Made by a program: the position numbers and the translations under genes. Below, piece by piece: positions 1-64,000 of a DNA stretch of 64,000 nt. This stretch comes from Bacteroides sp. 224 (lineage in GTDB: Bacteria; Bacteroidota; Bacteroidia; Bacteroidales; Bacteroidaceae), in contig NZ_QVMK01000026.1 in assembly GCF_010500995.1 (NCBI RefSeq), positions 1 to 64,000 on the forward strand, written 5' to 3'. The notes beneath the pieces are model-generated. The model had not been told where the DNA came from, searched no databases, and saw only the letters and a list, made by a program, of their open reading frames with translations. The first letter of the stretch is position 1; every line of letters starts with the position of its first letter.

Positions 1-97
1 CTCCGGATAAGTCGGTTGGTGGTAGGTTGTTATCTCAAAGAACACGAACCCAATCTCTTGCTAAAGAGATATTTATTATGCAGCCTTATGGGCGCAC
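1..97 (-). mobile_element. 5' end of a group II intron (IIA-like) inserted in topB, continues beyond window
   Basis: Read on the minus strand, the topB reading frame stops exactly where GTGCGCCCATAAGG begins. Group II introns start with GUGYG, and Ll.LtrB (a IIA intron) starts with GUGCGCCCAGAUAGGG, so the match covers more than the minimal consensus. A further stretch, ACAACCTACCACCAACCG, resembles the early domain I of Ll.LtrB (recalled, not aligned). The exon ends in TTC AGA TA, so splicing would restore a Tyr codon (TA plus a pyrimidine) after the conserved GELIFR of topoisomerase III. The rest of the intron and its maturase, if any, lie outside the window. Confidence 0.8.
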
Positions 98-459
98 TAT
101 CTGAAAATTAACTCCCCTTCACGTCCTGCATCGGTCGCAACCACTATACGCTCACATTTATTAAATAACTCTTTGATAACTTTAAGTTGTTTCATTGTGC
201 CCGGATCAGGTTTGTATTCTTTACCGTCCTTTACCTGACGAGGCAATAACTTAAATTCGGCAGGAAGTATCGGTAGGTTTTCAGCCTGAAATCCTGTAAT
301 ACCATAGTCCTGCGGCATTGCCAGTCCTATGAGGTGGCCAAATGCCCACGTTACACAATATCCGTTCCCTTCTAAATAACCGTCCTTGCGGTTATCCGCA
401 CCAACGATAGCCGCTATATCACGGGCTACGCTTGGCTTTTCTGCAATTATTACTTTCAT
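97..459 (-). CDS. topB: DNA topoisomerase III, N-terminal exon (split by group II intron)
   Basis: This is the N-terminal 120 residues of a type IA topoisomerase (TOPRIM domain). It begins MKVIIAEKPSVARDIA, carries the glycine-rich GYCVTWAFGHLIGL segment and ends in the acidic TOPRIM motif DAGREGELIFR. Full-length TopB is about 600-700 residues, so most of the protein must come from an exon beyond the window edge. The apparent stop codon is TA from the exon plus the first G of the intron. topB sits downstream of a DUF3945 gene and the mob genes, as in many Bacteroidales ICEs, where it probably assists strand separation during transfer. The start codon directly follows a recurring ACCACTAAAAAATCCAATAGTA motif. 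Confidence 0.9.
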   Translation of the reverse strand: MKVIIAEKPSVARDIAAIVGADNRKDGYLEGNGYCVTWAFGHLIGLAMPQDYGITGFQAENLPILPAEFKLLPRQVKDGKEYKPDPGTMKQLKVIKELFNKCERIVVATDAGREGELIFR

Positions 460-484
460 TTACTATTGGATTTTTTAGTGGTTG
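460..484 (-). promoter_or_regulatory. Recurrent leader motif upstream of topB
   Basis: On the minus strand this reads ACCACTAAAAAATCCAATAG followed by TAA, and the topB ATG comes next. Near-identical copies lie before mobA, traE and both traN genes. Function unknown; an A-rich translation leader or a protein-binding site are possibilities. Confidence 0.45.
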
Positions 485-487
485 GTA

Positions 488-1972
488 TTACATTTTATGT
501 CCTGTGGACTTTTTCACAGGTTTCCTAATCTGCTTCTGCTCTTGCTGCTTTTCGGTCGGGTTTTGCTGACCTTGTTTCAGGGGTTCATTTGAATGTTTGG
601 TTGCTTCATTGGTTTTACCCTGTGAATTGACTGCTACCTGTGTCTTATTGCCTTCGGCAACTTTCACATCCGCACCTTGCTTTTTGGCTCTGTCCGGGTT
701 CCACTTAAAGAAATCCAGTTTGCCTTTTTCCTGATTGACCTTTACATAGGCATTGAAAGGCTCGCCCTTTCCGTCTTTCATCATACCCTGAACATAGACG
801 GCTTTTCCTTCCCGGAGAGAACTTTGTTGTTTATCGTCCAAATCAACGCCTAAAAGTTTTTTAGGAATACGGACTTGGTTCTGCTGTTCTCCGTTCTGGC
901 TTTGTTCCTGTCTATTGTTCTGCTGATACTTATTGCGGTCTAATCCGTCATAATTGAAATCGTAACCGCCTTTGGCTGCATTAAACTGAACATAAGCATC
1001 GAATTTTTTAGGATTATCGGTACCTATTGTCTTTTTGGAGGTCATACCCTCTACGAGTACCTTTTTCCCTTCTTTTAATGCCTGTTGTTGTTCAGGAGAT
1101 AACTCAACACCTTTCAGGTTTTGAGATACTGTGAGCTTATCAAGGGGTACGGCTTCCAAACGGTTAGTCTGCTTGTCGATAGAAATAAGCGACGGTACTT
1201 TTTCGCCCGGTCTTGGCTCCAGTTCTACCACCCTACCACTGTTACCCGTTGCTAACAGGTTTTCTTTTACGTCATTGGGGAGCATAATGCCCTGAAACGG
1301 TTTTTCCAAATCAACCTGCTGTTGGTATGGATGCGGGGTAAATTTCAGGCTGCCATCCGGCTGTTCCTCCAGTGAAAGACGGGCTTTCATGGGATATTCT
1401 ACTCCCTCTATTTTGGGGTTGATATCTACAAGGTGCGGAGATTTATACCCGTAACTCATGGCTTTGAGTTCGCCCTCCAGATTTTCGGGCTTGATACCGT
1501 ATTTCTGATATTCACTTTCAGGGATACGGCTTGTGTCGAATTGCTTAAATTCGGTCTTCTGTTCGGTTGCTGGTGTTGCTTCCATTTTTTCTTCTTTTTT
1601 TTCGGTTTGAACTTGCTTTTCACTCTCTTTGGTGGATTGTTCCTGCTGATTCATATAATCTTTCGGATTGATACGATACTTCTCCAAATCTTCATCACTT
1701 AGTTTTAATACTTTATCAAGCATATCGACGGTAACCGCATAGAATCCTGTATGCGACGGGTTTTTAGCTTGATTAAAGAAGTTTTTGAAAAAGTTTTCAA
1801 GGGGATCGGCGTGTTTGTCAATTTTGATAAAATCGGTTTGCTTCGCCTTCATGGGATCAATGGCATCAATTTTACCTTTTTTGTCGATGCCTTTCACGAC
1901 TTTGAGTTTGTTGCCTTCTCCTTCATCTCGCATCAGGAGAACTTTGTCTTTCGGATTTAATTTTTCATCCAT
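488..1972 (-). CDS. DUF4099/DUF3945-type mobile-element protein
   Basis: A 494-residue hydrophilic protein. Residues 1-110 form a conserved N-terminal region typical of the genes beside topB in Bacteroidales ICEs. A low-complexity Glu/Lys/Gln linker follows, then a DUF4099-like part (from about FDTSRIPESEYQKYGI) and two DUF3945-type repeats, seen as LKGVELSPEQQQALKEGKKV and LLGVDLDDKQQSSLREGKAV, each followed by VEGM or VQGM and an AYV strand. The C-terminal tail is Gln/Lys-rich and basic. There is no signal peptide or membrane segment. The family is of unknown biochemical function. Its position between the coupling-protein gene and topB suggests a part in DNA processing during transfer, which is inference. 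Confidence 0.8.
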   Translation of the reverse strand: MDEKLNPKDKVLLMRDEGEGNKLKVVKGIDKKGKIDAIDPMKAKQTDFIKIDKHADPLENFFKNFFNQAKNPSHTGFYAVTVDMLDKVLKLSDEDLEKYRINPKDYMNQQEQSTKESEKQVQTEKKEEKMEATPATEQKTEFKQFDTSRIPESEYQKYGIKPENLEGELKAMSYGYKSPHLVDINPKIEGVEYPMKARLSLEEQPDGSLKFTPHPYQQQVDLEKPFQGIMLPNDVKENLLATGNSGRVVELEPRPGEKVPSLISIDKQTNRLEAVPLDKLTVSQNLKGVELSPEQQQALKEGKKVLVEGMTSKKTIGTDNPKKFDAYVQFNAAKGGYDFNYDGLDRNKYQQNNRQEQSQNGEQQNQVRIPKKLLGVDLDDKQQSSLREGKAVYVQGMMKDGKGEPFNAYVKVNQEKGKLDFFKWNPDRAKKQGADVKVAEGNKTQVAVNSQGKTNEATKHSNEPLKQGQQNPTEKQQEQKQIRKPVKKSTGHKM

Positions 1973-2058
1973 AATAAAAACTGTTTTTGTTCTGCATCAC
2001 TATTAATGCAGAATAAAAGTAGCGGTAATCAAGAGGTTAGCTGTTGATTTTTCGGCAG

Positions 2059-2095
2059 GTGGTCGCTTGTGGCTTCGATTTGGCAGTGAGTGGCG
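2059..2095 (-). repeat. Two-unit dispersed repeat, copy A
   Basis: The minus strand reads CGCCACTCACTGCCAAATCG and then a degenerate second unit, AAGCCACAAGCGACCAC. It lies between the mobC stop and the DUF3945 start. Copy B, upstream of mobC, is nearly identical over about 37 bp, and copies C and D carry the same core. Confidence 0.8.
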
Positions 2096-2154
2096 TTATA
2101 GGAAAAACAAAGAGCCGGAAATCCGGCTCTCCTACATTATATATATATGTATAT

Positions 2155-4164
2155 TTATTCTTGTTGCTGTAATAAATGAGCCAATGAAGGATCATCCTTA
2201 ATGCGTTGTAGTTCTTCTGCAACAATTTGTTTGGTTTCCTCTTTGATACGGTTATAGTTGAGCTGTATCTGCTCTTTCATCTTATCTACTCCGTTTTCGT
2301 CTTTAAAGTCGGTAATAATAGGAATAGATTGATAAGCCTTAGTTTCGGCAGCTACCTTTGCATTATCTACAACTATTTCACAATGGAAAATTTTCTGCTC
2401 GATACGTTCATCAAAGTTGTCGGCAATCGCTCCGACAAACATCCCTTGTGTCAAGTTACTGATTTTGGACGGTGGTATCAAGCTATCCATCTGGGTACTT
2501 ATAGAGGTCGATTTATCATTGCGGTTAATAGTCATAGACTGGCGTTTCTGTAAGACTTTACCAAATCTATCGGATAATGTTTTTGCAGTTTCTCCCACAA
2601 CCTGACCGCTAAAAACATTTCCTACGGTGTTCATCACAACTTTTGCTTCCTTATCCCCGTAGTCCCTTATTAGCTGCGAAAAATCCTGAAAGCCCAAAAG
2701 CACAGCAACCTTATTACTACGGGCTGTTGCGATCAAATTGTCAAGACCTTTGAAATAAATTGTCGGTAATTCGTCGATTACGACCGAACTCTTTAATTGC
2801 CCTTTTTTGTTTATCAATTTAACTATTCTGGAATTGTAAAGTCCCAAAGCTGCGCCGTATATATTTTGCCTATCGGGGTTATTGCCTACGACTAATACCT
2901 TCGGATCATCAGGGTTGTTTATATCAAGCGTGAACTCATCACCGCTCATTACCCAGTATAATTGCGGGCTAATCATTCTTGAAAGCGGTATTTTAGCACT
3001 TGCTATCTGTCCCTGCAACTGTTCCATTGCGCCCCCAAGCCACGCGTCCATAAAGGGACTTAGGTAGTTTTCCAGTTCGGGATAACTTGTCAAAATAGGG
3101 AAAATATCTTCATACCTTTTATTCAGGAACTCTATCGCATGAGGGAATGTGCAATATTTTCCGTCTTTATAAATTCGGAGATACCATATAATAGCAGCAA
3201 ACAGAATTATCGGAGATTCCACAAAGAAGTCGCCTTGTTTTTGCACCCATGTTTTATTAAGGTTAAGCATAATTGTATAACTCGATTCGTAAGCATCGCT
3301 AATATCTTCCATGAAAGAAGGGTTGATTGGATTACATCGGTGTGAACGGCTCGGATCGTCGAAGTTTATCACGTAAAACGTGGGGACTTTTTTGTAGCCT
3401 AATTGATTGTTCAGTAAATGATTATAAGCGATTGTAGAAAGGTCAGGAAACTTAAAATCATACACGTACATTGAAAATCCTTTCTCAATTTGTTGCTTAA
3501 TGTATTGATTAACAACAGCGTATGACTTCCCACTGCCCGGAGTTCCTAACACAATACTTGCACGAAAAGGATTTACAACGTTTATCCAACCCCGCCATTC
3601 TTTTTTCTTATACCAGAATTTCGTAGGCAGGTTCACGGAATATTCACTCTGTAATAGCCGTGTTTCCTGCATAAAACTCTCGTTCTCCGTGTTGAATACG
3701 TCGTCGAACATATTGTTTTTGAGTAAACGGCTCATCCATAATCCACCGACCAAAAGGAACAGATAACCTGCTGCCATTGTCAGGATGTAAAAACCTGTTG
3801 TAGCCGATGCAGGTAATGGCAATTCAAGTATCCACCAATTCATAAAGAACAGGATAAAACCTATTGTCAGAAAAACATAGATTTTCGGCCAAGTTATTTT
3901 TTCCTCTTTAACTCCCTTAGTTCCCAGACACGAAAGGGCAAGGAAAACAACGGCAAATAATTTGGTATAAAGAATACTACCGAATAGTCCGGCAGTCCGG
4001 TCAAAGTTCAGTAGTATCTTATCAACTACCGAAATATTGATTCCCCATTCACGCAAAGCGTAATAGCAAAACCAATAAATGTTTATCACTACAAAAATAA
4101 TACTGATTGCCCTCATGAACTCCATCACTTTGGCAAGTCCTCTTAAATCATCTTCTTGTTGCAT
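2155..4164 (-). CDS. mobC: Type IV coupling protein (MobC/TraG-type conjugation ATPase)
   Basis: A 669-residue VirD4-like coupling protein that would link the relaxosome to the secretion channel and drive DNA transfer at the inner membrane. The first 150 residues hold about four hydrophobic segments. A Walker A motif, GTPGSGKSY, lies near residue 206, and a Walker B-like strand, SVVIDELPTIYFKG, near residue 460, followed by a Gln-containing motif (LLGFQDFSQLIRDYG). Bacteroidales literature calls this position MobC in a mobA-mobB-mobC set. Here mobC is separated from mobB by a metal-efflux cargo pair on the other strand. Two-unit repeats A and B flank the gene. Confidence 0.92.
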   Translation of the reverse strand: MQQEDDLRGLAKVMEFMRAISIIFVVINIYWFCYYALREWGINISVVDKILLNFDRTAGLFGSILYTKLFAVVFLALSCLGTKGVKEEKITWPKIYVFLTIGFILFFMNWWILELPLPASATTGFYILTMAAGYLFLLVGGLWMSRLLKNNMFDDVFNTENESFMQETRLLQSEYSVNLPTKFWYKKKEWRGWINVVNPFRASIVLGTPGSGKSYAVVNQYIKQQIEKGFSMYVYDFKFPDLSTIAYNHLLNNQLGYKKVPTFYVINFDDPSRSHRCNPINPSFMEDISDAYESSYTIMLNLNKTWVQKQGDFFVESPIILFAAIIWYLRIYKDGKYCTFPHAIEFLNKRYEDIFPILTSYPELENYLSPFMDAWLGGAMEQLQGQIASAKIPLSRMISPQLYWVMSGDEFTLDINNPDDPKVLVVGNNPDRQNIYGAALGLYNSRIVKLINKKGQLKSSVVIDELPTIYFKGLDNLIATARSNKVAVLLGFQDFSQLIRDYGDKEAKVVMNTVGNVFSGQVVGETAKTLSDRFGKVLQKRQSMTINRNDKSTSISTQMDSLIPPSKISNLTQGMFVGAIADNFDERIEQKIFHCEIVVDNAKVAAETKAYQSIPIITDFKDENGVDKMKEQIQLNYNRIKEETKQIVAEELQRIKDDPSLAHLLQQQE

Positions 4165-4237
4165 AATCTTTAAAAATTAAAAGTTTGAGAAGCGAAATTA
4201 GAGAGGTTGTTCTTGTAAATGATTGATTTTCTGTCAT

Positions 4238-4274
4238 GTGGTCGCTTGTGGCTTCGATTTGGCAGCGAGTGGCG
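4238..4274 (-). repeat. Two-unit dispersed repeat, copy B
   Basis: The minus strand reads CGCCACTCGCTGCCAAATCG followed by AAGCCACAAGCGACCAC. It lies upstream of the mobC start and differs from copy A at one base over about 37 bp. Confidence 0.8.
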
Positions 4275-4309
4275 CTAAAATGGAATAAGAGGTACCTTAT
4301 AAGTAAATA

Positions 4310-4354
4310 CCTTAAAATAGTGATTTACTATTTTAAGGAATATTGCTAAATTTG
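4310..4354 (+). promoter_or_regulatory. Inverted repeat and TAnnTTTG promoter of the metal cargo pair
   Basis: A perfect 12-bp inverted repeat, CCTTAAAATAGT / ACTATTTTAAGG, with a 5-bp spacer (4310-4338) lies just upstream of a Bacteroidota -7 box, TAAATTTG (4347-4354). The -7 box ends four bases before the GTG start. The dyad is positioned to act as an operator. No regulator gene is adjacent. Confidence 0.6.
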
Positions 4355-4358
4355 AGGC

Positions 4359-4760
4359 GTGAAATTTTTGACCATCATAGTCGTTACTTTACTGTCCCTG
4401 CAAATAGGATTCACTAATACTGTTTTGCAGGAAATATATCGCTTGCCTTTTTTAATCCAACATTATTGCGAACACACTGAAGAAACATCCATTGACTTAA
4501 AAGATTTTTTTAAACTGCATTATTCCGAAAATGAGCATAAAACGAAAAAAAAGGCAAATCACAATCACGCATCTTTGCCTTTTCATAACTCACTTAATAC
4601 AGTACATATTAATCCTTTTATATTTGCGGAACATTCTTTCGACAATCCTGAAAAACCATTTGCCATAAAATCCGATATTAAAATACCGGATCACACATAT
4701 TATATTCCTCAAAATCTTATTAACTCAATCTGGCATCCACCCAAGAATAATATTTTATAA
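4359..4760 (+). CDS. Small exported His-containing protein next to DmeF-like exporter (IWxPPK ending)
   Basis: A 133-residue protein with an N-terminal hydrophobic signal sequence (MKFLTIIVVTLLSLQIGF). The mature part contains scattered His residues (HYCEHTEE, HNHASLPFHN), and the C-terminus is SIWHPPKNNIL. The DUF6660-type protein at 35002 has the same layout: signal, metal-ligand residues, and SIWQPPK at the end. The start is GTG, chosen because the TAnnTTTG box ends four bases earlier, an arrangement also seen at 35002; the mRNA is probably leaderless. It lies 53 bp upstream of the CDF exporter and probably shares its transcript. Periplasmic metal binding is inferred only from context and composition. 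Confidence 0.65.
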   Translation: MKFLTIIVVTLLSLQIGFTNTVLQEIYRLPFLIQHYCEHTEETSIDLKDFFKLHYSENEHKTKKKANHNHASLPFHNSLNTVHINPFIFAEHSFDNPEKPFAIKSDIKIPDHTYYIPQNLINSIWHPPKNNIL

Positions 4761-4813
4761 ATAACTTCTTAGCTAAATAATAAGACGATTATCCAAATAA
4801 AATATTAATCATC

Positions 4814-5509
4814 ATGGGAGATAAACATAATCATGCGGAGAATAATCATCCGCATACTAAAAATCATACACATACCAACGAACAGAAAACCAAATGGGTT
4901 GTTTTGCTGACAGCCGCAACAATGGTAGTAGAAATTAGCTTCGGGTACTGGACTAACTCAATGGCATTATTAGCTGACGGCTGGCACATGGCTTCCCATG
5001 TACTTGCTTTAGGTCTGACATGGGTTGCTTACTATGCAGCCCGTAAGTATTCACAAACAGAAAATCACTCATTCAATAAAGGGAAACTATTGGCTTTATC
5101 CGGCTATACGAGTGCCGTAGCATTGCTGATTGTAGCTGTATTGATGGCAGTTGAATCCGTACAAAGGTTAATGAATCCAGTAGATATATTTTTCAAGGAA
5201 GCTATTATCGTTGCCATTGTTGGATTGATTGTAAATGCTCTAAGTGCAGTATTCCTGCATCACGATCATGAGCATCGTGACCATAATATCCACTCGGCAT
5301 ACCTACATGTATTGGCTGACGGATTAACAAGTATAACCGCTATTATTGCCCTAACTATCGGAATGTTTTGGCAGATATATTGGTTAGATTGTTTGAGTGG
5401 TATAATAAGCTCGGTAGTAATAACAAAATGGGCTATTGATCTGATGAAAGGTTCGGGTAAAGATTTAATTGACTATAAAAAAAAGCAACACACGGCAGAT
5501 CCAGAATAA
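4814..5509 (+). CDS. CDF cation efflux transporter, DmeF-like, lacking the C-terminal domain
   Basis: A 231-residue cation diffusion facilitator. The His-rich N-terminus (HNHAENNHPHTKNHTHTNE) precedes six hydrophobic segments. The transport-site motif LLADGWHMASHVLALG and the second motif HVLADGLTS are present, with a His-rich loop (HHDHEHRDHNIH) between TM4 and TM5. This pattern matches DmeF, a Co(II)/Ni(II) exporter. Typical members are about 300 residues with a cytoplasmic regulatory domain of about 80 residues; this protein ends GKDLIDYKKKQHTADPE right after TM6, so that domain is missing. It may still work, since some CDFs lack the domain. The substrate is not proven by sequence. Confidence 0.82.
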   Translation: MGDKHNHAENNHPHTKNHTHTNEQKTKWVVLLTAATMVVEISFGYWTNSMALLADGWHMASHVLALGLTWVAYYAARKYSQTENHSFNKGKLLALSGYTSAVALLIVAVLMAVESVQRLMNPVDIFFKEAIIVAIVGLIVNALSAVFLHHDHEHRDHNIHSAYLHVLADGLTSITAIIALTIGMFWQIYWLDCLSGIISSVVITKWAIDLMKGSGKDLIDYKKKQHTADPE

Positions 5510-5571
5510 ATATAGTTAATTACAGACAATAACTTTGTTGATTCAACATCCTAATGGGCAAGTTATTAATT

Positions 5572-5609
5572 ATAAAAGACGAAATCAATAACCTGATTCC
5601 GTCTTTTAT
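5572..5609. terminator. Bidirectional terminator between dmeF-like gene and mobB
   Basis: The arms ATAAAAGACGAAATCA and TGATTCCGTCTTTTAT pair at 15 of 16 positions, with A and T runs at the ends. The hairpin sits between two convergent genes. Confidence 0.7.
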
Positions 5610-5645
5610 CGTATAGGTGAAATGACAAACAAAACCTATATTTTA

Positions 5646-6905
5646 TTACATCTGCCTGCCATACCTGCGCTTCTTTTTTTTCTTACGACGTGGTAATGGC
5701 ATTTCTTCTTTAGGATGGTTCTCCGGCTCCGGATTAAGAATTGAGAAAAGCCCACCGGTTACACTATCCGAAGTGTAACTGTTATCATGGTGCGTGCCTG
5801 GCTGAATATTATTGTAAACATCAGAAAGGCGTGTGTCTTTGACTGGCTCTTGTGCTTGTTCCTGTTTTCCACCGTACAGGTCATTGAAAACATTAGCGGA
5901 ATACTCTTTACCCAATCGGGAACCGTTCAGTATGGTGCGGGTAGTATGGTCTATGAATGTAGCGCCATATATCCGTCCTTCATCATTCCGCCTAAACAGA
6001 ACATCAATACCCTGCTGCCTTAGCTTCGCTCGGAACTCGCTCTCACTTTGGCTGCCCTGCTTGGCTTCCGATACCGCTTTTAATGTATGTGTCTTCAGGT
6101 TTTTAGTTTTGATGCGTTCGGCAGATTTCTCCATACGCTTTTCCAGTCCATCGTAACCGACTGACTTCCCGAATATGGAAGACTTTAGCGGATTGCCGAC
6201 CTTGTTGCCCTCACTATCCAAAGCGGAATAAAGCAATCCCCGATAAGGCTTTCCTTTTGCCTCGCCTTTCAGTTCCTCAACATTTATATTATATAAGGAA
6301 AGGACGGCTTTATATTCTCCCATGCTTTGAAAGTGATACATAGAAGCCAGCGGTTTGATAACGGATGCAATCTGCTTTTTAAGGTTTCCCTTTGAAAAAT
6401 CGACAGGGGTTAGTTCCCATTGTTCACCCTGCTTTTGTCCTTCTGCCGGATGCAAGTTATATTCCCGTTCCAAATCTTCTGTTATAGCCTTACTTCGTTC
6501 ATGTTCTTTTCCATCATAAACCTTTTTTCCGTCGCTTTTTACCCGAAGCGATACAATGTGCATATGCTCCCGCTCAATGTCCTCATGCTTGAATATCAGA
6601 TAAGGTTGATCGCCATACCCCAATCGTTTCATGTATTCCCTTCCGATATCTACCAGTTGGTCATCTGTCAAAACATCATCCTCATGTGGATTCAGGGATA
6701 CATGGAAAACGTGTTGTTCGGTACGGAAGTGCGACGGGATAAACTGCATGAAGTCCTCAATACAATCAATAACGTTGAAGTGTCCATCGGCAGGTTCAAA
6801 CACAAGATTCGCACCTAATATCTTTCCCAGACCTTTATCAACCTTTTCCTGATTGTACGTCAATGCACCGTACAGGTTACTACCGATGTTTATTTTTGCA
6901 ACCAT
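5646..6905 (-). CDS. mobB: Relaxase / mobilisation protein MobB
   Basis: A 419-residue MOBP-type relaxase, which nicks oriT and stays attached to the transferred strand. An N-terminal Tyr region (ALTYNQEKV) and the metal-binding HMH motif within EDIEREHMHIVSLRV (near residue 113) match the HUH relaxase fold. The middle segment (about 190-330) is typical of Bacteroidales MobB. The C-terminus is very basic (PRRKKKKKRRYGRQM). The start overlaps the end of mobA by 16 bases, so the two are probably translationally coupled. Confidence 0.92.
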   Translation of the reverse strand: MVAKINIGSNLYGALTYNQEKVDKGLGKILGANLVFEPADGHFNVIDCIEDFMQFIPSHFRTEQHVFHVSLNPHEDDVLTDDQLVDIGREYMKRLGYGDQPYLIFKHEDIEREHMHIVSLRVKSDGKKVYDGKEHERSKAITEDLEREYNLHPAEGQKQGEQWELTPVDFSKGNLKKQIASVIKPLASMYHFQSMGEYKAVLSLYNINVEELKGEAKGKPYRGLLYSALDSEGNKVGNPLKSSIFGKSVGYDGLEKRMEKSAERIKTKNLKTHTLKAVSEAKQGSQSESEFRAKLRQQGIDVLFRRNDEGRIYGATFIDHTTRTILNGSRLGKEYSANVFNDLYGGKQEQAQEPVKDTRLSDVYNNIQPGTHHDNSYTSDSVTGGLFSILNPEPENHPKEEMPLPRRKKKKKRRYGRQM

Positions 6906-7327
6906 TGTTCCTTAAATTCTTCCGATAATTCCAGAATTTTTTTCCCCGTTTCTGCCAGTTCTACCGTTGCCTTTTCCAATTTATAGAGCAAAGCAAGTGC
7001 TTTCTTTTCTGAAAAATTGGTATGCAATTCCTTTACAACCTGATTGTAATTCGTCCCAACGGAACGGAATTGTGCGTAAAAAGATGTGAGTTTAGTAACG
7101 TATTCCATAGCGGAACGGTCGATTTTTACCACTCGAAACTCGTCCCCGAAAACACGGGCAGCGATAAAACGAGCCTTCGATTGTAGCCCTGATTGCTCAA
7201 ACATGGTGAGGAACCGGGCATGTTCTACTGCGGTGAAGTTTACCGAATAACGGTAATTCGCCGGATCATTCTTGGGGTTTCTACCCCCTTTTCCCCTTTT
7301 GGGGAGATTCTTTGCTTTTTCATTCAT
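6890..7327 (-). CDS. mobA: Mobilisation accessory protein MobA
   Basis: A 145-residue basic protein, MobA of the Bacteroidales ICE mobA-mobB pair. Its N-terminus (KRGKGGRNPKNDPANYRYSV) and the NFTAVEHARFLTMFEQSG segment resemble relaxosome accessory proteins with a ribbon-helix-helix fold. Such proteins help the relaxase bind oriT. The gene lies directly downstream, in its own orientation, of the gene-free region that probably holds oriT. A recurrent ACCACTAAAAAATCC motif sits just before its ATG. Confidence 0.88.
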   Translation of the reverse strand: MNEKAKNLPKRGKGGRNPKNDPANYRYSVNFTAVEHARFLTMFEQSGLQSKARFIAARVFGDEFRVVKIDRSAMEYVTKLTSFYAQFRSVGTNYNQVVKELHTNFSEKKALALLYKLEKATVELAETGKKILELSEEFKEQWLQK

Positions 7328-7330
7328 ACG

Positions 7331-7347
7331 TCGGATTTTTTAGTGGT
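7331..7347 (-). promoter_or_regulatory. Recurrent leader motif upstream of mobA
   Basis: The minus strand reads ACCACTAAAAAATCCGA, the same 5' half as the motif before topB, traE and traN. Confidence 0.45.
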
Positions 7348-7349
7348 AT

Positions 7350-7640
7350 AATCCGTCGTTAGGCACCCTTGCCGCCTTAACAATCATCGCCCGAATGATT
7401 CATTATAAGCAACCGACTTCGGAGGTTGCGCCCCCCCGGAGGGGCAAGCGTTTTTTGCAGCAGAACTTGTTTCGTGCAGCAAAAAACACAGCTTGCTATT
7501 TGCCATGACGCAAATAAAATCTGTCCTGAACAGGGACAGATATGAATGCGAGTAAACGAGCGAAAATGGCGGTCGGATATCTCCCGACATTTCATGCAGC
7601 AAAGTTATAGGCTAAAGTAACGTGCTGTATTCCAAGCAGC
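7350..7640. other. Candidate oriT region upstream of mobA
   Basis: There is no convincing gene here. The stretch holds a G/C-run dyad (CCCCCCCGGAGGGG at about 7432-7444), an inverted repeat ATCTGTCC / GGACAGAT (7519-7526 and 7534-7541) and a short GTCGG / CCGAC dyad near 7570. In related elements oriT lies immediately upstream of the mobA/mobB pair, so this is the expected place. The nick site cannot be assigned by eye. Confidence 0.5.
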
Positions 7641-7643
7641 GAA

Positions 7644-7683
7644 GCCACTCGCTGCCAAATCGACGCCACTCACTGCCACCTCG
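7644..7683 (+). repeat. Two-unit dispersed repeat, copy C
   Basis: Unit 1 is GCCACTCGCTGCCAAATCGA and unit 2 is CGCCACTCACTGCCACCTCG, so the copy is itself an imperfect tandem repeat of about 20 bp. It lies in the divergent mobA-parA region. Copies A, B and D share the core. Confidence 0.85.
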
Positions 7684-7739
7684 TGAAAAAGTGATGATTC
7701 TGCTAATAAATAGGTTTTTATTTGCAGAGAAAATGACTG

Positions 7740-8010
7740 TATGAACAGACAGCCGGATAGCTAAATGAATAGCTGTACGGATATAAAAACATACAGTCGG
7801 CTATATGGAGATACAGCCGGATTAATAGCTAAACAAATGGCTGAACAAACAAATGACTGGCTAAACGGCTAAACGTTCCAACGGCTAAACAGACGGACAG
7901 ACAAACAGCCAAATGGCTAAACGGTCAAACGGACGGACAGATGAACGGATAACTAATCAAACGTATGGCTGAACAGACAGACGGTTGTTCAACCGGACAG
8001 AGATACAAAC
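7740..8010 (+). repeat. Degenerate short repeats upstream of parA (GGCTAAACGG / ACGGACAGA)
   Basis: About 270 bp are built from imperfect short units such as GGCTAAACGG, CAAACGGACGGACAGA, TGGCTGAACA and ATACAGCCGG. Stop codons occur in all frames. The position directly upstream of a ParA gene fits a partition (parS-like) site or an iteron-like control region. This is inference from position and repetitiveness. Confidence 0.6.
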
Positions 8011-8038
8011 GATGTATAATAATTAAAAATTTCAGACA

Positions 8039-8791
8039 ATGGAAAAGAAAACTTTGAACGTGGCTTTCAGTACCCAAAAGGGGGGAGCCGGAAAAACAAC
8101 TCTTACGGTGTTGGTTGCTTCTTACTTGCACTATGTGAAAGGCTATAACGTAGCCGTGATTGATTGCGACTTTCCACAACACTCGATTGCGGAAATGCGT
8201 GAGCGTGATATAAAAATGTCGATGGATGATGACCATTACAAGCTCATGGCTTACGAACAGTTTTCTGCATTGGGTAAAAAGGCTTATGAAGTTATCGAAA
8301 GCAGCCCAGAAAATGCTATGGAAGATGCACAGGAAGTTATTGAAGTATTGCAGCCTGACTTCGTATTTTTCGACCTGCCCGGAACAATCAACAATCCGGC
8401 AGTTGTACACACGCTTTCACTCATGGATTACATTATTGCTCCGATCAGTGCTGACAGGTTGGTACTGGAAAGCACCCTGCAATATGTGATTACGGTCAAT
8501 GATGCCCTGATTACGCCCGGCAAAGCAAAAATCAAAGGGCTGTACCTGCTTTGGAATCTCGTTGATGGTCGGGAGAAAACCGAACTCTACGAAGTGTATG
8601 AAGATGTGATTGATAAACTGGGTTTCCCGCTTTTCAAAACATTCCTGCCCGACAGTAAGCGGTTCCGCCGGGAGCAGTCGGTAAACCACAAAGCCCTGTT
8701 CCGCTCTACACTGTTCCCTGCGGACAAAGCATTGGTAAGAGGCAGTAACCTCGATGCCCTGATAGATGAAATGTTGGAAACTTTAAAATAA
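8039..8791 (+). CDS. parA: ParA-family ATPase (first gene of tra operon, TraA position)
   Basis: A 250-residue deviant-Walker ATPase. The P-loop KGGAGKTT lies at residues 14-21, followed by AVIDCDFPQHS (switch I region) and FVFFDLPGTINN (Walker B-like). There is no N-terminal DNA-binding domain, so it is a short ParA. It heads the tra operon and is followed after 6 bp by a DUF3408 gene. In CTnDOT-like elements the equivalent gene is traA. A role in positioning the element or transfer complex is likely but not shown. Confidence 0.9.
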   Translation: MEKKTLNVAFSTQKGGAGKTTLTVLVASYLHYVKGYNVAVIDCDFPQHSIAEMRERDIKMSMDDDHYKLMAYEQFSALGKKAYEVIESSPENAMEDAQEVIEVLQPDFVFFDLPGTINNPAVVHTLSLMDYIIAPISADRLVLESTLQYVITVNDALITPGKAKIKGLYLLWNLVDGREKTELYEVYEDVIDKLGFPLFKTFLPDSKRFRREQSVNHKALFRSTLFPADKALVRGSNLDALIDEMLETLK

Positions 8792-8797
8792 CCGATT

Positions 8798-9259
8798 ATG
8801 GCGAAAAAGAAAGAAGAAGTAAACCTGAATGAGATTGATGCCAGTTTTGTCATATCCTCATTCAAGAATAAGGAACGCCGGAATAATCCGAGTTCCATAC
8901 CCAGAGCATTAGTTCCTGAACACGAAAAGAAACAGGAACAGGAAGCGGAAAGCGTGGAACCTGAAAAAACGGAAGTTATTCAGGAAGAATCCCCCCGTGA
9001 GGAAACCAAACGGAAACGCAGTAAATCTCCTGATTACGAAAGCCTGTTTATTCAGGAAGTCGGCATTACGGCACGTACCGGAAAATCTGTTTACATACGC
9101 AAAGACCACCATGAAAAGATTATGAAGATCGTTCAGGTCATCGGTAAAAATCAGGTGTCTTTATTCAGCTATATAGATAATGTACTGTCCCAACATTTTG
9201 CTGCTTATCAGGATGAGATAACGGAATTGTACAATAAAAACAACGAAGGAATTTTCTAA
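8798..9259 (+). CDS. DUF3408 protein (first copy)
   Basis: A 153-residue soluble protein. The N-terminal half is charged and rich in Glu/Lys. The C-terminal 70 residues carry the DUF3408 pattern (TARTGKSVYIRKDHHEKI, VIGKNQVSLFSYIDNVL, HFAAYQDEITELY). The next gene encodes a paralogous C-terminal domain fused to a membrane anchor. It sits at the TraB/TraC position of the operon. Molecular role unknown; the compact basic domain could bind DNA, which is inference. Confidence 0.82.
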   Translation: MAKKKEEVNLNEIDASFVISSFKNKERRNNPSSIPRALVPEHEKKQEQEAESVEPEKTEVIQEESPREETKRKRSKSPDYESLFIQEVGITARTGKSVYIRKDHHEKIMKIVQVIGKNQVSLFSYIDNVLSQHFAAYQDEITELYNKNNEGIF

Positions 9260-9277
9260 CAATAAAACAATCAAATT

Positions 9278-9724
9278 ATGATAGTCAGTCCATTTTTAAT
9301 AGATAGCGGAGATAAGGCAATAATAGGAATTGTCCTCTGGGGATTGGTGATACTGGCGGCAATTATTCTGCCGAAAGCTATTCGCTATAAGAAACGTATG
9401 CGGAAAGAATACGAAGAAAAAACGGCTCCTGAAATAGAAATGATAGTCGTTCCGGGTGATAAAACGAAACCCGAATCTTCCGGCTATAAGAAACAGTTTC
9501 TTGTCAATGCAGGTATCCCGACAAGAAACGGAAAATTAGTAAGTATCCGTAAGGAATACCATAACCGGATTTCAAAGATTGTAGGGGTTATAGGAAAAAA
9601 TGAAGTAACCATATTCAGTTACATAGACAATGTCCTGAAGCATCATTTTGAAACCTTTCAGGATGAGATTTCAGAACAGTATAAGAAGAATAACAATGAT
9701 GATTACCTAAACCCTAAAAAGTAA
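9278..9724 (+). CDS. DUF3408 protein with N-terminal membrane segment (second copy)
   Basis: A 148-residue protein. Residues 13-33 form one hydrophobic segment (AIIGIVLWGLVILAAIIL), followed by basic KAIRYKKRMRK, which places the rest in the cytoplasm. Residues from about 75 on repeat the DUF3408 pattern of the upstream gene (TRNGKLVSIRKEYHNRI, VIGKNEVTIFSYIDNVLKHH). The pair looks like an old tandem duplication in which one copy became membrane-tethered. Confidence 0.8.
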   Translation: MIVSPFLIDSGDKAIIGIVLWGLVILAAIILPKAIRYKKRMRKEYEEKTAPEIEMIVVPGDKTKPESSGYKKQFLVNAGIPTRNGKLVSIRKEYHNRISKIVGVIGKNEVTIFSYIDNVLKHHFETFQDEISEQYKKNNNDDYLNPKK

Positions 9725-9726
9725 GG

Positions 9727-10482
9727 ATGGAAAAGATATTTATAACCGTAGTTATCCTGTATGCCCTTTTTGTCGGAATTTATTTCTTGTGGGCAAGAGC
9801 AGGAAAAAGACGAAAAAAGAACATTATCGGTCAGGGTAGCTCCATTCATGAAGCAGGTCGTTTGAAGGAAAATATTGTCGGGAAAAGCACATTTGATTTA
9901 AGCGCATCGACGCCACTCGCTGCCAAATCGGAGCCACTCACTGCCACCTCGCTAAAATCTGAAAATCAGGCTGAAAATCCCGATATATTTGCTTCGCCTA
10001 ACGAGGTAAAGCCATCAGCGGAAGTGCCGCCGGAGGAATTGGAAGAAGCGTTTTCCGACACTCCACCGGATGAAGAAAACGAGCCTATGGATATAGATTA
10101 TCCGCTCGAATATGAAATGACGGACGAAAACGAAGATGCGCCGGAAGACGAAGAAGAAACGGAAGAAGTGGAAGGAACGGCACAAGCCGTACTCGCTTCA
10201 GGTATTCAGTTCGATGATCTGGGTAATGCAGTCCGCACTGTAAACCGGACGAATGAAGCAACGCCGGAGCAAAAACGAAAAGCGGGCGATACTTTACTGG
10301 AGATACGGCAGACTGATATGTTTGAACAGGTGGTTTCTGGTAAGCCCGATGCAAAGCGAATCGTTACCGACCTTATGGCTGAAAGCCTTTCGGCTTTTTA
10401 TGAGCGGAAAGACAAGGAAGCCGGAACTGCCGGAAACGGCAAAAAGGCTCCCGACAATTTTAATATCAGAGATTTCGCATAG
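9727..10482 (+). CDS. traD: TraD-position conjugal transfer protein with acidic linker
   Basis: A 251-residue protein with an N-terminal membrane segment (about residues 5-22, ITVVILYALFVGIYFLW) followed by basic residues. A long acidic middle section (EEVEGTAQ, DENEDAPEDEEETEE) leads to a C-terminal region (DMFEQVVSGKPDAKRIVTDLM) shared by proteins at this position in CTnDOT-like operons. The coding sequence contains two-unit repeat copy D, translated as STPLAAKSEPLTATSL, so a DNA repeat found elsewhere in non-coding DNA here forms part of the linker. Function unknown. Confidence 0.7.
   Translation: MEKIFITVVILYALFVGIYFLWARAGKRRKKNIIGQGSSIHEAGRLKENIVGKSTFDLSASTPLAAKSEPLTATSLKSENQAENPDIFASPNEVKPSAEVPPEELEEAFSDTPPDEENEPMDIDYPLEYEMTDENEDAPEDEEETEEVEGTAQAVLASGIQFDDLGNAVRTVNRTNEATPEQKRKAGDTLLEIRQTDMFEQVVSGKPDAKRIVTDLMAESLSAFYERKDKEAGTAGNGKKAPDNFNIRDFA
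9909..9951 (+). repeat. Two-unit dispersed repeat, copy D (inside a gene)
   Basis: GACGCCACTCGCTGCCAAAT and CGGAGCCACTCACTGCCACC follow each other in frame within the TraD-position gene. The core matches copies A to C in intergenic DNA. Confidence 0.85.
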
Positions 10483-10557
10483 TGCGAAAAGTATTAATAA
10501 TAATGTAAAACAAAGAAAGATGAAAGAAAGAGATTACGGATAGCTTTCGCGCTATCA

Positions 10558-10580
10558 ACCACTAAAAAATTCAATAGTAA
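10558..10580 (+). promoter_or_regulatory. Recurrent leader motif upstream of traE
   Basis: ACCACTAAAAAATTCAATAG followed by TAA lies 65 bases before the traE ATG, just after a tiny frame, MKERDYG. It is the same motif as before topB, mobA and traN. Confidence 0.45.
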
Positions 10581-10645
10581 CAAGATTTATCAACCCGGTA
10601 TCGGGACTATCCACCCCGATACCATTTTTTAAACAATTTCTCATT

Positions 10646-10948
10646 ATGACAAAGAAAAAATTTCTAATGTCGGCAGCTTTTATTCTGGCTGCTGTTTCAA
10701 GTGCATTCGCACAAGGTAACGGAATTGGCGGCATTACCGAGGCCACGAACATGGTAACGAGCTATTTCGATCCGGGGACAAAATTGATATACGCCATAGG
10801 TGCGGTCGTCGGTTTGATTGGGGGTGTAAAGGTGTACGGAAAATTCAGTTCCGGCGATCCCGATACATCGAAAACGGCCGCGTCGTGGTTCGGTGCCTGT
10901 ATATTTCTTATAGTTGCCGCTACCATCCTGCGCTCCTTCTTCCTTTAA
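10646..10948 (+). CDS. traE: TraE, DUF4134 (VirB2-like pilin candidate)
   Basis: A 100-residue protein with a signal peptide (cleavage likely after SAFA), two further hydrophobic segments (LIYAIGAVVGLIGGVKVYG; ACIFLIVAATILRSFFL) and a polar loop between them. Size and topology match DUF4134, which is placed at the VirB2/pilin position of Bacteroidales type IV systems. It lies 163 bp after the TraD-position gene with a recurrent leader motif between, so it may start a second transcription or translation unit. Confidence 0.87.
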   Translation: MTKKKFLMSAAFILAAVSSAFAQGNGIGGITEATNMVTSYFDPGTKLIYAIGAVVGLIGGVKVYGKFSSGDPDTSKTAASWFGACIFLIVAATILRSFFL

Positions 10949-10971
10949 TCAGCTTCATACAGATAAGAGTT

Positions 10972-11304
10972 ATGGAGTTTAATATTAACAAAGGGATAGG
11001 CAAAAGCGTGGAGTTCAAAGGTTTAAAATCACAATACCTTTTCATATTTGCCGCAGGCTTGCTTGCCGTATTCATTGTCTTTGTCATTATGTATATGGCA
11101 GGCGTGGATCAGTGGGTGTGTATCGGCTTCGGTGTAATCGCTGCATCGGTATTGGTATGGATGACCTTTAACCTGAATACAAAATACGGGGAACATGGCT
11201 TAATGAAAGTCATGGCTGTAAAACAGCATCCCCGCTATTTGATAAACAGGAAAACTCCGCACCGCCTGTTCAAACGGAAAAGAAAGGAGGTAGGATATGC
11301 GTAA
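10972..11304 (+). CDS. traF: TraF, DUF4133 (VirB3-like)
   Basis: A 110-residue inner-membrane protein. The start is the ATG at 10972 (MEFNINKGIGKSVEFKGLKS); a longer frame opens upstream inside traE but its extra residues are out-of-frame traE sequence. Two adjacent membrane segments (YLFIFAAGLLAVFIVFVIMY; VCIGFGVIAASVLVWMTF) and a basic C-terminus (TPHRLFKRKRKE) fit DUF4133 and the VirB3 topology. The end overlaps the traG start by 8 bases, which suggests coupling. Confidence 0.87.
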   Translation: MEFNINKGIGKSVEFKGLKSQYLFIFAAGLLAVFIVFVIMYMAGVDQWVCIGFGVIAASVLVWMTFNLNTKYGEHGLMKVMAVKQHPRYLINRKTPHRLFKRKRKEVGYA

Positions 11305-13801
11305 TATAATGAAGGCATCTACCATTGAAAACAAGTTCCCGTTACTGGCTGTCGAACATGACTGCATCATTTCAAAGGATGCGGATATTACGGTCGCTTA
11401 TTATGTGGAGCTGCCGGAATTGTTTACAGTAACCAATACGGAATATGAAGCGATACACTCGTCCTGGACGAAAGCAGTAAAAGTCCTTCCTGAATACAGT
11501 GTGGTGCATAAACAAGATTGGTTTGTGCGTGAAACCTACAAACCACAGACTGATAAGGATGATATGAGTTTCTTATCCCGCAGTTTTGAAAAGCACTTCA
11601 ACGAACGTCCTTTCCTGAATCACTCATGTTTCCTGTTCCTGACTAAAACAACGAAAGAGCGAATGAGAATGCAAAGCAACTTCTCATCGCTTTGTCGTGG
11701 GAACATTATTCCTAAAGAAGTCAATAAGGATACGAGTGTGAAGTTTCTGGAAGCTGTCGGGCAATTTGAACGGATAATGAATGATAGCGGATTTATTACG
11801 CTTACCCGTATCAGTTCGGATGAGATTACAGGAACGGATGAAAAGGCAGGGCTTATTGAAAAGTATTTCGCCTTGTCGCTCGATGATACCACCTGCTTGC
11901 AGGATATGGAACTGGGTGCCGACGGACTTCGGGTAGGTAGTAAACATATTTGCCTGCATACGCTTTCGGATGCAGAAGATCTGCCCGGACGTATTGGAAC
12001 GGATATGCGGTATGAAAAACTATCGACCGATAGAAGTGATTGCCGTTTGTCGTTCGCTTCTCCGGTAGGATTACTTCTCTCATGCGACCATATCTACAAC
12101 CAGTATTTATTTATTGAGGATAGTGCGGAGAATCTTCGGAAGTTTGAAAAGAGTGCAAGGAATATGCAGTCGCTTTCAAAGTACAGTCGTGGAAATCAAA
12201 TAAATAAGGAGTGGATCGACCAGTATCTAAACGAAGCGCATAGCTTCGGGCTGACTTCCATCAGGGCGCATTTCAACGTGATAGCGTGGAGTGATGATGT
12301 GGAAGAACTAAAACATATCCGCAATGACGTAGGTAGCCAGTTGGCTCTTATGGAATGTAAGCCCAGACACAATACTGTGGATGCCGCTACTTTGTACTGG
12401 GCAGGAATGCCGGGTAATAGTGGGGATTTTCCTGCGGAAGAAGCGTTCTATACATTTATCGAACCTGCCTTGTGCTTTTTCACGGAAGAAACAAACTACC
12501 GGAGTTCACCCAGTCCGTTCGGTATCAAAATGGCGGACAGGGTTTCAGGTAAGCCACTCCATGTGGATATTTCCGACTTGCCCATGAAAAAAGGAATTAT
12601 TACAAATAGGAATAAATTCATTCTTGGGCCGTCGGGAAGTGGCAAATCTTTCTTTACAAATCACATGGTGCGCCAATACTACGAACAGGGTACGCATATC
12701 GTTTTGGTGGACACAGGAAACTCTTATCAGGGATTATGCAACCTAATCAACAAGCGCACAGGTGGTCAGGATGGAGTATATTTTACTTACACGGAACAAA
12801 ATCCGATTGCTTTCAATCCTTTTTACACGGATGATAATGTTTTCGATATTGAAAAGCGTGAGAGTATAAAAACGCTGATCCTTACCCTGTGGAAAAGGGA
12901 TAATGAGCCGCCTTCACGGGCGGAAGAAGTTGCCCTCTCCAATGCAGTCAGCCAGTATATAGAAAAGTTGAAAACCGATAAAAAACTGATACCGTCTTTC
13001 AACACATTCTATGAGTTTGTCCGTGATGACTACAAAAAGGTACTGGAAGAAAAGAAAGTACGTGAAAAGGACTTCGATATAGCGAATTTCCTGAATGTAC
13101 TGGAGCCGTACTATCGCGGGGGTGAATACGACTTCCTGTTGAACTCGGATAAGCAACTGGATTTATTATCTAAACGCTTCATTGTCTTTGAGATAGATGC
13201 GATAAAAGACCATAAAATCCTATTTCCCGTCGTAACGATCATAATCATGGAAGTGTTCATCAACAAAATGCGCCGTTTGCAGGGCATCCGTAAGATGATA
13301 TTGATTGAAGAAGCATGGAAGGCAATCGCTAAAGAGGGTATGGCAGAGTACATTAAGTATCTTTTTAAGACTGTGAGGAAATTCTTCGGAGAGGCGATTG
13401 TCGTTACACAGGAGGTCGATGATATTATCGCTTCTCCTATTGTGAAAGAGAGTATTATCAACAATAGCGACTGTAAAATTTTGCTCGACCAAAGAAAATA
13501 CATGAACAAATTTGACAGTATTCAGGCGTTGTTGGGATTGACCGAAAAGGAAAAATCGCAGGTACTCTCTATCAATATGTCCAATGTACCCAGTCGTAAA
13601 TACAAGGAAGTCTGGTTTGGGTTAGGAGGTGTACAAAGTGCCGTATATGCCACAGAAGTAAGTCTGGAAGAATATTACACCTATACAACCGAAGAATCGG
13701 AGAAAATGGAAGTGATGCAACTGGCTGAAAAACTGGATGGAAATATGGAACTGGCGATTAAGCAGATTGCTGAAAGCAAGCGACAGGAGTACGGAGGATA
13801 G
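11297..13801 (+). CDS. traG: TraG, VirB4-like conjugation ATPase
   Basis: An 834-residue cytoplasmic ATPase that would power assembly of the transfer channel. The N-terminal half is typical of Bacteroidales TraG. The Walker A motif GPSGSGKSFF lies near residue 444. The Walker B region, MILIEEAWKAIA, near residue 667, has Glu where many VirB4 proteins have Asp. Motifs after it (VVTQEVDDI, DCKILLDQRKY) are also typical. The length is normal for the family. Confidence 0.95.
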   Translation: MRNIMKASTIENKFPLLAVEHDCIISKDADITVAYYVELPELFTVTNTEYEAIHSSWTKAVKVLPEYSVVHKQDWFVRETYKPQTDKDDMSFLSRSFEKHFNERPFLNHSCFLFLTKTTKERMRMQSNFSSLCRGNIIPKEVNKDTSVKFLEAVGQFERIMNDSGFITLTRISSDEITGTDEKAGLIEKYFALSLDDTTCLQDMELGADGLRVGSKHICLHTLSDAEDLPGRIGTDMRYEKLSTDRSDCRLSFASPVGLLLSCDHIYNQYLFIEDSAENLRKFEKSARNMQSLSKYSRGNQINKEWIDQYLNEAHSFGLTSIRAHFNVIAWSDDVEELKHIRNDVGSQLALMECKPRHNTVDAATLYWAGMPGNSGDFPAEEAFYTFIEPALCFFTEETNYRSSPSPFGIKMADRVSGKPLHVDISDLPMKKGIITNRNKFILGPSGSGKSFFTNHMVRQYYEQGTHIVLVDTGNSYQGLCNLINKRTGGQDGVYFTYTEQNPIAFNPFYTDDNVFDIEKRESIKTLILTLWKRDNEPPSRAEEVALSNAVSQYIEKLKTDKKLIPSFNTFYEFVRDDYKKVLEEKKVREKDFDIANFLNVLEPYYRGGEYDFLLNSDKQLDLLSKRFIVFEIDAIKDHKILFPVVTIIIMEVFINKMRRLQGIRKMILIEEAWKAIAKEGMAEYIKYLFKTVRKFFGEAIVVTQEVDDIIASPIVKESIINNSDCKILLDQRKYMNKFDSIQALLGLTEKEKSQVLSINMSNVPSRKYKEVWFGLGGVQSAVYATEVSLEEYYTYTTEESEKMEVMQLAEKLDGNMELAIKQIAESKRQEYGG

Positions 13802-13806
13802 ATGCC

Positions 13807-14109
13807 ATGAAAAGAAAAAACAGTAAGCCGTTTGCGGCACCGCAACTTCATACCCATTTCCCGATGAGAGAGATATGCGGGACATGGGAAAGCCTTTGCG
13901 GTTCCCCCGGACTTAAAATATTCCATGACGGTAGTCGGTTCCGGTTGAAGTTTATTTACAAACAAAACACGGCGTTTACCGTCCCTTTGTGCCAGAGCTG
14001 GGGGATTACCTTTTTCTATTTCTACGGTATGATTCGCATTGCCTACGATGATGAGCGGGATATGCTTCTGCTTACTACCGAAGGCGAATACAAAAGGGTG
14101 TACGATTAA
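13807..14109 (+). CDS. traH: TraH, DUF3876
   Basis: A 100-residue soluble protein 6 bp after traG. Conserved-looking positions include ICGTWES, GLKIFHDGSRFRLKFIY and GITFFYFYGMIRIAYD, the DUF3876 pattern. No signal peptide or membrane segment. The role in transfer is not known. Confidence 0.78.
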   Translation: MKRKNSKPFAAPQLHTHFPMREICGTWESLCGSPGLKIFHDGSRFRLKFIYKQNTAFTVPLCQSWGITFFYFYGMIRIAYDDERDMLLLTTEGEYKRVYD

Positions 14110-14146
14110 GGTACACAAAATCAATAATCATTAAAAAATAAAAAGT

Positions 14147-14767
14147 ATGAAACGAATATTTATGTGCCTGATAGTGGCACTTTCTATGTTCTCATTTCAG
14201 GCGAAAGCGCAGTGGGTTGTAACCGATCCGACCAATCTTGTGCAAAATATCACAAGTGCGATACAAGGTACATCCACGGCAGGTAATATGATAAAAAACC
14301 TGCAAGAAAGTATCAAAATCTACAATCAGGGAAAGGAATACTACGACGCTTTGAAGTCTGTCCACAATCTGATTAAAGATGCCCGTAAGGTACAAAAGAC
14401 GATTTCAATGGTCAGCGAAATTACGGACATCTACGTGAACGGATTTAATAAAATGGTGGGTGATCCCAATTTTACCCCGAATGAACTGGCGGCAATCTCA
14501 ACAGGCTATGCCAAACTACTGGAGGAAGGGGGAGCGTTGGTAACGGATTTGAAAAACGTAGTTACCGGAAGCAACGGGCTTTCCCTGTCCGATAAAGAAC
14601 GGATGGATGCGATAGATGACATTTATACTAAGATGTTGGACTATCGTAACCTGACTAAGTATTATACCCAAAAGAGTATATCGGTTTCGTATATCCGTGC
14701 CAAAGAAAAAGGCGATACGGACAGGGTATTATCTCTTTACGGTAGTCCTGCCGAAAGATATTGGTAA
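14147..14767 (+). CDS. traI: TraI, DUF4141 (exported conjugation protein)
   Basis: A 206-residue protein with a clear signal peptide (MKRIFMCLIVALSMFSFQAKAQW). The mature part is mostly helical, with NLVQNITSAIQGTSTAGNMI and a long helical middle, matching DUF4141. By order (after traG/traH and before the VirB6-like traJ) it corresponds to VirB5-type components. Its exact role is unproven. Confidence 0.85.
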   Translation: MKRIFMCLIVALSMFSFQAKAQWVVTDPTNLVQNITSAIQGTSTAGNMIKNLQESIKIYNQGKEYYDALKSVHNLIKDARKVQKTISMVSEITDIYVNGFNKMVGDPNFTPNELAAISTGYAKLLEEGGALVTDLKNVVTGSNGLSLSDKERMDAIDDIYTKMLDYRNLTKYYTQKSISVSYIRAKEKGDTDRVLSLYGSPAERYW

Positions 14768-14787
14768 TCAAACAAATGTAGTCAGTT

Positions 14788-15774
14788 ATGAATTTTGACA
14801 ACTTACATCAGATTCTTGCGAATCTGTACCAAGACATGATACCTCTTTGCAGCAACATGATTGGGGTTGCAAAGGGGTTGGCAGGATTGGGCGCACTCTT
14901 TTATGTAGCATACAGGGTATGGCAGGCGTTAAGCCGTGCGGAGCCTATTGATGTGTTTCCGCTTCTCCGTCCTTTTGCGATAGGGCTTTGTATAATGTTT
15001 TTCCCTACACTGGTTTTGGGAACTATCAATGCGGTTATGAGTCCCATTGTTACAGGTACTCATAGCATTTTGGAATCGCAGACAATGGATATGAAAGCCT
15101 ATCAGCAACAGAAAGATAATCTGGAGTACGAAGCCCGTGTCCGTGAGGGTAAAGCGTGGCTTGTCGATGATAAAGTGTACGATCAAAAAATGAAAGACCT
15201 CGGTATTACCGATACGCCTGAAATTATCAGTATGTGGGGAGAACGCCTTTGGTATGATATCAAGGCATGGTTCCGGCAGGTAATCAGGGATTTCTTTGAA
15301 CTGCTGTTCAATGCTTCCGCATTGGTCATTGATACGATACGCACATTTTTCCTTGTCGTGTTAGCCATACTGGGGCCTATTGCGTTTGCCTTTTCCATTT
15401 ATGACGGGTTTCAGGCAACGCTCACCCAGTGGCTTACACGCTATATAAGCGTATATCTGTGGCTTCCTATTTCTGACATTTTTTCTTCCGTACTGGCACG
15501 CATACAGACTTTGATGCTTGAACAGGATATAGCCTTGTTGCAAGATCCGAACTATATTCCCGACGGCTCGAATGGTGTGTATATCGTATTCTTGATTATC
15601 GGAATTATCGGATACTTCACTATCCCGACCGTAGCCGGATGGATTATTCAATCAGGTGGAGCGGGTGCATACGGAAGCGCAGTAAACAAAACAGCAAGTA
15701 AAGCAGGTGGAATTGCCGGAGGCGTTGCGGGATCAGTAGCCGGAAACGTTGGCGGTCGTTTGCTTGGTAAATAA
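14788..15774 (+). CDS. traJ: TraJ, polytopic membrane protein (VirB6-like)
   Basis: A 328-residue inner-membrane protein with about six hydrophobic segments, for example GLAGLGALFYVAYRVW, PFAIGLCIMFFPTLVLGTIN, TFFLVVLAILGPIAFAFSIY and GVYIVFLIIGIIGYFTIPTV. The C-terminus is Gly/Ala/Ser-rich (GGIAGGVAGSVAGNVGG). Order and topology match TraJ of CTnDOT and the VirB6 role in the channel. Confidence 0.9.
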   Translation: MNFDNLHQILANLYQDMIPLCSNMIGVAKGLAGLGALFYVAYRVWQALSRAEPIDVFPLLRPFAIGLCIMFFPTLVLGTINAVMSPIVTGTHSILESQTMDMKAYQQQKDNLEYEARVREGKAWLVDDKVYDQKMKDLGITDTPEIISMWGERLWYDIKAWFRQVIRDFFELLFNASALVIDTIRTFFLVVLAILGPIAFAFSIYDGFQATLTQWLTRYISVYLWLPISDIFSSVLARIQTLMLEQDIALLQDPNYIPDGSNGVYIVFLIIGIIGYFTIPTVAGWIIQSGGAGAYGSAVNKTASKAGGIAGGVAGSVAGNVGGRLLGK

Positions 15775-15795
15775 CCAATAAATGTAATTAAAAAC

Positions 15796-16419
15796 ATGGA
15801 GTTCAAAAGTTTAAAAAATATTGAAACAAGTTTCAAGCAAATAAGGATTATCGCCATTGTGTTTGTGGTGCTGTGTGCAGGAATTACCGGATATGCAGTC
15901 TGGAACTCATTCAGCTTTGCGGAAGCACAACGGCAGAAAATCTATGTATTGGATGAAGGAAAATCGCTTATGTTGGCTCTTTCACAGGACTTATCTCAAA
16001 ACCGTCCTGTTGAAGCAAGGGAGCATATCAAGCGATTTCACGAACTGTTCTTTACCTTATCACCGGATAAAAGCGCCATTGAATCAAACATCAACAGGGC
16101 ACTCTTTCTGGTGGACAAAAGTGCTTTCCGCTATTATCAGGATATGTCGGAAAAAGGTTACTACAACCGCATTGTGTCGGGTAATATCAATCAGATTATT
16201 CAGATTGATTCTGTGGCATGTAATCTCGATGTTTATCCCTATAAGGTAATGACCTACGCCCGGCAAATGATTATCAGGGCAAGTAATGTAACGGAGCGAA
16301 GCCTTGTTACACGCTGCGACCTGATAAACTCTGTCAGAAGCGACAATAATCCTCATGGGTTCACTATGGAACGCTTTGAGATAATAGAAAACAGGGATTT
16401 AAGAACAATAGACCGATAA
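15796..16419 (+). CDS. traK: TraK, VirB8-like assembly protein
   Basis: A 207-residue bitopic protein. It has a short cytoplasmic N-terminus (MEFKSLKNIETSFKQI), one membrane segment (about residues 17-37, IIAIVFVVLCAGITGYAVW) and a periplasmic domain ending FEIIENRDLRTIDR. This matches TraK of Bacteroidales ICEs, equated with VirB8. It is 3 bp upstream of traL. Confidence 0.9.
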   Translation: MEFKSLKNIETSFKQIRIIAIVFVVLCAGITGYAVWNSFSFAEAQRQKIYVLDEGKSLMLALSQDLSQNRPVEAREHIKRFHELFFTLSPDKSAIESNINRALFLVDKSAFRYYQDMSEKGYYNRIVSGNINQIIQIDSVACNLDVYPYKVMTYARQMIIRASNVTERSLVTRCDLINSVRSDNNPHGFTMERFEIIENRDLRTIDR

Positions 16420-16422
16420 GCC

Positions 16423-16698
16423 ATGATAAAGAAAAAACTTACAGCCGTAAGGGACTGGATGGAAGACGGTCTGCGGTCATTGTTAGGGCAGATAACGCCC
16501 GACGGACGGATTATTATAATCCTTGTAATGCTTTTCGTGTTTGGCGCAGGTTCCATCTACATGACGGTTTCTTCCATATATAATATGGGAAAGAAAAGCG
16601 GTCAGGAAATGCAGATAGACCATATCAAGCAACTGGAACTGGAGTATCAGCAGAAAGCAGATAGTATCAACCAAATAAACAGATTTGATTATGAGTAA
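16423..16698 (+). CDS. traL: TraL, DUF3989
   Basis: A 91-residue protein with a basic N-terminus, one membrane segment (about residues 27-48, IIIILVMLFVFGAGSIYMTV) and a short helical C-terminus (IDHIKQLELEYQQKADSI). This is DUF3989 by size, order and topology. The stop overlaps the traM start (ATGAGTAA). Role unknown. Confidence 0.83.
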   Translation: MIKKKLTAVRDWMEDGLRSLLGQITPDGRIIIILVMLFVFGAGSIYMTVSSIYNMGKKSGQEMQIDHIKQLELEYQQKADSINQINRFDYE

Positions 16699-18046
16699 GG
16701 AAAACGAAGGTAACGAACCGAAACCGGAAGTTACTGAAAAAAAGAAAGAGAGTAAGCCTAAAAAAGAGCTTACGCCGCAGGAGATTCAGAAGCGGAAAAA
16801 GATGCTTGTCTATCCCTTGTTTGTCTTGCTGTTCATCGGGGCTATGTGGCTCATCTTTGCGCCCTCCGGCGGAAAGGATGAAAAGCAACCCGACGGGTTT
16901 AACCCTGAACTACCCATCCCTAAAGACGAAGGTATTGTAGGGGATAAGCGGACAGCTTACGAACAGGAAGCCATGCGTAACAAAGAAGAAAATAAAAGGC
17001 GTAGTTTACAAGACTTTGCATTTTCGCTCGGTGAAGATGAAGACCGCAAAACGCAGGAAGATTACGAAAAACAGGTGCGCACGGCTCCTGTTACTCCCGA
17101 TTCTCCCGATAACTCCCGTAGTGCGGCTTCTCCTATCCAATCTTCAGCCCATGCTTATCAGGATGTAAACCGCCAGTTAAACAGTTGGTATGAACAACCC
17201 GCAAGCGGAGCCGATGAACAGCAGCTTGCTTTGGATCGGCGTATGCAGGAATTGGAGCGTAAACTGGAAGAAGCCGAAGCTGCGAAAAGTGCGGAGGATA
17301 AACAACTGGAACTGATAGAAAAATCTTATCAGATTGCAGCCAAATACACGCCCAATGCACAGGGACAGGTAACGCCTGACGGACAGCAGCAACAAAATGG
17401 GGATAACACAATCAACCTGCGTGAGAAAGTAACCCCGAAGCCTGTGTCACAGGTACATCACAGTGTTGTTTCGCTTTTGGCAGCTCCAATGGATAATGAC
17501 GAGTTTCTGGAGCAATACAGCAAGCCCCGTAACATGGGATTTATCACGGCTGCCGGACAGGAAGGCGTAAGGGAGAAAAACGGTATCAAGGCTTGTGTGT
17601 GCCAGACTATAAAACTTTCCGATGGGAAAGAAATGCAACTGCGTTTACTGGAGCCTATGAGAGCCGGAAATATTCTGATTCCTGCTAATACTATTCTGAC
17701 AGGAAGTGCGAAGATTAGCGGGGAGCGGCTTCAGGTAACAATCATTTCTATACAGTATGCAGATAATGTGATACCTGTTGAAATGGATGTTTACGATTTA
17801 GACGGATTGCGGGGATTTTCGGCTCCGGGTTCGGATGAAATGAACGCAGCTAAAGAAATTGCAGCCAACATGGGTACGTCGATGGGCAGTAGCATTACCA
17901 TAACAGACGACGCAGGTTCACAGCTTGCCGCCGATTTGGGGCGAAGCGCCATTCAGGGATTGTCGCAATACGTCAGTAAAAAAATGCGTAAAGTGGAAGT
18001 AACATTGAAAGCTAATCATCAGGTATTACTTCTTCCAAAGGTATAA
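16691..18046 (+). CDS. traM: TraM, VirB10-like channel protein
   Basis: A 451-residue bitopic protein. The ATG at 16691 was chosen over an upstream TTG. After a charged cytoplasmic tail, one membrane segment lies at about residues 37-58 (LVYPLFVLLFIGAMWLIF). A long charged and coiled linker (RRMQELERKLEEAEAAKSAE) leads to a C-terminal beta domain (VCQTIKLSDGKEMQLRLLEP, ANTILTGSAKISG) typical of VirB10/TraM. It ends LKANHQVLLLPKV; the second tra operon has a matching end at 63860-64000. Confidence 0.92.
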   Translation: MSKENEGNEPKPEVTEKKKESKPKKELTPQEIQKRKKMLVYPLFVLLFIGAMWLIFAPSGGKDEKQPDGFNPELPIPKDEGIVGDKRTAYEQEAMRNKEENKRRSLQDFAFSLGEDEDRKTQEDYEKQVRTAPVTPDSPDNSRSAASPIQSSAHAYQDVNRQLNSWYEQPASGADEQQLALDRRMQELERKLEEAEAAKSAEDKQLELIEKSYQIAAKYTPNAQGQVTPDGQQQQNGDNTINLREKVTPKPVSQVHHSVVSLLAAPMDNDEFLEQYSKPRNMGFITAAGQEGVREKNGIKACVCQTIKLSDGKEMQLRLLEPMRAGNILIPANTILTGSAKISGERLQVTIISIQYADNVIPVEMDVYDLDGLRGFSAPGSDEMNAAKEIAANMGTSMGSSITITDDAGSQLAADLGRSAIQGLSQYVSKKMRKVEVTLKANHQVLLLPKV

Positions 18047-18062
18047 AACAGGGCGTAAGCCT

Positions 18063-18086
18063 ACCACTAAAAAAATCCAATAGTAT
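18063..18086 (+). promoter_or_regulatory. Recurrent leader motif upstream of traN
   Basis: ACCACTAAAAAAATCCAATA followed by GTAT lies 32 bases before the traN start. The second element has ACCACTAAAAAATCA at the same place (63842-63855, minus). Confidence 0.5.
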
Positions 18087-18117
18087 TTAGTAATTAACAA
18101 TTAAAACAATTTTTCGT

Positions 18118-19080
18118 ATGAAACAAATTCTTTTTGCACTCGCTATTATCGGGTGCGTATTCACAGCGAACGCTCAGGATGTTGAAAAACAGAGCGTAGA
18201 AAAACAGCAAACAGCAAATATTTCTCCCTCTACCGGAGATTATTTTGACGGTCTGACCAGACCGCTAACCTTTAACCGGATGATACCACCGTACGCACTG
18301 GAGGTTACATTCTCAAAGACAGTGCATATCATTTTCCCGTCTGCTATAAGATATGTCGATTTGGGTTCTGCCGACCTGTTGGCAGCCAAAGCTGCTGGAG
18401 CGGAAAACGTATTGCGTGTAAAAGCTGCTCTCCGGGACTTCTCTCGTGAAAGCAATTTGGCGGTCATTACCGACGATGGCGCATACTATACCTTTAATGT
18501 TAAATATGCCGATGAACCGGTGAAATTGAGTGTCGAAATGACCGACTTTATCCATGATGGAGAAGCCGTGAACAGACCAAATAACGCTATGGAGATTTAC
18601 ATGAGGGAATTGGGTAGCGAATCGCCGTTACTGGTTAAACTGATAATGAAATCTATCTATAAAAATGATGACAGGGAAATAAAGCACATCGGTTCCAAAC
18701 GTTTCGGTATTCAGTACACACTCAAAGGAATTTACACGCATAACGGATTGCTTTATTTCCACATGCAACTCAAAAACTCATCCAATGTGCCGTTTGATGT
18801 AGATTTTATCACTTTCAAGATTGTAGATAAAAAACTGGCGAAACGTACAGCCATTCAGGAACAGGTAATTGTACCACTCCGGGCGCATAATAACCTGACA
18901 TTGATAGGTGGAAAACGGACAGAACGTGTGATTTTCACTTTGCCGAAGTTTACGATACCGGATGATAAGCACCTTATCATCGAACTGAACGAAAAAGAGG
19001 GCGGACGGCATCAAAGTTTTGTTGTCGAAAATGCCGACCTGATAAGGGCGAAAGTTATCAACGAATTGAAAGTTAAATAA
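18118..19080 (+). CDS. traN: TraN, DUF4138 (VirB9-like, exported)
   Basis: A 320-residue exported protein with a signal peptide (MKQILFALAIIGCVFTANAQ). A conserved core covers PYALEVTFSKTVHIIFPSAI, VDLGSADLLAAKAAG and VLRVKAALRDFSRESNLAVI, then a C-terminal beta domain. It is the DUF4138/TraN protein placed at the VirB9 position of the outer-membrane complex. The copy at 62851 is also 320 residues and very similar, which confirms start and stop. Confidence 0.93.
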   Translation: MKQILFALAIIGCVFTANAQDVEKQSVEKQQTANISPSTGDYFDGLTRPLTFNRMIPPYALEVTFSKTVHIIFPSAIRYVDLGSADLLAAKAAGAENVLRVKAALRDFSRESNLAVITDDGAYYTFNVKYADEPVKLSVEMTDFIHDGEAVNRPNNAMEIYMRELGSESPLLVKLIMKSIYKNDDREIKHIGSKRFGIQYTLKGIYTHNGLLYFHMQLKNSSNVPFDVDFITFKIVDKKLAKRTAIQEQVIVPLRAHNNLTLIGGKRTERVIFTLPKFTIPDDKHLIIELNEKEGGRHQSFVVENADLIRAKVINELKVK

Positions 19081-19082
19081 CC

Positions 19083-19667
19083 ATGAAACGGCTATTACTT
19101 ATACTAACGTTTGTGCTGTGCCTGGTCTTTGCAGACCAAGCACACGCACAGCGTTGTTTGCCCGGTATGCAAGGCATACAGGTAACTGGTGGAATGGTAG
19201 ATGGATTCCATTTGTCAGACAAAAAGAATGAACTGGGCTATTATTTCGGGTTGTCGATGGCCACCTATACCAAACATGCAAATAAGTGGGTATTCGGTGC
19301 CGAGTTCCTGAATAAATATTACCCTTATAAAGATGACAGAATACCTGTCAGCCAGTTCACTGGAGAGGGTGGTTATTACCTGAAATTTCTTTCCGACCAT
19401 AATAAAGTAGTCCTTTTTTCTTTGGGCGGATCTGCTCTTGCCGGATATGAAACAAGCAACTGGGGAGAAAAAACACTTTTTGACGGTTCCACACTCCGGA
19501 ATAAAGACCGGTTCATTTATGGGGGTGCTATTACGTTGGAAATGGAAACCTATTTATCAGACCGTGTTGTATTGCTCCTGACTGCCCGTGAACGGATATT
19601 GTGGGGAACATCAACAGGGCATTTTCATTTCCAGTACGGATTAGGGTTAAAATTTATAATAAACTAA
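19083..19667 (+). CDS. traO: TraO, exported outer-membrane-type conjugation protein
   Basis: A 194-residue protein with a signal peptide (LLLILTFVLCLVFADQAHAQ). Alternating beta-strand patterns and a C-terminal aromatic-rich strand (GHFHFQYGLGLKFIIN) suggest a small outer-membrane beta-barrel. Starts 2 bp after traN. The copy at 62264 has the same length. Confidence 0.88.
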   Translation: MKRLLLILTFVLCLVFADQAHAQRCLPGMQGIQVTGGMVDGFHLSDKKNELGYYFGLSMATYTKHANKWVFGAEFLNKYYPYKDDRIPVSQFTGEGGYYLKFLSDHNKVVLFSLGGSALAGYETSNWGEKTLFDGSTLRNKDRFIYGGAITLEMETYLSDRVVLLLTARERILWGTSTGHFHFQYGLGLKFIIN

Positions 19668-19680
19668 ACTTTGAGAAGAA

Positions 19681-20019
19681 ATGATAGCAACAACATCAGA
19701 TAACCTCTTAGAATTTTTAAGATTCTGGAATAATGAACATTTATCGCAGGATGATACTGTCCCTGTGAATATGTATAATATGTCTGCTTTGTCAGCGGGG
19801 GTTGGTTTCACATTAAAATGGTTTATTTCAAAAGACGATTTTGAAAAAATAGCGAAGGAAGTAAACTACGTTTTTAATGACAGTGATAAAACTCGTATGC
19901 TCCTTAATATTGGAGAAGATAGAATAGAACTGGAAATAGACAAGTATAATATTATTGCTGATTTCAAGGAAGAGGTTAGAGGTATTGATGCTGTCTTTGA
20001 TAAAATGACAAAACAATAA
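19681..20019 (+). CDS. Unknown orphan gene inserted between traO and traQ
   Basis: A 112-residue acidic soluble protein (NLLEFLRFWNNEHLSQDDTV; DRIELEIDKYNIIADFKEEV). No signal peptide, membrane segment or recognisable motif. It lies in a tight operon (13 bp after traO, 20 bp before traQ). In the second tra operon traO and traQ are only 13 bp apart with nothing between, so this is an accessory gene acquired by element 1. I do not recognise it. Confidence 0.7.
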   Translation: MIATTSDNLLEFLRFWNNEHLSQDDTVPVNMYNMSALSAGVGFTLKWFISKDDFEKIAKEVNYVFNDSDKTRMLLNIGEDRIELEIDKYNIIADFKEEVRGIDAVFDKMTKQ

Positions 20020-20039
20020 ATATTTTAAAATAAAAAAAC

Positions 20040-20561
20040 ATGAAAAAGTTTTTAGCATATTTTTTATACACGCTATTGCTATCGGCAATAGTCTGTGCCT
20101 GTAGTGACGATTTGGATATTCAGCAGGCTTATTCATTTGATCTTGTTACTATGCCCGTCCAGAAAAAAATCGTTCAGGGCGAGAGTGCGGAGATTCGATG
20201 CCAACTGGTAAAGGAAGGTGACTATGATAACGCCCGGTTCTTTATCAGGTATTTTCAAAGTGATGGAAAAGGAGAACTGCGGATGGATGACGGAACGGTA
20301 TTTCTACCGAATGACCTATATCCGTTGAATAAAACGACATTCCGGCTCTATTATACATCACACAGTACGGATCAGCAGGTTATCGACGTATATATCGAAG
20401 ATTCATTCGGTCAGGTCGTGCAAAAAACATTTAGTTGGCAGAATGACAAGGGGGATGATGAAGAAGATGATGATTTACTAAAAGTATCAGTCCATGATTA
20501 TATGCAGCTATATCGTGTTAAACGTCCTCTGCTGGCTATGGATAGCCCATTCGTTGAATAA
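20040..20561 (+). CDS. traQ: TraQ, DUF3872 lipoprotein-like conjugation protein
   Basis: A 173-residue exported protein with a lipobox-like signal (LLLSAIVCACSDD). The core MPVQKKIVQGESAEIRCQLV, ARFFIRYFQSDGKGELRMDD and YIEDSFGQVVQKTFSWQND is shared with the 149-residue copy at 61801. After the acidic DDEEDDD stretch this copy runs about 23 residues further, out of frame across the start of a conserved micro-ORF. A shift of the stop codon in element 1 probably made this unusual overlap. Confidence 0.87.
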   Translation: MKKFLAYFLYTLLLSAIVCACSDDLDIQQAYSFDLVTMPVQKKIVQGESAEIRCQLVKEGDYDNARFFIRYFQSDGKGELRMDDGTVFLPNDLYPLNKTTFRLYYTSHSTDQQVIDVYIEDSFGQVVQKTFSWQNDKGDDEEDDDLLKVSVHDYMQLYRVKRPLLAMDSPFVE

Positions 20562-20604
20562 TGCACCGACAGACGTAGATCTGTGGGGTGAGGAAGTTGA
20601 ATAA
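20494..20604 (+). CDS. Conserved 36-residue membrane micro-protein between traQ and M23 gene
   Basis: Begins MIICSYIVLNVLCWLWIAHS and ends LNNAPTDVDLWGEEVE. It has one hydrophobic segment and an acidic C-terminus. The second tra operon encodes a 38-residue counterpart (61704-61820) beginning MIMIICSYIVFNALCWLCIA and ending VELWGEEID. Differences are mostly conservative although the flanking DNA has diverged, which argues for selection on this frame. It overlaps the 3' end of traQ in another frame and ends 3 bp before a terminator hairpin. Function unknown; a small membrane component of the transfer apparatus is a guess. Confidence 0.72.
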   Translation: MIICSYIVLNVLCWLWIAHSLNNAPTDVDLWGEEVE

Positions 20605-20607
20605 GTA

Positions 20608-20640
20608 AAGTACCCGGATTATTTCGGGTACTTACTGTTT
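20608..20640 (+). terminator. Terminator after traQ/micro-ORF
   Basis: AAGTACCCG (20608-20616) pairs with CGGGTACTT (20625-20633), followed by ACTGTTTTT. The second element has the same hairpin with compensating change (AAGCACCCG / CGGGTGCTT). Confidence 0.75.
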
Positions 20641-20653
20641 TTACAGATTGATT

Positions 20654-21253
20654 ATGAAATACCTACTAATATTCGTCACCGTTTTGCTGCATTTGCCTTT
20701 ATGGGGGCAGCCGTTTGATTCTCTAAACAGAAAATCGGAAATAGAAGACTGTACGAAATCTGCCTATTCTATAAATGAGTTCCAACAGATAGCGGATTCT
20801 TTGCAAATGTCTATTGATGAGTTATCCGACTATCCTGTGATTTTTCCAATAAAAAAACCGCTATATATTTCATCGGGCTTTGGTAGGCGTTATCATCCTG
20901 TTTATAAAATACAAAAATTTCATACCGGGATTGATATTCCTAAAATCAAAGGTACCCCAGTCTATGCCACTGGTAACGGGATAGTAGTTCGCAAGGGTTT
21001 TTGTTCGGGATATGGGAACTACATTGAGATTGAACACGCAGGCGGTTTCCATTCATTTTATGCCCATTTGAGTAAGACGATGGTAAATGCAGGGGATTCG
21101 GTAAGTATAACCCAACAGATTGCCTGTGTAGGCAATACAGGAGTATCGACAGGTAGCCATCTGCATTACGAAGTAAGAAAAGGTAAGCGCTATCTGAATC
21201 CCCAAAAATGGTGTTATTGCCTTTTTGAAATTATAACAACGAAAAATAAATAA
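20654..21253 (+). CDS. M23 family metallopeptidase (exported, conjugation-associated)
   Basis: A 199-residue exported peptidase. The ATG at 20654 (MKYLLIFVTVLLHLPLWGQ) gives a normal signal peptide; an upstream TTG would only add residues before it. Zinc-ligand motifs are visible: HTGIDIP (HxxxD) and GSHLHYEV (HxH), with the GNYIEIEHAGGFHSFYAHL strand set of LytM/M23 domains. It would cut peptidoglycan cross-bridges to make room for the transfer channel. It corresponds to 59138-59731 in the second element. Confidence 0.9.
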   Translation: MKYLLIFVTVLLHLPLWGQPFDSLNRKSEIEDCTKSAYSINEFQQIADSLQMSIDELSDYPVIFPIKKPLYISSGFGRRYHPVYKIQKFHTGIDIPKIKGTPVYATGNGIVVRKGFCSGYGNYIEIEHAGGFHSFYAHLSKTMVNAGDSVSITQQIACVGNTGVSTGSHLHYEVRKGKRYLNPQKWCYCLFEIITTKNK

Positions 21254-21255
21254 AA

Positions 21256-23127
21256 ATGAATCCACAAGAAAAACAAGATGCTGAATTTGTCAGTAAGGAT
21301 AAAGACAGATTTATGACACTACCCGGAGATAGACGAACTGAAAGTGTTTCTCTGGCTGCCATTGAAGTTGATCCCGATAATATAAGGTATGTGCCTGAAA
21401 ATATTCTGAATGAAAAACTTATGAAAAAGGCACTTCAAGGTGATGGTTTAACATTGGAGTACATACCTGATAATATGAAAACATCCGATCTATGTAATGT
21501 TGCTGTGGAGAATAGCGGCTGGGCATTACAGTTTGTTCCTGAAGAAATGAAAACAGAACAAATGTGCCGAAGAGCCCTTCATTCCGCTTATGATATTACG
21601 GGAGAGGGTATCGAAGTGTTAGCTTTCATCCCTTATCCAGACGTTTGTATGCATGGGATAAAGCTATATGAAAATTCTATGGTTAATATGATGGATATAT
21701 ACGGCTTCATCAATCCGCAAATTATGACTGCGGAGATGGCCATGTATGGTGTTAAGGATGAACCGGGAGTATTAGGCTTTATTCCGGAACATCTTCATTC
21801 TTATGAGTTAAGAATGGAGGCTGTTAAAGGTGATGGTATGCGGCTATATAATATTCCTGACAAAGATAAAACGATGGAATTATGCGAGGCTGCAATTAAT
21901 TCGACCTTTCATAGCCTGAGATATGTTCCCGATGAAATGAAAACTACGGAACTATGTAATCAGGCTTTAAAGAAAGACGCTTTTGCAATACAGTATTTCC
22001 CTGCGGATAAACTAACACATGAAGTTTGTCTGGAAGCGGTAAATACAGCCAGTCATCCCCGTATATTGTCATTTATACCGTTTGAGGATATTCATCTAAA
22101 GGTTTTCAATGAACAATGCAAAGATTACTCCACTACGAAAGAATTTTTGGAGAATATGAAGCCTGATTATATAAAACAGGATTTGGCATATAAAATTTTT
22201 GAGAAACAACCAGAGTTGTTTTACAATATCCCCATCCAATTTAAGGATAAACAATTATGCGAAGCTGCTGTAAAACGTGACGGATCATACTTGGCACATA
22301 TTCCAGAAAGCCAAAAAACAAAAGAATTATGTGAGTTAGCTATAAAAAGCAGTCCTTATGCCATTCCGTATATTTTGGATGAAATGAAAGGGGAAGAACA
22401 ATATCGAAAAATGGTAAAAGATAATCCGAAAAACTTAATAGGTATTCCTTATGAAGACCGAACCGATGAATTGTGTCGGATTGCTTTGGACAATACTTTC
22501 GGGAAAGATAAAAACGATTTCTCTGTTGTTAATTCTGTTACATCATCTCAAATGTTGCTGGAAGTATTTAAAGCTCATACTAATCCCGAAAAAGTGGATT
22601 TGTTGTTACATATTGTTAGTCATGATTTAATCACACCGGAAATAGCAAAAGATGCTTTACAAAAGAGCGGTAGAAGTTTTCACGTTATACCGCAAAAGGC
22701 TTGGACACCCGAAGTTGCTGAAACAGCCGTTAAGAGTGATCCCAGTTCATTAGGTTGGGTTCCTTCTAATATGAGGACTGCTGATATGATTTTATTTACT
22801 AAAAAAGCTATTGAGGGATATAACATCAATATTCCAGAAGAGATTAGCAAGGGCGATAACATTTATACATTCCACAAAAGAGTGGAAAATATAATAAATA
22901 AGCCCTTATCATACGATCAGCATAAGCAGCTATATAATGGAGAATCTATTAGAGTTAAGGATATACAAACATCTAATGGTTTTGTGAAAATTGGAGAATT
23001 AAGGTATGATGCAAAGAGCAAAAACCTAAATGTCAAATCTGTGGAACAAACTACCGCAGAAAAACAAAAAAACTCTATCCAAATCAATAAAAAGCCAGAC
23101 CGAAAAGGGAAAGGGCGGAAAATCTAA
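21256..23127 (+). CDS. DUF4116-type repeat protein
   Basis: A 623-residue soluble protein made mostly of a 30-50 residue repeat with the pattern (K)TxELCxxAxxxxxxxLxxIPxxxK, for example MKTSDLCNVAVENSGWALQF, KTMELCEAAINSTFHSLRYV and KTKELCELAIKSSPYAIPYI. This is the DUF4116 helical repeat. The C-terminal 90 residues differ and end in basic PDRKGKGRKI. It starts 2 bp after the M23 gene. The second element lacks it between M23 and PH genes, so it is accessory. A scaffold or binding role is likely for such repeats. Confidence 0.82.
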   Translation: MNPQEKQDAEFVSKDKDRFMTLPGDRRTESVSLAAIEVDPDNIRYVPENILNEKLMKKALQGDGLTLEYIPDNMKTSDLCNVAVENSGWALQFVPEEMKTEQMCRRALHSAYDITGEGIEVLAFIPYPDVCMHGIKLYENSMVNMMDIYGFINPQIMTAEMAMYGVKDEPGVLGFIPEHLHSYELRMEAVKGDGMRLYNIPDKDKTMELCEAAINSTFHSLRYVPDEMKTTELCNQALKKDAFAIQYFPADKLTHEVCLEAVNTASHPRILSFIPFEDIHLKVFNEQCKDYSTTKEFLENMKPDYIKQDLAYKIFEKQPELFYNIPIQFKDKQLCEAAVKRDGSYLAHIPESQKTKELCELAIKSSPYAIPYILDEMKGEEQYRKMVKDNPKNLIGIPYEDRTDELCRIALDNTFGKDKNDFSVVNSVTSSQMLLEVFKAHTNPEKVDLLLHIVSHDLITPEIAKDALQKSGRSFHVIPQKAWTPEVAETAVKSDPSSLGWVPSNMRTADMILFTKKAIEGYNINIPEEISKGDNIYTFHKRVENIINKPLSYDQHKQLYNGESIRVKDIQTSNGFVKIGELRYDAKSKNLNVKSVEQTTAEKQKNSIQINKKPDRKGKGRKI

Positions 23128-23138
23128 AAAACAAAAAT

Positions 23139-23582
23139 ATGAACTTTTTATCTACATATTTACAGCCCGGAGAAGAAATAAAATACAGGGCAAAAATACA
23201 TATATTTCTTTTTCTCCAACCCGCTATATTGTTGGGTATTGGCTATATGTGTTATCTTGATGATGCCCGGATGACACGCTATTTAGGTGTAACATTGCTG
23301 TTCTTGGGGTTGGTTTCCCTTGTACAGCGTGTTTTGATAAAGGTTGGTTCGATTTATGCCGTTACTAATAAACGAGTAATTTTGAAAACGGGTGTAATAA
23401 GCCGCAGAACGGTCGAACTTGTCCTGGCTAAATGCGAAGGATTGCATGTAAGCCAGAACGTGTTGGGACGTATATTTAATTTTGGAACTATTACAGTAAC
23501 GACTGGCGGTGCTATCAGTAGCTATCCTTTTATCGCTCGTCCGTTTACATTCAAGCGAGAAATCAACAAGCAAATAGGATAG
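23139..23582 (+). CDS. Bacterial PH-domain membrane protein
   Basis: A 147-residue protein. It begins MNFLSTYLQPGEEIKYRAKI, has two membrane segments (FLFLQPAILLGIGYMCY; YLGVTLLFLGLVSLVQRVLI), then a PH-like beta domain (YAVTNKRVILKTGVISRRTV, KCEGLHVSQNVLGRIFNFGT). This is the YdbS/DUF304-type bacterial PH family. The second element has a close copy (58619-59071). It is a recurrent companion of the tra operon end, of unknown role. Confidence 0.85.
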   Translation: MNFLSTYLQPGEEIKYRAKIHIFLFLQPAILLGIGYMCYLDDARMTRYLGVTLLFLGLVSLVQRVLIKVGSIYAVTNKRVILKTGVISRRTVELVLAKCEGLHVSQNVLGRIFNFGTITVTTGGAISSYPFIARPFTFKREINKQIG

Positions 23583-23639
23583 TTTACAGTGGCGTGCTAT
23601 TGATTTATGTTTTCAAAATCAGTAATATTCCATTGTTTT

Positions 23640-23932
23640 TGTGTATTTTTGCACACAGGATCATTTATAACGATGCCAGTCATCGGATGGTTCTTACATA
23701 GGAAATAGCAGCATTATAGTGAGGTTTTGAAAACCGCCAAATATTTTAGAACTCACTCACATGGTAATGGATGTTAGCTTCCGTCAGTCTGTATATATGT
23801 TACTCGCATATACCGGCAAGGGCGTGAGGTTATTATCTATTGAGTGAGTGGGTGCTTGGCGGTACCTCAAAGCCGATATTTAGTAATTCTTGCGCCTGTT
23901 TTTTGGTACTAACATAATATTACAGAGAGATC
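23640..23932 (+). ncRNA. Candidate structured RNA or long structured leader
   Basis: A 350-bp gap with no convincing gene. A -7-like box TATTTTTG lies at 23644-23651. Downstream, nested arms pair in order: TGAGGT (23720-25) with ACCTCA (23864-69), ACCGCCAA (23733-40) with TTGGCGGT (23856-63), and ACTCACTCA (23751-59) with TGAGTGAGT (23841-49). Inside lies a further hairpin (GTATAT / ATATAC around 23791-23813). That makes at least 23 paired bases closing a 150-nt domain, too ordered for chance. It could be a free RNA or the leader of the gene at 23933. I do not match it to a known family. Confidence 0.55.
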
Positions 23933-24295
23933 ATGAATTTTGCACAAAAAGCCATTTCTAAACTTTACCTTAAAAGGCAATCACCTGTAAATAAGTTTAC
24001 TGTTTGTGATAAAATCCGTCCTATACTGGTATTACACAGAATTTCGATTAAAGAATCACTATTTATTTTTCCTGACTATGAGTATGTCTATGAAGCAATG
24101 AAAGGGAAAAAAGAATTAGTCAGTACACGGGATTGTATTCGATTTGAAGACATAGTACATCTGGACGAAACAGAGGTTTATGTGGAGATTGTAACCCGCA
24201 CGGGCTTTGTTCATTTGTTATCTAAGGAAAAGCCGGAGAGAACCTATTTTAATATGTTTTCAGTTACCCATAATAAACCCCGTTTATGGAAATAA
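23933..24295 (+). CDS. Unknown 120-residue protein
   Basis: Basic N-terminus (MNFAQKAISKLYLKRQSPVN), then a mixed alpha/beta stretch (KESLFIFPDYEYVYEAMKG; FEDIVHLDETEVYVEIVTRT). The phrase FEDIVHLDETEVYVEIVTRTG loosely recalls the DNA-binding strand region of LytTR-type domains, but the match is too weak to name. It overlaps the next gene by 10 bases and lies right after the structured RNA candidate, so it may be controlled by it. Confidence 0.55.
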   Translation: MNFAQKAISKLYLKRQSPVNKFTVCDKIRPILVLHRISIKESLFIFPDYEYVYEAMKGKKELVSTRDCIRFEDIVHLDETEVYVEIVTRTGFVHLLSKEKPERTYFNMFSVTHNKPRLWK

Positions 24296-24630
24296 AGACA
24301 ATCTATACTAAAGTAAAAGACTATATTGAGTATAAGAAATTTGTGTTTGAGGATTTGCGGGCTATGGGCTACATTTCAAAAGGGGAGATACTTTTCGTTT
24401 CTGTATTTATCCTGTTCGTGGTAGGCTTTACAACTTGGTGGATAATTGATAGTCGGCAAATGGAAAAGGAATACCAAAGGAAGGTGCAGGAATTAGACAG
24501 ACATTACAGAGAGAAACAAAAGGAACTGAAGATTGACAGGCATTCATTGGACAAGATGCCTCACGAATTTGATTCTCTGGAGGATTGGATCAGGTGGGAA
24601 ATGGAAAATGATTTTGACAGACCTCGATAA
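24286..24630 (+). CDS. Unknown small membrane protein with coiled coil
   Basis: A 114-residue protein. A cytoplasmic-looking N-terminus (KVKDYIEYKKFVFEDLRAMG), one membrane segment (about residues 36-56, LFVSVFILFVVGFTTWWII) and a charged helical C-terminus with heptad-like pattern (MEKEYQRKVQELDRHYREKQ). It overlaps the upstream gene, so the two are probably made together. Not recognised. Confidence 0.6.
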   Translation: MEIKTIYTKVKDYIEYKKFVFEDLRAMGYISKGEILFVSVFILFVVGFTTWWIIDSRQMEKEYQRKVQELDRHYREKQKELKIDRHSLDKMPHEFDSLEDWIRWEMENDFDRPR

Positions 24631-24673
24631 AACAAAAGAAGCATTAAATTTAACTTTAATGCTTCTTTTGTTT
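24630..24673. terminator. Bidirectional terminator
   Basis: AAACAAAAGAAGCATTAAA pairs fully with TTTAATGCTTCTTTTGTTT and is followed by T-runs. It sits between two convergent genes. Confidence 0.85.
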
Positions 24674-24674
24674 T

Positions 24675-25670
24675 TTATTTCACGGTATATTTTAGAGTTG
24701 ATTTCTTCATCATTTGCTCTGTTGAAAGTTGTTCCGTTATCTGATCTATTGCTTGTTCTACATTTATGTCCTCCTGTAACTGCTTTTCCGATATATCCCT
24801 AATTTTTTCTGCAAAATTGGGGGGAATACTTATTGTTCTTATTCCCTGCATGATTCCGGTTCCGGCATCCACAAGAAACATTGTTATTATATTTGCTTCT
24901 GAATTTAACCAATCGTCTTGTTTTTCCTCTGGAATTTTAGTTACATCAATACTCACTTCAAAAGAAAAACCCATGTCAAAAATCAGAAATGGAATGTTAG
25001 AGTTTTCATATAAGTAAACATCTAATTTCCCCTTTCGGAATAGTCTTATTTCTTCTGTCGTTGGTTCATGGAAACTGCAAAAAACATCAAAAAATGCTGT
25101 ATTAATAATAGCAGCAGTTGTTTCTATTTGATTCAAATATCTTTCATCAGGGAATCTCTTACCCACCTCGTATTTTATTTTTTCTTTTGATGTAGTGTCA
25201 GCAGAATGTGTGTTATTTGTTTTTTTTCGGTAATCGTTGAGATATAAGGAATAATATATGTATAGTTCCACTTCGCCCATTATCATTTCTTCTTCTCCGC
25301 TTGTAAGCGAAGCGGAAGGATAGCAAGGAACTGTATATATAAAAGAGCTTTCTTTGGGGGTAGTAGTCAATTTCTCAAATCCTCTTTTCTCTATAAAATT
25401 ATCAACCAGTTCCAATACCATAGATGCGTCTTTTGCTTCAAAACAGCAAAAGTTCATATACAAAGGGATATTATTTTTTTCAAAGTTAAAAATAGCAACG
25501 TTGCTGGCTATGGTAGTAACGACTTCCAAATTAGTTAAAGGAAATTTCAATTTGCTCTTTTCCTTATTAATGTCCTCAAAGGGTTTGAGTAAATTTATTG
25601 TTTCCTCTGTAATATCATCAGTATCTCTAACAAGTGTAGAGCCTTTATATGTTATATGTTCAACCTTCAT
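24675..25670 (-). CDS. Unknown 331-residue soluble protein
   Basis: No signal peptide or membrane segment. The protein alternates hydrophobic strands and acidic helices (VVTTIASNVAIFNFEKNNIP, GELDVYLYENSN-like strand near residue 215, ISIPPNFAEKIRDISEKQL). A -7 box TACTTTTG (25688-25695, minus) lies 18 bp before the ATG. It stands alone, between a terminator and another lone minus-strand gene, with AT-richer sequence than the tra genes, as expected for cargo. I do not recognise it. Confidence 0.6.
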   Translation of the reverse strand: MKVEHITYKGSTLVRDTDDITEETINLLKPFEDINKEKSKLKFPLTNLEVVTTIASNVAIFNFEKNNIPLYMNFCCFEAKDASMVLELVDNFIEKRGFEKLTTTPKESSFIYTVPCYPSASLTSGEEEMIMGEVELYIYYSLYLNDYRKKTNNTHSADTTSKEKIKYEVGKRFPDERYLNQIETTAAIINTAFFDVFCSFHEPTTEEIRLFRKGKLDVYLYENSNIPFLIFDMGFSFEVSIDVTKIPEEKQDDWLNSEANIITMFLVDAGTGIMQGIRTISIPPNFAEKIRDISEKQLQEDINVEQAIDQITEQLSTEQMMKKSTLKYTVK

Positions 25671-25783
25671 GCTTATCGCTTTTTATGCAAAAGTAGAGAA
25701 TTTATATATATCATAGATGATTTCATTTAACTTTTTAAATATCTGTTAATCTACAATTTACTTTCCATAGTGGAATTTGTAGA

Positions 25784-26116
25784 TTATTCTATGTATTTAT
25801 TTTCGCTACTATCGGTTTGTTCTCGTAAAGCACGCTTTTTAGCTTTCTCTTTTTTCTTCTTTTCTTTTTTTGCTTTGTCATCTGCGATAATGTCATTCAG
25901 AGAGCGAACAGTAACAGGTTCTTCCCGTTTAAACCGTTTGATATATATATCTTCGATAAACTGGGGTAACGGAACTTTCCATGTTTCCTGTTTATGGTTA
26001 TCTATTTTACCTAATTTATCGGGATTTAGTCCCAACTCACGAGCCATCTGGACGTGCTTATCTGACAATTTATGTTTTTTTTGGGCAACTACCCATTTTT
26101 CTATTTTTACAGGCAT
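25784..26116 (-). CDS. Conserved-looking hypothetical protein, 110 residues
   Basis: A basic protein: KIEKWVVAQKKHKLSDKHVQ, then MARELGLNPDKLGKIDNHKQ, a PLPQFIEDIY segment and a very Lys-rich C-terminus (KAKKEKKKKEKAKKRALREQ). The MARELGLNPxKxG...NHKQExWK pattern recalls a widespread small hypothetical family of diverse bacteria. A -7-like box TATTTTTG (minus strand, about 26135-26142) and a 10-bp inverted repeat lie just upstream, suggesting self-standing regulation. Confidence 0.65.
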   Translation of the reverse strand: MPVKIEKWVVAQKKHKLSDKHVQMARELGLNPDKLGKIDNHKQETWKVPLPQFIEDIYIKRFKREEPVTVRSLNDIIADDKAKKEKKKKEKAKKRALREQTDSSENKYIE

Positions 26117-26142
26117 ATTATTGAGATTTCAAGACAAAAATA

Positions 26143-26174
26143 CCTATTTGTTCAAATGTATGAAAACAAATAGG
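26143..26174. promoter_or_regulatory. Inverted repeat upstream of the 110-residue gene
   Basis: CCTATTTGTT (26143-26152) and AACAAATAGG (26165-26174) are exact reverse complements, 12 bp apart, next to a TATTTTTG -7-like box of the minus-strand gene. Operator candidate. Confidence 0.45.
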
Positions 26175-26229
26175 TTTAAAAGGCTTTTTGTTACTTTTTC
26201 TTCCGTTAGATTACTTTTACTCATGGAAA

Positions 26230-26553
26230 ACCTTAGGTTTGCATTGTAATTATTTTATAAACTATAATGAGTGAACCGTATGGAAAAAGAGAAATGTAAA
26301 GTCTATGTTACTATTTGGGACTCATTTTATTCATTTAATTTCAAGAATATTTAATGATTTACGTTATGAATTAAGAAGAAAGGAAAATAACAAGTAAATC
26401 AGCATGGAAAATAGGAATAACTTATGTTACTATAACGAACTTGTTATTTGTCTTGGATTAGACCTATATAAGAATTTTATCTGAAAGATATTTAAGGTTT
26501 TTAGGATATATTCAAATGCCTTTCCAAATTATAAATCATTAAATCACTTTATT
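26230..26553 (+). other. Left non-coding end of IS110 element, candidate bridge-RNA region
   Basis: No gene in about 320 bp. IS110-group elements carry a long non-coding left end, which encodes the bridge RNA that selects target and donor DNA, and a very short right end. That layout is what is seen here. An 11-base repeat, TATGTTACTAT, occurs at 26304-26314 and 26423-26433. The exact element boundary and RNA fold cannot be fixed by eye. Confidence 0.45.
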
Positions 26554-27567
26554 ATGGGAAACTATTATTTTATTGGAATTGATGTGAGTAAAAAGAACTT
26601 GGATTGTTGCCTCCTGAGTAATGGTGTGGTGGTGAAACAAGATGTTATTTCAAATCATCAAAAGAGTATCGAGGACTACTTATCTGTAATTTGTGCAGAA
26701 CAAAATATAGATGCAGAACAAATAGTAGTATGTGCTGAATTTACAGGATTATATATTTATCCTTTAACAATCTCTTGTCAAGCCGGAAACTATAAACTTT
26801 GGTTAGAAGATCCTACTCAAATAAAATACAGTTCAGGGTTGCAACGAGGAAAAAATGATCCCGTAGATGCAAAGCGTATTGCTTTATATGCCTATCGTTA
26901 TATAGATAAACTTAAAATATATAACCACCCAACTATAAGTGTTGAATCAATAAAGCTATTAACAACAGAATTAAATATGCTATGTGTTGATAGAGCTAAA
27001 TACCAAGCTCAATTATCAGATCAAAAAGAATATATGCCTGATAGAGTCTATAAATTGAAGTCAAAGAGATTATCTCTGCTTATTAAAGAATTAGATAAAG
27101 CAATAGCTAATATTGAAGCGGAGATTGAGGATATTGTAGCAAAGGATGCTTTATTATCTCATCAGATGAAATTATTATTGAGCATTGAAGGAATAGGTAA
27201 AAAAACTTCTTTAAAAATGATACTGGAAACACAAGGCTTTACACGATTTACAGATAGTCGTAAATTCTGTTGCCATGCGGGTGTTGCTCCATTCAGTTAT
27301 TCATCAGGAAGTAGTCAGCATTCTAAAAATCGGGTTTCCCATAGAGCAAATAAAAGTATAAAATCTTTACTCCATTTAGCAGCCTTATCTGCTATTCAAA
27401 ATAAGAATAGTGGATTAAGGGTATATTACGATAGAAAAGTTGCTGAGGGCAAAAATAAAATGTCAGTACTAAATGCTATCAGAGCCAAACTCGTAGCCCG
27501 CATGTTTGCCGTAATAAAGAATAATGAACTATACAACTCAAATTATACTAATCAGTTTGTTGTCTGA
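26554..27567 (+). mobile_element. IS110-family transposase
   Basis: A 337-residue DEDD-type recombinase. The N-terminal RuvC-like domain has GIDVSKKNLDCCL (first Asp), CAEFTGLYI (Glu) and GKNDPVDAKRIALYAYR (later Asp). A coiled middle leads to the C-terminal Tnp domain with LLSIEGIGKKTSLKMILETQ, the Ser-rich APFSYSSGSSQHS segment (nucleophilic Ser region) and AALSAIQNKNSGLRVYYDRK. It looks intact. The stop codon lies only 8 bp before the first ArsR dyad of the arsenic operon. Confidence 0.9.
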
Positions 27568-27619
27568 AAAAACTGTTCGTATATTTGCGAATTAAAAAAC
27601 TATTCGTATATTTGCGAAC
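27556..27619 (+). promoter_or_regulatory. Twin ArsR operators overlapping twin promoters of arsR
   Basis: Dyad 1 is GTTCG-TATATTTG-CGAAT (27575-27592) and dyad 2 is ATTCG-TATATTTG-CGAAC (27602-27619). In both the 8-base centre is itself a Bacteroidota -7 box (TAnnTTTG), so a bound repressor would cover the promoter. The TTTG of dyad 1 lies 19 bases before the -7 box of dyad 2, the right spacing for a -33 element. A further TTTG at 27556-27559, inside the transposase 3' end, lies 20 bases before the first -7 box. Confidence 0.75.
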
Positions 27620-27625
27620 TATAAA

Positions 27626-27967
27626 ATGAAGAAGATGGAAAAAGTGAAGAAAAGATATACGGTTGAGCAGGTGCAAATGGCACGTTTCGCCAAAGCCCTT
27701 TCGCATCCTGTACGGATTGCTATTCTGCAATTGTTAGCAAGTCAAGAATGTTGTTATCATGGAGATATGTCTGAAGTGTTACCAGTAGCGAAAAGCACTT
27801 TATCGCAACATTTGAATGAATTAAAAGATGCCGGTTTGATACAAGGTGAAATTACATTGCCATCTGTTAAGTATTGCATTAATCAGAAAAACTGGTCTTT
27901 AGCGAAAAGATTATTTGAAGCTTTATTGACTGAAGTAGAAATATCAGACAATTGTTGTAATACATAA
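27626..27967 (+). CDS. arsR: ArsR-family arsenic-responsive repressor
   Basis: A 113-residue winged-helix repressor. Helices cover MARFAKALSHPVRIAILQLL, then the Cys pair in SQECCYHGDMSE and the recognition helix AKSTLSQHLNELKDAGLIQG, with a wing (ITLPSVKYCINQKNW). C-terminal Cys (SDNCCNT) may also bind As(III). An internal ATG at 27635 is an alternative start, since the nearest promoter leaves only a few leader bases before 27626. It is expected to bind the TTCG-N8-CGAA dyads and release them on As(III) binding. Confidence 0.92.
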   Translation: MKKMEKVKKRYTVEQVQMARFAKALSHPVRIAILQLLASQECCYHGDMSEVLPVAKSTLSQHLNELKDAGLIQGEITLPSVKYCINQKNWSLAKRLFEALLTEVEISDNCCNT

Positions 27968-27982
27968 TTTTTTATCTTTAAA

Positions 27983-28030
27983 GTTCGTATGTTTGCGAAC
28001 CTACAGACAATTCGCTTTAAAGCGAATTGA
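27983..28030 (+). promoter_or_regulatory. ArsR-like dyads upstream of arsM
   Basis: GTTCG-TATGTTTG-CGAAC (27983-28000) again has a -7 box at its centre. Nine bases on, TTCG-CTTTAAAG-CGAA is the core of a perfect 22-bp palindrome (28008-28029), with the same TTCG-N8-CGAA geometry. Both lie between arsR and the arsM ATG at 28056. Confidence 0.7.
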
Positions 28031-28055
28031 ATTTTTGATAAACTTATTATTATAT

Positions 28056-28889
28056 ATGGAAAATAAAGAAATTAAAGAAATGGTAAAGCAAAAATACAGC
28101 GCACTTGCTTTACAAAATGATAACCAGTCGTCTTGTTGTGGCTCTGGATGCTGTTCCTCTGATAATGTGTATAACATTATGAATGAGGATTACAGTCAGC
28201 TTGACGGCTATGAAGCAGATGCTGATTTAGGTCTGGGATGTGGACTTCCTACAGCTTTTGCCGGATTAAAAAAAGGCGATTTTGTTGTGGATTTAGGTTC
28301 CGGGGCAGGAAATGATTGTTTTGTAGCCCGCGCTGAAGTCGGAGAAACAGGGAAAATCATCGGTATTGATTTTACAGATGCTATGATAGAAAAGGCAAGA
28401 AATAACGCACAAAAGAGAGGTTTTACAAATGTCACTTTCCGCAAAGGTGAAATAGAAGATATGCCTATTGGTGGTAATTCCGTTGACGTTGTAATAAGTA
28501 ACTGCGTATTAAACCTATTACCAACCAAAGATAAAATCTTCCATGAAATTTTCAGGGTTTTAAAACCCGGTGGGCATTTCTGCATCTCGGATGTGGTTTT
28601 AGAAGGTGAATTACCTGAATCCATCAAACAAGTAGCAGAATTATACGCCGGATGCATTGCAGGAGCAATTCCTAAAGAACAATATATGGTTAAGATTTTC
28701 AGTGCAGGTTTTTTACAGGTGAAAATACAAAGGGAAAAACCTATCGTTGTCCCTGATGATATCCTAAAAGAGCATCTTGATGAAAAATCATTCCATGAAT
28801 ACAAGGAGAATAATTCAAAGATATTCTCTATTACAGTAACAGGTGTAAAACCTGAAAGTGCTTGCGATTGTAGTTCCGGATGCTGTTAA
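28056..28889 (+). CDS. arsM: Arsenite S-adenosylmethionine methyltransferase
   Basis: A 277-residue methyltransferase, starting at the ATG at 28056 (MENKEIKEMVKQKYSALALQ); an upstream frame would run through the operator dyads. The SAM-binding motif is VVDLGSGAGNDCFVA. The three Cys that bind As(III) in ArsM are recognisable in GLGCGLPTAF, ISNCVLNLLP and YAGCIAGAIP. Extra Cys clusters occur at both ends (SSCCGSGCCSSD; CDCSSGCC). It converts As(III) to methylated arsenicals. It lies 12 bp before arsC. Confidence 0.95.
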   Translation: MENKEIKEMVKQKYSALALQNDNQSSCCGSGCCSSDNVYNIMNEDYSQLDGYEADADLGLGCGLPTAFAGLKKGDFVVDLGSGAGNDCFVARAEVGETGKIIGIDFTDAMIEKARNNAQKRGFTNVTFRKGEIEDMPIGGNSVDVVISNCVLNLLPTKDKIFHEIFRVLKPGGHFCISDVVLEGELPESIKQVAELYAGCIAGAIPKEQYMVKIFSAGFLQVKIQREKPIVVPDDILKEHLDEKSFHEYKENNSKIFSITVTGVKPESACDCSSGCC

Positions 28890-28901
28890 TAATGTTTTGA
28901 T

Positions 28902-29336
28902 ATGAATGCACAAAAAGTTTTAATTCTTTGTACAGGCAATAGTTGCCGTAGCCAAATGGCACATGGCTTCCTGCAATCTTTCGACCCTGCATTAAAAGTA
29001 TTCTCTGCAGGGACAAATGCAAGCGGAAAGGTTAATCCCAAAGCCATAGAAGTAATGAAAGAAGCCGGAGTAGATATATCCAGCCATACTTCCGATAGTG
29101 TAGATAAGTATCTGAATGAAGAATGGGATTATGTCATTACGGTTTGTGGTGGGGCAAATGAAAACTGTCCTACTTTTTTCGGTAAAGTGAAAAACCGTTT
29201 GCACATAGGATTTGAAGATCCGTCAGAAGCAAAAGGGTCACCAGAATTTATCCATTCGGAATATATCCGGGTACGGGATGAAATAAAAGAAGCATTTTAT
29301 AAATTATACATAGAAAAAATAAAAGGCAATGAGTAA
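28902..29336 (+). CDS. arsC: Arsenate reductase, low-molecular-weight phosphatase type
   Basis: A 144-residue cytoplasmic enzyme reducing As(V) to As(III). The P-loop [13 protein letters not shown] (CX5R) lies near residue 11, with partner Cys in [13 protein letters not shown] and the acidic loop FEDPSEAKG. This is the thioredoxin-type LMW-PTP fold, not the glutaredoxin-type ArsC. It overlaps the start of acr3 by 8 bases. Confidence 0.93.
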
Positions 29337-30363
29337 GAAGAAAATGAGTTTTTTAGATAAGAATCTCACTCTTTGGATATTCCTGGCAATGGCTATCGGG
29401 GTTGGGCTGGGTTACTTTTTCCCATCTTTCAGCACTACAATAGATTCATTATCCAGTGGAACTACAAACATCCCTTTAGCCATCGGTTTAATCTTAATGA
29501 TGTATCCGCCATTGGCAAAAGTCGATTATAAACAATTACCGAAGGTTTTTAAGGACGTAAAAATATTATCAGTTTCGTTAATCCTGAATTGGATTATCGG
29601 GCCGATATTAATGTTTGTACTTGCCATCATCTTCTTACACGATTACCCTGAATACATGGTAGGTGTAATCCTTATCGGATTAGCGAGATGTATAGCAATG
29701 GTGCTTGTGTGGAATGACCTTGCGGAAGGAAATACGGAATACGGTGCAGGTTTAGTAGCCCTGAACAGTATCTTTCAGGTATTCTTTTACAGTTTCTATG
29801 CTTGGTTGTTTATTACGAAACTTCCTCCCCTTTTCGGGTTTGAAGGGGCTATCGTTGATATTTCCATCGGTACGATTGCCGAAACGGTTGCTATATATTT
29901 AGGTATTCCTTTCTTAATGGGAATATTGAGCCGACTTATATTAGTGAAATTGAAAGGAGAACAATGGTATAAGGAAAAGTTTATCCCGAAAATATCCCCG
30001 ATAACCTTAATTGCACTGTTATTTACAATCGTTCTTATGTTCAGCCTGAAAGGTGAATTGATTGTACAAATACCAATGGATGTGGTTCGGATAGCCATAC
30101 CGTTGCTTATCTACTTTGTCGTGATGTTCCTGCTTAGTTTCTTCGCAGGTAAGTTTATGGGGGCTTCTTATGATAAAAATGCTTCTATTGCTTTCACTGC
30201 AACCGGAAACAACTTTGAACTGGCTATCGCAGTGGCAATCGGCGTATTCGGATTACATAGCGGACAAGCCTTTGCCGGAGTAGTCGGGCCATTGGTCGAA
30301 GTCCCGGTATTAATCCTGTTAGTGAACTTGGCTTTTTGGCTTCGGAAGAAATATTATAAATAA
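29329..30363 (+). CDS. acr3: ACR3-family arsenite efflux permease
   Basis: A 344-residue, ten-segment membrane protein. The ACR3 signature [20 protein letters not shown], with its essential Cys, is present, along with [20 protein letters not shown] in a late segment. It exports As(III), here possibly energised by the ArsA ATPase encoded downstream. It is often named ArsB in annotations but belongs to the ACR3 family by sequence. Confidence 0.95.
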
Positions 30364-30393
30364 ACATAGTACAAACTAATAAAAACACATTGT

Positions 30394-30822
30394 ATGAAAA
30401 AAAGTATTTTAATCGGGCTTTTTGCCATATTGCTGGTAGCCTGTGGTGGTAATGCACAAAAAAACAACGGACAAGCCACTGAAACGCAAGCTAAAGAGCA
30501 AGTAGCGGATGCTTCTGTGGTGAACGTTTACTATTTCCACGGTAAACAACGCTGTAAAACCTGTATTGCGGTAGGCGATGTAACAGAGAAGACAATAAAA
30601 GAACTTTATGCAGACAATCCACACGTGAAATTCATTGAAGTAAAAACCGATGAAAAACAAAATGCTTCACTCGTAGAAAAATATGAAGTAACATGGAATG
30701 CCCTTATTATTGCCAAAGGGGATAATTCCATAGATATTACCGACAAGGCATTTGCCAACGCTTTGAATACTCCCGAAAACCTCACTGACCTGATCAAAAC
30801 CGAAGTCAATAAAAGATTATGA
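30394..30822 (+). CDS. ArsF-like thioredoxin-fold lipoprotein
   Basis: A 142-residue lipoprotein (signal ILIGLFAILLVACGG, lipobox LVAC). The mature part is a thioredoxin-like domain with a CxxC in HGKQRCKTCIAVGD. It matches the ArsF subunit of ArsEFG systems, reported to export trivalent aromatic arsenicals and named in databases as a nitrophenyl compound nitroreductase subunit. It overlaps the arsG-like gene by 4 bases (ATGA). Confidence 0.8.
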   Translation: MKKSILIGLFAILLVACGGNAQKNNGQATETQAKEQVADASVVNVYYFHGKQRCKTCIAVGDVTEKTIKELYADNPHVKFIEVKTDEKQNASLVEKYEVTWNALIIAKGDNSIDITDKAFANALNTPENLTDLIKTEVNKRL

Positions 30823-31520
30823 TGGAGTTTTTACAGAATCTTGTGGATGGCTCTAACTTTCCATTACTAACGGCGTTTCTTTTGGGCTTAATGACTGCAA
30901 TCAGTCCTTGCCCATTGGCAACCAACATTACAGCTACCGCTTATCTTAGTAAAGATATAGGCGATAAGCGAAGAGTAATGTTTAATGGCGTATTCTATAC
31001 ACTCGGCAGAATGTTTACCTATACGGCACTTGGTTTGATTTTCTATTTTGGAGCAAGTCAGTTTCAGGTAGCTAAACTTTTGCAGAATGTTGGGGGAATG
31101 TGGCTTGGGATAGCATTAGTCATTATCGGGATATTCATGTTGGACATTATTAAAATAAAGGTTCCGGGAATGAATAAGCTAACCTCAAAAATAGAAAACA
31201 AGAAAGGAAAGAAAACCTACCTCGACGCTTTCCTGCTCGGTTTGCTGTTTGCATTGGCTTTTTGCCCTTATAGCGGTGTATTGTACTTTGGTGGATTAAT
31301 CCCGATGACTATTGCCAGCCCGTCAGGGTTATTACTTCCCCCTGTATTTGCCATAGCTACCGGGTTGCCTGTAATTATCATTGCATGGCTGTTGGCATAC
31401 AGTGTTAGCAACGTAGGCAAATTCTACAATAAGATGAGTGTCTTCCAGAAATGGTTTAAATGGATTGTCGCTGCCGTTTTTATAATAGTGGGTATTTACT
31501 ACATAATTACAAGCATTTAA
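30819..31520 (+). CDS. ArsG-like efflux permease (DsbD/CcdA-like fold)
   Basis: A 233-residue, six- or seven-segment membrane protein. Conserved Cys-Pro sites sit in AISPCPLATNITATAYL and ALAFCPYSGVLYFGG, as in CcdA/DsbD-type electron carriers. This matches ArsG, the membrane part of ArsEFG. With its thioredoxin-like partners on either side it probably couples thiol redox to organoarsenical export, as proposed for the family. Confidence 0.82.
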   Translation: MMEFLQNLVDGSNFPLLTAFLLGLMTAISPCPLATNITATAYLSKDIGDKRRVMFNGVFYTLGRMFTYTALGLIFYFGASQFQVAKLLQNVGGMWLGIALVIIGIFMLDIIKIKVPGMNKLTSKIENKKGKKTYLDAFLLGLLFALAFCPYSGVLYFGGLIPMTIASPSGLLLPPVFAIATGLPVIIIAWLLAYSVSNVGKFYNKMSVFQKWFKWIVAAVFIIVGIYYIITSI

Positions 31521-31548
31521 TTAGAAATAACAATATAAGATAAATAAT

Positions 31549-31782
31549 ATGGAGATTATTGTATTAGGTACAGGTTGTGCCAAATGTAAAACAACCTATG
31601 AATCTGTCCGGAAAGTGTTGGCAGATAATAACATTGCTGCCGATTTGAAGAAGGAAGAAAATATACTTGAAATTATGAAGTATAACATTATGTCTTTACC
31701 TGCGGTTGTTGTTGATGGAGAAGTAAAGTTGAAAGGGTATGTTCCGAGTGAAGAAGAAATAAAGAAATCCCTGAATCTATAA
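31549..31782 (+). CDS. ArsE-like small thioredoxin
   Basis: A 77-residue redox protein with active site GTGCAKCKTTYESV and the cis-Pro region IMSLPAVVVDGEVKLKG. Size and motif fit the small thioredoxin (MTH895-like) family and the ArsE partner of ArsF/ArsG. Cytoplasmic, with no signal peptide. Confidence 0.82.
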   Translation: MEIIVLGTGCAKCKTTYESVRKVLADNNIAADLKKEENILEIMKYNIMSLPAVVVDGEVKLKGYVPSEEEIKKSLNL

Positions 31783-31793
31783 AACATCACATT

Positions 31794-32015
31794 ATGAGCA
31801 GCACATGGTATCCGATTATTGATTCGGAAAAATGTACAGGATGTTCCGCTTGCTTTGAAAAATGCAAGAAAGGAGTTTATGCGATAGAAAATGAGAAACC
31901 AGTAGTTGTATATCCTGATGGATGTGTAACTGGTTGTCATGGTTGCGAACCTCTTTGCCCTACTGCTGCAATCAGTTACTTTGGTGATGCAGCAACAATG
32001 GATTACTGTAATTGA
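31794..32015 (+). CDS. Small ferredoxin (two 4Fe-4S motifs)
   Basis: A 73-residue protein with CTGCSACFEKCKKGV and CVTGCHGCEPLCPTAAI. The spacing fits a 2[4Fe-4S] ferredoxin with an altered second motif. It follows the ArsE-like gene after 11 bp. It could feed electrons to the ArsEFG redox proteins or to nitro-aromatic arsenic reduction; this is inference from context. Confidence 0.83.
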   Translation: MSSTWYPIIDSEKCTGCSACFEKCKKGVYAIENEKPVVVYPDGCVTGCHGCEPLCPTAAISYFGDAATMDYCN

Positions 32016-32080
32016 TAGAATTGTACGCATTGAATAGATGCTGTTTTGAATCAGATAGCGTCTATTTTTTTAACCAAATA

Positions 32081-32098
32081 GTTCGCTACATTACGAAC
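32081..32098 (+). promoter_or_regulatory. ArsR-like operator upstream of arsD
   Basis: GTTCG-CTACATTA-CGAAC keeps the TTCG-N8-CGAA geometry of the arsR and arsM sites. It lies in the 122-bp gap before arsD and suggests a separately controlled arsDA unit. Confidence 0.65.
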
Positions 32099-32137
32099 AT
32101 TGAATAAATAGAATTAATAACAAATAAAATATTAAAA

Positions 32138-32467
32138 ATGAAAACAATTAAAATTTATGACCCTGCATTATGCTGTCCTACCGGATTGTGCGGAGTGAAT
32201 ATCGACCCTGAGTTGATGCGTATAGCAGTTGTGGTTGAAACATTGAAACAAAAAGGAATTATAGTTGAACGTTTTAACTTGCGAGACCATCCTCAGGTAT
32301 ATGTAACCACGAAGGTTGTCAATGATTGCCTTATGGCAGAAGGAGCAGACGTATTTCCTCTAATCACAGTTGATGGTGAAATTGCTATAAAAAAGGCGTA
32401 TCCATCAAATAAGCAGATTGCAGAATGGCTCGATATTTCAGAAGATGAACTAACAATAAAAAAATAA
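32138..32467 (+). CDS. arsD: ArsD arsenic metallochaperone
   Basis: A 109-residue cytoplasmic protein that hands As(III) to ArsA. The binding Cys triad is in DPALCCPTGLCGVNIDPEL (Cys12, Cys13 and Cys18 by family numbering). The rest follows the family (NDCLMAEGADVFPLITVDGE). The C-terminal Cys pairs of some ArsD proteins are absent; they are not needed for activity. It is 5 bp before arsA. Confidence 0.94.
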   Translation: MKTIKIYDPALCCPTGLCGVNIDPELMRIAVVVETLKQKGIIVERFNLRDHPQVYVTTKVVNDCLMAEGADVFPLITVDGEIAIKKAYPSNKQIAEWLDISEDELTIKK

Positions 32468-32472
32468 CCCAC

Positions 32473-34191
32473 ATGAAAAAGTATAATCCTTCAAACGAAA
32501 AACTTACCCAGTATATATTTTTCACGGGTAAAGGCGGTGTAGGCAAAACATCTATCGCCTGTGCTACAGCTGTAAGTCTTGCAGATAGTGGAAAAAAAGT
32601 ATTGTTGTTGAGTACCGACCCGGCATCCAATTTACAGGATGTATTTGATATGCCGTTAGACAATAAAGGTACTCCCATTAAAGATGTACCCCGCTTGACT
32701 GTTGTAAACCTTGACCCCGAACAAGCGGCTGCCGAATACAGGGAATCGGTTATCGCTCCATATCGGGGTAAATTACCTGAAAGTGTAATTGCTAATATGG
32801 AAGAACAACTATCCGGTTCATGCACAGTAGAGGTCGCAGCGTTCAATGAATTTTCTGATTTTATCACTGACGAAGATAAGAGCAAAAACTATGATTATAT
32901 CATTTTTGATACAGCCCCAACAGGTCATACACTCCGTATGTTGCAACTTCCTTCTGCGTGGGATACTTTTATTGACGAAAATACGACCGGAGCTTCGTGC
33001 TTAGGACAATTATCAGGTTTGGAAGACCGCAAAGATGTATATAAACATGCGGTAAAAAATCTAACCGATAAGTCTAAAACAACGCTCTTCCTTGTCAGCC
33101 GACCGGAAGACAGCCCGTTGAAAGAGGTCGAACGTTCATCCAATGAGTTGTCGGATATAGGTATCGAAACACAGCATTTAATCATAAATGGCGTATTAGA
33201 AAACTACGATGCAGACGATAGTATTTCCAAACAGATTTATGAACACCAGCAAAATGCGCTGAATAACCGTTCGGCAGCCTTGCTAAAACTGAACACCTAT
33301 ATTGTTCCGCTTCGTTCTTATAACATGACAGGCATTGATAATATCCGTAATATGTTGAATGCGGATGTAGCCATAAAGAACGAAAGTCCGGATATTGAGA
33401 AACGTAGTTTCAATACGATTGACAGCGTTATTGAAGACCTCTACAAAACAGGTAAACGGGTGATTTTCACGATGGGTAAAGGCGGTGTAGGCAAAACTAC
33501 CATTGCCGGGAATATTGCTCGTGGTTTGGCTAAAAAAGGAGTGAAAGTGCATCTGACTACAACTGACCCTGCAAACCATTTGGCTTATATCGAAACGAAA
33601 ATAGACGGCATCACAGTAAGCCATATAGATGAAAAAGCGGTGCTTGCTGCCTATCAGAAAAATGTGCTTGACAAAGCAAGGGAAACAATGGGTGATGCTG
33701 ATTTAAGTTATATCGAAGAAGACCTGCGTTCCCCATGCACACAGGAAATTGCCGTTTTCAATTCCTTTGCCGAAATAGTTGCCAAAGCGGATAATGAAGT
33801 GGTTGTGATAGATACTGCACCAACCGGACACACGTTGCTGCTGCTGGATTCAACCCAAAGTTATCATAAGGAAGTAGAACGGACACAGGGAAATATCACC
33901 CCTGCGGTTCAAAACCTATTACCTCGCTTGCGAAGCGAAAAGGAAACGGAAGTGGTTATCGTAACCCTGCCGGAAACAACACCTGTGTTTGAAGCACAAA
34001 GACTGCAACAGGACTTACAACGTGCCAGAATTAAGAATAAATGGTGGGTGGTTAATTCCAGTCTTTTGCTGACTTCAACCAATAGTCCATTCCTTAAAGC
34101 TAAAGCATTAAGTGAAGTGCAATGGATTAATAAAGTGAAGGAGATTTCAGACGGGAACTTTGCCGTTATTGAATGGAAGGAAAAAGTGTAA
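32473..34191 (+). CDS. arsA: ArsA arsenite-stimulated ATPase
   Basis: A 572-residue ATPase with two homologous halves. P-loops FTGKGGVGKTS (near residue 18) and MGKGGVGKTT (near 333) are each followed by a DTAPTGHTLxxL signature. As(III)-site Cys are in GSCTVEVAAFNEF and SPCTQEIAVFNSF. It would energise the arsenite pump, in partnership with ACR3 or an ArsB type permease. Confidence 0.95.
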   Translation: MKKYNPSNEKLTQYIFFTGKGGVGKTSIACATAVSLADSGKKVLLLSTDPASNLQDVFDMPLDNKGTPIKDVPRLTVVNLDPEQAAAEYRESVIAPYRGKLPESVIANMEEQLSGSCTVEVAAFNEFSDFITDEDKSKNYDYIIFDTAPTGHTLRMLQLPSAWDTFIDENTTGASCLGQLSGLEDRKDVYKHAVKNLTDKSKTTLFLVSRPEDSPLKEVERSSNELSDIGIETQHLIINGVLENYDADDSISKQIYEHQQNALNNRSAALLKLNTYIVPLRSYNMTGIDNIRNMLNADVAIKNESPDIEKRSFNTIDSVIEDLYKTGKRVIFTMGKGGVGKTTIAGNIARGLAKKGVKVHLTTTDPANHLAYIETKIDGITVSHIDEKAVLAAYQKNVLDKARETMGDADLSYIEEDLRSPCTQEIAVFNSFAEIVAKADNEVVVIDTAPTGHTLLLLDSTQSYHKEVERTQGNITPAVQNLLPRLRSEKETEVVIVTLPETTPVFEAQRLQQDLQRARIKNKWWVVNSSLLLTSTNSPFLKAKALSEVQWINKVKEISDGNFAVIEWKEKV

Positions 34192-34199
34192 TTTAGAAC

Positions 34200-34249
34200 G
34201 ATCTGCAAATTATTCTGAAGAAAATAAACGAATAATTTGCAGATCTTTT
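34200..34249 (+). terminator. Terminator after arsA
   Basis: GATCTGCAAATTATT (34200-34214) pairs perfectly with AATAATTTGCAGATC (34231-34245), extended one pair inward, followed by TTTT. The hairpin at 38435 uses the same arm sequence. The rest of the gap to 34504 shows nothing I can name. Confidence 0.85.
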
Positions 34250-34504
34250 AAAAATCTTCGATTTTCATCAATCTTTTTTATTTTAAATTAATGATGATGT
34301 ACATCCATTTTTAAAGAAAATCAGACTTTTAGCATATTTAGCTGTTAAAAATTGACTATCAAAATCTTTATAAAATTATGTAAGGTGCTTGTATCTTCAT
34401 GCAATGTAAATAGTAAAAATAAAGCGGATAATAAACGTATTATGCAACCTTTTTGGCAAGAAAATTGTTTAAATAATAACATAGAGTAATATAAAAAAAG
34501 AATC

Positions 34505-34924
34505 ATGAAATCAACAGAACAACCTGAGAGCGCAATGTTTTTAGAAAACGTAAGCCGTTACAGTTATGACGAAACCTTCGATAAACTATCCGAAAAAATC
34601 CAGTCTCTCGGAAACTGGAAAATACAGCATATTCATGATATGCAGGAAACGCTTCGCAAAAATGGGAAAGAAGTGCTACCGATAAAAGTCATAGAATTGT
34701 GCAACCCCAAATATTCCGGCAGAATATTGGAGCATGATATGGAACGTCTTTATTCATCATTACTTCCATGTCGCATATCTATATATCAGACTTCTGATGG
34801 TATAACCCGTATTTCGCGCATGAATTCGGTTGCTATGGCAGCACAAATCGGCGGACTGGTAGAGGAAGTAATGAGCGAAGCCTTTGCTGAAATTGAAAAA
34901 GCAATAGCCGAAATAGAATCGTAA
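34505..34924 (+). CDS. DUF302 protein
   Basis: A 139-residue soluble protein. The DUF302 pattern is visible: SYDETFDKLSEKIQSLGNWK, VIELCNPKYSGRIL and LLPCRISIYQTSDGITRISR. DUF302 proteins are common near metal and thiol stress genes; their function is unclear. It stands between the arsenic operon terminator and the TonB/CDF module. Confidence 0.78.
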   Translation: MKSTEQPESAMFLENVSRYSYDETFDKLSEKIQSLGNWKIQHIHDMQETLRKNGKEVLPIKVIELCNPKYSGRILEHDMERLYSSLLPCRISIYQTSDGITRISRMNSVAMAAQIGGLVEEVMSEAFAEIEKAIAEIES

Positions 34925-34961
34925 ATTAAACAGTAGATAATCTGTGAAAATAGTACGAAAC

Positions 34962-34997
34962 TTGCAACTAAGTTGCAAAACATAATCGCTATCTTTG
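34962..34997 (+). promoter_or_regulatory. TTGCAACTAAGTTGCAA dyad and TAnnTTTG promoter
   Basis: The 17-bp dyad TTGCAACT-A-AGTTGCAA (34962-34978) lies 11 bp before a -7 box, TATCTTTG (34990-34997), which ends four bases before the ATG at 35002. The TTGCAA halves resemble sites of Fur-family metal regulators; the identity of the regulator is inference. Confidence 0.6.
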
Positions 34998-35001
34998 CAG
35001 C

Positions 35002-35325
35002 ATGAAATATTTGTCCCTCATATTATCCATATATGTATTACTGTTATCAGTAATGCCATGTTGTTTTGAGGATAAATGTTTAGCTATATATACAGATACC
35101 GTTGAAACGAGCAATGACATAGGCAATAGTTGTGACGACTGTTCCGATGATAGTTGTTGTTCCCCTTTTCTACATTGTAATACCTGTTCCGGATTTCCGG
35201 AAGCCCGTTTTTATAATCCAATAATAATAATTTTAGGCTCTATACCTGATTATAAATCAGATTATATAGTAAAAAACGCTCTCTCTGATTATAAATCTTC
35301 AATCTGGCAACCGCCAAAAGCATAA
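35002..35325 (+). CDS. DUF6660-type small exported Cys-rich protein
   Basis: A 107-residue exported protein with a signal sequence (MKYLSLILSIYVLLLSVMPC). Cys-rich segments follow (CCFEDKC; CDDCSDDSCCSPFLHCNTC), and the C-terminus is SIWQPPKA. The layout matches the DUF6660 family found near metal exporters and TonB receptors in Bacteroidota, and is shared by the gene at 4359. The ATG follows the -7 box by four bases, so the transcript is probably leaderless. Metal sensing or binding in the periplasm is likely but unproven. Confidence 0.75.
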   Translation: MKYLSLILSIYVLLLSVMPCCFEDKCLAIYTDTVETSNDIGNSCDDCSDDSCCSPFLHCNTCSGFPEARFYNPIIIILGSIPDYKSDYIVKNALSDYKSSIWQPPKA

Positions 35326-35445
35326 ACTAATTTTTATTATACAGGTCGTTGTGAATATGCCCTGCAATTTTTACGATAATACATTCTTTGTAATATCGTA
35401 ATCCTCATATCATTTATAGTTGAAGATTTAAAAACAAGAAATAAA

Positions 35446-37623
35446 ATGAAAACAAAAATTATACTGATGCTATTCTTAGTATTCAGCATTTCCAATATTT
35501 TCGCTCAAAATACACTTAACGTTAAACTAATAGACTGTGATAACAAAGAGCCTTTAATCGGTGCTAATATTATACTTCAAAATACTACGAACGGAACATC
35601 TTCTGATGCTGAAGGATTAGCGGTACTCTCCAATATTCCAGACGGTAAACAGAGGTTTGAAATTACTTATGTAGGATATGAAAAGACCATAAAAGAATTT
35701 ACATTCCCGTTGGCTTCGGATGAACCTATCGTTATCAGGGTTGAGCCTGATGAAGAAACATTGCAGGAAGTAGTTGTTTCTTCAACAAGGGGGACACGTA
35801 CTTTTAAAGATATTCCTACCCGTATTGAATTTATAAATGCCGAAGAGTTAGGCGAAAAAGGAGTGATGAAACCCGGAGATATACGTATGCTTCTGAATGA
35901 AAGCACGGGTATTATGACACAACAAACATCAGCCATATCGGGTAATTCATCTATTCGCATTCAAGGTTTGGACGGTAGATATACACAGATACTAAAAGAC
36001 GGTTTTCCCGTATTTTCAGGTGCAGCAAGCGGATTAGGTTTATTACAGACACCACCGCTCGATTTAAAGCAGGTTGAAATAATAAAAGGTTCTTCTTCTA
36101 CTTTATACGGTGGCGGTGCTATTGCGGGACTGGTAAACCTTATATCGAAAACGCCTGAAAAGGAAAGGGATTTCTCAATCCACCTGAATGGGACAACAGG
36201 TAAAGGGCTTGATGTAAACAGCTTTTTCGGTCAGAAATTCAACAAGGTAGGTACTACCGTTTTTGCATCGTATAACCGTAACTGGGCTTATGATCCGTCA
36301 GATGTTGGCTTTACGGCAATACCAAAGTTCGACAGGTTTGTATTTAATCCTAAGCTATTCTTGTACCTGTCTGAAAACACAGATTTTAATTTCGGTATAA
36401 ACTCCATGATTGAAAACCGTCTGGGTGGTGATATGGAGTATGTAAAAGATAAGGGAAACGAAGAACATTCCTATTTTGAAAGAAACAAGACACAAAGGCA
36501 TTCAAGCCAACTTACATTTGAACATCGTTTCGACAAACAAAACAGATTAAATGTAAAGAACAGCATTACTTATTTCAGCCGTAAGATTGAGATTCCCGAT
36601 TTCAAATTTGACGGCGACCAGTTATCGTCTTTTTCAGAAGTATCTTATATACATACAAAAGAAAAAACGGAATGGGTAGCGGGTGCGAATGTGTGGACGG
36701 ATAAGTTTACCGAAGAAAAACTGACCGATTTTCCTTTACGTGATTACAATATGACTACCGTAGGCGTATTTGTACAGAACAATACGAAAATAACGGACTG
36801 GATGAATCTTGAAAGCGGATTGCGTACCGATTATATTAACGATTACGGTTTTGCAGTTCTACCCCGTATATCTTCTCATTTCAAGATAACGGAGAAATTT
36901 TCATCCCGTGTAGGTGGTGGGTTCGGATATAAAGCACCTACCATTTTTTCGGAAGATAGCGAACGCATCCAGTTTCAGAATGTCTTGCCGATAGATGACA
37001 ACAGGAACAAACTGGAAAGGAGTTATGGGGCAAATGTGGATTTTACTTATAAAACGGGTTTGTTCGGCGACCAAGTATTTTTAAGTATAAACCAGTTATT
37101 CTTTTATACTTACCTGAAAAATCCGCTTGAACTGCAAGCTGCTGAAAATAATCGTTGGCAGTTTAATAACATTAACGGTCACGTGGATAGTAAAGGGGCT
37201 GAAACCAATATGAAAATTAAGTATAAGGATTTCGGTTTATTTCTCGGATATACCTATACGGATGCTGATGTAAAGGAAGACGGCAGAAGCTACCAAAAAA
37301 CCTTAACCCCGAAACATAAAATCAATTCTGTTTTAATGTATGAGGTGGAAGATAAATGGAAAATCGGATTGGAAGCTTATTATACCGGAAAACAAAATTT
37401 GAATGACGGTAAAACAGGTAAGGATTACCTTGTCTTCGGATTAATGATGCAACGAATTTGGGAAAAGTTCTCAATATATGCTAACTTTGAGAACTTTACC
37501 GACAGACGGCAGACAAGGTTTGATACCATTCATACGGGTTCGATGACTAATCCTGAATTTCGGGACATTTATGCACCGTTGGACGGTTTCATCCTGAATA
37601 CCGGGATTATAATTAAATTGTAA
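35446..37623 (+). CDS. TonB-dependent outer-membrane receptor
   Basis: A 725-residue receptor. After the signal peptide comes a carboxypeptidase-like beta-sandwich (about residues 22-100, with LIGANIILQNTTNGTSSDAE), a plug domain (VVVSSTRGTRTFKDIPTRIE through VEIIKGSSSTLYGGGAIAGL) and a 22-strand-type barrel ending FILNTGIIIKL. Position between a Cys-rich exported protein and a cation transporter, under a metal-regulator-like dyad, points to a metal or metallophore ligand. The substrate cannot be read from sequence. Confidence 0.9.
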   Translation: MKTKIILMLFLVFSISNIFAQNTLNVKLIDCDNKEPLIGANIILQNTTNGTSSDAEGLAVLSNIPDGKQRFEITYVGYEKTIKEFTFPLASDEPIVIRVEPDEETLQEVVVSSTRGTRTFKDIPTRIEFINAEELGEKGVMKPGDIRMLLNESTGIMTQQTSAISGNSSIRIQGLDGRYTQILKDGFPVFSGAASGLGLLQTPPLDLKQVEIIKGSSSTLYGGGAIAGLVNLISKTPEKERDFSIHLNGTTGKGLDVNSFFGQKFNKVGTTVFASYNRNWAYDPSDVGFTAIPKFDRFVFNPKLFLYLSENTDFNFGINSMIENRLGGDMEYVKDKGNEEHSYFERNKTQRHSSQLTFEHRFDKQNRLNVKNSITYFSRKIEIPDFKFDGDQLSSFSEVSYIHTKEKTEWVAGANVWTDKFTEEKLTDFPLRDYNMTTVGVFVQNNTKITDWMNLESGLRTDYINDYGFAVLPRISSHFKITEKFSSRVGGGFGYKAPTIFSEDSERIQFQNVLPIDDNRNKLERSYGANVDFTYKTGLFGDQVFLSINQLFFYTYLKNPLELQAAENNRWQFNNINGHVDSKGAETNMKIKYKDFGLFLGYTYTDADVKEDGRSYQKTLTPKHKINSVLMYEVEDKWKIGLEAYYTGKQNLNDGKTGKDYLVFGLMMQRIWEKFSIYANFENFTDRRQTRFDTIHTGSMTNPEFRDIYAPLDGFILNTGIIIKL

Positions 37624-37624
37624 A

Positions 37625-38422
37625 ATGAATAAATCAATTTTTAAAATTGAACAAATGGATTGTCCGAGTGAGGAAAACCTCATTCGGATGAAACTCCAAA
37701 ATATAGAGGGTGTTGCAAAGCAGGAATTTGACCTGAAAGGCAGGATATTTACTGTTTACCATACAGGCGACTATCAGGAAATCGAAAAGCAGCTTGCTAC
37801 CTTGAATCTCGGTTCACGCTTTATTGAAAGTAAAGAAGTAACAGGAGAAGTCCAGGCAGAGGAAAATAGCAAACAGCGTAAAGTCCTTTGGATTGTACTG
37901 GCTATTAACTTCGGCTTTTTCCTGATTGAAATGTCAACGGGTATTATATCCAAATCTATGGGATTGGTTGCTGATAGCCTTGATATGCTTGCTGATGCTT
38001 TTGTTTATGGATTAAGTTTGTTTGCAGTCGGTGCAGCCGTAAGCCGTAAGAAGCGTGTTGCTATGATTTGCGGATATTTCCAGATACTTTTGGCTGCCGT
38101 TGGTTTTATAGAGGTAATCAGACGGTTTACAGGTACAGAGGAAATGCCTGTTTTTCAAACAATGATAGGTATATCCGTACTTGCTTTGATTGCTAATGTT
38201 ATATGTTTGCTTTTACTTCAAAGGACGAAGAGCAAAGATGCCCATATTCAGGCAAGTATCATCTTTTCATCCAACGATGTAATAATAAATGCAGGGGTAA
38301 TTCTTGCCGGATTCTTAGTATGGCAGTTGAATAATCAGATACCCGACCTTATTATCGGTAGTATTGTATTCCTTATTGTTATAAGAGGGGCAATTAGGAT
38401 ATTGAAACTTGCTAAAAATTAA
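37625..38422 (+). CDS. CDF-like cation transporter with HMA-like N-terminal domain
   Basis: A 265-residue protein starting 1 bp after the TonB receptor stop. Residues 1-75 look like a heavy-metal-associated domain (SIFKIEQMDCPSEENLIRMK) with a single Cys instead of CxxC. Residues 85-265 hold a CDF membrane domain (SKSMGLVADSLDMLADAFVY) with six segments. The usual second-site motif is replaced by FSSNDVIINAGVILAG. The cytoplasmic C-terminal domain is missing. It probably exports a metal brought in by, or sensed with, the adjacent receptor; direction and substrate are inference. Confidence 0.8.
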   Translation: MNKSIFKIEQMDCPSEENLIRMKLQNIEGVAKQEFDLKGRIFTVYHTGDYQEIEKQLATLNLGSRFIESKEVTGEVQAEENSKQRKVLWIVLAINFGFFLIEMSTGIISKSMGLVADSLDMLADAFVYGLSLFAVGAAVSRKKRVAMICGYFQILLAAVGFIEVIRRFTGTEEMPVFQTMIGISVLALIANVICLLLLQRTKSKDAHIQASIIFSSNDVIINAGVILAGFLVWQLNNQIPDLIIGSIVFLIVIRGAIRILKLAKN

Positions 38423-38434
38423 ATAATGTCATTT

Positions 38435-38480
38435 GATCTGCAAATTATTTGTATATTTTCTCTCAAATAATTTGCAGATC
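38435..38480. terminator. Long perfect hairpin after CDF gene
   Basis: GATCTGCAAATTATTT (38435-38450) pairs with AAATAATTTGCAGATC (38465-38480), plus one more G-C pair inside. The arms repeat those of the arsA terminator at 34200. Convergent genes flank it, but the T-run is weak. Confidence 0.65.
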
Positions 38481-38538
38481 TCATAAGAATAGTAACGGGC
38501 GGAAACCGCGCGTCTGTTTATTTTATATCAGCTATATT

Positions 38539-39321
38539 TTATCTGCTGTTTTGTGGGCAGCATCCCCAACCGTCGTATTTGGCACCGTAGTCATTACCCA
38601 ATGTTACTAACTCCCATGTATATTCGTTAATCTCTGAGGGCATGACATTGTTTAGCCGGGAGATTTGCAATGCGAAATGATAGGAATCGCCATGATCTAC
38701 GGTTTCTTTTAGCGCCACTTTATATCCGAGCGTTTCGACTTCCCGAATAAACTGCTCTCGCCCTTCTTCGGTCGGGAAATAGATAAAGTGATCCACTTCC
38801 CTTTCTTTGCTGAAGTCGTCGCCGTCCTGATCCAGTTGGAATAAGACCGACTGGTTTTCTATGGTTTGCAGTTCGTATTTGGATGGGTACAACAAGTCGA
38901 AGTAGGTATTCCAATCCTTGTCTTTCTGCACTTCAATGTTGTACGAGTATTCGGGATGTACATTCATGACGGACTTTAAGAGTTCCTCGCATTCTTTTCC
39001 GTGTTTTACATAAAGGTACATATTCATCAGACCGTTTGACTTAACGATTCCTGCGACGATGACATTTTTCTTTTCGGTAGCCTCGATGATTTCTTCTTGG
39101 ATGCTGTGTAGTACCTCGGATTCTTCTTCTGCCGTGAATAATCCGTTTTCATCTGCGGAGAGCATCTGAATAGTAAATAGCAGCAACTCTTTGAGGTTAT
39201 CTATTGGGGCTAAGTCTACCAGCGCGAGGTTCATCAGGACGTTAGCGGGATGATCTTCGATGTGGCTGAAATAAGCAACCCATTGTTCTGGTATATTGTT
39301 GGTTTTAATTGATTCTGACAT
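38539..39321 (-). CDS. DUF695-RraB fusion protein
   Basis: A 260-residue soluble protein. The N-terminal 140 residues (EQWVAYFSHIEDHPANVLMN; KHGKECEELLKSVMNVHPEY) match DUF695. The C-terminal 100 residues (EVDHFIYFPTEEGREQFIRE, ETLGYKVALKETVDHGD) match the RNase E inhibitor RraB fold. The fusion is common in Bacteroidota. Function unproven; RraB domains bind RNase E in proteobacteria. It is a lone minus-strand gene at the edge of the accessory operon. Confidence 0.8.
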   Translation of the reverse strand: MSESIKTNNIPEQWVAYFSHIEDHPANVLMNLALVDLAPIDNLKELLLFTIQMLSADENGLFTAEEESEVLHSIQEEIIEATEKKNVIVAGIVKSNGLMNMYLYVKHGKECEELLKSVMNVHPEYSYNIEVQKDKDWNTYFDLLYPSKYELQTIENQSVLFQLDQDGDDFSKEREVDHFIYFPTEEGREQFIREVETLGYKVALKETVDHGDSYHFALQISRLNNVMPSEINEYTWELVTLGNDYGAKYDGWGCCPQNSR

Positions 39322-39417
39322 ATTGTATAACTTTTATTACGGCGTGAATTTAACTAAAAGATTTTAATACTCACTGTATTAGGATAATCTAAAAAATATT
39401 TAGTGATATAATAGCTA

Positions 39418-39445
39418 TCCCGACGGTGTTCCGTCGGGATTTTTT
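39418..39445 (+). terminator. Terminator hairpin with no obvious upstream gene
   Basis: TCCCGACGG-TGTT-CCGTCGGGA followed by TTTTTT, in plus orientation. No plus-strand gene lies upstream for 1 kb, so it may end a short non-coding transcript from the 39.32-39.42 kb gap or serve the opposite strand. Confidence 0.65.
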
Positions 39446-39464
39446 CGTGTATAAAGAGGAAAAT

Positions 39465-39827
39465 TCAACGAATATCTGTACCGAACATTTCATTGAAGAA
39501 CGCTACAAGTTCCTCTCGACGCAGGCTATCCCAATAGAGAGAGGCAGGGTGATACGGTTCGTGCCGACCGATTTCATAGGCAATATCCATTTTTGTAAAA
39601 CGCTTGCCCTGATTGTAGCGCATTTCTGTACCTTCCAACCAACGTGAACGACGGCTTTGTTGTTGAAGCGGGAGCAGTTGTTCCAACATATAGGCATAAT
39701 TTTCGCCTACGGTGTGTTCGCTTTCCATTTTATACGGACTGTCTTTACAACGCTTACATTCGTCAATGGCGGCGTTCAAATCTGTTACTTCAATTATGTT
39801 TCCATCTATGTCTTTTATAGTTGTCAT
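39465..39827 (-). CDS. Unknown accessory protein, 120 residues
   Basis: A soluble protein (TTIKDIDGNIIEVTDLNAAI; CKRCKDSPYKMESEHTVGEN) with a CxxC pair and a C-terminal Trp/Arg-rich part (YHPASLYWDSLRREELVAFF). Last gene of the minus-strand accessory operon of element 1; 8 bp after the previous gene. Proteins like this occur on Bacteroidales ICEs without known role. Confidence 0.62.
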   Translation of the reverse strand: MTTIKDIDGNIIEVTDLNAAIDECKRCKDSPYKMESEHTVGENYAYMLEQLLPLQQQSRRSRWLEGTEMRYNQGKRFTKMDIAYEIGRHEPYHPASLYWDSLRREELVAFFNEMFGTDIR

Positions 39828-39835
39828 ATTCTTTG

Positions 39836-40516
39836 TTATTTAGAGGTTTGTACTTGCATTGAGGAAACATACCAATTATCTTGATACTTGTCTCCAATCA
39901 GGTTAAAAGTACCTGATAGTCCGCTATTATCTGCGTATTTCTTGGCTTCCATTATAGAGCTGAACTCGCCCAACTTTTTGAATCCAATAAATAATTTATA
40001 CATGGTGCTGTTCTGTTTATGCTTGATGACTTCTGCCTGTAAAATGGCATACGCTTCATTATAATTTTTCTTTTTCTGTTCCAATTTGGCTTTGGCTTTG
40101 AGTAACTTTTCATCCGTTTCAAGATTGAAAAACAGGTCATTGTGTGTCATATAGTCGATATATTTGGCGATTGCCCTTTCTACCTTAGTTATCTGCGCTT
40201 TTGCCGAAGCTACTTTGCCTAAAAGGAAGTCAAAACCTGTTTGCAATCCCGTCCGCTTGTCGTATGCACAGTGATATACCCAAATTTTCTTACGGGGGTA
40301 TTTACATACCAATTTTGCCCTGCGCCACTCAATAACCCACCGCCAACGGTCTAACATGGCACGAGGGATGTCGATTATATGTAGTATTTCACGGTTTCTG
40401 TCCTCGTCCCTTACTTCAAAGGTTATATATACCCAATGTTCTATTTTGAGTTCCCGTTCCGCTTTTGCAAGGTCTTTGGCATCTTGCATCCAATCGTCTA
40501 TTTTTTCCTGTGCCAT
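39836..40516 (-). CDS. Unknown accessory protein, 226 residues
   Basis: A basic, helix-rich protein (DDWMQDAKDLAKAERELKIE; VASAKAQITKVERAIAKYID). An ILHIIDIPRAMLDRWRWVIEW segment and KLEQKKKNYNEAYAILQAEV coiled-coil region are visible. No signal peptide. Operon-internal, 11 bp after its upstream neighbour. Not recognised. Confidence 0.62.
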   Translation of the reverse strand: MAQEKIDDWMQDAKDLAKAERELKIEHWVYITFEVRDEDRNREILHIIDIPRAMLDRWRWVIEWRRAKLVCKYPRKKIWVYHCAYDKRTGLQTGFDFLLGKVASAKAQITKVERAIAKYIDYMTHNDLFFNLETDEKLLKAKAKLEQKKKNYNEAYAILQAEVIKHKQNSTMYKLFIGFKKLGEFSSIMEAKKYADNSGLSGTFNLIGDKYQDNWYVSSMQVQTSK

Positions 40517-40527
40517 GATATTGATAA

Positions 40528-40761
40528 TTAACTGTTATAAATTTGCTGTATTTCTTCTCCGATTTTTGACAACGCTTGTCGTTGTTCATCGGTAAGTGAT
40601 AGTACAAAATCATCGTTGCTATACCATTCTCCGCTATCTTCTTGTTCTCGGAAACATCGCCTGTTAGCAGTATCTACGATTCCCAATATTACATCAACTT
40701 CGGTTGAAGTTAGTCCGCTAATTGTGCAGGTCTTATTTGTTTTATTTACTTTCAATTTCAT
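40528..40761 (-). CDS. Unknown small protein, 77 residues
   Basis: It starts MKLKVNKTNKTCTISGLTST and ends DEQRQALSKIGEEIQQIYNS. Soluble, with no motif I recognise. The tight spacing in the operon supports it being real. Confidence 0.58.
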   Translation of the reverse strand: MKLKVNKTNKTCTISGLTSTEVDVILGIVDTANRRCFREQEDSGEWYSNDDFVLSLTDEQRQALSKIGEEIQQIYNS

Positions 40762-40799
40762 GCTTTTTGAGATTATGGGCGGATTACTCCGCCCTTTGG

Positions 40800-41732
40800 T
40801 TATTCATATGCTTCAATCCTTTCTTTTACAATCTCATGTAAGTGTGAATTGGATTGATAAATTTTGATTTTTTCTTGAAAGGTTTTATTTTGCCAAAATT
40901 GGTTGGCATCATCAAGGAATTTTGCATCTATTTCATTATTGCCGTCTCTGTCCTGCTCTATACCTGTAATATCTTCAAATTCATCAAAACTAAGCCATTG
41001 CCACCACGTATTAAGAGTTTGCAAAGACCATTCATTCGGCTTTTTGGGACTTTCCTCAAATGATCTGACAACCGTTTTCAATTTTTGTCCGTCTGATACA
41101 CTTAATTCTTTATCCCTGTCCAAAAGCCAGTACAGGAAAAAGATGATAGTGTCTTTAGATATTATATGATTGCCATTGAATAGATTTAGCAAAACAACAG
41201 GTTCTTTTTCTTTGGCTTTCAATGCTTCTTCGCTTGTGGTATAGGCATTTTCACCGATACCGAAACGTAGGGAGTTGTTTACGGTAAATTCTACCTTTCC
41301 GTATTCTTCCATTTTCCTGTATATGAAGTGTTCTAAATCTCTTATATCGTGTATCAGGTCGAAAGGGTGCAAGGCTTCCAGTTCTTCTTTTAACTGGTTG
41401 TGAATATCCCTTAACATGGGTTCAATGGTAAACCATTTAGTAGGGTTGGTTATCTTTCGGCAAGTGGCAGGATCGTGAACGTCATCGAGAAATAAACCAT
41501 TCTTATCAAGTGTGCAATAACAGTCATAGCAGAAATGCGTATGATATTCCGTTTCGCTCTTTTTGATAGACTTATTTATGATTATTCGGATTTGACCGTT
41601 CTGTAACAGATAAAAACGGATGCTCCAACGGTCAGTTTCAAAAGCTATTTGATAATGCTTGCTTTCGCCTGTTACCCTGTTCAGGAAATGTACAACTCCC
41701 TTATACATAATTGCTATTTTATTCGGTTTCAT
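40800..41732 (-). CDS. Unknown accessory protein with Cys/His cluster, 310 residues
   Basis: The N-terminal part carries an HTHFCYDCYCTLDKNGLF segment that could bind zinc. A helical middle (LRDIHNQLKEELEALHPFDL) and a C-terminal region rich in Trp follow (LNTWWQWLSFDEFEDITGIE). No membrane segment. The frame is long and fits the operon. I considered the PcfJ-type mobile-element family but the match is not good enough to name. Confidence 0.62.
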   Translation of the reverse strand: MKPNKIAIMYKGVVHFLNRVTGESKHYQIAFETDRWSIRFYLLQNGQIRIIINKSIKKSETEYHTHFCYDCYCTLDKNGLFLDDVHDPATCRKITNPTKWFTIEPMLRDIHNQLKEELEALHPFDLIHDIRDLEHFIYRKMEEYGKVEFTVNNSLRFGIGENAYTTSEEALKAKEKEPVVLLNLFNGNHIISKDTIIFFLYWLLDRDKELSVSDGQKLKTVVRSFEESPKKPNEWSLQTLNTWWQWLSFDEFEDITGIEQDRDGNNEIDAKFLDDANQFWQNKTFQEKIKIYQSNSHLHEIVKERIEAYE

Positions 41733-41746
41733 ATTGATTGGATTTA

Positions 41747-42340
41747 TTAAAAGAATGATAATTCTAATTGTACAGGTTTACGCCCTGTAATCTCGTCAAA
41801 TAAGGCTTTCGCTTGTTTTAATACATTGATTGCATATCGGTCGGTCTTACTGCTGTCTTTTTCAAGTCCTGTAAGCATTTCATTTAATGCTGCTTTCAGG
41901 CAGTCTTTTCTATTGTCGAATATTTTACCCCATACATTAAGCCCATAGCCTGATCCGCCTGTACTGTGAGAGTAACTCATTCCATAAGTCCATTTTCCGT
42001 TTAAGCCTTTACCCAGTGTGATATGGTTAGATACCGCCCAACCGTCCCGATGTGGGAATTGTATTTCTTCACGTTCCAAAAAATCAGGTCTTTCCAACCA
42101 ACCGTATTCGTTAAATTCCTTTTTAATGAAGCCAAATACTAAATGTCTTTCGTACTCTCGTTTATTCATTAATAACTGGCGAGGGGTATTTCCAAAACTC
42201 TCGTATTCCTCTATTATCGCCCTGTCGTTACGTCTTAATGCGTTCAGATATATAGCTACATTGTGGCGTTCTGCCCTGCAAAAATTGATGTCCTGTATCT
42301 TTTGCAATTTTTCGTATGCTGACAATTCTCTGTATTTCAT
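41747..42340 (-). CDS. Unknown accessory protein, 197 residues
   Basis: Soluble; ends GRKPVQLELSFF. Internal features include a Gly-rich GMSYSHSTGGSGYGLNVWGK segment and DCLKAALNEMLTGL. It lies 14 bp from its downstream neighbour. Similar open frames occur on Bacteroidales plasmids and ICEs; no function known to me. Confidence 0.62.
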   Translation of the reverse strand: MKYRELSAYEKLQKIQDINFCRAERHNVAIYLNALRRNDRAIIEEYESFGNTPRQLLMNKREYERHLVFGFIKKEFNEYGWLERPDFLEREEIQFPHRDGWAVSNHITLGKGLNGKWTYGMSYSHSTGGSGYGLNVWGKIFDNRKDCLKAALNEMLTGLEKDSSKTDRYAINVLKQAKALFDEITGRKPVQLELSFF

Positions 42341-42387
42341 GACTGTTATTTTGTGGGGCAGGGTTACTGCCCCGTGTTTGACTTCTT

Positions 42388-42948
42388 TTATCTTGCACTC
42401 ATTGTTATAGTTCCTCGCAGATTGGGTGAGAACTTTTGTTCATAGGCTTCAATCTGCCTTTCAAGTTCTTCCCATGCGGTTATTTCTTCATCATACATCT
42501 GTAAATCGGCTTTACATTCTTGTATTAGAATTGTGAGGTATTCTTTTTCTATTTCAATTTGCTTGATTGCTTCATCCGCATTTATCCTGTCTTGTGAATT
42601 TTCATCAGGCTTGGTTGTTGGCAGGAGAAAAACGCAGTTGTATGATGTCAGATAATTCCATGTTTTGCCCTCCACACTTGCATACATTCTGTGATTATTG
42701 TCAGATATACCGATTGCAATGCCTTTACATCCTCTTTTTTCGGTGATGCTGTAAGAAAGGTTGTTCGGGTTCTCTGCGGTGTATATGGCTTTAATTAGCT
42801 TTGAATTGGCTACCTTGCCATTAAAGGCTCTGATAAACGGCTCACACGTTTCCAAACCTTTTATAAGGTTCTCATTTACTTTAATTTGTTGGTTCATTCT
42901 ATTAATGAACTCTTGTTTTCTATTGGGGTTCTTTAATCCGTAATACAT
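42388..42948 (-). CDS. Unknown accessory protein, 186 residues
   Basis: A helix-rich protein with a C-terminal coiled-coil-like region (EIEKEYLTILIQECKADLQM, EEITAWEELERQIEAYEQKF). The middle carries GCKGIAIGISDNNHRMYASV. No signal peptide. Not recognised. Confidence 0.6.
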   Translation of the reverse strand: MYYGLKNPNRKQEFINRMNQQIKVNENLIKGLETCEPFIRAFNGKVANSKLIKAIYTAENPNNLSYSITEKRGCKGIAIGISDNNHRMYASVEGKTWNYLTSYNCVFLLPTTKPDENSQDRINADEAIKQIEIEKEYLTILIQECKADLQMYDEEITAWEELERQIEAYEQKFSPNLRGTITMSAR

Positions 42949-42968
42949 GATATATTGTTTTTTGATTG

Positions 42969-43175
42969 TTAATTATTTACTGCGTCCCATTCTCCTTTTT
43001 GGTCATCAAACCAAATTGCATGATAGAATTGGACGGTTACTTTTGGCTTCTTTCTTGGGTTGGCAAAGGTTTCCGTTTGGCTGACTTTCCACCCTTTTGC
43101 AGTTTCTGCGAGAATTATACAGGATAGGTTTTTATTATACCTGTGGATGAATTTCATATCTATATCTACTCTCAT
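42969..43175 (-). CDS. Unknown small protein, 68 residues
   Basis: It starts MRVDIDMKFIHRYNKNLSCI and ends AIWFDDQKGEWDAVNN. Compact mixed beta pattern. Operon context is the main support. Confidence 0.55.
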   Translation of the reverse strand: MRVDIDMKFIHRYNKNLSCIILAETAKGWKVSQTETFANPRKKPKVTVQFYHAIWFDDQKGEWDAVNN

Positions 43176-43226
43176 GGTGATTGTTTTTAGTAGGGCAGAT
43201 AGGCTCTGCCCTGTGTTCTACATTGT

Positions 43227-44219
43227 TTAATCCAATCCGAAATAATAGGCTAACCTTTGCTCTTGTGATTTCGGGAAAATCCATCCTTTAATTTTTTTCC
43301 CATTAAAGGTTAATCGACTGTTGAAGCGTCCTCCCATTGCTCTTAGTTCGTCTTTAATTGCTTTGGTTTCCCCGAATACCGCTACTGCTTTGGCTGAATA
43401 CTCAACCATTGTACAACCGCATTTACTTTCCCCTGTCTGGTTGGTTGGTGGCGTTGTGTTGGACTTACTGATATGTATATTATCTTCGCTTCCTGCTGTG
43501 TATGCAAAATCTTCAATAGTGCGTTCACGGTTATATACTGGCACTTTTTTAATTATCCAACCGCTATGCCTATATTCTCCTAAATAATACCCTGCACCCA
43601 TAGAGTATTTTTCCCTATTTTCGTAATCCTCGTTAAACTCGGCTAAATAGGCGGTTTCCTCGAAGTTTGATGCGTATTTACGCATTTCGGAAAAAATATC
43701 CCTTTTATGTTTGGAAAAGCCTAAAATGACGGTGCGTTGTGTGCTACTTCCGTAATAGTCGGTTTGACTATCGCTTTCGTTTTGTTTCAGACGTGCCACG
43801 ATTACCGCTTGCGCATCTTCGGGAAATATCTCGGCAAAACGTTTACGCCCTATTACCTTAACTTCTTCTACTCTTATCTTCTCTTTTTCGGCTTCGTCTG
43901 TTTCCGCTTTAACTATGTCTTTCGCTTCCTGAAGAAGTAACGCCACTTCAAAACCATCCATAAATTCAGGATTTTCGCTGTCGTAATAATAACCGATACC
44001 GAATTTTTCGCTTAATGGTCTGATTATGTCTGCTGTCTGAAAAACTTTTTTCCGTAGGTTAATCAGCTTGTAAGTGATACCCCAGTTATTTTTAACGATG
44101 TCATAGACTACATATCTGTCATAGCTATAACCCTCCATTTGGATAACCTGATTGACTTGAACAACCTGTATAGCCTTGTCAATTTCCTTGTTTGCTCCTA
44201 ATAAAAATACTTTGCTCAT
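43227..44219 (-). CDS. Accessory protein with C-terminal GWIF motif, 330 residues
   Basis: The N-terminal 110 residues form a beta-rich region (YSYDRYVVYDIVKNNWGITY; LSEKFGIGYYYDSENPEFMD). A variable middle follows. The C-terminal 60 residues (AVAVFGETKAIKDELRAMGG, RFNSRLTF...GWIFPKSQEQ) match a short domain that recurs at the ends of many phage and ICE proteins. First large gene of the minus-strand operon, after the small membrane protein gene. Confidence 0.65.
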   Translation of the reverse strand: MSKVFLLGANKEIDKAIQVVQVNQVIQMEGYSYDRYVVYDIVKNNWGITYKLINLRKKVFQTADIIRPLSEKFGIGYYYDSENPEFMDGFEVALLLQEAKDIVKAETDEAEKEKIRVEEVKVIGRKRFAEIFPEDAQAVIVARLKQNESDSQTDYYGSSTQRTVILGFSKHKRDIFSEMRKYASNFEETAYLAEFNEDYENREKYSMGAGYYLGEYRHSGWIIKKVPVYNRERTIEDFAYTAGSEDNIHISKSNTTPPTNQTGESKCGCTMVEYSAKAVAVFGETKAIKDELRAMGGRFNSRLTFNGKKIKGWIFPKSQEQRLAYYFGLD

Positions 44220-44238
44220 AACTCTAAATTTTAAGGGA

Positions 44239-44475
44239 TTATAAAAAGGTCAGCATTGCGAGAATAAAGAGGATTATAGCACCCATACCCACGAAAAAGG
44301 AGAGGATACCCCGTATAACAGGAAGAAAGAGATACAAGCCCACTAAAGCCCAAATAAACCCTGTTCCCCACACACAGAAGCCCAAAACCGCCAAAACGAT
44401 TTTTAAAACCAATTTTATGCTAATTGGATGGTAGGCTGTCGGTCGTTGTTTCCTATTTTTTTCTGTACTTCTCAT
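44239..44475 (-). CDS. Small membrane protein, paralogue of 54276-54515
   Basis: 78 residues: basic N-terminus (MRSTEKNRKQRPTAYHPISI) and two hydrophobic segments. The element 2 copy (MIRTAEKNRKQR...LPISIGWVLKI) shares N-terminus, topology and upstream DNA. Each copy opens the accessory operon of its element. Function unknown. Confidence 0.72.
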   Translation of the reverse strand: MRSTEKNRKQRPTAYHPISIKLVLKIVLAVLGFCVWGTGFIWALVGLYLFLPVIRGILSFFVGMGAIILFILAMLTFL

Positions 44476-44925
44476 AATTTCTGACTTTTTTTTTATGCCA
44501 GTATGGAGAGGGTGAGGTGTGATCGAGTTTCAGGTGCCTTACTCACGCAGTGCTTTTTGGCAGCATCAAGATTTTTCAAAAAAATACACTCGCTTTCCTG
44601 TACCTGATTGGGGTGCAGATACATTTCTTTAAGAAAAGAGGCTATAATTATTGCCCGGATAATTTCTTAAAATCTATTACAAAAGAGATTTTGAATCGAG
44701 GAAGATTTTTTTAAAAACACGTCTGATCTTGTGCAGCCAATAAACATGAAATAAATTCGCGCCTGATACTCGTTCACTCCGAACCCCTCCTTTTTTATGG
44801 TCATAACTAAATGAGGAAGAAATTATACCGAGGGAAGTACAGAAAAAAGGAAATTTGGTTGTCTGCTTTGCGTTTATCATAATAAAACGCAGAACTTTCC
44901 TCACAGAAAGGAAAGCTATATACAA
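44476..44925. other. Gene-free region with patches conserved in element 2
   Basis: No supported gene in 450 bp. Read on the minus strand, it holds CCTGAAACTCGATCAC and AAAAAAAGTCAGAAATT before the small membrane protein gene; both strings recur before the second copy (54210-54270). A decayed frame around 44.55-44.65 kb (CIFLKNLDAAKK) resembles VFILEKLASAKH at 54.15-54.2 kb. This may be the remains of a gene or a control region shared by both elements. Confidence 0.45.
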
Positions 44926-44930
44926 AAAAA

Positions 44931-44957
44931 GCCTGTACCGATTTTTACGATACAGGC
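44931..44957 (-). terminator. Terminator after the lipoprotein gene
   Basis: GCCTGTA / TACAGGC stem with a 13-base loop. On the minus strand it is followed by seven T residues, directly after the lipoprotein stop at 44983. Confidence 0.8.
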
Positions 44958-44982
44958 TCCATTTGGATTGTGATATGTATTT

Positions 44983-45513
44983 TTATTTTGCTCTGGTTTT
45001 TCCGTAGCATTTGCTGCCGTCAGGAGATAAGTAGAAATCAAATGTTTCTTCAACGGCTGTTCCACCCGGAGCGATTGAGTATTTGCATCTAACAATTACG
45101 GCAAGAACATCATTCGGATTCTTACTGTCATATCCGTTAAGATTATCCGGAGTAAGATTTTTTAGAGAATCAATAGTATTGCTCATCCGTGCAATATCAG
45201 CATTGTATTTATCAATTTTAGCTTGATTTTTTTCTCTTGCCAGTAGATCTTCACTCATTTTTTTAGCCAGCTCAATCTTACTGATGTTAGGTTGATTATT
45301 TTTCTGAAATTCATCAGTAAGATAGGCGATACTGTCGGCAACCGTAACGTTGCCGGTTTCGCTAATCTCAATAATTTTGAAGTTGAGATTTTCTTTTGTG
45401 TCGCTCCCTTTTAACAGGTTATCAGTAATGGTTTTTTCGTAATTACTCGTTGATGAGTTTGAACCGCAGGAAACCATAAAAACAGCGATAAGTAAATAAA
45501 ATACGTGTTTCAT
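44983..45513 (-). CDS. Unknown lipoprotein, 176 residues
   Basis: Lipoprotein signal MKHVFYLLIAVFMVSCGSNS (lipobox VSC). The mature part has a helical middle (NISKIELAKKMSEDLLAREK) and C-terminal strands (ALAVIVRCKYSIAPGG-like, then FDFYLSPDGSKCYGKTRAK). It has its own terminator. Stands between the accessory operon and the ORF6N pair. Not recognised. Confidence 0.68.
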   Translation of the reverse strand: MKHVFYLLIAVFMVSCGSNSSTSNYEKTITDNLLKGSDTKENLNFKIIEISETGNVTVADSIAYLTDEFQKNNQPNISKIELAKKMSEDLLAREKNQAKIDKYNADIARMSNTIDSLKNLTPDNLNGYDSKNPNDVLAVIVRCKYSIAPGGTAVEETFDFYLSPDGSKCYGKTRAK

Positions 45514-45535
45514 ATCTAAATGTATTAAACGTTTA

Positions 45536-45955
45536 TTAATTCATCGAAATAGCCGGAAGTTTTGAGTGTAGGTTATATACTATCAGAACTTCTGTTGATT
45601 TTTTATTATCAGTCCGGGTATATTCGGTTAATGCTTTCATTACCCATTCCCGAAATGCTTTTGCTTCAAAAGATGCTACACGGTAGCTGACAAATATCAG
45701 TGCTTCCAGATTATACAGTACCGTTTCGCATGGGTGCCCGTTGCTCTCAAATTTATGTATTCGGGTAACATCTTCTTCACGGAGCAAGCCGGATTTGAAT
45801 ATACTCCGTAGATTGTTACCAATCGTATTGACAAATACATTAAATAAGTCGGCAATTTGATGTTTCGTTACCCACAGGGTGCAATTTACAAGTTTTGCTT
45901 CAACAATCAGTTGATTTTCACTATTTTCTTTAATATTTATATATCCTCGTTCCAT
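45536..45955 (-). CDS. RhuM-like N-terminal domain protein (short)
   Basis: 139 residues. The pattern LVNCTLWVTKHQIADLFNVF, VNTIGNNLRSIF, YNLEALIFVSYRVASFEAKA and FREWVMKALTEYT matches the N-terminal DNA-binding-like part of RhuM family proteins, usually over 300 residues. The C-terminal half is absent, so it may be a fragment or a short variant. It is 6 bp after the ORF6N gene. Confidence 0.68.
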   Translation of the reverse strand: MERGYINIKENSENQLIVEAKLVNCTLWVTKHQIADLFNVFVNTIGNNLRSIFKSGLLREEDVTRIHKFESNGHPCETVLYNLEALIFVSYRVASFEAKAFREWVMKALTEYTRTDNKKSTEVLIVYNLHSKLPAISMN

Positions 45956-45961
45956 AATATA

Positions 45962-46486
45962 TTATTCTTCATCCTGTTGAACATTATAACCAATACGCTT
46001 ACGGGGTTTATTTTCCAGTTCCTTTTGTGATGCAAGTTCGGTAAGAGCTTGGTAAATATCACTAAACTGCATATTTGTTTCCACCATAAATTCCTCCAAT
46101 TTACGATTTAATTCCGCATAACCCAGTGCATATTGTCGTAAAGCGACAAAAGCTCTGATAATAGATATATTAACCTGAATGGCCAACGTGCTGTTAAGAA
46201 CGCTTGACAGTTGGGCTATACCCTGTTCAGTAAATGCAAAAGGTAAGTATTTTACGTGTTGCCCTTGTCCTTGATTTTCTAAGGTGCCAAAATTGCACCT
46301 TAAAAAATCGTACTCTTCCTTTGAGAGTTCAATCATAAAATCCGGAGGAAAACGGTCTATGTTCCGACGAACAGAACGTTTCAGATTTTTGGTTTCAACC
46401 TGATATAATTCAGCCAAATCGTAATCCAACATAACTCGCATACCTCGGATTTCATAAATCTTGCTTTGAATAATTTGTAATTCCAT
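45962..46486 (-). CDS. ORF6N-domain protein
   Basis: 174 residues. The N-terminal 90 residues carry the ORF6N pattern (IYEIRGMRVMLDYDLAELYQ; VETKNLKRSVRRNIDRFPPD; FAFTEQGIAQLSSVL). ORF6N is a phage-type DNA-binding domain. Together with the RhuM-like neighbour this looks like a phage-derived pair. It follows the degenerate integrase by 11 bp. Confidence 0.82.
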   Translation of the reverse strand: MELQIIQSKIYEIRGMRVMLDYDLAELYQVETKNLKRSVRRNIDRFPPDFMIELSKEEYDFLRCNFGTLENQGQGQHVKYLPFAFTEQGIAQLSSVLNSTLAIQVNISIIRAFVALRQYALGYAELNRKLEEFMVETNMQFSDIYQALTELASQKELENKPRKRIGYNVQQDEE

Positions 46487-46497
46487 GATAAATATTT

Positions 46498-47394
46498 TTA
46501 GAGGTTTAATGCAGTATCCATACCTGTAAGGTGTTCTGATAATTTCAACATATCCCGCCCAATCTTTCCGTTATCCATTCGTACCAATGTTTGGGTTGTA
46601 TTTATATTGGTATGTCCTAACATTCGGGATATTGTTTCAATGGGTACCCCATTCATATAGGTAATAGTAGTCGCAAATGTGTTTCTTGCAACCCTGAAAG
46701 TGAGATTTTTACCAATACCGCAAATATCACCGATTTCTTTCAAATAATCATTCATCTTTTGATTACTTGCTATCGGTAAATTTTGACTGTACTTATTCAA
46801 AATTTTCTGCGGAACTGAAAGCAAAGGGATTATAACAGGTGTATATGTCATGCTCCGCATAATTTTGATAATAGGATTACCGTCTTTATCTGTTTCAAAA
46901 TTTTCGGTTGTTAGCATTGATAAGTCTGAATAATTCAGACCTGTAAAACAGGAAAAGATAAATACATCCCTTACTTGTTCAAGTCTTTTAGTCGAAAACT
47001 TTTTGCTCAAAATAGACTGTAACTCCTTTTCCGAAAGGAAGGCACGAACTACCTCTTGCCTTTTAATCCGGTAATGGCTAAAAGGGTTGTTGGATATAGC
47101 CTGTTTTTCACAGGCTATATTTACAATACGACGGAATAATTCTATTTTCTTGGCGGCTGTGTTTACGTTATATTTGCGAAACTTCATCAGGTAATTTTCA
47201 AAACCTATTATGAAATTGACGTCGATTTCGGACAGCAAGTAATCAACTTTCCCATATCGTTGTTTAATGTAATCAGCGATATAGTTTCTCACCGCTTCAT
47301 ATTTCAGGTAGGTAGATAAGGCTTTAACCTTATATACATTCTTATTATACTCGTCGAACAGAGCTATTACTGTTGAATATTCATTTTTTTTCAT
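46498..47394 (-). pseudogene. Tyrosine recombinase with lost catalytic residues
   Basis: 298 residues with recognisable core-binding (YLKYEAVRNYIADYIKQRYG) and catalytic (FIFSCFTGLNYSDLSMLTTE) domains of Bacteroidales integrases. Active-site positions have changed: HxxRH is FRVARNTFATT, so the His is lost and RH is now RN; the Tyr segment TTQIYAR is TTQTLVR, so the nucleophile is Leu; the beta-hairpin Lys is likely Met (RSMTYTP). LGH is kept. The frame is open throughout, so the protein may be made but should not recombine DNA. It lacks the N-terminal arm-binding part. Confidence 0.75.
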
Positions 47395-47414
47395 TACTAT
47401 TAAAAATTAGTGGG

Positions 47415-47850
47415 TTAAACAGCTAATTGAGTATTGGCTTTTTCCGATTTAAAAGTGAGATTGCCTTCATTTTCAAAAGTATTAGACCAGAGAGATAATT
47501 TTTCTTCTTCTGAAAGGCTATGCCACATGACAGATATACGCTTTAATCTTTCGGGATCATCAGACAGAGTGCCGGGAAGATTAAATAAAGCCATTTTTTC
47601 ATGCAATGAAAGGCATTCAAAAAGTTTATCTAAATTAGATTTAGATTTGATTCGCCTTTCTTCAAGTTTTTCAGCAAAAGAAGCCATATCGTTGCTTACC
47701 TTAACATCGGTAATTCTTGCATAAATTTGGGTAGTTTTTATGTTTGTATGACCTAACATTTTTGATACACTTTCAATGGAAACTCCTTTTGTAAGCGTAA
47801 GAGTGGCGAAAGTGTGTCTTCTAACATGTATAAAAAGCAGTGAATTATAC
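47415..47850 (-). pseudogene. 5'-truncated tyrosine recombinase at the ICE junction
   Basis: Homology to integrases starts abruptly at about 47850 on the minus strand with LFIHVRRHTFATLTLTKGVS and continues IESVSKMLGHTNIKTTQIYA, so HxxRH, GH and the Tyr are intact. A tail of about 75 residues follows. The whole N-terminal two thirds are missing; upstream sequence is unrelated and leads into element 2's integrase region. The best reading is an integrase of element 1 cut by insertion of element 2. Confidence 0.75.
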
Positions 47851-48095
47851 TAAAGCAGATTGAAGTAGTTCGGCAGGTAATATATTTGAAATGAACAGGC
47901 TTGCATTATTCTAAAGCTATTTGAAATGTTTATCTTGAAGCAGATTTGTGCTACATTTCAGTTACCAAATCGTTAGCCTGTCTGTTTCCAAGAGAAAACA
48001 GGTAATTGGAATTATTCTTTTGCGCTGATATGCTGCATTTTACATGATTAAGAGCGCTTATAAAACGGGTAACTTTACCCACAAAATATAAGCGT
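47851..48095 (+). other. Junction/attachment region upstream of the integrase pair
   Basis: 245 bp between the truncated integrase and the first intact one, with no gene. It should hold the left end (att site) of element 2. A nested dyad just before the ATG is described separately. I cannot fix the crossover bases without the other end. Confidence 0.5.
48055..48094 (+). promoter_or_regulatory. Nested dyad before the integrase start
   Basis: CGCTTATA (48055-48062) pairs with TATAAGCG (48087-48094), enclosing GGGTAA-CT-TTACCC (48067-48080). The outer arm ends one base before the ATG. It could be an operator, a hairpin hiding the start, or part of the recombination site. Confidence 0.6.
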
Positions 48096-49325
48096 ATGAA
48101 AGATGAAAAATTTAAGGTATTACTCTACCTGAAAAAGAGTGTTCTTGACAAGTCAAGAAAGACCCCGATTATGGGAAGAATAACTGTCGGCGATACCGTT
48201 GCACAGTTCAGTAGCAAACTCTCCTGCACTCTCTCGCTTTGGAATCCGCGAGCCAGCCGTTTGAACGGAAAAAGTCAGGAAGCAGTCGAAATTAACGAGA
48301 AGATAGATAAGCTACTGCTTAGTATCAACGAGGCTTACAGCATTCTAACCGAACGAAATATACCGTTCGATGCCACAGATGTAAAGAACCAGTTTCAAGG
48401 TGGCATAGCTACACAGATGACACTGTTCCGGCTCTTTGACCGCCATATTGAAGAGGTAAGGGCGCGTGTCGGAATAGATGTTTCCCACCGTACAGTCCCT
48501 AATTATCTCTACACCCGGAGAAGATTAGGCGAGTTTGTCAGCAAAAACTACAACGTCAAAGACCTTGCATTCAGCCAGCTAAACGAACAGTTTATCCGGG
48601 AGTTTCAGGATTATCTCATTCTTGAAAGAAATTTAGGTGTAGAAACTGTGCGCCACTATTTGGCGATATTAAAGAAAATCTGCCGGATTGCCTTCAAGGT
48701 GGGGCATTCCGATAGGCATTACTTTGTAAACTATCCTTTGCTAAAGCAAAAAGTTAATCCACCTCGTACCCTAAGCCGTGAAGAATTTGAAAAGATACGG
48801 GATTTACAGTTTGAAGAACACCGATGGTCGCATATTACCACCCGTGATATGTTCCTTTTTGCGTGCTATACCGGGACTGCCTATGTCGATGTAGTATCTA
48901 TAACCAACGATAACCTGTCTAAAGACGATGCGGGCGATTTATGGCTCAAATATCAACGTGGCAAGAACGGCAAGCTGTGCCGGGTGAAGCTGCTTCCCGA
49001 AGCCATCGGGTTAATCGAAAAGTATAAGAATCCATCAAGAGAAACCTTATTCCCTAAAATGGAATATAACGCCCTGAAATGGAATCTCCAAAGCATACGC
49101 CAGCTAATCGGAATGACAGGGGCATTGACCTATCATATGGGGCGACACTCGTTTTCCAGCCTGATTACGCTTGAAGGCGGTGTTCCCATAGAAACCGTTT
49201 CCAAGATGCTTGGTCATTCGGATATAAAGACCACACAGATTTACGCCCGTGTTACCCCGAAAAAACTCTTTGAGGATATGGACAAATACATCGAGGCAAC
49301 CAAAGATTTAAAATTAGTTCTATAA
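48096..49325 (+). CDS. Tyrosine recombinase / integrase 1 of element 2
   Basis: 409 residues, full length for Bacteroidales integrases. Arm-binding and SAM-like domains come first (to about 220), then the catalytic domain: FACYTGTAYVDVVSIT, YHMGRHSFSSLITLEGGV (HxxRH, near residue 345), KMLGHSDIKTTQIYARVT (GH near 371, Tyr near 380). The first catalytic Arg position is Ala, as in some Bacteroidales integrases such as IntDOT. 21 bp before integrase 2. Confidence 0.92.
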   Translation: MKDEKFKVLLYLKKSVLDKSRKTPIMGRITVGDTVAQFSSKLSCTLSLWNPRASRLNGKSQEAVEINEKIDKLLLSINEAYSILTERNIPFDATDVKNQFQGGIATQMTLFRLFDRHIEEVRARVGIDVSHRTVPNYLYTRRRLGEFVSKNYNVKDLAFSQLNEQFIREFQDYLILERNLGVETVRHYLAILKKICRIAFKVGHSDRHYFVNYPLLKQKVNPPRTLSREEFEKIRDLQFEEHRWSHITTRDMFLFACYTGTAYVDVVSITNDNLSKDDAGDLWLKYQRGKNGKLCRVKLLPEAIGLIEKYKNPSRETLFPKMEYNALKWNLQSIRQLIGMTGALTYHMGRHSFSSLITLEGGVPIETVSKMLGHSDIKTTQIYARVTPKKLFEDMDKYIEATKDLKLVL

Positions 49326-49346
49326 CAATCAATAAACATTACAATC

Positions 49347-50534
49347 ATGCGATCTACATTTAAAATATTATTCTACATAAACCGGGGTAAAGTGAAAAAA
49401 GACGGTACAACCGCCATATTTTGCCGTATTACTGTTGATGGCGAACAAACCGTAATTACAACAGGTATTTTTTGTAACCCTAACGATTGGAAAAGTAAAA
49501 AGGGAGAAGTCAAAGACGAAAAAGCCAACCACCAACTGAAAGCATTTCGTCAGCGCATTGAACAGGCTTATGAGAACACGCTAAAAAAATATGGTGTTGT
49601 CAGTGTGGACTTACTTAAAAATGCGATTCTCGAAATACATACTGTCCCCACTATGCTATTATTGGCGGGCGAGGCGGAACGTGAACGGCTAAGGGTACGT
49701 TCATTGGAAATAAACTCTACCTCTACCTACCGCCAGTCTAAGATTTCTCAAAATAACTTACGGGAATATCTTCTTTCCTTGAAAATGAAAGATATTGCTT
49801 TTACTGATATTACCGAAGAGTTCGGCGAAGGCTATAAACTGTTTCTAAAAGGCAAAGAATATAAGTCGGGACATATCAACCATTGTTTTACATGGCTGAA
49901 CCGATTGATTTACATTGCCGTTGACCAAGAGATTCTCCGGTTTAATCCGATTGCTGATGTGAAGTATGAAAAGAAAGAACCGCCCAAATTACAGCACATA
50001 AGCAGAAATGAATTGAAGCTGATTATGGAAAAGCCGATGCCAAATACGTTTCAAGAGTTGATTCGCCGAGCCTTTATCTTTTCTGCGTTTACGGCACTTG
50101 CTTATGTCGATTTGAAAGGATTGTACCCCCGCCATATCGGACGAACGGCAGAGGGTAAGCCTTTTATCAGAATCCATCGAAAAAAGACACAGGTTGAAGC
50201 CTACATTCCCTTACATCCGGTTGCCGAACAAATCCTGTCGCTCTACAATACGGAAGACGATACGAAGCCTGTGTTCCCATTGCCTAACCGCGACCAGATA
50301 TGGTATTGCATTACTGAAATCGGATTCCTTGCTGGTGTAAAGGGCAATATGAGCTATCATCAAAGCCGCCACACATTCGGAACGCTCTTGCTTTCAGAGG
50401 GTATTCCCATAGAAAGTATCAGCAAGATGATGGGACATACCAATATTTCTACAACACAAGTTTATGCGAAAGTAACAGACCAGAAAATTTCCGAGGATAT
50501 GGATAAGCTGATGGAACGGCGAAAAGCAATGTGA
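49347..50534 (+). CDS. Tyrosine recombinase / integrase 2 of element 2
   Basis: 395 residues. The catalytic domain shows FSAFTALAYVDLKGLYP, YHQSRHTFGTLLLSEGIP (HxxRH near residue 336) and KMMGHTNISTTQVYAKVTD (GH, Tyr near 371). It differs clearly from integrase 1, so this is a recombinase pair and not a recent duplication. It ends ERRKAM; a degenerate copy of these codons and of the following terminator occurs 2.6 kb downstream. Confidence 0.92.
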   Translation: MRSTFKILFYINRGKVKKDGTTAIFCRITVDGEQTVITTGIFCNPNDWKSKKGEVKDEKANHQLKAFRQRIEQAYENTLKKYGVVSVDLLKNAILEIHTVPTMLLLAGEAERERLRVRSLEINSTSTYRQSKISQNNLREYLLSLKMKDIAFTDITEEFGEGYKLFLKGKEYKSGHINHCFTWLNRLIYIAVDQEILRFNPIADVKYEKKEPPKLQHISRNELKLIMEKPMPNTFQELIRRAFIFSAFTALAYVDLKGLYPRHIGRTAEGKPFIRIHRKKTQVEAYIPLHPVAEQILSLYNTEDDTKPVFPLPNRDQIWYCITEIGFLAGVKGNMSYHQSRHTFGTLLLSEGIPIESISKMMGHTNISTTQVYAKVTDQKISEDMDKLMERRKAM

Positions 50535-50580
50535 GGTCATTCAACATTAAGCCCCGGAATCAAATGATTTCGGGGCTTAA
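50512..50580 (+). repeat. Direct repeat, left copy (integrase 3' end plus terminator)
   Basis: Runs from TGGAACGGCGAAAAGCAATG through GAGGTCATTCAACATTAAGC to the hairpin end. The right copy is 53112-53181, with about ten differences in 70 bases. The pair flanks the cargo ATPase gene. Confidence 0.85.
50547..50580 (+). terminator. Terminator after integrase 2
   Basis: TTAAGCCCCG / CGGGGCTTAA stem of 10 bp with a 14-base loop. The same hairpin recurs at 53147-53181. Confidence 0.75.
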
Positions 50581-50760
50581 AATAATATGACAACATGTTA
50601 TCCCACACCTTACAGTAGTCCTTTTTTAAGAGAGGACAAAGGTTCTAAGATAGAAATGCGACTGATTCGCAAGTATTTGGTACTTTTGTGGACGCTAAGG
50701 ACTTATTGAGATAATATTTAGGTTCTGCGTGTTATTTAATAAATAAAAAATAATCTATTT

Positions 50761-53085
50761 ATGAAACCAATTGACATTATTGGAATAAAGAATTTCAGGA
50801 TATTTGATGATGAAAAGGGATTTTTGGAGGAGATCGCCCCAATAAGTGTCCTTACGGGAGCAAACAATGCCGGAAAGAGTTCAATTATTAAGTTTCTCCA
50901 GATGCTTAAAGATAGCATGCAAGGAAATGACACTCCTTTTGATTTAGATTTAACAGCGCAGGAGCATTTATTAGGAGACTTTGATAATGTATTATTTAAT
51001 AAGAAAAATAGGGAAGTTGCTATTTATTTGCCTTTTCTCTTCTTAGGAATAAAAAGCTTTTATATTTCTCTAAAATTTGTAGTGCCTTCTTCCAAAAATT
51101 CATACCATGCAAAATTAAGAGAGATTGAGATTATTGATAAAAAGGATAATTCGAAAATTTTCTCTTTTAAATATCGAGAAGCTACGGATTTAGAAAAAGA
51201 AGCTTATAACGAGAAATTCAAAAACGAACAAGAAGAATATAAAAAAAAGAAAACAAAACAAGATAAAGAGAAAATAGATATTTTTTCATCCTATTTCCTT
51301 TTTCCGCCCACTGAAAATCCATTGGTTGGATATATAGACTGGAATATTAAATTGGATAACCTTAAAAAGTATTTAGAAGAAATATTGGGAGTTTATAAAC
51401 TATATTTAGAAAGCAAGAACAAAAGGATGTGGCTTGAAAGCGCGGATAAGCATCTTGAAAATAGCTGGTTAATCCTTTCGGAGTTCATAAATTCTTTCAA
51501 GGGTGAACTTGATATTGATATATGGGATGATTTTATAAAAAATGAGATTGATAAGAAAGATTCAATTAGTGGTAAAGAACATATTGGAGAAAGAGATTTA
51601 GAAGCAGAAGATTATTTTTTTTCACGTCCAGAGATAGAGGATCTGGTCTATCATAATGCTTTGAAAATTTTGAAAGAAAAATTAAATTGGAATAGTTCTA
51701 AAAATGTTGATGACAAATTTTCAGTTCTTGAGAGTTGTTTTGACGTTAGTTGGAAGAAATTAATTCAAAGAATTAATTCGATAAGCTATTTATCAACCAT
51801 AAGAGAAGAAAATTCACGGATTTATATTGCCAAAAACATCTCCCCATTTATTAAATTATTGAAAGATTATAATTCGAAAGAATTTCAATATTCAAGTTTC
51901 ATTGATAAATACCTAAAAGCTTTTAGAATAGGGAATAGGATTAATGTTAATTACACACAAAAGCATCAGCTCCTCACCGTCTCTGTTACTACTTTAAATA
52001 ATATAGAACGAGACTTAGTTGATTTTGGATATGGCATAAAACAACTTATATTAATTCTGATTCAAATTAGTGTATTAGCAGAAAAAAACAGAAGAACGGT
52101 TGAGGATTATGATGATGAAGGAGAATATATGCATGATATCTATATTCCAAGTATGTTGCTGGTTGAAGAACCTGAAACAAATCTTCATCCCAAGTGGCAA
52201 TCTTTATTAGCAGAAATGTTTGTTGAGGCAAACAATCAATTTAATATTCAGTTTGTAATTGAAACTCATAGTGAGTATATAATAAGAAAGCTTCAAACCT
52301 TAGTGGCAAATAATAAGATAAGCGGAGAGAAAATTAAAATATTCTATGTAAGGCATCCAGAAGATGTAAGTCAAGATAAAAAACAGATCTCCAACATTAA
52401 TATTCAACCAGACGGTAGCATTGATTATCGAATTTTTGATGGAGGTTTTTTTGACGAAAATGATACTCTTGAATTAAGTTTGTTGAATATTCAAAGAGAT
52501 AAGTTTTTGCACGATTTTGAAGAACTAAAAAGGACAAAAGAAGAGAATGAAAATAAGCTATCCGAATTAGAACAAAAAATTGATGACTATACAAACAAAC
52601 TTGACATAAGTGTTTATCAACAAATAATAACTCAACGCTTTGACACCTCTAAACTTTCACCAATTAGTGTAAAATATTTAATATCAGGGCAATTTCTGTT
52701 AAAAAACATCGACACAAGCAGCGATTTTGCCCCAGTTATAATACAATATGGACGTGCCGTTGAAAACGAGTTAAAAGAAATATTCCTAAGTATTGATAAT
52801 TCAAAAAAATGGATGTTAGGGGTAATGCAAGGTTCTTTAGAGAAATTTAAGAATGGCTCAACAACATTACCTCAGTGCAATGCCAGCGAATATGCACAAC
52901 TCCCAATCGAATTAGCAAACAGATTTAAGGCACCAGCAGACTTAAAAATAAACTTAATTGATGACATACGTGAAATAAGAAACTTGGCAAGCCATTCAGG
53001 GCAAACAAATAGCGAACAAGATGCCCTTGATTACATATTGAAGGTTAATGAGTTTATAGACAAATGGATAAATGAGAAAAAATAA
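50761..53085 (+). CDS. AAA (ABC-type) ATPase with C-terminal HEPN-like region
   Basis: 774 residues, AT-rich and Lys-rich compared with its neighbours. The Walker A motif GANNAGKSSII lies near residue 32, Walker B LLVEEPETNLHPKW near 465 and the switch His IETHSEYIIRKL near 500. GGFFDENDTLELSLL near 560 recalls DUF3696 of the AAA_15/OLD-like group. A coiled coil follows (FEELKRTKEENENKLSELEQ). The last 130 residues are helical and hold REIRNLASHSG near 739, an RNxxxH motif as in HEPN ribonucleases. No TOPRIM domain is evident. It stands alone between copies of a direct repeat. An abortive-infection role is plausible by analogy with ATPase-HEPN proteins such as PrrC and RloC, but is inference. 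Confidence 0.8.
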   Translation: MKPIDIIGIKNFRIFDDEKGFLEEIAPISVLTGANNAGKSSIIKFLQMLKDSMQGNDTPFDLDLTAQEHLLGDFDNVLFNKKNREVAIYLPFLFLGIKSFYISLKFVVPSSKNSYHAKLREIEIIDKKDNSKIFSFKYREATDLEKEAYNEKFKNEQEEYKKKKTKQDKEKIDIFSSYFLFPPTENPLVGYIDWNIKLDNLKKYLEEILGVYKLYLESKNKRMWLESADKHLENSWLILSEFINSFKGELDIDIWDDFIKNEIDKKDSISGKEHIGERDLEAEDYFFSRPEIEDLVYHNALKILKEKLNWNSSKNVDDKFSVLESCFDVSWKKLIQRINSISYLSTIREENSRIYIAKNISPFIKLLKDYNSKEFQYSSFIDKYLKAFRIGNRINVNYTQKHQLLTVSVTTLNNIERDLVDFGYGIKQLILILIQISVLAEKNRRTVEDYDDEGEYMHDIYIPSMLLVEEPETNLHPKWQSLLAEMFVEANNQFNIQFVIETHSEYIIRKLQTLVANNKISGEKIKIFYVRHPEDVSQDKKQISNINIQPDGSIDYRIFDGGFFDENDTLELSLLNIQRDKFLHDFEELKRTKEENENKLSELEQKIDDYTNKLDISVYQQIITQRFDTSKLSPISVKYLISGQFLLKNIDTSSDFAPVIIQYGRAVENELKEIFLSIDNSKKWMLGVMQGSLEKFKNGSTTLPQCNASEYAQLPIELANRFKAPADLKINLIDDIREIRNLASHSGQTNSEQDALDYILKVNEFIDKWINEKK

Positions 53086-53111
53086 CAGCAATTCCAATAT
53101 AGAAAGGTAGG

Positions 53112-53181
53112 TGGAACGCAGAAAGGCAGTGTAAGGTCATTCAATATTAAGCCCCGGAATCAAAACGATTTTGGGGCTTAA
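53112..53181 (+). repeat. Direct repeat, right copy (relic of integrase 3' end plus terminator)
   Basis: GTG GAA CGC AGA AAG GCA GTG TAA translates VERRKAV-stop, against MERRKAM-stop at the integrase 2 end. AAGGTCATTCAATATTAAGC and the hairpin follow. It also serves as a terminator for the ATPase gene and perhaps the convergent HTH gene. Confidence 0.8.
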
Positions 53182-53211
53182 TATTGATAGGCAAAGCGAA
53201 CTGACAATAAA

Positions 53212-53508
53212 TTACTCCCATGCCTCACGATAGTTCTGTTCCAACAACTTTTGAATATCCGACTCCCGGTATAAGGTTTTACCACCCAGTTGAAGGTAAG
53301 GGATTTTGCCTTTGGTTCGGTATTCCTGTAATGCCCTCCGGCTGATTTTCAACCTTTCCGATACCTGTGCAACGGTCAAAAACCGTTCTCCGCTCAAAGA
53401 CGGCTCATACCCTGTCATTACGGTTTCGATCCTGTCTAACAATCTATCGAGCGAACAGAATAAAGATTTTATCCGCTCATTATCTTTTGTTACAAGCTCT
53501 GTACTCAT
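53212..53508 (-). CDS. HTH protein (excisionase-like), second of pair
   Basis: 98 residues. The C-terminal half is a MerR/excisionase-like helix-turn-helix (FLTVAQVSERLKISRRALQE; GKIPYLQLGGKTLYRESDIQ). The N-terminal half is a helical segment. Two such genes near the integrases match the small DNA-binding (Xis-like) proteins of Bacteroidales ICEs that steer excision. 2 bp after its partner. Confidence 0.83.
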   Translation of the reverse strand: MSTELVTKDNERIKSLFCSLDRLLDRIETVMTGYEPSLSGERFLTVAQVSERLKISRRALQEYRTKGKIPYLQLGGKTLYRESDIQKLLEQNYREAWE

Positions 53509-53510
53509 AT

Positions 53511-53789
53511 CTACTCCGATTTCAGATTGTTGATAAACCGCTCCACATCTTCGGGCTTATAGTACATCTTTCGATTAAACTTCGTATAAGCCAGTTTCCT
53601 TTTATCTCGCAAATACTGTAATGTATTGGGATTGACATTCAGAATAAGACAAACATCCTGATTATCCAGCCAACCGTCAAGTTCTTTGCTTTTGTTCCTT
53701 TCAATCAGTTTTTCGGCTTTCTGAACAAACGATTCAAAACGCCCAAGCATTGCCTCGAAAGTGCGGGCTTCTATATTTATTATCTCCAT
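53511..53789 (-). CDS. HTH protein (excisionase-like), first of pair
   Basis: 92 residues from the ATG at 53789 (MEIINIEARTFEAMLGRFES). A longer frame to 53858 exists, but a -7 box TACCTTTG (53830-53837, minus) lies inside it, so the shorter start is preferred. The HTH is ELDGWLDNQDVCLILNVNPN followed by YLRDKRKLAYTKFNRKMYYK. Expected to bind DNA at the element ends or the integrase promoter. Confidence 0.83.
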   Translation of the reverse strand: MEIINIEARTFEAMLGRFESFVQKAEKLIERNKSKELDGWLDNQDVCLILNVNPNTLQYLRDKRKLAYTKFNRKMYYKPEDVERFINNLKSE

Positions 53790-53829
53790 AATATTTACCT
53801 TTTTCGTTAATACTATGATTACGGGATAA

Positions 53830-53837
53830 CAAAGGTA
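53830..53837 (-). promoter_or_regulatory. -7 box of the HTH gene pair
   Basis: The minus strand reads TACCTTTG, matching TAnnTTTG, and gives a leader of about 35 nt to the ATG at 53789. No good -33 TTTG at standard spacing. Confidence 0.5.
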
Positions 53838-53858
53838 AGTCATTAAAAAACAATACAT

Positions 53859-54275
53859 ACCAATCCCTTATGGGCTGGTAGCTTTCGTCTGCACTTGTCT
53901 ATACCTAAAGTGCAAACAGATTCCGGCGGCGGTCAAAATATGCCCCTTTTTTGTACTCCCTGTTCAGACTATCCGGGGGTAAAGGTGATTTTTTCTACTG
54001 CCCGTATCTTATAACTTCTTCCTCTTTTAGCGGAATGCCGACTTAGCCGATGAAGTGTTCGATTTCATGCGCGAAAGTATTTCCGTGTTCCTCACGCCGA
54101 AGCAAGTTCAAGCCGCAGAGCGGTTTCGTGAAAAATCTTCCTCTTTCCGTTCCGGCGAGCGTATTTATTCTCGAAAAACTTGCATCGGCTAAACACTACC
54201 TTTCTCTGCCCCTGAAACTCGATCACTCATAACCGGCTCCGATACGGCATAGCGTTCTAAAAAAAAGTCAGAATT
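53859..54275. other. Gene-free region with possible gene remnant
   Basis: No confident gene in about 415 bp. A plus-strand stretch around 54048-54185 reads DEVFDFMRESISVFLTPKQV and looks protein-like but lacks a good start and breaks frame. The last 70 bp (CCTGAAACTCGATCAC, then AAAAAAAAGTCAGAATT) match the DNA before the paralogous gene of element 1. Confidence 0.45.
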
Positions 54276-54515
54276 ATGATACGAACAGCAGAAAAAAACA
54301 GGAAACAACGATTCTCAAACCTTCCAATCAGCATAGGTTGGGTTTTGAAAATAGCTTTTGCGGTGGCGGGTTTTGCCCTCTGGGGGTGGTCGTTCGTGGC
54401 GGTTGTCGCAGGGATTTATTTAGCGTGGGCAATCATTAAAGGCGTTTTGTCCTGTCTTATTTCCCTTATCGTTATCGTGGGCTTTATCCTCCTTTTGATA
54501 GTATTAATTTTCTAA
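54276..54515 (+). CDS. Small membrane protein, paralogue of 44239-44475
   Basis: 79 residues: MIRTAEKNRKQRFSNLPISI, then two hydrophobic segments (WVLKIAFAVAGFALWGWSFV; LISLIVIVGFILLLIVLIF). Shares N-terminus and upstream DNA with the element 1 copy. First gene of the plus-strand accessory operon of element 2. Confidence 0.72.
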   Translation: MIRTAEKNRKQRFSNLPISIGWVLKIAFAVAGFALWGWSFVAVVAGIYLAWAIIKGVLSCLISLIVIVGFILLLIVLIF

Positions 54516-54526
54516 AACATAAAGAC

Positions 54527-54739
54527 ATGAAACCAAAGTATTTCAACTCGTTAGGCTCGTTAAACGAGTATGCAAACAATTATCCGAATAACAGTTTTTC
54601 ATTTGAGCATACCCCCCGAAAATGCGGATGCGACAGCGTAAGATGCAGTTTCGATGTAACCGACAAAGAGGATAACGACATTTTGGAAATCCTTGTTATA
54701 TGCCCCATTTGTGCCAATAACCCTAAAAACAGACAGTAA
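54527..54739 (+). CDS. Small Cys-rich protein, zinc-ribbon-like
   Basis: 70 residues. CGCDSVRCSFDV and VICPICANNP provide two Cys pairs about 35 residues apart, the layout of a zinc ribbon. 11 bp after the membrane protein gene, 1 bp before the DUF3873 gene. Function unknown. Confidence 0.66.
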   Translation: MKPKYFNSLGSLNEYANNYPNNSFSFEHTPRKCGCDSVRCSFDVTDKEDNDILEILVICPICANNPKNRQ

Positions 54740-54740
54740 T

Positions 54741-54956
54741 ATGACACAGCCTAAAATGAACCTGCATGGAGTATCAGTATGCCCAGCAGGAGAAGAAAAT
54801 CACGAGCGTTACAAGGATTTTCGCGGGAAATGGCTCTACCAATACGATTACCGGGATACGGACGGAGAACTTTTTAGCGTAGTGATGCCGACCCTTACGG
54901 AGTGCCGAGAAAGGCGGGATAAGTGGTTAAATCAAAAAATAGCAAAAAGCAAATAA
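54741..54956 (+). CDS. DUF3873 protein
   Basis: 71 residues from the ATG at 54741 (MTQPKMNLHGVSVCPAGEEN). The pattern VSVCPAGEENHERY, KWLYQYDYRDTDGELFSVVM and TLTECRERRDKWL is DUF3873, a small protein usual upstream of ParB in Bacteroidales mobile elements. Function unknown. Confidence 0.8.
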   Translation: MTQPKMNLHGVSVCPAGEENHERYKDFRGKWLYQYDYRDTDGELFSVVMPTLTECRERRDKWLNQKIAKSK

Positions 54957-54985
54957 CAATTAATAATCATTCAAAAATTACAGTT

Positions 54986-56974
54986 ATGACAGCAATTAAA
55001 AACAACGGCACAGCCGTAGCAGTAGCAGAGAAAGCAAACGAAGTAGTAACCGCAGTAGTGGTACGCACTCCCGACAACGGACAGCGCAAAGCCGTAAACA
55101 TCGCATCCGACCTCATAGAGCCAAGCAATTACAACGCTCGAAAAACCTTTGACGCCGATGCGCTCAAAGAGTTGGCGCAAAGTATCTCCGTTCATGGACT
55201 GATACAGCCCATTACAGTACGGCGCAAGGGCGAGAAAGGCGAACATTACGAAATCATTTGCGGGGAACGCCGTTTTAGGGCGTGCCGTATGCTCAAACTT
55301 TCAGAAATCCCCTGCATCGTTCGGGAAGTAACAGACGAACAGGCGTATGACCTTTCAATCTCCGAGAACTTACAGCGTGAGGACGTGCCACCAATGGAGG
55401 CGGCAGAGGCTTACAAACGCCTTATAGACACAAAGTGGTACAATATTGCAAGCCTCGCCGTAGCATATGGTAAAAGCGAAAGGCATATCTATCAAACGCT
55501 GAAACTTTGCGACCTCATTAAAGGTATTGCCAACCTTGTAAAAGAGGGCAAACTGACAGCATCGGCAGGGATAGTCATTAGCAAGTACGACAAGAAGATA
55601 CAGGAGGATATTTTGAACGACCGATTAGGCAAGGACGGCGCAGGCGAATGGTGTAATATCTCTGCTAATGCGTTGGAGGGCAAGATACGGAACTGCTATA
55701 CGAACAACCTCGATAATTATAGTTTCGATAAATCCAAGTGCCTTAAATGTATTCACAATTCAAGTAATTTCGACCTGTTCGCCGAGAATGGCGGTTGTGG
55801 CAAGTGTACCAACAAAAAATGTTTGTCGGACAAGCAAACGGCATACCTTGTAGAACAGGCGCAAGCCGTAGCCCTTGCCGACCCGAAACTCGTTTTTGTC
55901 GGCGAACAGTACAGCCACGACAACGAGGCTACCCAAATAATCAAAAAGGGCGGTTATGAGTTTAAGAACGTGCAAACGTATAACCTTAACTCATATCCCA
56001 CAGCACCGACAGCACCGCAAGCCTCCGAGTACAAAAAGCCCGAAGATTACGACAAGGCACAGGAGAAATACGGCAAGGAGCAGGAAAAGTACACCAAGCA
56101 CACGGCACACCTTGAAGAACTGAAAGAGCAGGGCAAAATCCGTGTGTATGCTAAAATCGGCGATAGTAATGTAAGAATGTACTACAAAGAGGTTGCCACC
56201 AAAGACACCAAGAGCAACGAGCAGTTAATCTCCGACCTTACAGCCAAGAAAAAGCGGAATAACGAACTGGCGGACGAAAAGACCGCCGAGGGCTTAAAGG
56301 AACTTTTGCGCACAGAACAGATACCACAGTCGGCATTTACCGCCGATGAAGAAACGGCAATGTATTTCTTTATGCTTACCAAGTTACGCCGTCATAACTA
56401 CAAAGCCGTAGGACTGAAAGAAAACGACTATTACGGCTATCTGACGGACGAGAAGAAACTCAATATCGCATCTTTGCTGACCGAAGAACAGAAAACCATT
56501 GTACGCCGTGATTATCTGTATAGCCACCTTACGGACGGCACAAGAACCGTAGGCGATGAAAAAGGAGGTATGTTATTAGCGTTCTCAAAACAACATCTGC
56601 CCGAAAAGACGGAAGAAATTGTAAGCACTCACAAAGAGGAATACGGCAAGAAAAACGCCCGATTGGACGAACGTATCGCAGGGCTGAAAGAGGCTGAAAA
56701 GAAAGCGAAAGCCGATGCCAAAGCAAAAAAGGCAGAGCAGACCACCAAGACGGAGAAAACCTCTAAAACAGCCGAAAAAGCCATCAAAAAGGAAGTGAAC
56801 GCCACCGCCCCGAAGTCGGAAACCACCAAGCCGAAAGGCAAGGAACAGTCCAAAGCGACCCAATCCGAAAAGAAAGAGGCGAAACCAACACCAATACCGA
56901 CACCGCAAGCGGATAAGGTGCTGATTGTCGGAGTACCCAAAGCGCAACCTAAAGTGGAGGCAATAGCGGTATAA
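54986..56974 (+). CDS. parB: ParB-like partition/regulatory protein
   Basis: 662 residues from the ATG at 54986; an upstream frame extends into the DUF3873 gene. The ParB N-terminal domain (LIEPSNYNARKTFDADALKE; VHGLIQPITVRRKG; EIICGERRFRACRML; SENLQREDVPPMEAAEAYKR) spans about 40-150, and a helix-turn-helix (VAYGKSERHIYQTLKLCDLI) follows. A Cys cluster (CLKCIHN...CGKCTNKKC) may bind zinc. The last 150 residues are Lys/Ala-rich. Much longer than chromosomal ParB. The acquired-element version may act as a partition or transcription factor. Confidence 0.88.
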   Translation: MTAIKNNGTAVAVAEKANEVVTAVVVRTPDNGQRKAVNIASDLIEPSNYNARKTFDADALKELAQSISVHGLIQPITVRRKGEKGEHYEIICGERRFRACRMLKLSEIPCIVREVTDEQAYDLSISENLQREDVPPMEAAEAYKRLIDTKWYNIASLAVAYGKSERHIYQTLKLCDLIKGIANLVKEGKLTASAGIVISKYDKKIQEDILNDRLGKDGAGEWCNISANALEGKIRNCYTNNLDNYSFDKSKCLKCIHNSSNFDLFAENGGCGKCTNKKCLSDKQTAYLVEQAQAVALADPKLVFVGEQYSHDNEATQIIKKGGYEFKNVQTYNLNSYPTAPTAPQASEYKKPEDYDKAQEKYGKEQEKYTKHTAHLEELKEQGKIRVYAKIGDSNVRMYYKEVATKDTKSNEQLISDLTAKKKRNNELADEKTAEGLKELLRTEQIPQSAFTADEETAMYFFMLTKLRRHNYKAVGLKENDYYGYLTDEKKLNIASLLTEEQKTIVRRDYLYSHLTDGTRTVGDEKGGMLLAFSKQHLPEKTEEIVSTHKEEYGKKNARLDERIAGLKEAEKKAKADAKAKKAEQTTKTEKTSKTAEKAIKKEVNATAPKSETTKPKGKEQSKATQSEKKEAKPTPIPTPQADKVLIVGVPKAQPKVEAIAV

Positions 56975-57029
56975 ATTTGAAGTTCAACAAGGAGCGGGAG
57001 AAATCCCACTCCTTAAAAACATTATCAAA

Positions 57030-57209
57030 ATGACGGTATTTATATTATTCCAAACGGATATTCACAGGACAAGGGCAAGCCGTGTATTTTTCGGTGTGTT
57101 CACTTCCGAGGCTAAAGCGATAGACCACGCCAAAGAAAACGGCTTATATACCTATGATGCAGAGGTAGAAATATTTGAATGTGAAATTGATAAATTCGGC
57201 GAGGTATGA
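57030..57209 (+). CDS. Unknown small protein, 59 residues
   Basis: MTVFILFQTDIHRTRASRVF, then a segment like FTSEAKAIDHAKENGLYTYD and an acidic end. Its stop overlaps the next start (ATGA), which supports a real coupled gene. Not recognised. Confidence 0.62.
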   Translation: MTVFILFQTDIHRTRASRVFFGVFTSEAKAIDHAKENGLYTYDAEVEIFECEIDKFGEV

Positions 57210-57433
57210 GGATAGACCCATATATCGGCAATCCTATTATTCTCACACAGCAGGATTATTACGAACTGGAGGAACTTTTGCACGAGATAGACCCGCAATG
57301 TAATTCGGTGCAACTCCGACAGGAGGTTGTTATTATTGAGAATATCGCCCGCAGGACGTTTCATTATCCACGAAAACCCTCTATTGAGTGGGTCGCTGGG
57401 AGGCTGCGGTATATGGTTGAAAACGGGCTATAA
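57206..57433 (+). CDS. Unknown small protein, 75 residues
   Basis: MRIDPYIGNPIILTQQDYYE, helical, soluble. Overlaps the previous gene by 4 bases. Last gene of the plus-strand operon of element 2. Confidence 0.62.
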   Translation: MRIDPYIGNPIILTQQDYYELEELLHEIDPQCNSVQLRQEVVIIENIARRTFHYPRKPSIEWVAGRLRYMVENGL

Positions 57434-57595
57434 ATGCCTTTGAAAACGATTTTAAGAATTTATATCCGGGCAGGGGAAACTTTGCCCGGACTTCTTTTTC
57501 CATGAGCCATTAGCAGGGCTTTATGCGGGAGAAAAAGAAGCAAAAAGCCGTACATAATCGTGCCTTATTATATTTTCAGCACGATTTCTCTTGAA

Positions 57596-58504
57596 TTAAT
57601 GAACATTATCTTTATTAAGGATTGCTTCATATTGAGCACCTTTATATAGTTGAATATTATGGGGGATGCTTTTTATAATATTCAACCATTCTTCTTTGGT
57701 AAATATATCATACAAGCTTTTCGAGTAGGCTTGGACGGCTGCATCCGCTCCGTGTTTTGAAACATACTCTAAAAATTTGGGATGTTTTATAGCAGCTTCG
57801 TTAAGTCTCTTATTTGTATCAATAATATCATTACGCCATTTTTCATAATATTCATCAGTATATTTTGTGAAATATATGCATTCATCAAAATCACCTTTCT
57901 TTAAATAACCTTTATTCACATCATATCCTCCGTGTTTATGAAGTTTGATAGAAAATAAATCAGAACCTAAGTTAATTGGAAAACTTGTTGCTTTACCATC
58001 ATTTTCCAACTCAAAGGATTCGTCTTTGTAATATATGTTAAGCACATAAAGAGCAGACATTATATCAAAAAGATATTTGACACTTCCGAAAGGTAGTGAA
58101 TTTCCTCTATCGTGTTTCAAGTTCTGATAAGAATTATTCCAACTGAAAGTTTGTTTACCATGAAAAGTGCTTGTTTCATTTTTTACAAATGGCTGGAGTA
58201 TTCTATTGGTTTGAAAGCAATTTGACGAACTGATAATCACAACTTTTTGTTCCAATTTCCATAAAGAATCTAAGTGAGCAATGGCATCATCGTCATACTT
58301 TATTTTAGTTGTTTTGGAGCCTCCATTACTCTTGTACAATTCTTTGGAAATAGATTCAATTTCAGCAGACGCTCTTAATATCAAATCTGAAATTTTTGTA
58401 GAATAAACATCAAGTTGTTTGTCATCAATATGTATGTTATATGATAATACAACAATCTCTGATTCGAGATTTTTATATACAGGCCAATAAATATTTGTAC
58501 TCAT
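57596..58504 (-). CDS. Unknown protein with KHDR motif (HEPN-like, possible defence)
   Basis: 302 residues from the ATG at 58504 (MSTNIYWPVYKNLESEIVVL); a longer frame upstream overlaps nothing informative. SWNNSYQNLKHDRGNSLPFG followed by VKYLFDIMSALYVLNIYYKD resembles a pattern (W..YN.vKHdR...l..AL..L..L) that I recall from a group of HEPN-like helical proteins. The C-terminal half is unlike anything I know. AT-rich cargo between the ParB operon and the tra operon. The assignment is tentative. Confidence 0.6.
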   Translation of the reverse strand: MSTNIYWPVYKNLESEIVVLSYNIHIDDKQLDVYSTKISDLILRASAEIESISKELYKSNGGSKTTKIKYDDDAIAHLDSLWKLEQKVVIISSSNCFQTNRILQPFVKNETSTFHGKQTFSWNNSYQNLKHDRGNSLPFGSVKYLFDIMSALYVLNIYYKDESFELENDGKATSFPINLGSDLFSIKLHKHGGYDVNKGYLKKGDFDECIYFTKYTDEYYEKWRNDIIDTNKRLNEAAIKHPKFLEYVSKHGADAAVQAYSKSLYDIFTKEEWLNIIKSIPHNIQLYKGAQYEAILNKDNVH

Positions 58505-58618
58505 AAAATTTTTTTGCGCAAAAATACTCATAAAAAAACACTTGGCAAAACTGCTTGCCAAGTGTTTTTCAACAACTTACCCAAAGTCGTTTATTCATCA
58601 ATGAGTTTGCGCTTCCAC

Positions 58619-59071
58619 CTATCCTATCTGTGTATTAATCTCCCTCCGGAAAGCCAGCGGATCAGCTATAAACGGATATGAACTTGTAACGCCTCCGGTA
58701 GTAACCGTTATCGTTCCGAAACCAAATATCCGTCCTAAAACACTTTGCTTTATGTGCAAGCCTTCGCACTTTGTCAGTACCAAATCTACCGCACGGCGGC
58801 TGATAACACCTGTTTTAAGCACCACCCGCTTATTGGTTACGGCATAAGCCGAACCTATTTTTACAAGTAGCCTCTGTATAAGCGACACAATCCCGAAAAA
58901 CAAAATCAGCAGCCCTGCATAGTGGGTCATTGCTGATATTTCTTTAGGACTTGAAGCAAGTAAAGCACCAATAAGCAGTAATATTATCGGTTGCAGGAAC
59001 AGGAAGAAATGCAGCTTTGCAACATATTTTATCTCTTCTCCGGGTTGTAAGTTTGATTCGATATAGTTCAT
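58619..59071 (-). CDS. Bacterial PH-domain membrane protein (element 2 copy)
   Basis: 150 residues: MNYIESNLQPGEEIKYVAKL, two membrane segments, then a PH-like domain (YAVTNKRVVLKTGVISRRAV; KCEGLHIKQSVLGRIFGFGT). Close paralogue of 23139-23582. Its conservation at both tra operon ends implies a role tied to transfer or element maintenance. Confidence 0.86.
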   Translation of the reverse strand: MNYIESNLQPGEEIKYVAKLHFFLFLQPIILLLIGALLASSPKEISAMTHYAGLLILFFGIVSLIQRLLVKIGSAYAVTNKRVVLKTGVISRRAVDLVLTKCEGLHIKQSVLGRIFGFGTITVTTGGVTSSYPFIADPLAFRREINTQIG

Positions 59072-59137
59072 AATGACCTGATTTTTATTTAAGAACGTCC
59101 GTAAATATACATATTTTCAAAACAGTACAAAGTATAA

Positions 59138-59731
59138 TTACTTGTTTTTCAATATTTCCAACAGCAGGTTACACCATCCGGTCGGATTCAGATAGCGTTT
59201 TCCTTTTCTTACTTCATAATGTAAGTGGCTACCTGTTGCTATTCCGGTACTACCTACGCAAGCTATTTGCTGGGTTATACTTACCGAATCGCCGACACTT
59301 ACCATTGTCCTACTTAAATGTGCATAGAACGAACGGAAACCGCCTGTATGCTGAATTTCAATAAAATTCCCATAGCCCGGACAATACCCCTTTTGAACTA
59401 CAATGCCATTACCTGTGGCATAGACGGGAGTACCTTTTGTTTCAGGAATATCAATCCCCGTATGGAATTTCCACACCCTGTAAATCGGATGTTTACGCAT
59501 CCCGAATCCCGATGAAATACGTTCCGGTTTCTTAATCGGAAAAATCACAGGATAGTTGCATAACTCATCAATAGATAGTTTCAACGAATCGGCTATCTGC
59601 TGAAATTCCGTTGCAGAATACACCTGTTCCGTACATTTTTCTATCTTCGGTTTTCTGTTTAGAGAATCGCCCGGCTGCCCCGATGCAGGCAAATTCAATA
59701 AGGCGATAAAGAACATTAGTATATATTTCAT
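59138..59731 (-). CDS. M23 family metallopeptidase (element 2 copy)
   Basis: 197 residues from the ATG at 59731 (MKYILMFFIALLNLPASGQ); the longer open frame to 59824 runs into intron sequence and is not used. HTGIDIP and GSHLHYEV supply the zinc ligands. Paralogue of 20654-21253. The group II intron ends about 12 bp before its start, so its expression depends on splicing or on a promoter in the intron. Confidence 0.9.
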   Translation of the reverse strand: MKYILMFFIALLNLPASGQPGDSLNRKPKIEKCTEQVYSATEFQQIADSLKLSIDELCNYPVIFPIKKPERISSGFGMRKHPIYRVWKFHTGIDIPETKGTPVYATGNGIVVQKGYCPGYGNFIEIQHTGGFRSFYAHLSRTMVSVGDSVSITQQIACVGSTGIATGSHLHYEVRKGKRYLNPTGWCNLLLEILKNK

Positions 59732-59837
59732 AGTCTGTTTGAATCGAGTAGGAGAAAACAAAAGTAGTTTTCTCCTACTTTGTTTTCGTCCTCTCACACC
59801 ACCCGGCATACGGTTCCGTACCAAGGCGGTTCCTTAC

Positions 59838-61229
59838 TTACGATACAACTTTACAATAACAGTCCATTAATAATGGGTAATTGGCTCGTCTTAAGTTATC
59901 ATTATTCAATGCGCGATTAAGAATAAAACTTTTGGAAATATGCCAATAACCTTTGCGAGTATTTGCCCACTCCCATGCTTTACGCTTATCAATACCACAT
60001 CGCATGAGGTTCTTAAAGCGAGTCTTTACTTTCTTCCAGCACTTCCAGATACACATCCGTAAGCGACGACGATACCATTCATCCAATTCCTTGAGTTTAC
60101 TCTTTATATCAGCCAACTTGAAGTATTCAAGCCAACCCATAATAAAGTAGCGAAGTGATTCTTTACGCTTTTCATAGCCCATACCATTGCTACGACCAGT
60201 TAAAGACTTCAATTTAGACTTAAACTTCGACATGCTTTTAGGATGAACACTTAAGCGACATGCACCGGACTTCACATAGAAACTATAACCTAGGAACTTC
60301 ATCCCTCGTACGTAACCTACTACCGTCTTCTCGTGGTTTACACGTAGATGAAGAGTATCCTCAATATAGTAAGTAATACTATTCTTCACCCGAGCGGCAG
60401 CACGTTTGCTCTTGCAGAAAATCATACAATCGTCCGCATAACGAACGAAACGATGACCTCGACGCTCCAACTCCTTATCCAGTTCATCAAGCATGATATT
60501 GCTTAAGAGTGGACTTAGCGGACCGCCTTGAGGAACGCCCATGAGCGTTTCCTCATACTGAGCCCCAATCATTACCCCGGCAAGTAGGTATTTATGGATG
60601 AGAGAGATCACACGACCATCCTTAATGCGACGTGATAGGAGTTCTATCAAACGACTATGATTGACCGTATCGAAGAATTTCTCTAAATCCAGGTCTACCA
60701 CATACTTGTAGCCGGAATTGACATGAGTTTGAGCTTTCAGAAGAGCTCCGTGGCAACTACGACCGGGACGGAATCCGTAACTATTGTCATTGAAGATGCG
60801 TTCATAGATAGGTGATAACACCTGTGCTATAGATTGTTGAACAAGACGATCGACTACGGTGGGGATACCCAAGGGGCGTTTCTTGCCACCATCTTTGGGG
60901 ATTTCCACTCGACGAACGGGATTAGGACGATACCGACCTGCTTGTAAGGAGGATAGCAGTTCATCTTTATGAACTTTGAGCCAAGTAAGCAGGTCTTCCG
61001 TATTCATCCCATCAATTCCACCACTTCCTTTGTTTGAAACAACCCGTTTATAGGCGGCGTTCAAGTTGGAAGGAGATAAAATACGCTCCAGTAGCCTATC
61101 TTGTGTAAAATGTACTTCCGTGAGGTTGTTTTCAGTTATCCCCATGTAAGTCTGCACTCCTCGATAGCATTCGGATGCCGTCCTATTCTTCTCGAGCCAG
61201 CTATCACTCTGTGTTGATATTTTCTGCAT
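59838..61229 (-). CDS. ltrA: Group II intron reverse transcriptase/maturase
   Basis: 463 residues. RT motifs: SGGIDGMNTEDLLTWL, RPLGIPTVVDRLVQQSIAQV, YGFRPGRSCHGALL, VVDLDLEKFFDTVNH, GVPQGGPLSPLLSNIMLDEL and RYADDCMIFCKSKRAA (YADD catalytic site). A maturase (X) domain follows (YFIMGWLEYFKLADIKSKLK; WANTRKGYWHISKS). No HNH endonuclease domain is visible, so mobility would use endonuclease-independent priming. The frame is intact. Confidence 0.93.
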   Translation of the reverse strand: MQKISTQSDSWLEKNRTASECYRGVQTYMGITENNLTEVHFTQDRLLERILSPSNLNAAYKRVVSNKGSGGIDGMNTEDLLTWLKVHKDELLSSLQAGRYRPNPVRRVEIPKDGGKKRPLGIPTVVDRLVQQSIAQVLSPIYERIFNDNSYGFRPGRSCHGALLKAQTHVNSGYKYVVDLDLEKFFDTVNHSRLIELLSRRIKDGRVISLIHKYLLAGVMIGAQYEETLMGVPQGGPLSPLLSNIMLDELDKELERRGHRFVRYADDCMIFCKSKRAAARVKNSITYYIEDTLHLRVNHEKTVVGYVRGMKFLGYSFYVKSGACRLSVHPKSMSKFKSKLKSLTGRSNGMGYEKRKESLRYFIMGWLEYFKLADIKSKLKELDEWYRRRLRMCIWKCWKKVKTRFKNLMRCGIDKRKAWEWANTRKGYWHISKSFILNRALNNDNLRRANYPLLMDCYCKVVS

Positions 61230-61360
61230 TCTTCCTTACATTTCGGGTAACATTCATTTACTTCTCACTTACAATAAGGTTCAGACCTTCCCAGGTTAAC
61301 CCGTAACCCGGTACTATGTCCTCGGCTGACTTCTCACGGCAATTGTTAGCCATGCTTCCG

Positions 61361-61373
61361 AAAAAAAAAAAAA
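61361..61373 (+). repeat. Run of 13 A residues in the intron
   Basis: Plus-strand A13 (U13 in intron RNA) within the 5' domain region. Prone to slippage and sequencing error. Confidence 0.8.
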
Positions 61374-61672
61374 CGTCCGCACGTCCGTGAGACCTCCCGT
61401 GGTAAGATTAATAACCTTCATCCCATATATCTGCATCATTTACTCTGCCGTATCCGGGTAGCTTTAGGACTTCGTTTTGTCATGCAAACTCGTCCTACGG
61501 CGTGAGCCTTATATGATGTTCGTGTTCCTCAGACCGGGATTTTGCGTACAGCTTCTTTCAGATTCCCCTCGCGGAAGACACCCTTGCTGTTCGGCTAACG
61601 GTTGGTCGCTACCTACCTCCGTAGTGGACTTGCACCACCAAGTTAGTAATCATGCACGGCACACATGAAAGT

Positions 61673-61698
61673 AAGCACCCGAAATACTCCGGGTGCTT
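61673..61698 (-). terminator. Terminator after traQ/micro-ORF (element 2), intron insertion site
   Basis: The minus strand reads AAGCACCCG-GAGTATTT-CGGGTGCTT, then ACTTTCAT and the intron. Counterpart of 20608-20640, with paired base changes that keep the stem. Confidence 0.78.
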
Positions 61699-61703
61699 TC
61701 CTG

Positions 61704-61820
61704 TTAGTCTATTTCCTCTCCCCATAGTTCTACGTCTGTTGGGGCATTCATCAACGAGCGGGCTATACATAGCCAGCATAGGGCATTGAATACGATATAA
61801 CTACAAATTATCATTATCAT
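61704..61820 (-). CDS. Conserved 38-residue membrane micro-protein (element 2 copy)
   Basis: Begins MIMIICSYIVFNALCWLCIA and ends RSLMNAPTDVELWGEEID. It overlaps the traQ end by about 20 bases (traQ stops at 61801) and ends 5 bp before the terminator. The element 1 copy at 20494 differs mainly by conservative changes. A longer upstream frame would only add out-of-frame traQ sequence. Confidence 0.72.
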   Translation of the reverse strand: MIMIICSYIVFNALCWLCIARSLMNAPTDVELWGEEID

Positions 61821-62250
61821 CTTCCGTTTCGTCCTCTCCCTTGTCATTCTGAAACGAGAAAGTTTTTTGTACCACCTGCCCGTGATTATCTTCGATATAC
61901 ACGTCAATTACCTGTTGGTCGGTACAATGCGAAGTATAATACATTCGGAATGTTTCTTTTTTCAACGGGTAAAGGTCATTTGGCAGCAACACACGCCCAT
62001 CATCCAACCGGAGTTCGCCAACGCCGTCAGGCTGGAACATCCGAATAAAAAACTTCGTGTCCTGATAATCTCCTTCCTTTACGATCTGGCAACGGATTTC
62101 CGCCACCTCTCCCTGAACGATTTTTTTCTGAACCGGCATACTAACCAGATCAAATGCGTAAACCTTATTAATATCCATATCGTCAGAACAGGCACAGACT
62201 ATTGCACCCAGCAATAGCGTGTATAAAAAATATGCTGAAAACTTTTTCAT
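61801..62250 (-). CDS. traQ: TraQ, DUF3872 (element 2 copy)
   Basis: 149 residues. Lipobox-like signal (LLLGAIVCACSDD). Conserved core MPVQKKIVQGEVAEIRCQIV and TKFFIRMFQPDGVGELRLDD. Ends in the acidic DETEDDNDNL, without the extra tail of the element 1 copy, so this is probably the original stop. Confidence 0.87.
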   Translation of the reverse strand: MKKFSAYFLYTLLLGAIVCACSDDMDINKVYAFDLVSMPVQKKIVQGEVAEIRCQIVKEGDYQDTKFFIRMFQPDGVGELRLDDGRVLLPNDLYPLKKETFRMYYTSHCTDQQVIDVYIEDNHGQVVQKTFSFQNDKGEDETEDDNDNL

Positions 62251-62263
62251 TGTACTTCTATGT

Positions 62264-62848
62264 TTAATTGATTATAAATTTGATTCCGACACCAAACTGC
62301 GTATGGAAATGCCCCGTAGAGTTGCCCCACAGGATGCGTTCGCGTCCTGTCAGGAGCAGCACCAACCGATCGGACAGGTAAGTTTCCAGTTCCAACGTGA
62401 TTGCCCCACCGTAGATAAATGCGTCTTTGTGCCGGAGCGTAGAACCGTCATACAAGGTCTTTTCTCCCCAATTCGATGTTTCATACCCCGCAAGGGCAGA
62501 GCCTCCCAACGACAGCAAAAAAGTCTTTGACGGGTCGGACAGGATTTTCAGATAGTAACCGCCTTCAGCGGTAAACTGTGAAACCGGAATGCGGATTGTC
62601 CGGTATGGGTAATACCTTTCCATAAACTCCGCACCGAACCCCCACTTATTACCATTCTTTGTATAAGTCGCCATAGCCGCGCCGAAATAATATCCGGCTT
62701 CGTTATCCTGCTTGGACGAATAGATACCGTCCGCCATTCCCGATGTTACCTGTATGCCCCGCATACCCGGTAGCTGACGTTGTGCGTGTGCTTGGTCTGT
62801 AAAGACCAGGCACAACGCAACCGCCATGATAAAAGATAGCTGCCTCAT
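62264..62848 (-). CDS. traO: TraO (element 2 copy)
   Basis: 194 residues, same length as 19083-19667. Signal peptide (FIMAVALCLVFTDQAHAQ), beta-rich body, end GHFHTQFGVGIKFIIN. Only 13 bp before traQ, with no orphan gene between. Confidence 0.88.
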   Translation of the reverse strand: MRQLSFIMAVALCLVFTDQAHAQRQLPGMRGIQVTSGMADGIYSSKQDNEAGYYFGAAMATYTKNGNKWGFGAEFMERYYPYRTIRIPVSQFTAEGGYYLKILSDPSKTFLLSLGGSALAGYETSNWGEKTLYDGSTLRHKDAFIYGGAITLELETYLSDRLVLLLTGRERILWGNSTGHFHTQFGVGIKFIIN

Positions 62849-62850
62849 GG

Positions 62851-63813
62851 TTATTTCACTTTCAGTTCGTTAATAACCTTTGCCCGTACCAAGTCGGCAT
62901 TATCGACCGTGAACCGCTGATGGCGACCGCCCTCCTGTTCATTCAGCTCGATAACAAGCATTTTATCATCGGGTATTGTAAATTTCGGCAGGGTAAAAAT
63001 CATGCGCTCCGTGCGCTTACCGCCTATTACCATCAAATTATTATAGGCTCGAAGCGGCCAGATCACCTGTTCCTGAATCGCAGTACGCTTGGCGACCTTT
63101 TTATCTACGATTTTGAACGTGATAAAATCTATATTGAACGGCACGTTGGACGAGTTTTTCAGTTGCAGGTGGAAGTACAACAGCCCGTTATGGGTATAAA
63201 CGCCCTTTAACGTATGCTGTATGCCGAAACGTTTACTACCTAAATGTTTGATTTCCCTGTCATTGTTTTTGTAGATGGACTGCATAATCAGCTTGACAAG
63301 CAGCGGAGATTCCTGTCCCAATTCCTCCATATAGACGGCAAGGGCATTGTTCGGACGGTTTACCGCCTCCCCATCGTTCAGGAAGTCGGTCATTTCAACG
63401 GACAGCTTTACAGGTTCGTCCGCATATTTAACATTGAACGTGTAATATGCACCATCTTCGGTAATGACGGACAGATTACTCTCACGGCTAAAATCCCTCA
63501 AAGCGGCTTTCACTCTCAACACGTTTTCCGTTCCGTCCGCTTTCGCCGCGAGAAGATCTGCCGACCCTAAATCGACATAGCGGATTGGGGCGGGAAAAAT
63601 AACGTGAACGGTTTTATTGAATGTTACTTCCAACGCATAGGGCGGTATCATCCTATCGAACGTGAGCGGGCGGGTAAAGCCCTGATAGTAGTCGCCCGTT
63701 GTGGGACTGGTCTGTACTACGGTAGCCGTTTCTTCGGTTACTGTCTGCACTTCCTGCGCATGGGCAGCAAATACGCTCACCGCAAGGGCGAGCATCAAAA
63801 AGATTCGTTTCAT
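62851..63813 (-). CDS. traN: TraN, DUF4138 (element 2 copy)
   Basis: 320 residues from the ATG at 63813 (MKRIFLMLALAVSVFAAHAQ); an upstream in-frame ATG would put residues before a complete signal peptide. Near-identical core to element 1 (PYALEVTFNKTVHVIFPAPI; VDLGSADLLAAKADG; LRDFSRESNLSVI). Confidence 0.93.
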   Translation of the reverse strand: MKRIFLMLALAVSVFAAHAQEVQTVTEETATVVQTSPTTGDYYQGFTRPLTFDRMIPPYALEVTFNKTVHVIFPAPIRYVDLGSADLLAAKADGTENVLRVKAALRDFSRESNLSVITEDGAYYTFNVKYADEPVKLSVEMTDFLNDGEAVNRPNNALAVYMEELGQESPLLVKLIMQSIYKNNDREIKHLGSKRFGIQHTLKGVYTHNGLLYFHLQLKNSSNVPFNIDFITFKIVDKKVAKRTAIQEQVIWPLRAYNNLMVIGGKRTERMIFTLPKFTIPDDKMLVIELNEQEGGRHQRFTVDNADLVRAKVINELKVK

Positions 63814-63841
63814 ACTTTTAATTCTTAATTCGTTAAACATT

Positions 63842-63855
63842 GATTTTTTAGTGGT
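63842..63855 (-). promoter_or_regulatory. Recurrent leader motif upstream of traN (element 2)
   Basis: The minus strand reads ACCACTAAAAAATC, in the same place between traM and traN as in element 1. Confidence 0.45.
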
Positions 63856-63859
63856 TTTA

Positions 63860-64000
63860 TTAATTCTCTTTTGGCAAGAGCAGTAGTTTATGATTGGCTT
63901 TCAGCGTAACCTTAACCACGCTCATTTTCTTACTCACATACTGCGATGCTCCTTGTATAAGGCTTTTCCCTATATCGGCGGCAAACTGTGAACCTGCATC
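63860..64000 (-). CDS. traM: TraM, C-terminal part (element 2, runs off window)
   Basis: The last 46 codons are in the window: DAGSQFAADIGKSLIQGASQ, then YVSKKMSVVKVTLKANHKLL and LLPKEN-stop. They align with the end of traM at 18046 (SQLAADLGRSAIQGLSQYVS). The rest lies beyond position 64000. Confidence 0.9.
   Translation of the reverse strand, partial: DAGSQFAADIGKSLIQGASQYVSKKMSVVKVTLKANHKLLLLPKEN

Follow-up and report, generated by a model that had tools for sequence, protein, structure and literature searches.

A probable one-gene ATPase-HEPN defence protein carried as mobile-element cargo in Bacteroides

In PrrC and RloC, an ATPase controls a tRNA-cutting activity carried on its own chain, and this cleavage blocks phage. 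Members of the HEPN superfamily carry an Rx4-6H motif and adopt a four-helix up-down bundle whose helices 2 and 3 are separated by a variable insert. PMC3710099 lists the PrrC/RloC family as an ABC-ATPase-fused HEPN family of the Rx4-6H type, and its Table 1 records ERFG_01251 as likewise fused to an ABC ATPase and as also carrying a HEPN/TOPRIM-NTD1 domain. Fusion of an ABC ATPase to HEPN is therefore, as such, already known. According to PMC10952713, Menshen includes a gene of the DUF262 type and, in one component, a TOPRIM domain like that of OLD. In PMC12839542, OLD-ABC ATPases are paired across 594 taxa with other nucleases, namely HNH, PD-(D/E)XK and PIN RNases, a list without HEPN. Here we describe a protein, P0001, encoded in a 64,000 nt stretch of Bacteroides sp. 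224 DNA that was analysed as a whole (the window). P0001 is probably a one-gene abortive-infection ATPase-HEPN RNase carried as the cargo of a mobile element.

The P0001 ORF begins with ATG and is free of internal stop codons, and full-length homologues exist at locus L001 (86% identity) and in genome G095 (49% identity). Two integrases in tandem precede the locus, which forms a cargo slot (Table 1); the P0001 gene is the sole cargo between two direct repeats, the right copy being 82-86% identical to the left. We take the HTH_17 genes to be excisionase-like; a ParB-like gene, identified by eye, lies further downstream. At L001 the homologue is the only ORF of at least 100 aa from integrase 2 to about 1.9 kb downstream. 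Relatives of integrase 2 at E <= 1e-100 are found in 23 of 201 family genomes, its own genome counted. In G849 the corresponding slot is occupied by QatABCD and in G810 by a SpbK/TIR-like gene, and much of what the slot carries elsewhere is unrelated to defence, for example ABC transporters (by eye). The initial annotation had viewed the gene as anti-phage cargo behind an integrase, a view that gains support from the slot and from QatABCD in G849.

Table 1. Features of the P0001 gene and its surroundings (window coordinates)
Feature	Coordinates	Strand	Basis
ATPase-HEPN fusion gene (P0001)	50761..53085	+	Intact ORF, 774 aa, full-length homologues
SMC/Rad50/OLD-type ABC ATPase head, residues 1-565	50761..52455	+	AAA_15, AAA_21, NsnB, VIA-align, motifs
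Helical linker, probable coiled coil, residues about 566-613	52456..52599	+	Model helices, low-middling confidence
HEPN-like C-terminal module, residues 614-774	52600..53082	+	Alignment A7, weak HEPN profile matches, dN/dS
E668-xxx-K672 within GRAVENELK, candidate second HEPN motif Ex3[KR]	52762..52776	+	E668, E670 invariant
RNLASH, residues 740-745, predicted RNase active-site motif	52978..52995	+	Motif scan, alignment A7
Tyrosine integrase 1, 409 aa, upstream of cargo	48096..49325	+	Phage_integrase 4.2e-16
Tyrosine integrase 2, 395 aa, directly upstream of cargo	49347..50534	+	Phage_integrase 4.2e-15
Left direct repeat: last 38 nt of integrase 2 + hairpin	50497..50583	+	
Right direct repeat: relic of integrase 3′ end + hairpin, just past cargo stop codon	53097..53184	+	
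Two HTH_17 genes closing the slot, downstream of P0001 gene	53212..53858	-	Pfam

The N-terminal portion of P0001 carries a Walker A motif (GANNAGKS, residue 33), a Walker B motif (LLVEEPE, 466) and the further head motifs DFGYGIKQL (421) and ETHSEY (501); an insert that varies among relatives occupies roughly residues 146-330. The Pfam families AAA_15 (1.5e-20) and AAA_21 (8.5e-19) both match over cut-off. DUF3696 matches residues 520-568 with 18.8 bits, below its cut-off of 22, and exceeds the cut-off in the paralogue P0004 (31.9 bits). The SMC/ABC-type ATPase head of the initial annotation is confirmed. The best PADLOC match of the ATPase is NsnB, at 6.8e-38 for P0001 (PDLC03878), 1.1e-32 for P0003 and 1.1e-40 for P0004. 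This profile spans 345 positions, and its match stops at P0001 residue 568, ahead of the C-terminal module. NsnB is the ATPase of Menshen, a three-gene system. Comparison of the model with known structures by VIA-align gave Z scores of 15.5-19.0 among the 50 entries listed, whose matches span model residues 1-565 and which include SMC, Rad50, retron PtuA, retron Eco8 and GajA. A phmmer search of P0001 against the PDB returned nine matches at E <= 1 (best 0.0048), eight of them on short ATPase stretches. A glycerate kinase match in the PDB at residues 666-758 (phmmer, E 0.03) was taken as chance.

The motif RNxxxH occurs once in P0001, at residue 740, where composition predicts about 0.03 occurrences in the whole protein; the close copy P0002 has it too. 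Alignment A7 contains five distinct module rows, of the P0001, P0003, P0004, G130 and G082 types, the other four being 23-57% identical to P0001. R740, N741 and H745 are invariant in all five rows, as are E668 and E670, and the stretch separating the E motif from RNxxxH differs in length among them. The lysine at position +4 of E668 is present in two of the five (P0001 and P0003 only, by eye). The spacing from R740 to H745 fits the HEPN Rx4-6H motif, and N741 is a polar residue directly after the arginine, as in HEPN families. PMC3710099 describes such a residue (N, D or H) and also assigns an upstream acidic motif, Ex3[KR], to many HEPN families, not all.

Two of the module rows were recovered without reference to this motif. 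The G130 row derives from a DNA methylase/specificity protein and the G082 row from a protein that is TPR-like; their profile matches end at 1370917 and 24251, before the motif starts at 1371068 and 24453, respectively. The sole RNxxxH of each protein sits at the expected place past the match end; the chance expectation within the chosen tails of 95 and 115 residues is 0.009 and 0.007. The initial annotation had drawn attention to an RNxxxH in a helical C-terminus, which is confirmed as a single RNLASH, and had made conservation of the motif one test of a HEPN reading, which the invariance in all rows favours. Furthermore, the C-terminus of P0001 is under purifying selection: in one pair, P0001 and P0002, and without a statistical test, dN/dS is 0.089 for residues 581-774, compared with 0.125 for 1-145, 0.188 for 146-330 and 0.153 for 331-580.

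In profile searches, three of the five trimmed module rows gave weak HEPN matches. The five trimmed module rows match 12 Pfam families at E <= 1, five of which are HEPN, and all HEPN matches are below cut-off. Abi_C, another of the 12, we also take to be HEPN, which makes six. The reversed rows (n=5) match four families at the same threshold, none of them HEPN. PMC3710099 Table 1 counts DUF4145, Ymh, RiboL-PSP, Abi2 and ApeA as HEPN families. The trimmed P0004 and G130 rows match no HEPN family in Pfam at E <= 1, and neither do full-length P0003, P0004, G130 and G082; full-length P0001 matches DUF4145 at E 0.13. When the aligned stretch is extended to cover the coiled coil (A3), HEPN accounts for 3 of the best 25 of 28 Pfam families at E <= 5, the others among the matches listed being mostly helical or coiled-coil. 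In PADLOC, searched at E <= 1 without a reversed control, four of the five families matched by module rows are HEPN-bearing CRISPR effectors (Csx1, Cas13a, Csx1/Csm6 and CSX20; E 0.003-0.013, one row each).

Comparison by hhalign with small HEPN-family alignments gave weak probabilities of 2-5%, centred on the motif and above those of reversed controls. The DUF4145 alignment used for this comparison comprised 6 of the 9 loci tried among 10 over cut-off (L096 and L102 were without a usable frame and L095 was incomplete), and the RiboL-PSP alignment comprised 4 of 7 loci, one below cut-off. The A7 profile, searched against PDB sequences at E <= 10, yielded two matches, dynactin (E 1) and the dynein regulatory complex (E 9.6), and no HEPN chain. 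The NCBIfam HP0729 family matches two of the five module rows (P0001 0.0076, best 6.3e-8) and none of the longer proteins P0003, P0004, G130 and G082 at E <= 0.01; we base no conclusion on it. A third match of the module profile in G095 (E 4.1e-4, 114-aa frame) was set aside, as only unrelated ORFs were seen there by eye.

The AlphaFold model of full-length P0001 (13-row alignment) has good confidence for the ATPase only. Past residue 570 the protein is predicted to be all-helical, with block pLDDT values of 36-58, and of 36-46 within the module. Modelled alone (2-row alignment), the module has a mean pLDDT of 46, and a Foldseek search with this low-confidence model gave no match below E 1.8. 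With confidence this low for the C-terminus, the HEPN fold of the module is putative.

In a phylogenetic tree the four fused ATPases form one clade (support 100/99), whose nearest relatives are five unfused NsnB-like ATPases (L005, L007, L010, L050 and L051). These terminate 14-22 residues past the start of a shared GFFD motif (P0001 residue 562). In L005, L007 and L010, the three compared in this respect, the ATPase is followed by a partner of about 340 aa that is encoded as a separate gene next to it. The initial annotation had HEPN replacing the TOPRIM nuclease of OLD. The C-terminus indeed lacks TOPRIM, but the nearest relatives are not TOPRIM-bearing, and the fusion is therefore better described as HEPN added where relatives have no C-terminal nuclease.

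The module is rare. Three counts by genome, each including the window's own, gave 3 of 395, 4 of 395 and 1 of 201. Scans of viral contigs returned one full-length match, a 100% identical copy (IMGVR_UViG_2922326829_000002), and in one scan 18 further loci with matches confined to residues 1-599. A phage search gave no match. A plasmid search gave 20 records with matches inside residues 1-581, none covering 80%, and the C-terminal stretches of P0004 and G130 had no plasmid match. The neighbours of two fused paralogues in G095 resemble type II CBASS genes, with no integrase among ORFs of at least 100 aa in 19 kb (both by eye). Elsewhere, one module-bearing protein is encoded beside a SIR2-like gene (by eye), and another is an R-M-type methylase protein.

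The combination of an ATPase, a HEPN signature and a slot that elsewhere holds an anti-virus system suggests that P0001 is probably a one-gene, RNA-cutting phage defence. We infer phage defence for P0001 along with its HEPN fold, RNase activity, RNA target, trigger and cell arrest. In the mechanism we propose, the NsnB-like SMC/Rad50/OLD-type ATPase would serve as sensor and regulator, and ATP-driven pairing of the heads, acting through the probable coiled coil, would hold or release the HEPN module. A phage cue would then activate the module, whereupon R740, N741 and H745, together with one glutamate (E668 or E670), would cut RNA of the cell in a metal-independent way, the probable target being tRNA or mRNA. 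Growth would halt ahead of phage maturation.

The same module could be HEPN-related yet non-catalytic, serving in RNA binding or dimer formation while the effect comes from the ATPase or another protein. Retention of the lysine of Ex3[KR] in just two of five rows would fit such a role, but the arginine, asparagine and histidine persist in every row, whereas PMC3710099 links loss of the HEPN motif to the families thought non-catalytic. The low dN/dS of the module also speaks against this reading, which we consider unlikely.

A catalytic module might also be an added backup on a subunit of a larger Menshen-like system whose partner is encoded elsewhere or has been lost. That NsnB is the best PADLOC match, and that three of the five unfused branch members have an adjacent partner gene, agree with this proposal; the lone cargo gene between direct repeats, and the similarly lone ORF in L001, speak against it, and we consider it distinctly improbable. 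In G095 a 122-aa ORF lies 15 nt upstream of the P0001 homologue, so an accessory gene is possible there. It is more improbable again that P0001 serves the mobile element, either against competing plasmids or elements or in element upkeep, and not phage defence. The position of the gene between integrases and a ParB-like gene (by eye), flanked by copies of the integrase 3′ end, would suit this role. It accords poorly with the surroundings of the G095 copies, where CBASS-like genes but no integrase were seen by eye among ORFs of at least 100 aa in 19 kb, and with the presence of the module on the methylase protein and on the protein beside the SIR2-like gene.

Beyond the one-gene RNase reading of P0001, it is possible, at a little under even chances, that the module represents an undescribed HEPN family, a plug-in RNA-cutting effector on at least three sensor types, and that in the ATPase lineage a single fusion converted a defence of two genes into an RNase defence encoded by one. 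The three sensor types would be the NsnB-like ATPase together with the methylase/specificity protein of G130 and the TPR-like protein of G082, and A7 yields the signature D[FY][AS]P...E.E ... RNxxxH for the putative family. If the HEPN reading is true, P0001 would represent a second, separately assembled ATPase-HEPN lineage, on an OLD/NsnB-type ATPase. This ATPase class could then steer an RNase within one chain, besides DNA nucleases, and effector swaps on one sensor scaffold would be directly testable. Presence of the module on a methylase-type protein would then point to RNA cutting as a fallback common to several sensors.

Among known systems, OLD, GajA and AriA share the ATPase superfamily of P0001 (PADLOC AriA 1e-20, Old 9.3e-14, GajA 1.6e-11), and the head model matches GajA structure 8x5i_D with Z 15.9 over 275 residues (rmsd 4.0). 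DxD is the TOPRIM signature; unlike OLD, P0001 has no DxD in residues 561-774 and has RNxxxH in its C-terminus instead, and no TOPRIM family is among its Pfam matches at E <= 1. The model also aligns with the ABC head of retron PtuA (9e91_A, Z 17.4 over 285 residues, rmsd 4.4). The partners of PtuA are a retron and a distinct HNH protein, whereas the five ORFs scanned around the P0001 gene are integrases or HTH genes. DUF262 was not found in these five ORFs. P0001 resembles Menshen in its NsnB-type head by PADLOC, and differs in that its C-terminal module lies beyond the NsnB profile.

The initial annotation could not name this domain order. In the literature on HEPN, OLD and Menshen consulted, we found no description of a fusion of HEPN to an NsnB/OLD-type ATPase; ABC-ATPase-HEPN fusions in general are not new. 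One study reportedly treats Menshen domain variants, and it may already describe an NsnB-HEPN fusion. ERFG_01251, compared by description only, shares fusion to an ABC ATPase. P0001 is like PrrC and RloC in joining an ABC ATPase and HEPN in one chain, as far as its HEPN assignment holds. AAA_13 is the Pfam model of the PrrC/RloC ATPase, and it is not among the five Pfam families of P0001 at E <= 1; in P0003 it matches at 0.005, below cut-off. RloC has a CxxC zinc hook, whereas no CxxC occurs in P0001, P0002, P0003 or P0004, and P0001 has two cysteines in 774 aa. Judged by its sequence, P0001 is an ATPase-HEPN variant built on an ATPase lineage different from that of PrrC and RloC.

The conservation of RNxxxH among homologues, whose absence the initial annotation would have taken as a refutation, is borne out by an alignment of the C-terminal HEPN-like module of P0001 (residues 614-774). 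Five distinct rows were aligned, from P0001, its fused homologues P0003 and P0004, and proteins of genomes G130 and G082; the near copy P0002 was left out. Residues L646, D655, P658, E668, E670, F722, R740, N741 and H745 (P0001 numbering) are invariant in all five. The profile matches that located the G130 and G082 modules end before the motif; nonetheless, both proteins carry RNxxxH at the expected place and nowhere else (chance expectation in the chosen tails 0.009 for G130 and 0.007 for G082). PMC3710099 describes the HEPN active site as Rx4-6H, the R being followed by a polar residue that is usually N, D or H; in many HEPN families an acidic residue also lies upstream, typically in Ex3[KR]. 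The P0001 counterparts are R740-N741-xxx-H745 and E668-NEL-K672.

HEPN families recur among the weak Pfam and PADLOC matches of the trimmed modules. The five rows match 12 Pfam families at E <= 1. Six are HEPN families in a raw count, not scaled to the number of HEPN models per library: RiboL-PSP (0.0056), Abi_2 (0.0056), ApeA (0.0088), DUF4145 (0.042), Abi_C (0.07; which we take to be a HEPN family) and Ymh (0.11). The other six have no HEPN name. All of these HEPN matches lie below curated cut-offs and come from P0001, P0003 and G082, the trimmed P0004 and G130 rows matching no HEPN family at E <= 1. When reversed, the five rows match four Pfam families, none of them HEPN. Against the HEPN reading, at the same threshold full-length P0001 has DUF4145 (0.13) as its sole HEPN match and full-length P0003, P0004, G130 and G082 have none, while longer rows that include the coiled coil give three HEPN families among 25 listed of 28 at E <= 5. 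PADLOC matches of the trimmed rows, each from one row and without a reversed control, are TPR (0.00011), Csx1 (0.0033), Cas13a (0.0053), Csx1/Csm6 (0.0055) and CSX20 (0.013). When hhalign compares the module with small alignments of DUF4145 (score 21.8) and RiboL-PSP (score 21.7), the matches centre on the motif and exceed those of reversed profiles (8.9-14.8), but their probability is under 5%.

AlphaFold models the module with a mean pLDDT of 46 when alone and a block pLDDT of 36-46 within the full-length protein. In both models the module consists of helices and the motif falls close to the end of one of them, an appearance that carries no weight at such low confidence. A Foldseek search with the isolated model gave no match under E 1.8.

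The ATPase head proposed in the initial annotation is upheld by AAA_15 (residues 4-508, 1.5e-20) and AAA_21 (8.5e-19) matches in Pfam and by Walker A, Walker B (LL[IV]EEPE), ETHSEY and D[FL]GYG..QL stretches common to P0001 and its three fused homologues. Model residues 1-565 match heads of SMC, Rad50, retron PtuA and GajA (Z 15.5-19.0 among the matches listed). In the AlphaFold model, built on 13 rows, block pLDDT of this part is mostly 60-95; the exceptions are an insert (residues 161-320, approximately) and a loop (441-460, approximately). The DUF3696-like motif also proposed there does have a counterpart at 520-568, at 18.8 bits and thus below the cut-off of 22. Of 68 PADLOC families matched, NsnB ranks highest (6.8e-38), followed by PDC-M55A and AriA.

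A full-length homologue with 86% identity is encoded in Bacteroides sp. 519 (L001). ATPase matches occur in 104 of 395 sampled phylum genomes, with one further full-length homologue only (G095, 49% identical); the second fused paralogue in G095 is P0004 (956 aa). The module profile is positive in 3/395 class and 1/201 family genomes, and a widened profile in 4/395 phylum genomes, each count including the window's own genome. One further G095 match was discarded. In G130 the module is C-terminal to Eco57I/N6_Mtase and Methylase_S domains, and in G082 to a protein that reads by eye as TPR-like coiled coil.

Several observations concern these loci. The G095 paralogues, one with a 122-aa ORF 15 nt upstream, adjoin what looks by eye like a type II CBASS operon, with nucleotidyltransferase, E1/E2 and JAB genes. 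At the G130 locus there is an adjoining helicase-like gene, by eye, and there are weak matches to methylation-associated defence system parts (mad2 1.3e-15, MAD5 7.8e-7). The NCBIfam HP0729 family (Helicobacter) matches two of the five module rows (best 6.3e-8) and none of four longer module-bearing proteins at E <= 0.01; it is a possible further host of the module.

In a tree of 27 ATPase regions the four fused proteins form one clade (support 100/99), on a branch shared with five unfused relatives that stop 14-22 residues past the start of the common GFFD motif. Given one fused clade beside unfused relatives, this lineage probably acquired its HEPN module in a single fusion. In the three unfused relatives compared (L005, L007, L010), the next gene encodes a protein of about 340 aa from one family (mutual identity 22-23%). 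PADLOC yields nothing for these proteins and Pfam nothing above cut-off; a DRxI[IL]TNY stretch is common to them by eye. Between P0001 and P0002, a single pair compared without a statistical test, dN/dS is 0.125 (residues 1-145), 0.188 (146-330), 0.153 (331-580) and 0.089 (581-774). The dN of 331-580 (0.032) is below that of 581-774 (0.042), and its dS is unusually low.

Features discussed, with coordinates in the window or in the locus named
Feature	Sequence	Coordinates	Strand	Remark
P0001 gene	window	50761-53085	+	intact ORF, 774 aa
Last 38 nt of integrase 2 plus hairpin	window	50497-50583		copy upstream of cargo
Repeat of integrase 2 3' end plus hairpin	window	53097-53184		just past cargo stop codon; 82-86% identical
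Integrase ORF with 114-aa ORF beside it	window	46498-47759	-	integrase 298 aa, Phage_integrase 5.5e-8; strand opposite to paired integrases
ORF	window	59838-61229	-	group II intron reverse transcriptase by eye
Partner gene of unfused ATPase	L005	2284-3306		
Partner gene of unfused ATPase	L010	440-1489		
Partner gene of unfused ATPase	L007	1959-3002		
Two fused ATPase-HEPN paralogues with adjoining CBASS-like genes (by eye)	L034 (G095)	2181-14755		two small ORFs between
Module on a protein with N6 DNA methylase and Methylase_S domains	L038 (G130)	175-2283		
Module at end of TPR-like coiled-coil protein	L071 (G082)	310-2010		next gene SIR2-type by eye

The P0001 gene, first annotated as lying behind an integrase, is directly preceded by two tandem tyrosine integrases and followed by two HTH_17 genes. 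At 30%, its G+C content is lower than that of the window (39%) or of the integrases (42%). The 3' end and hairpin of integrase 2, the nearer of the pair, recur just past the cargo stop codon, so that copies of the integrase 3' end flank what appears to be a discrete cassette of 2.6 kb. In L001 a comparable integrase relic follows the cargo but lacks that hairpin. Elsewhere in the window, a 114-aa ORF beside the 298-aa integrase resembles an integrase C-terminus by eye.

Relatives of integrase 2 (E <= 1e-100; at most nine candidates scored per genome) occur in 23/201 family genomes, at 35 places among the matches listed, own genome included. Downstream content varies across the 20 slots surveyed of the 34 other places. 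A second copy in the own genome (L075) runs straight into an apparent HTH gene, its slot apparently empty. PADLOC, applied to 10 chosen proteins from four of the 20 stretches, identified QatA (2.8e-102), QatB (2.1e-16), QatC (8.4e-116) and QatD (2.8e-59) in L088 (G849), an SpbK/TIR-like protein and PDC candidates in L076 (G810), and a DpdB-like protein in L079 (G759); the L081 protein had no match. Several other slots hold ABC transporters or other genes by eye, and the slot is therefore not reserved for defence.

P0001 is best read as an ATPase-controlled HEPN RNase, for which we infer the trigger, RNA target and cell outcome. The ATPase part would sense infection and control the C-terminal RNase, which would cut host RNA so that growth stops, with PrrC and RloC as the model. 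These two cut tRNA during phage infection with their ATPase part in control, according to PMC3710099. ABC-ATPase-HEPN fusion as such is already known; we found no description of this particular fusion in the literature searched, the most relevant paper lying outside that search. PrrC and RloC are marked by their own ATPase family, and RloC by a zinc hook; on both features P0001 falls outside them. No Menshen-type DUF262 partner was found in the five neighbouring ORFs scanned. The original view was of an OLD-like ATPase with a HEPN-like part in place of TOPRIM; P0001 has no TOPRIM sign, which places it outside OLD, and its ATPase is nearest to NsnB, the ATPase of Menshen.
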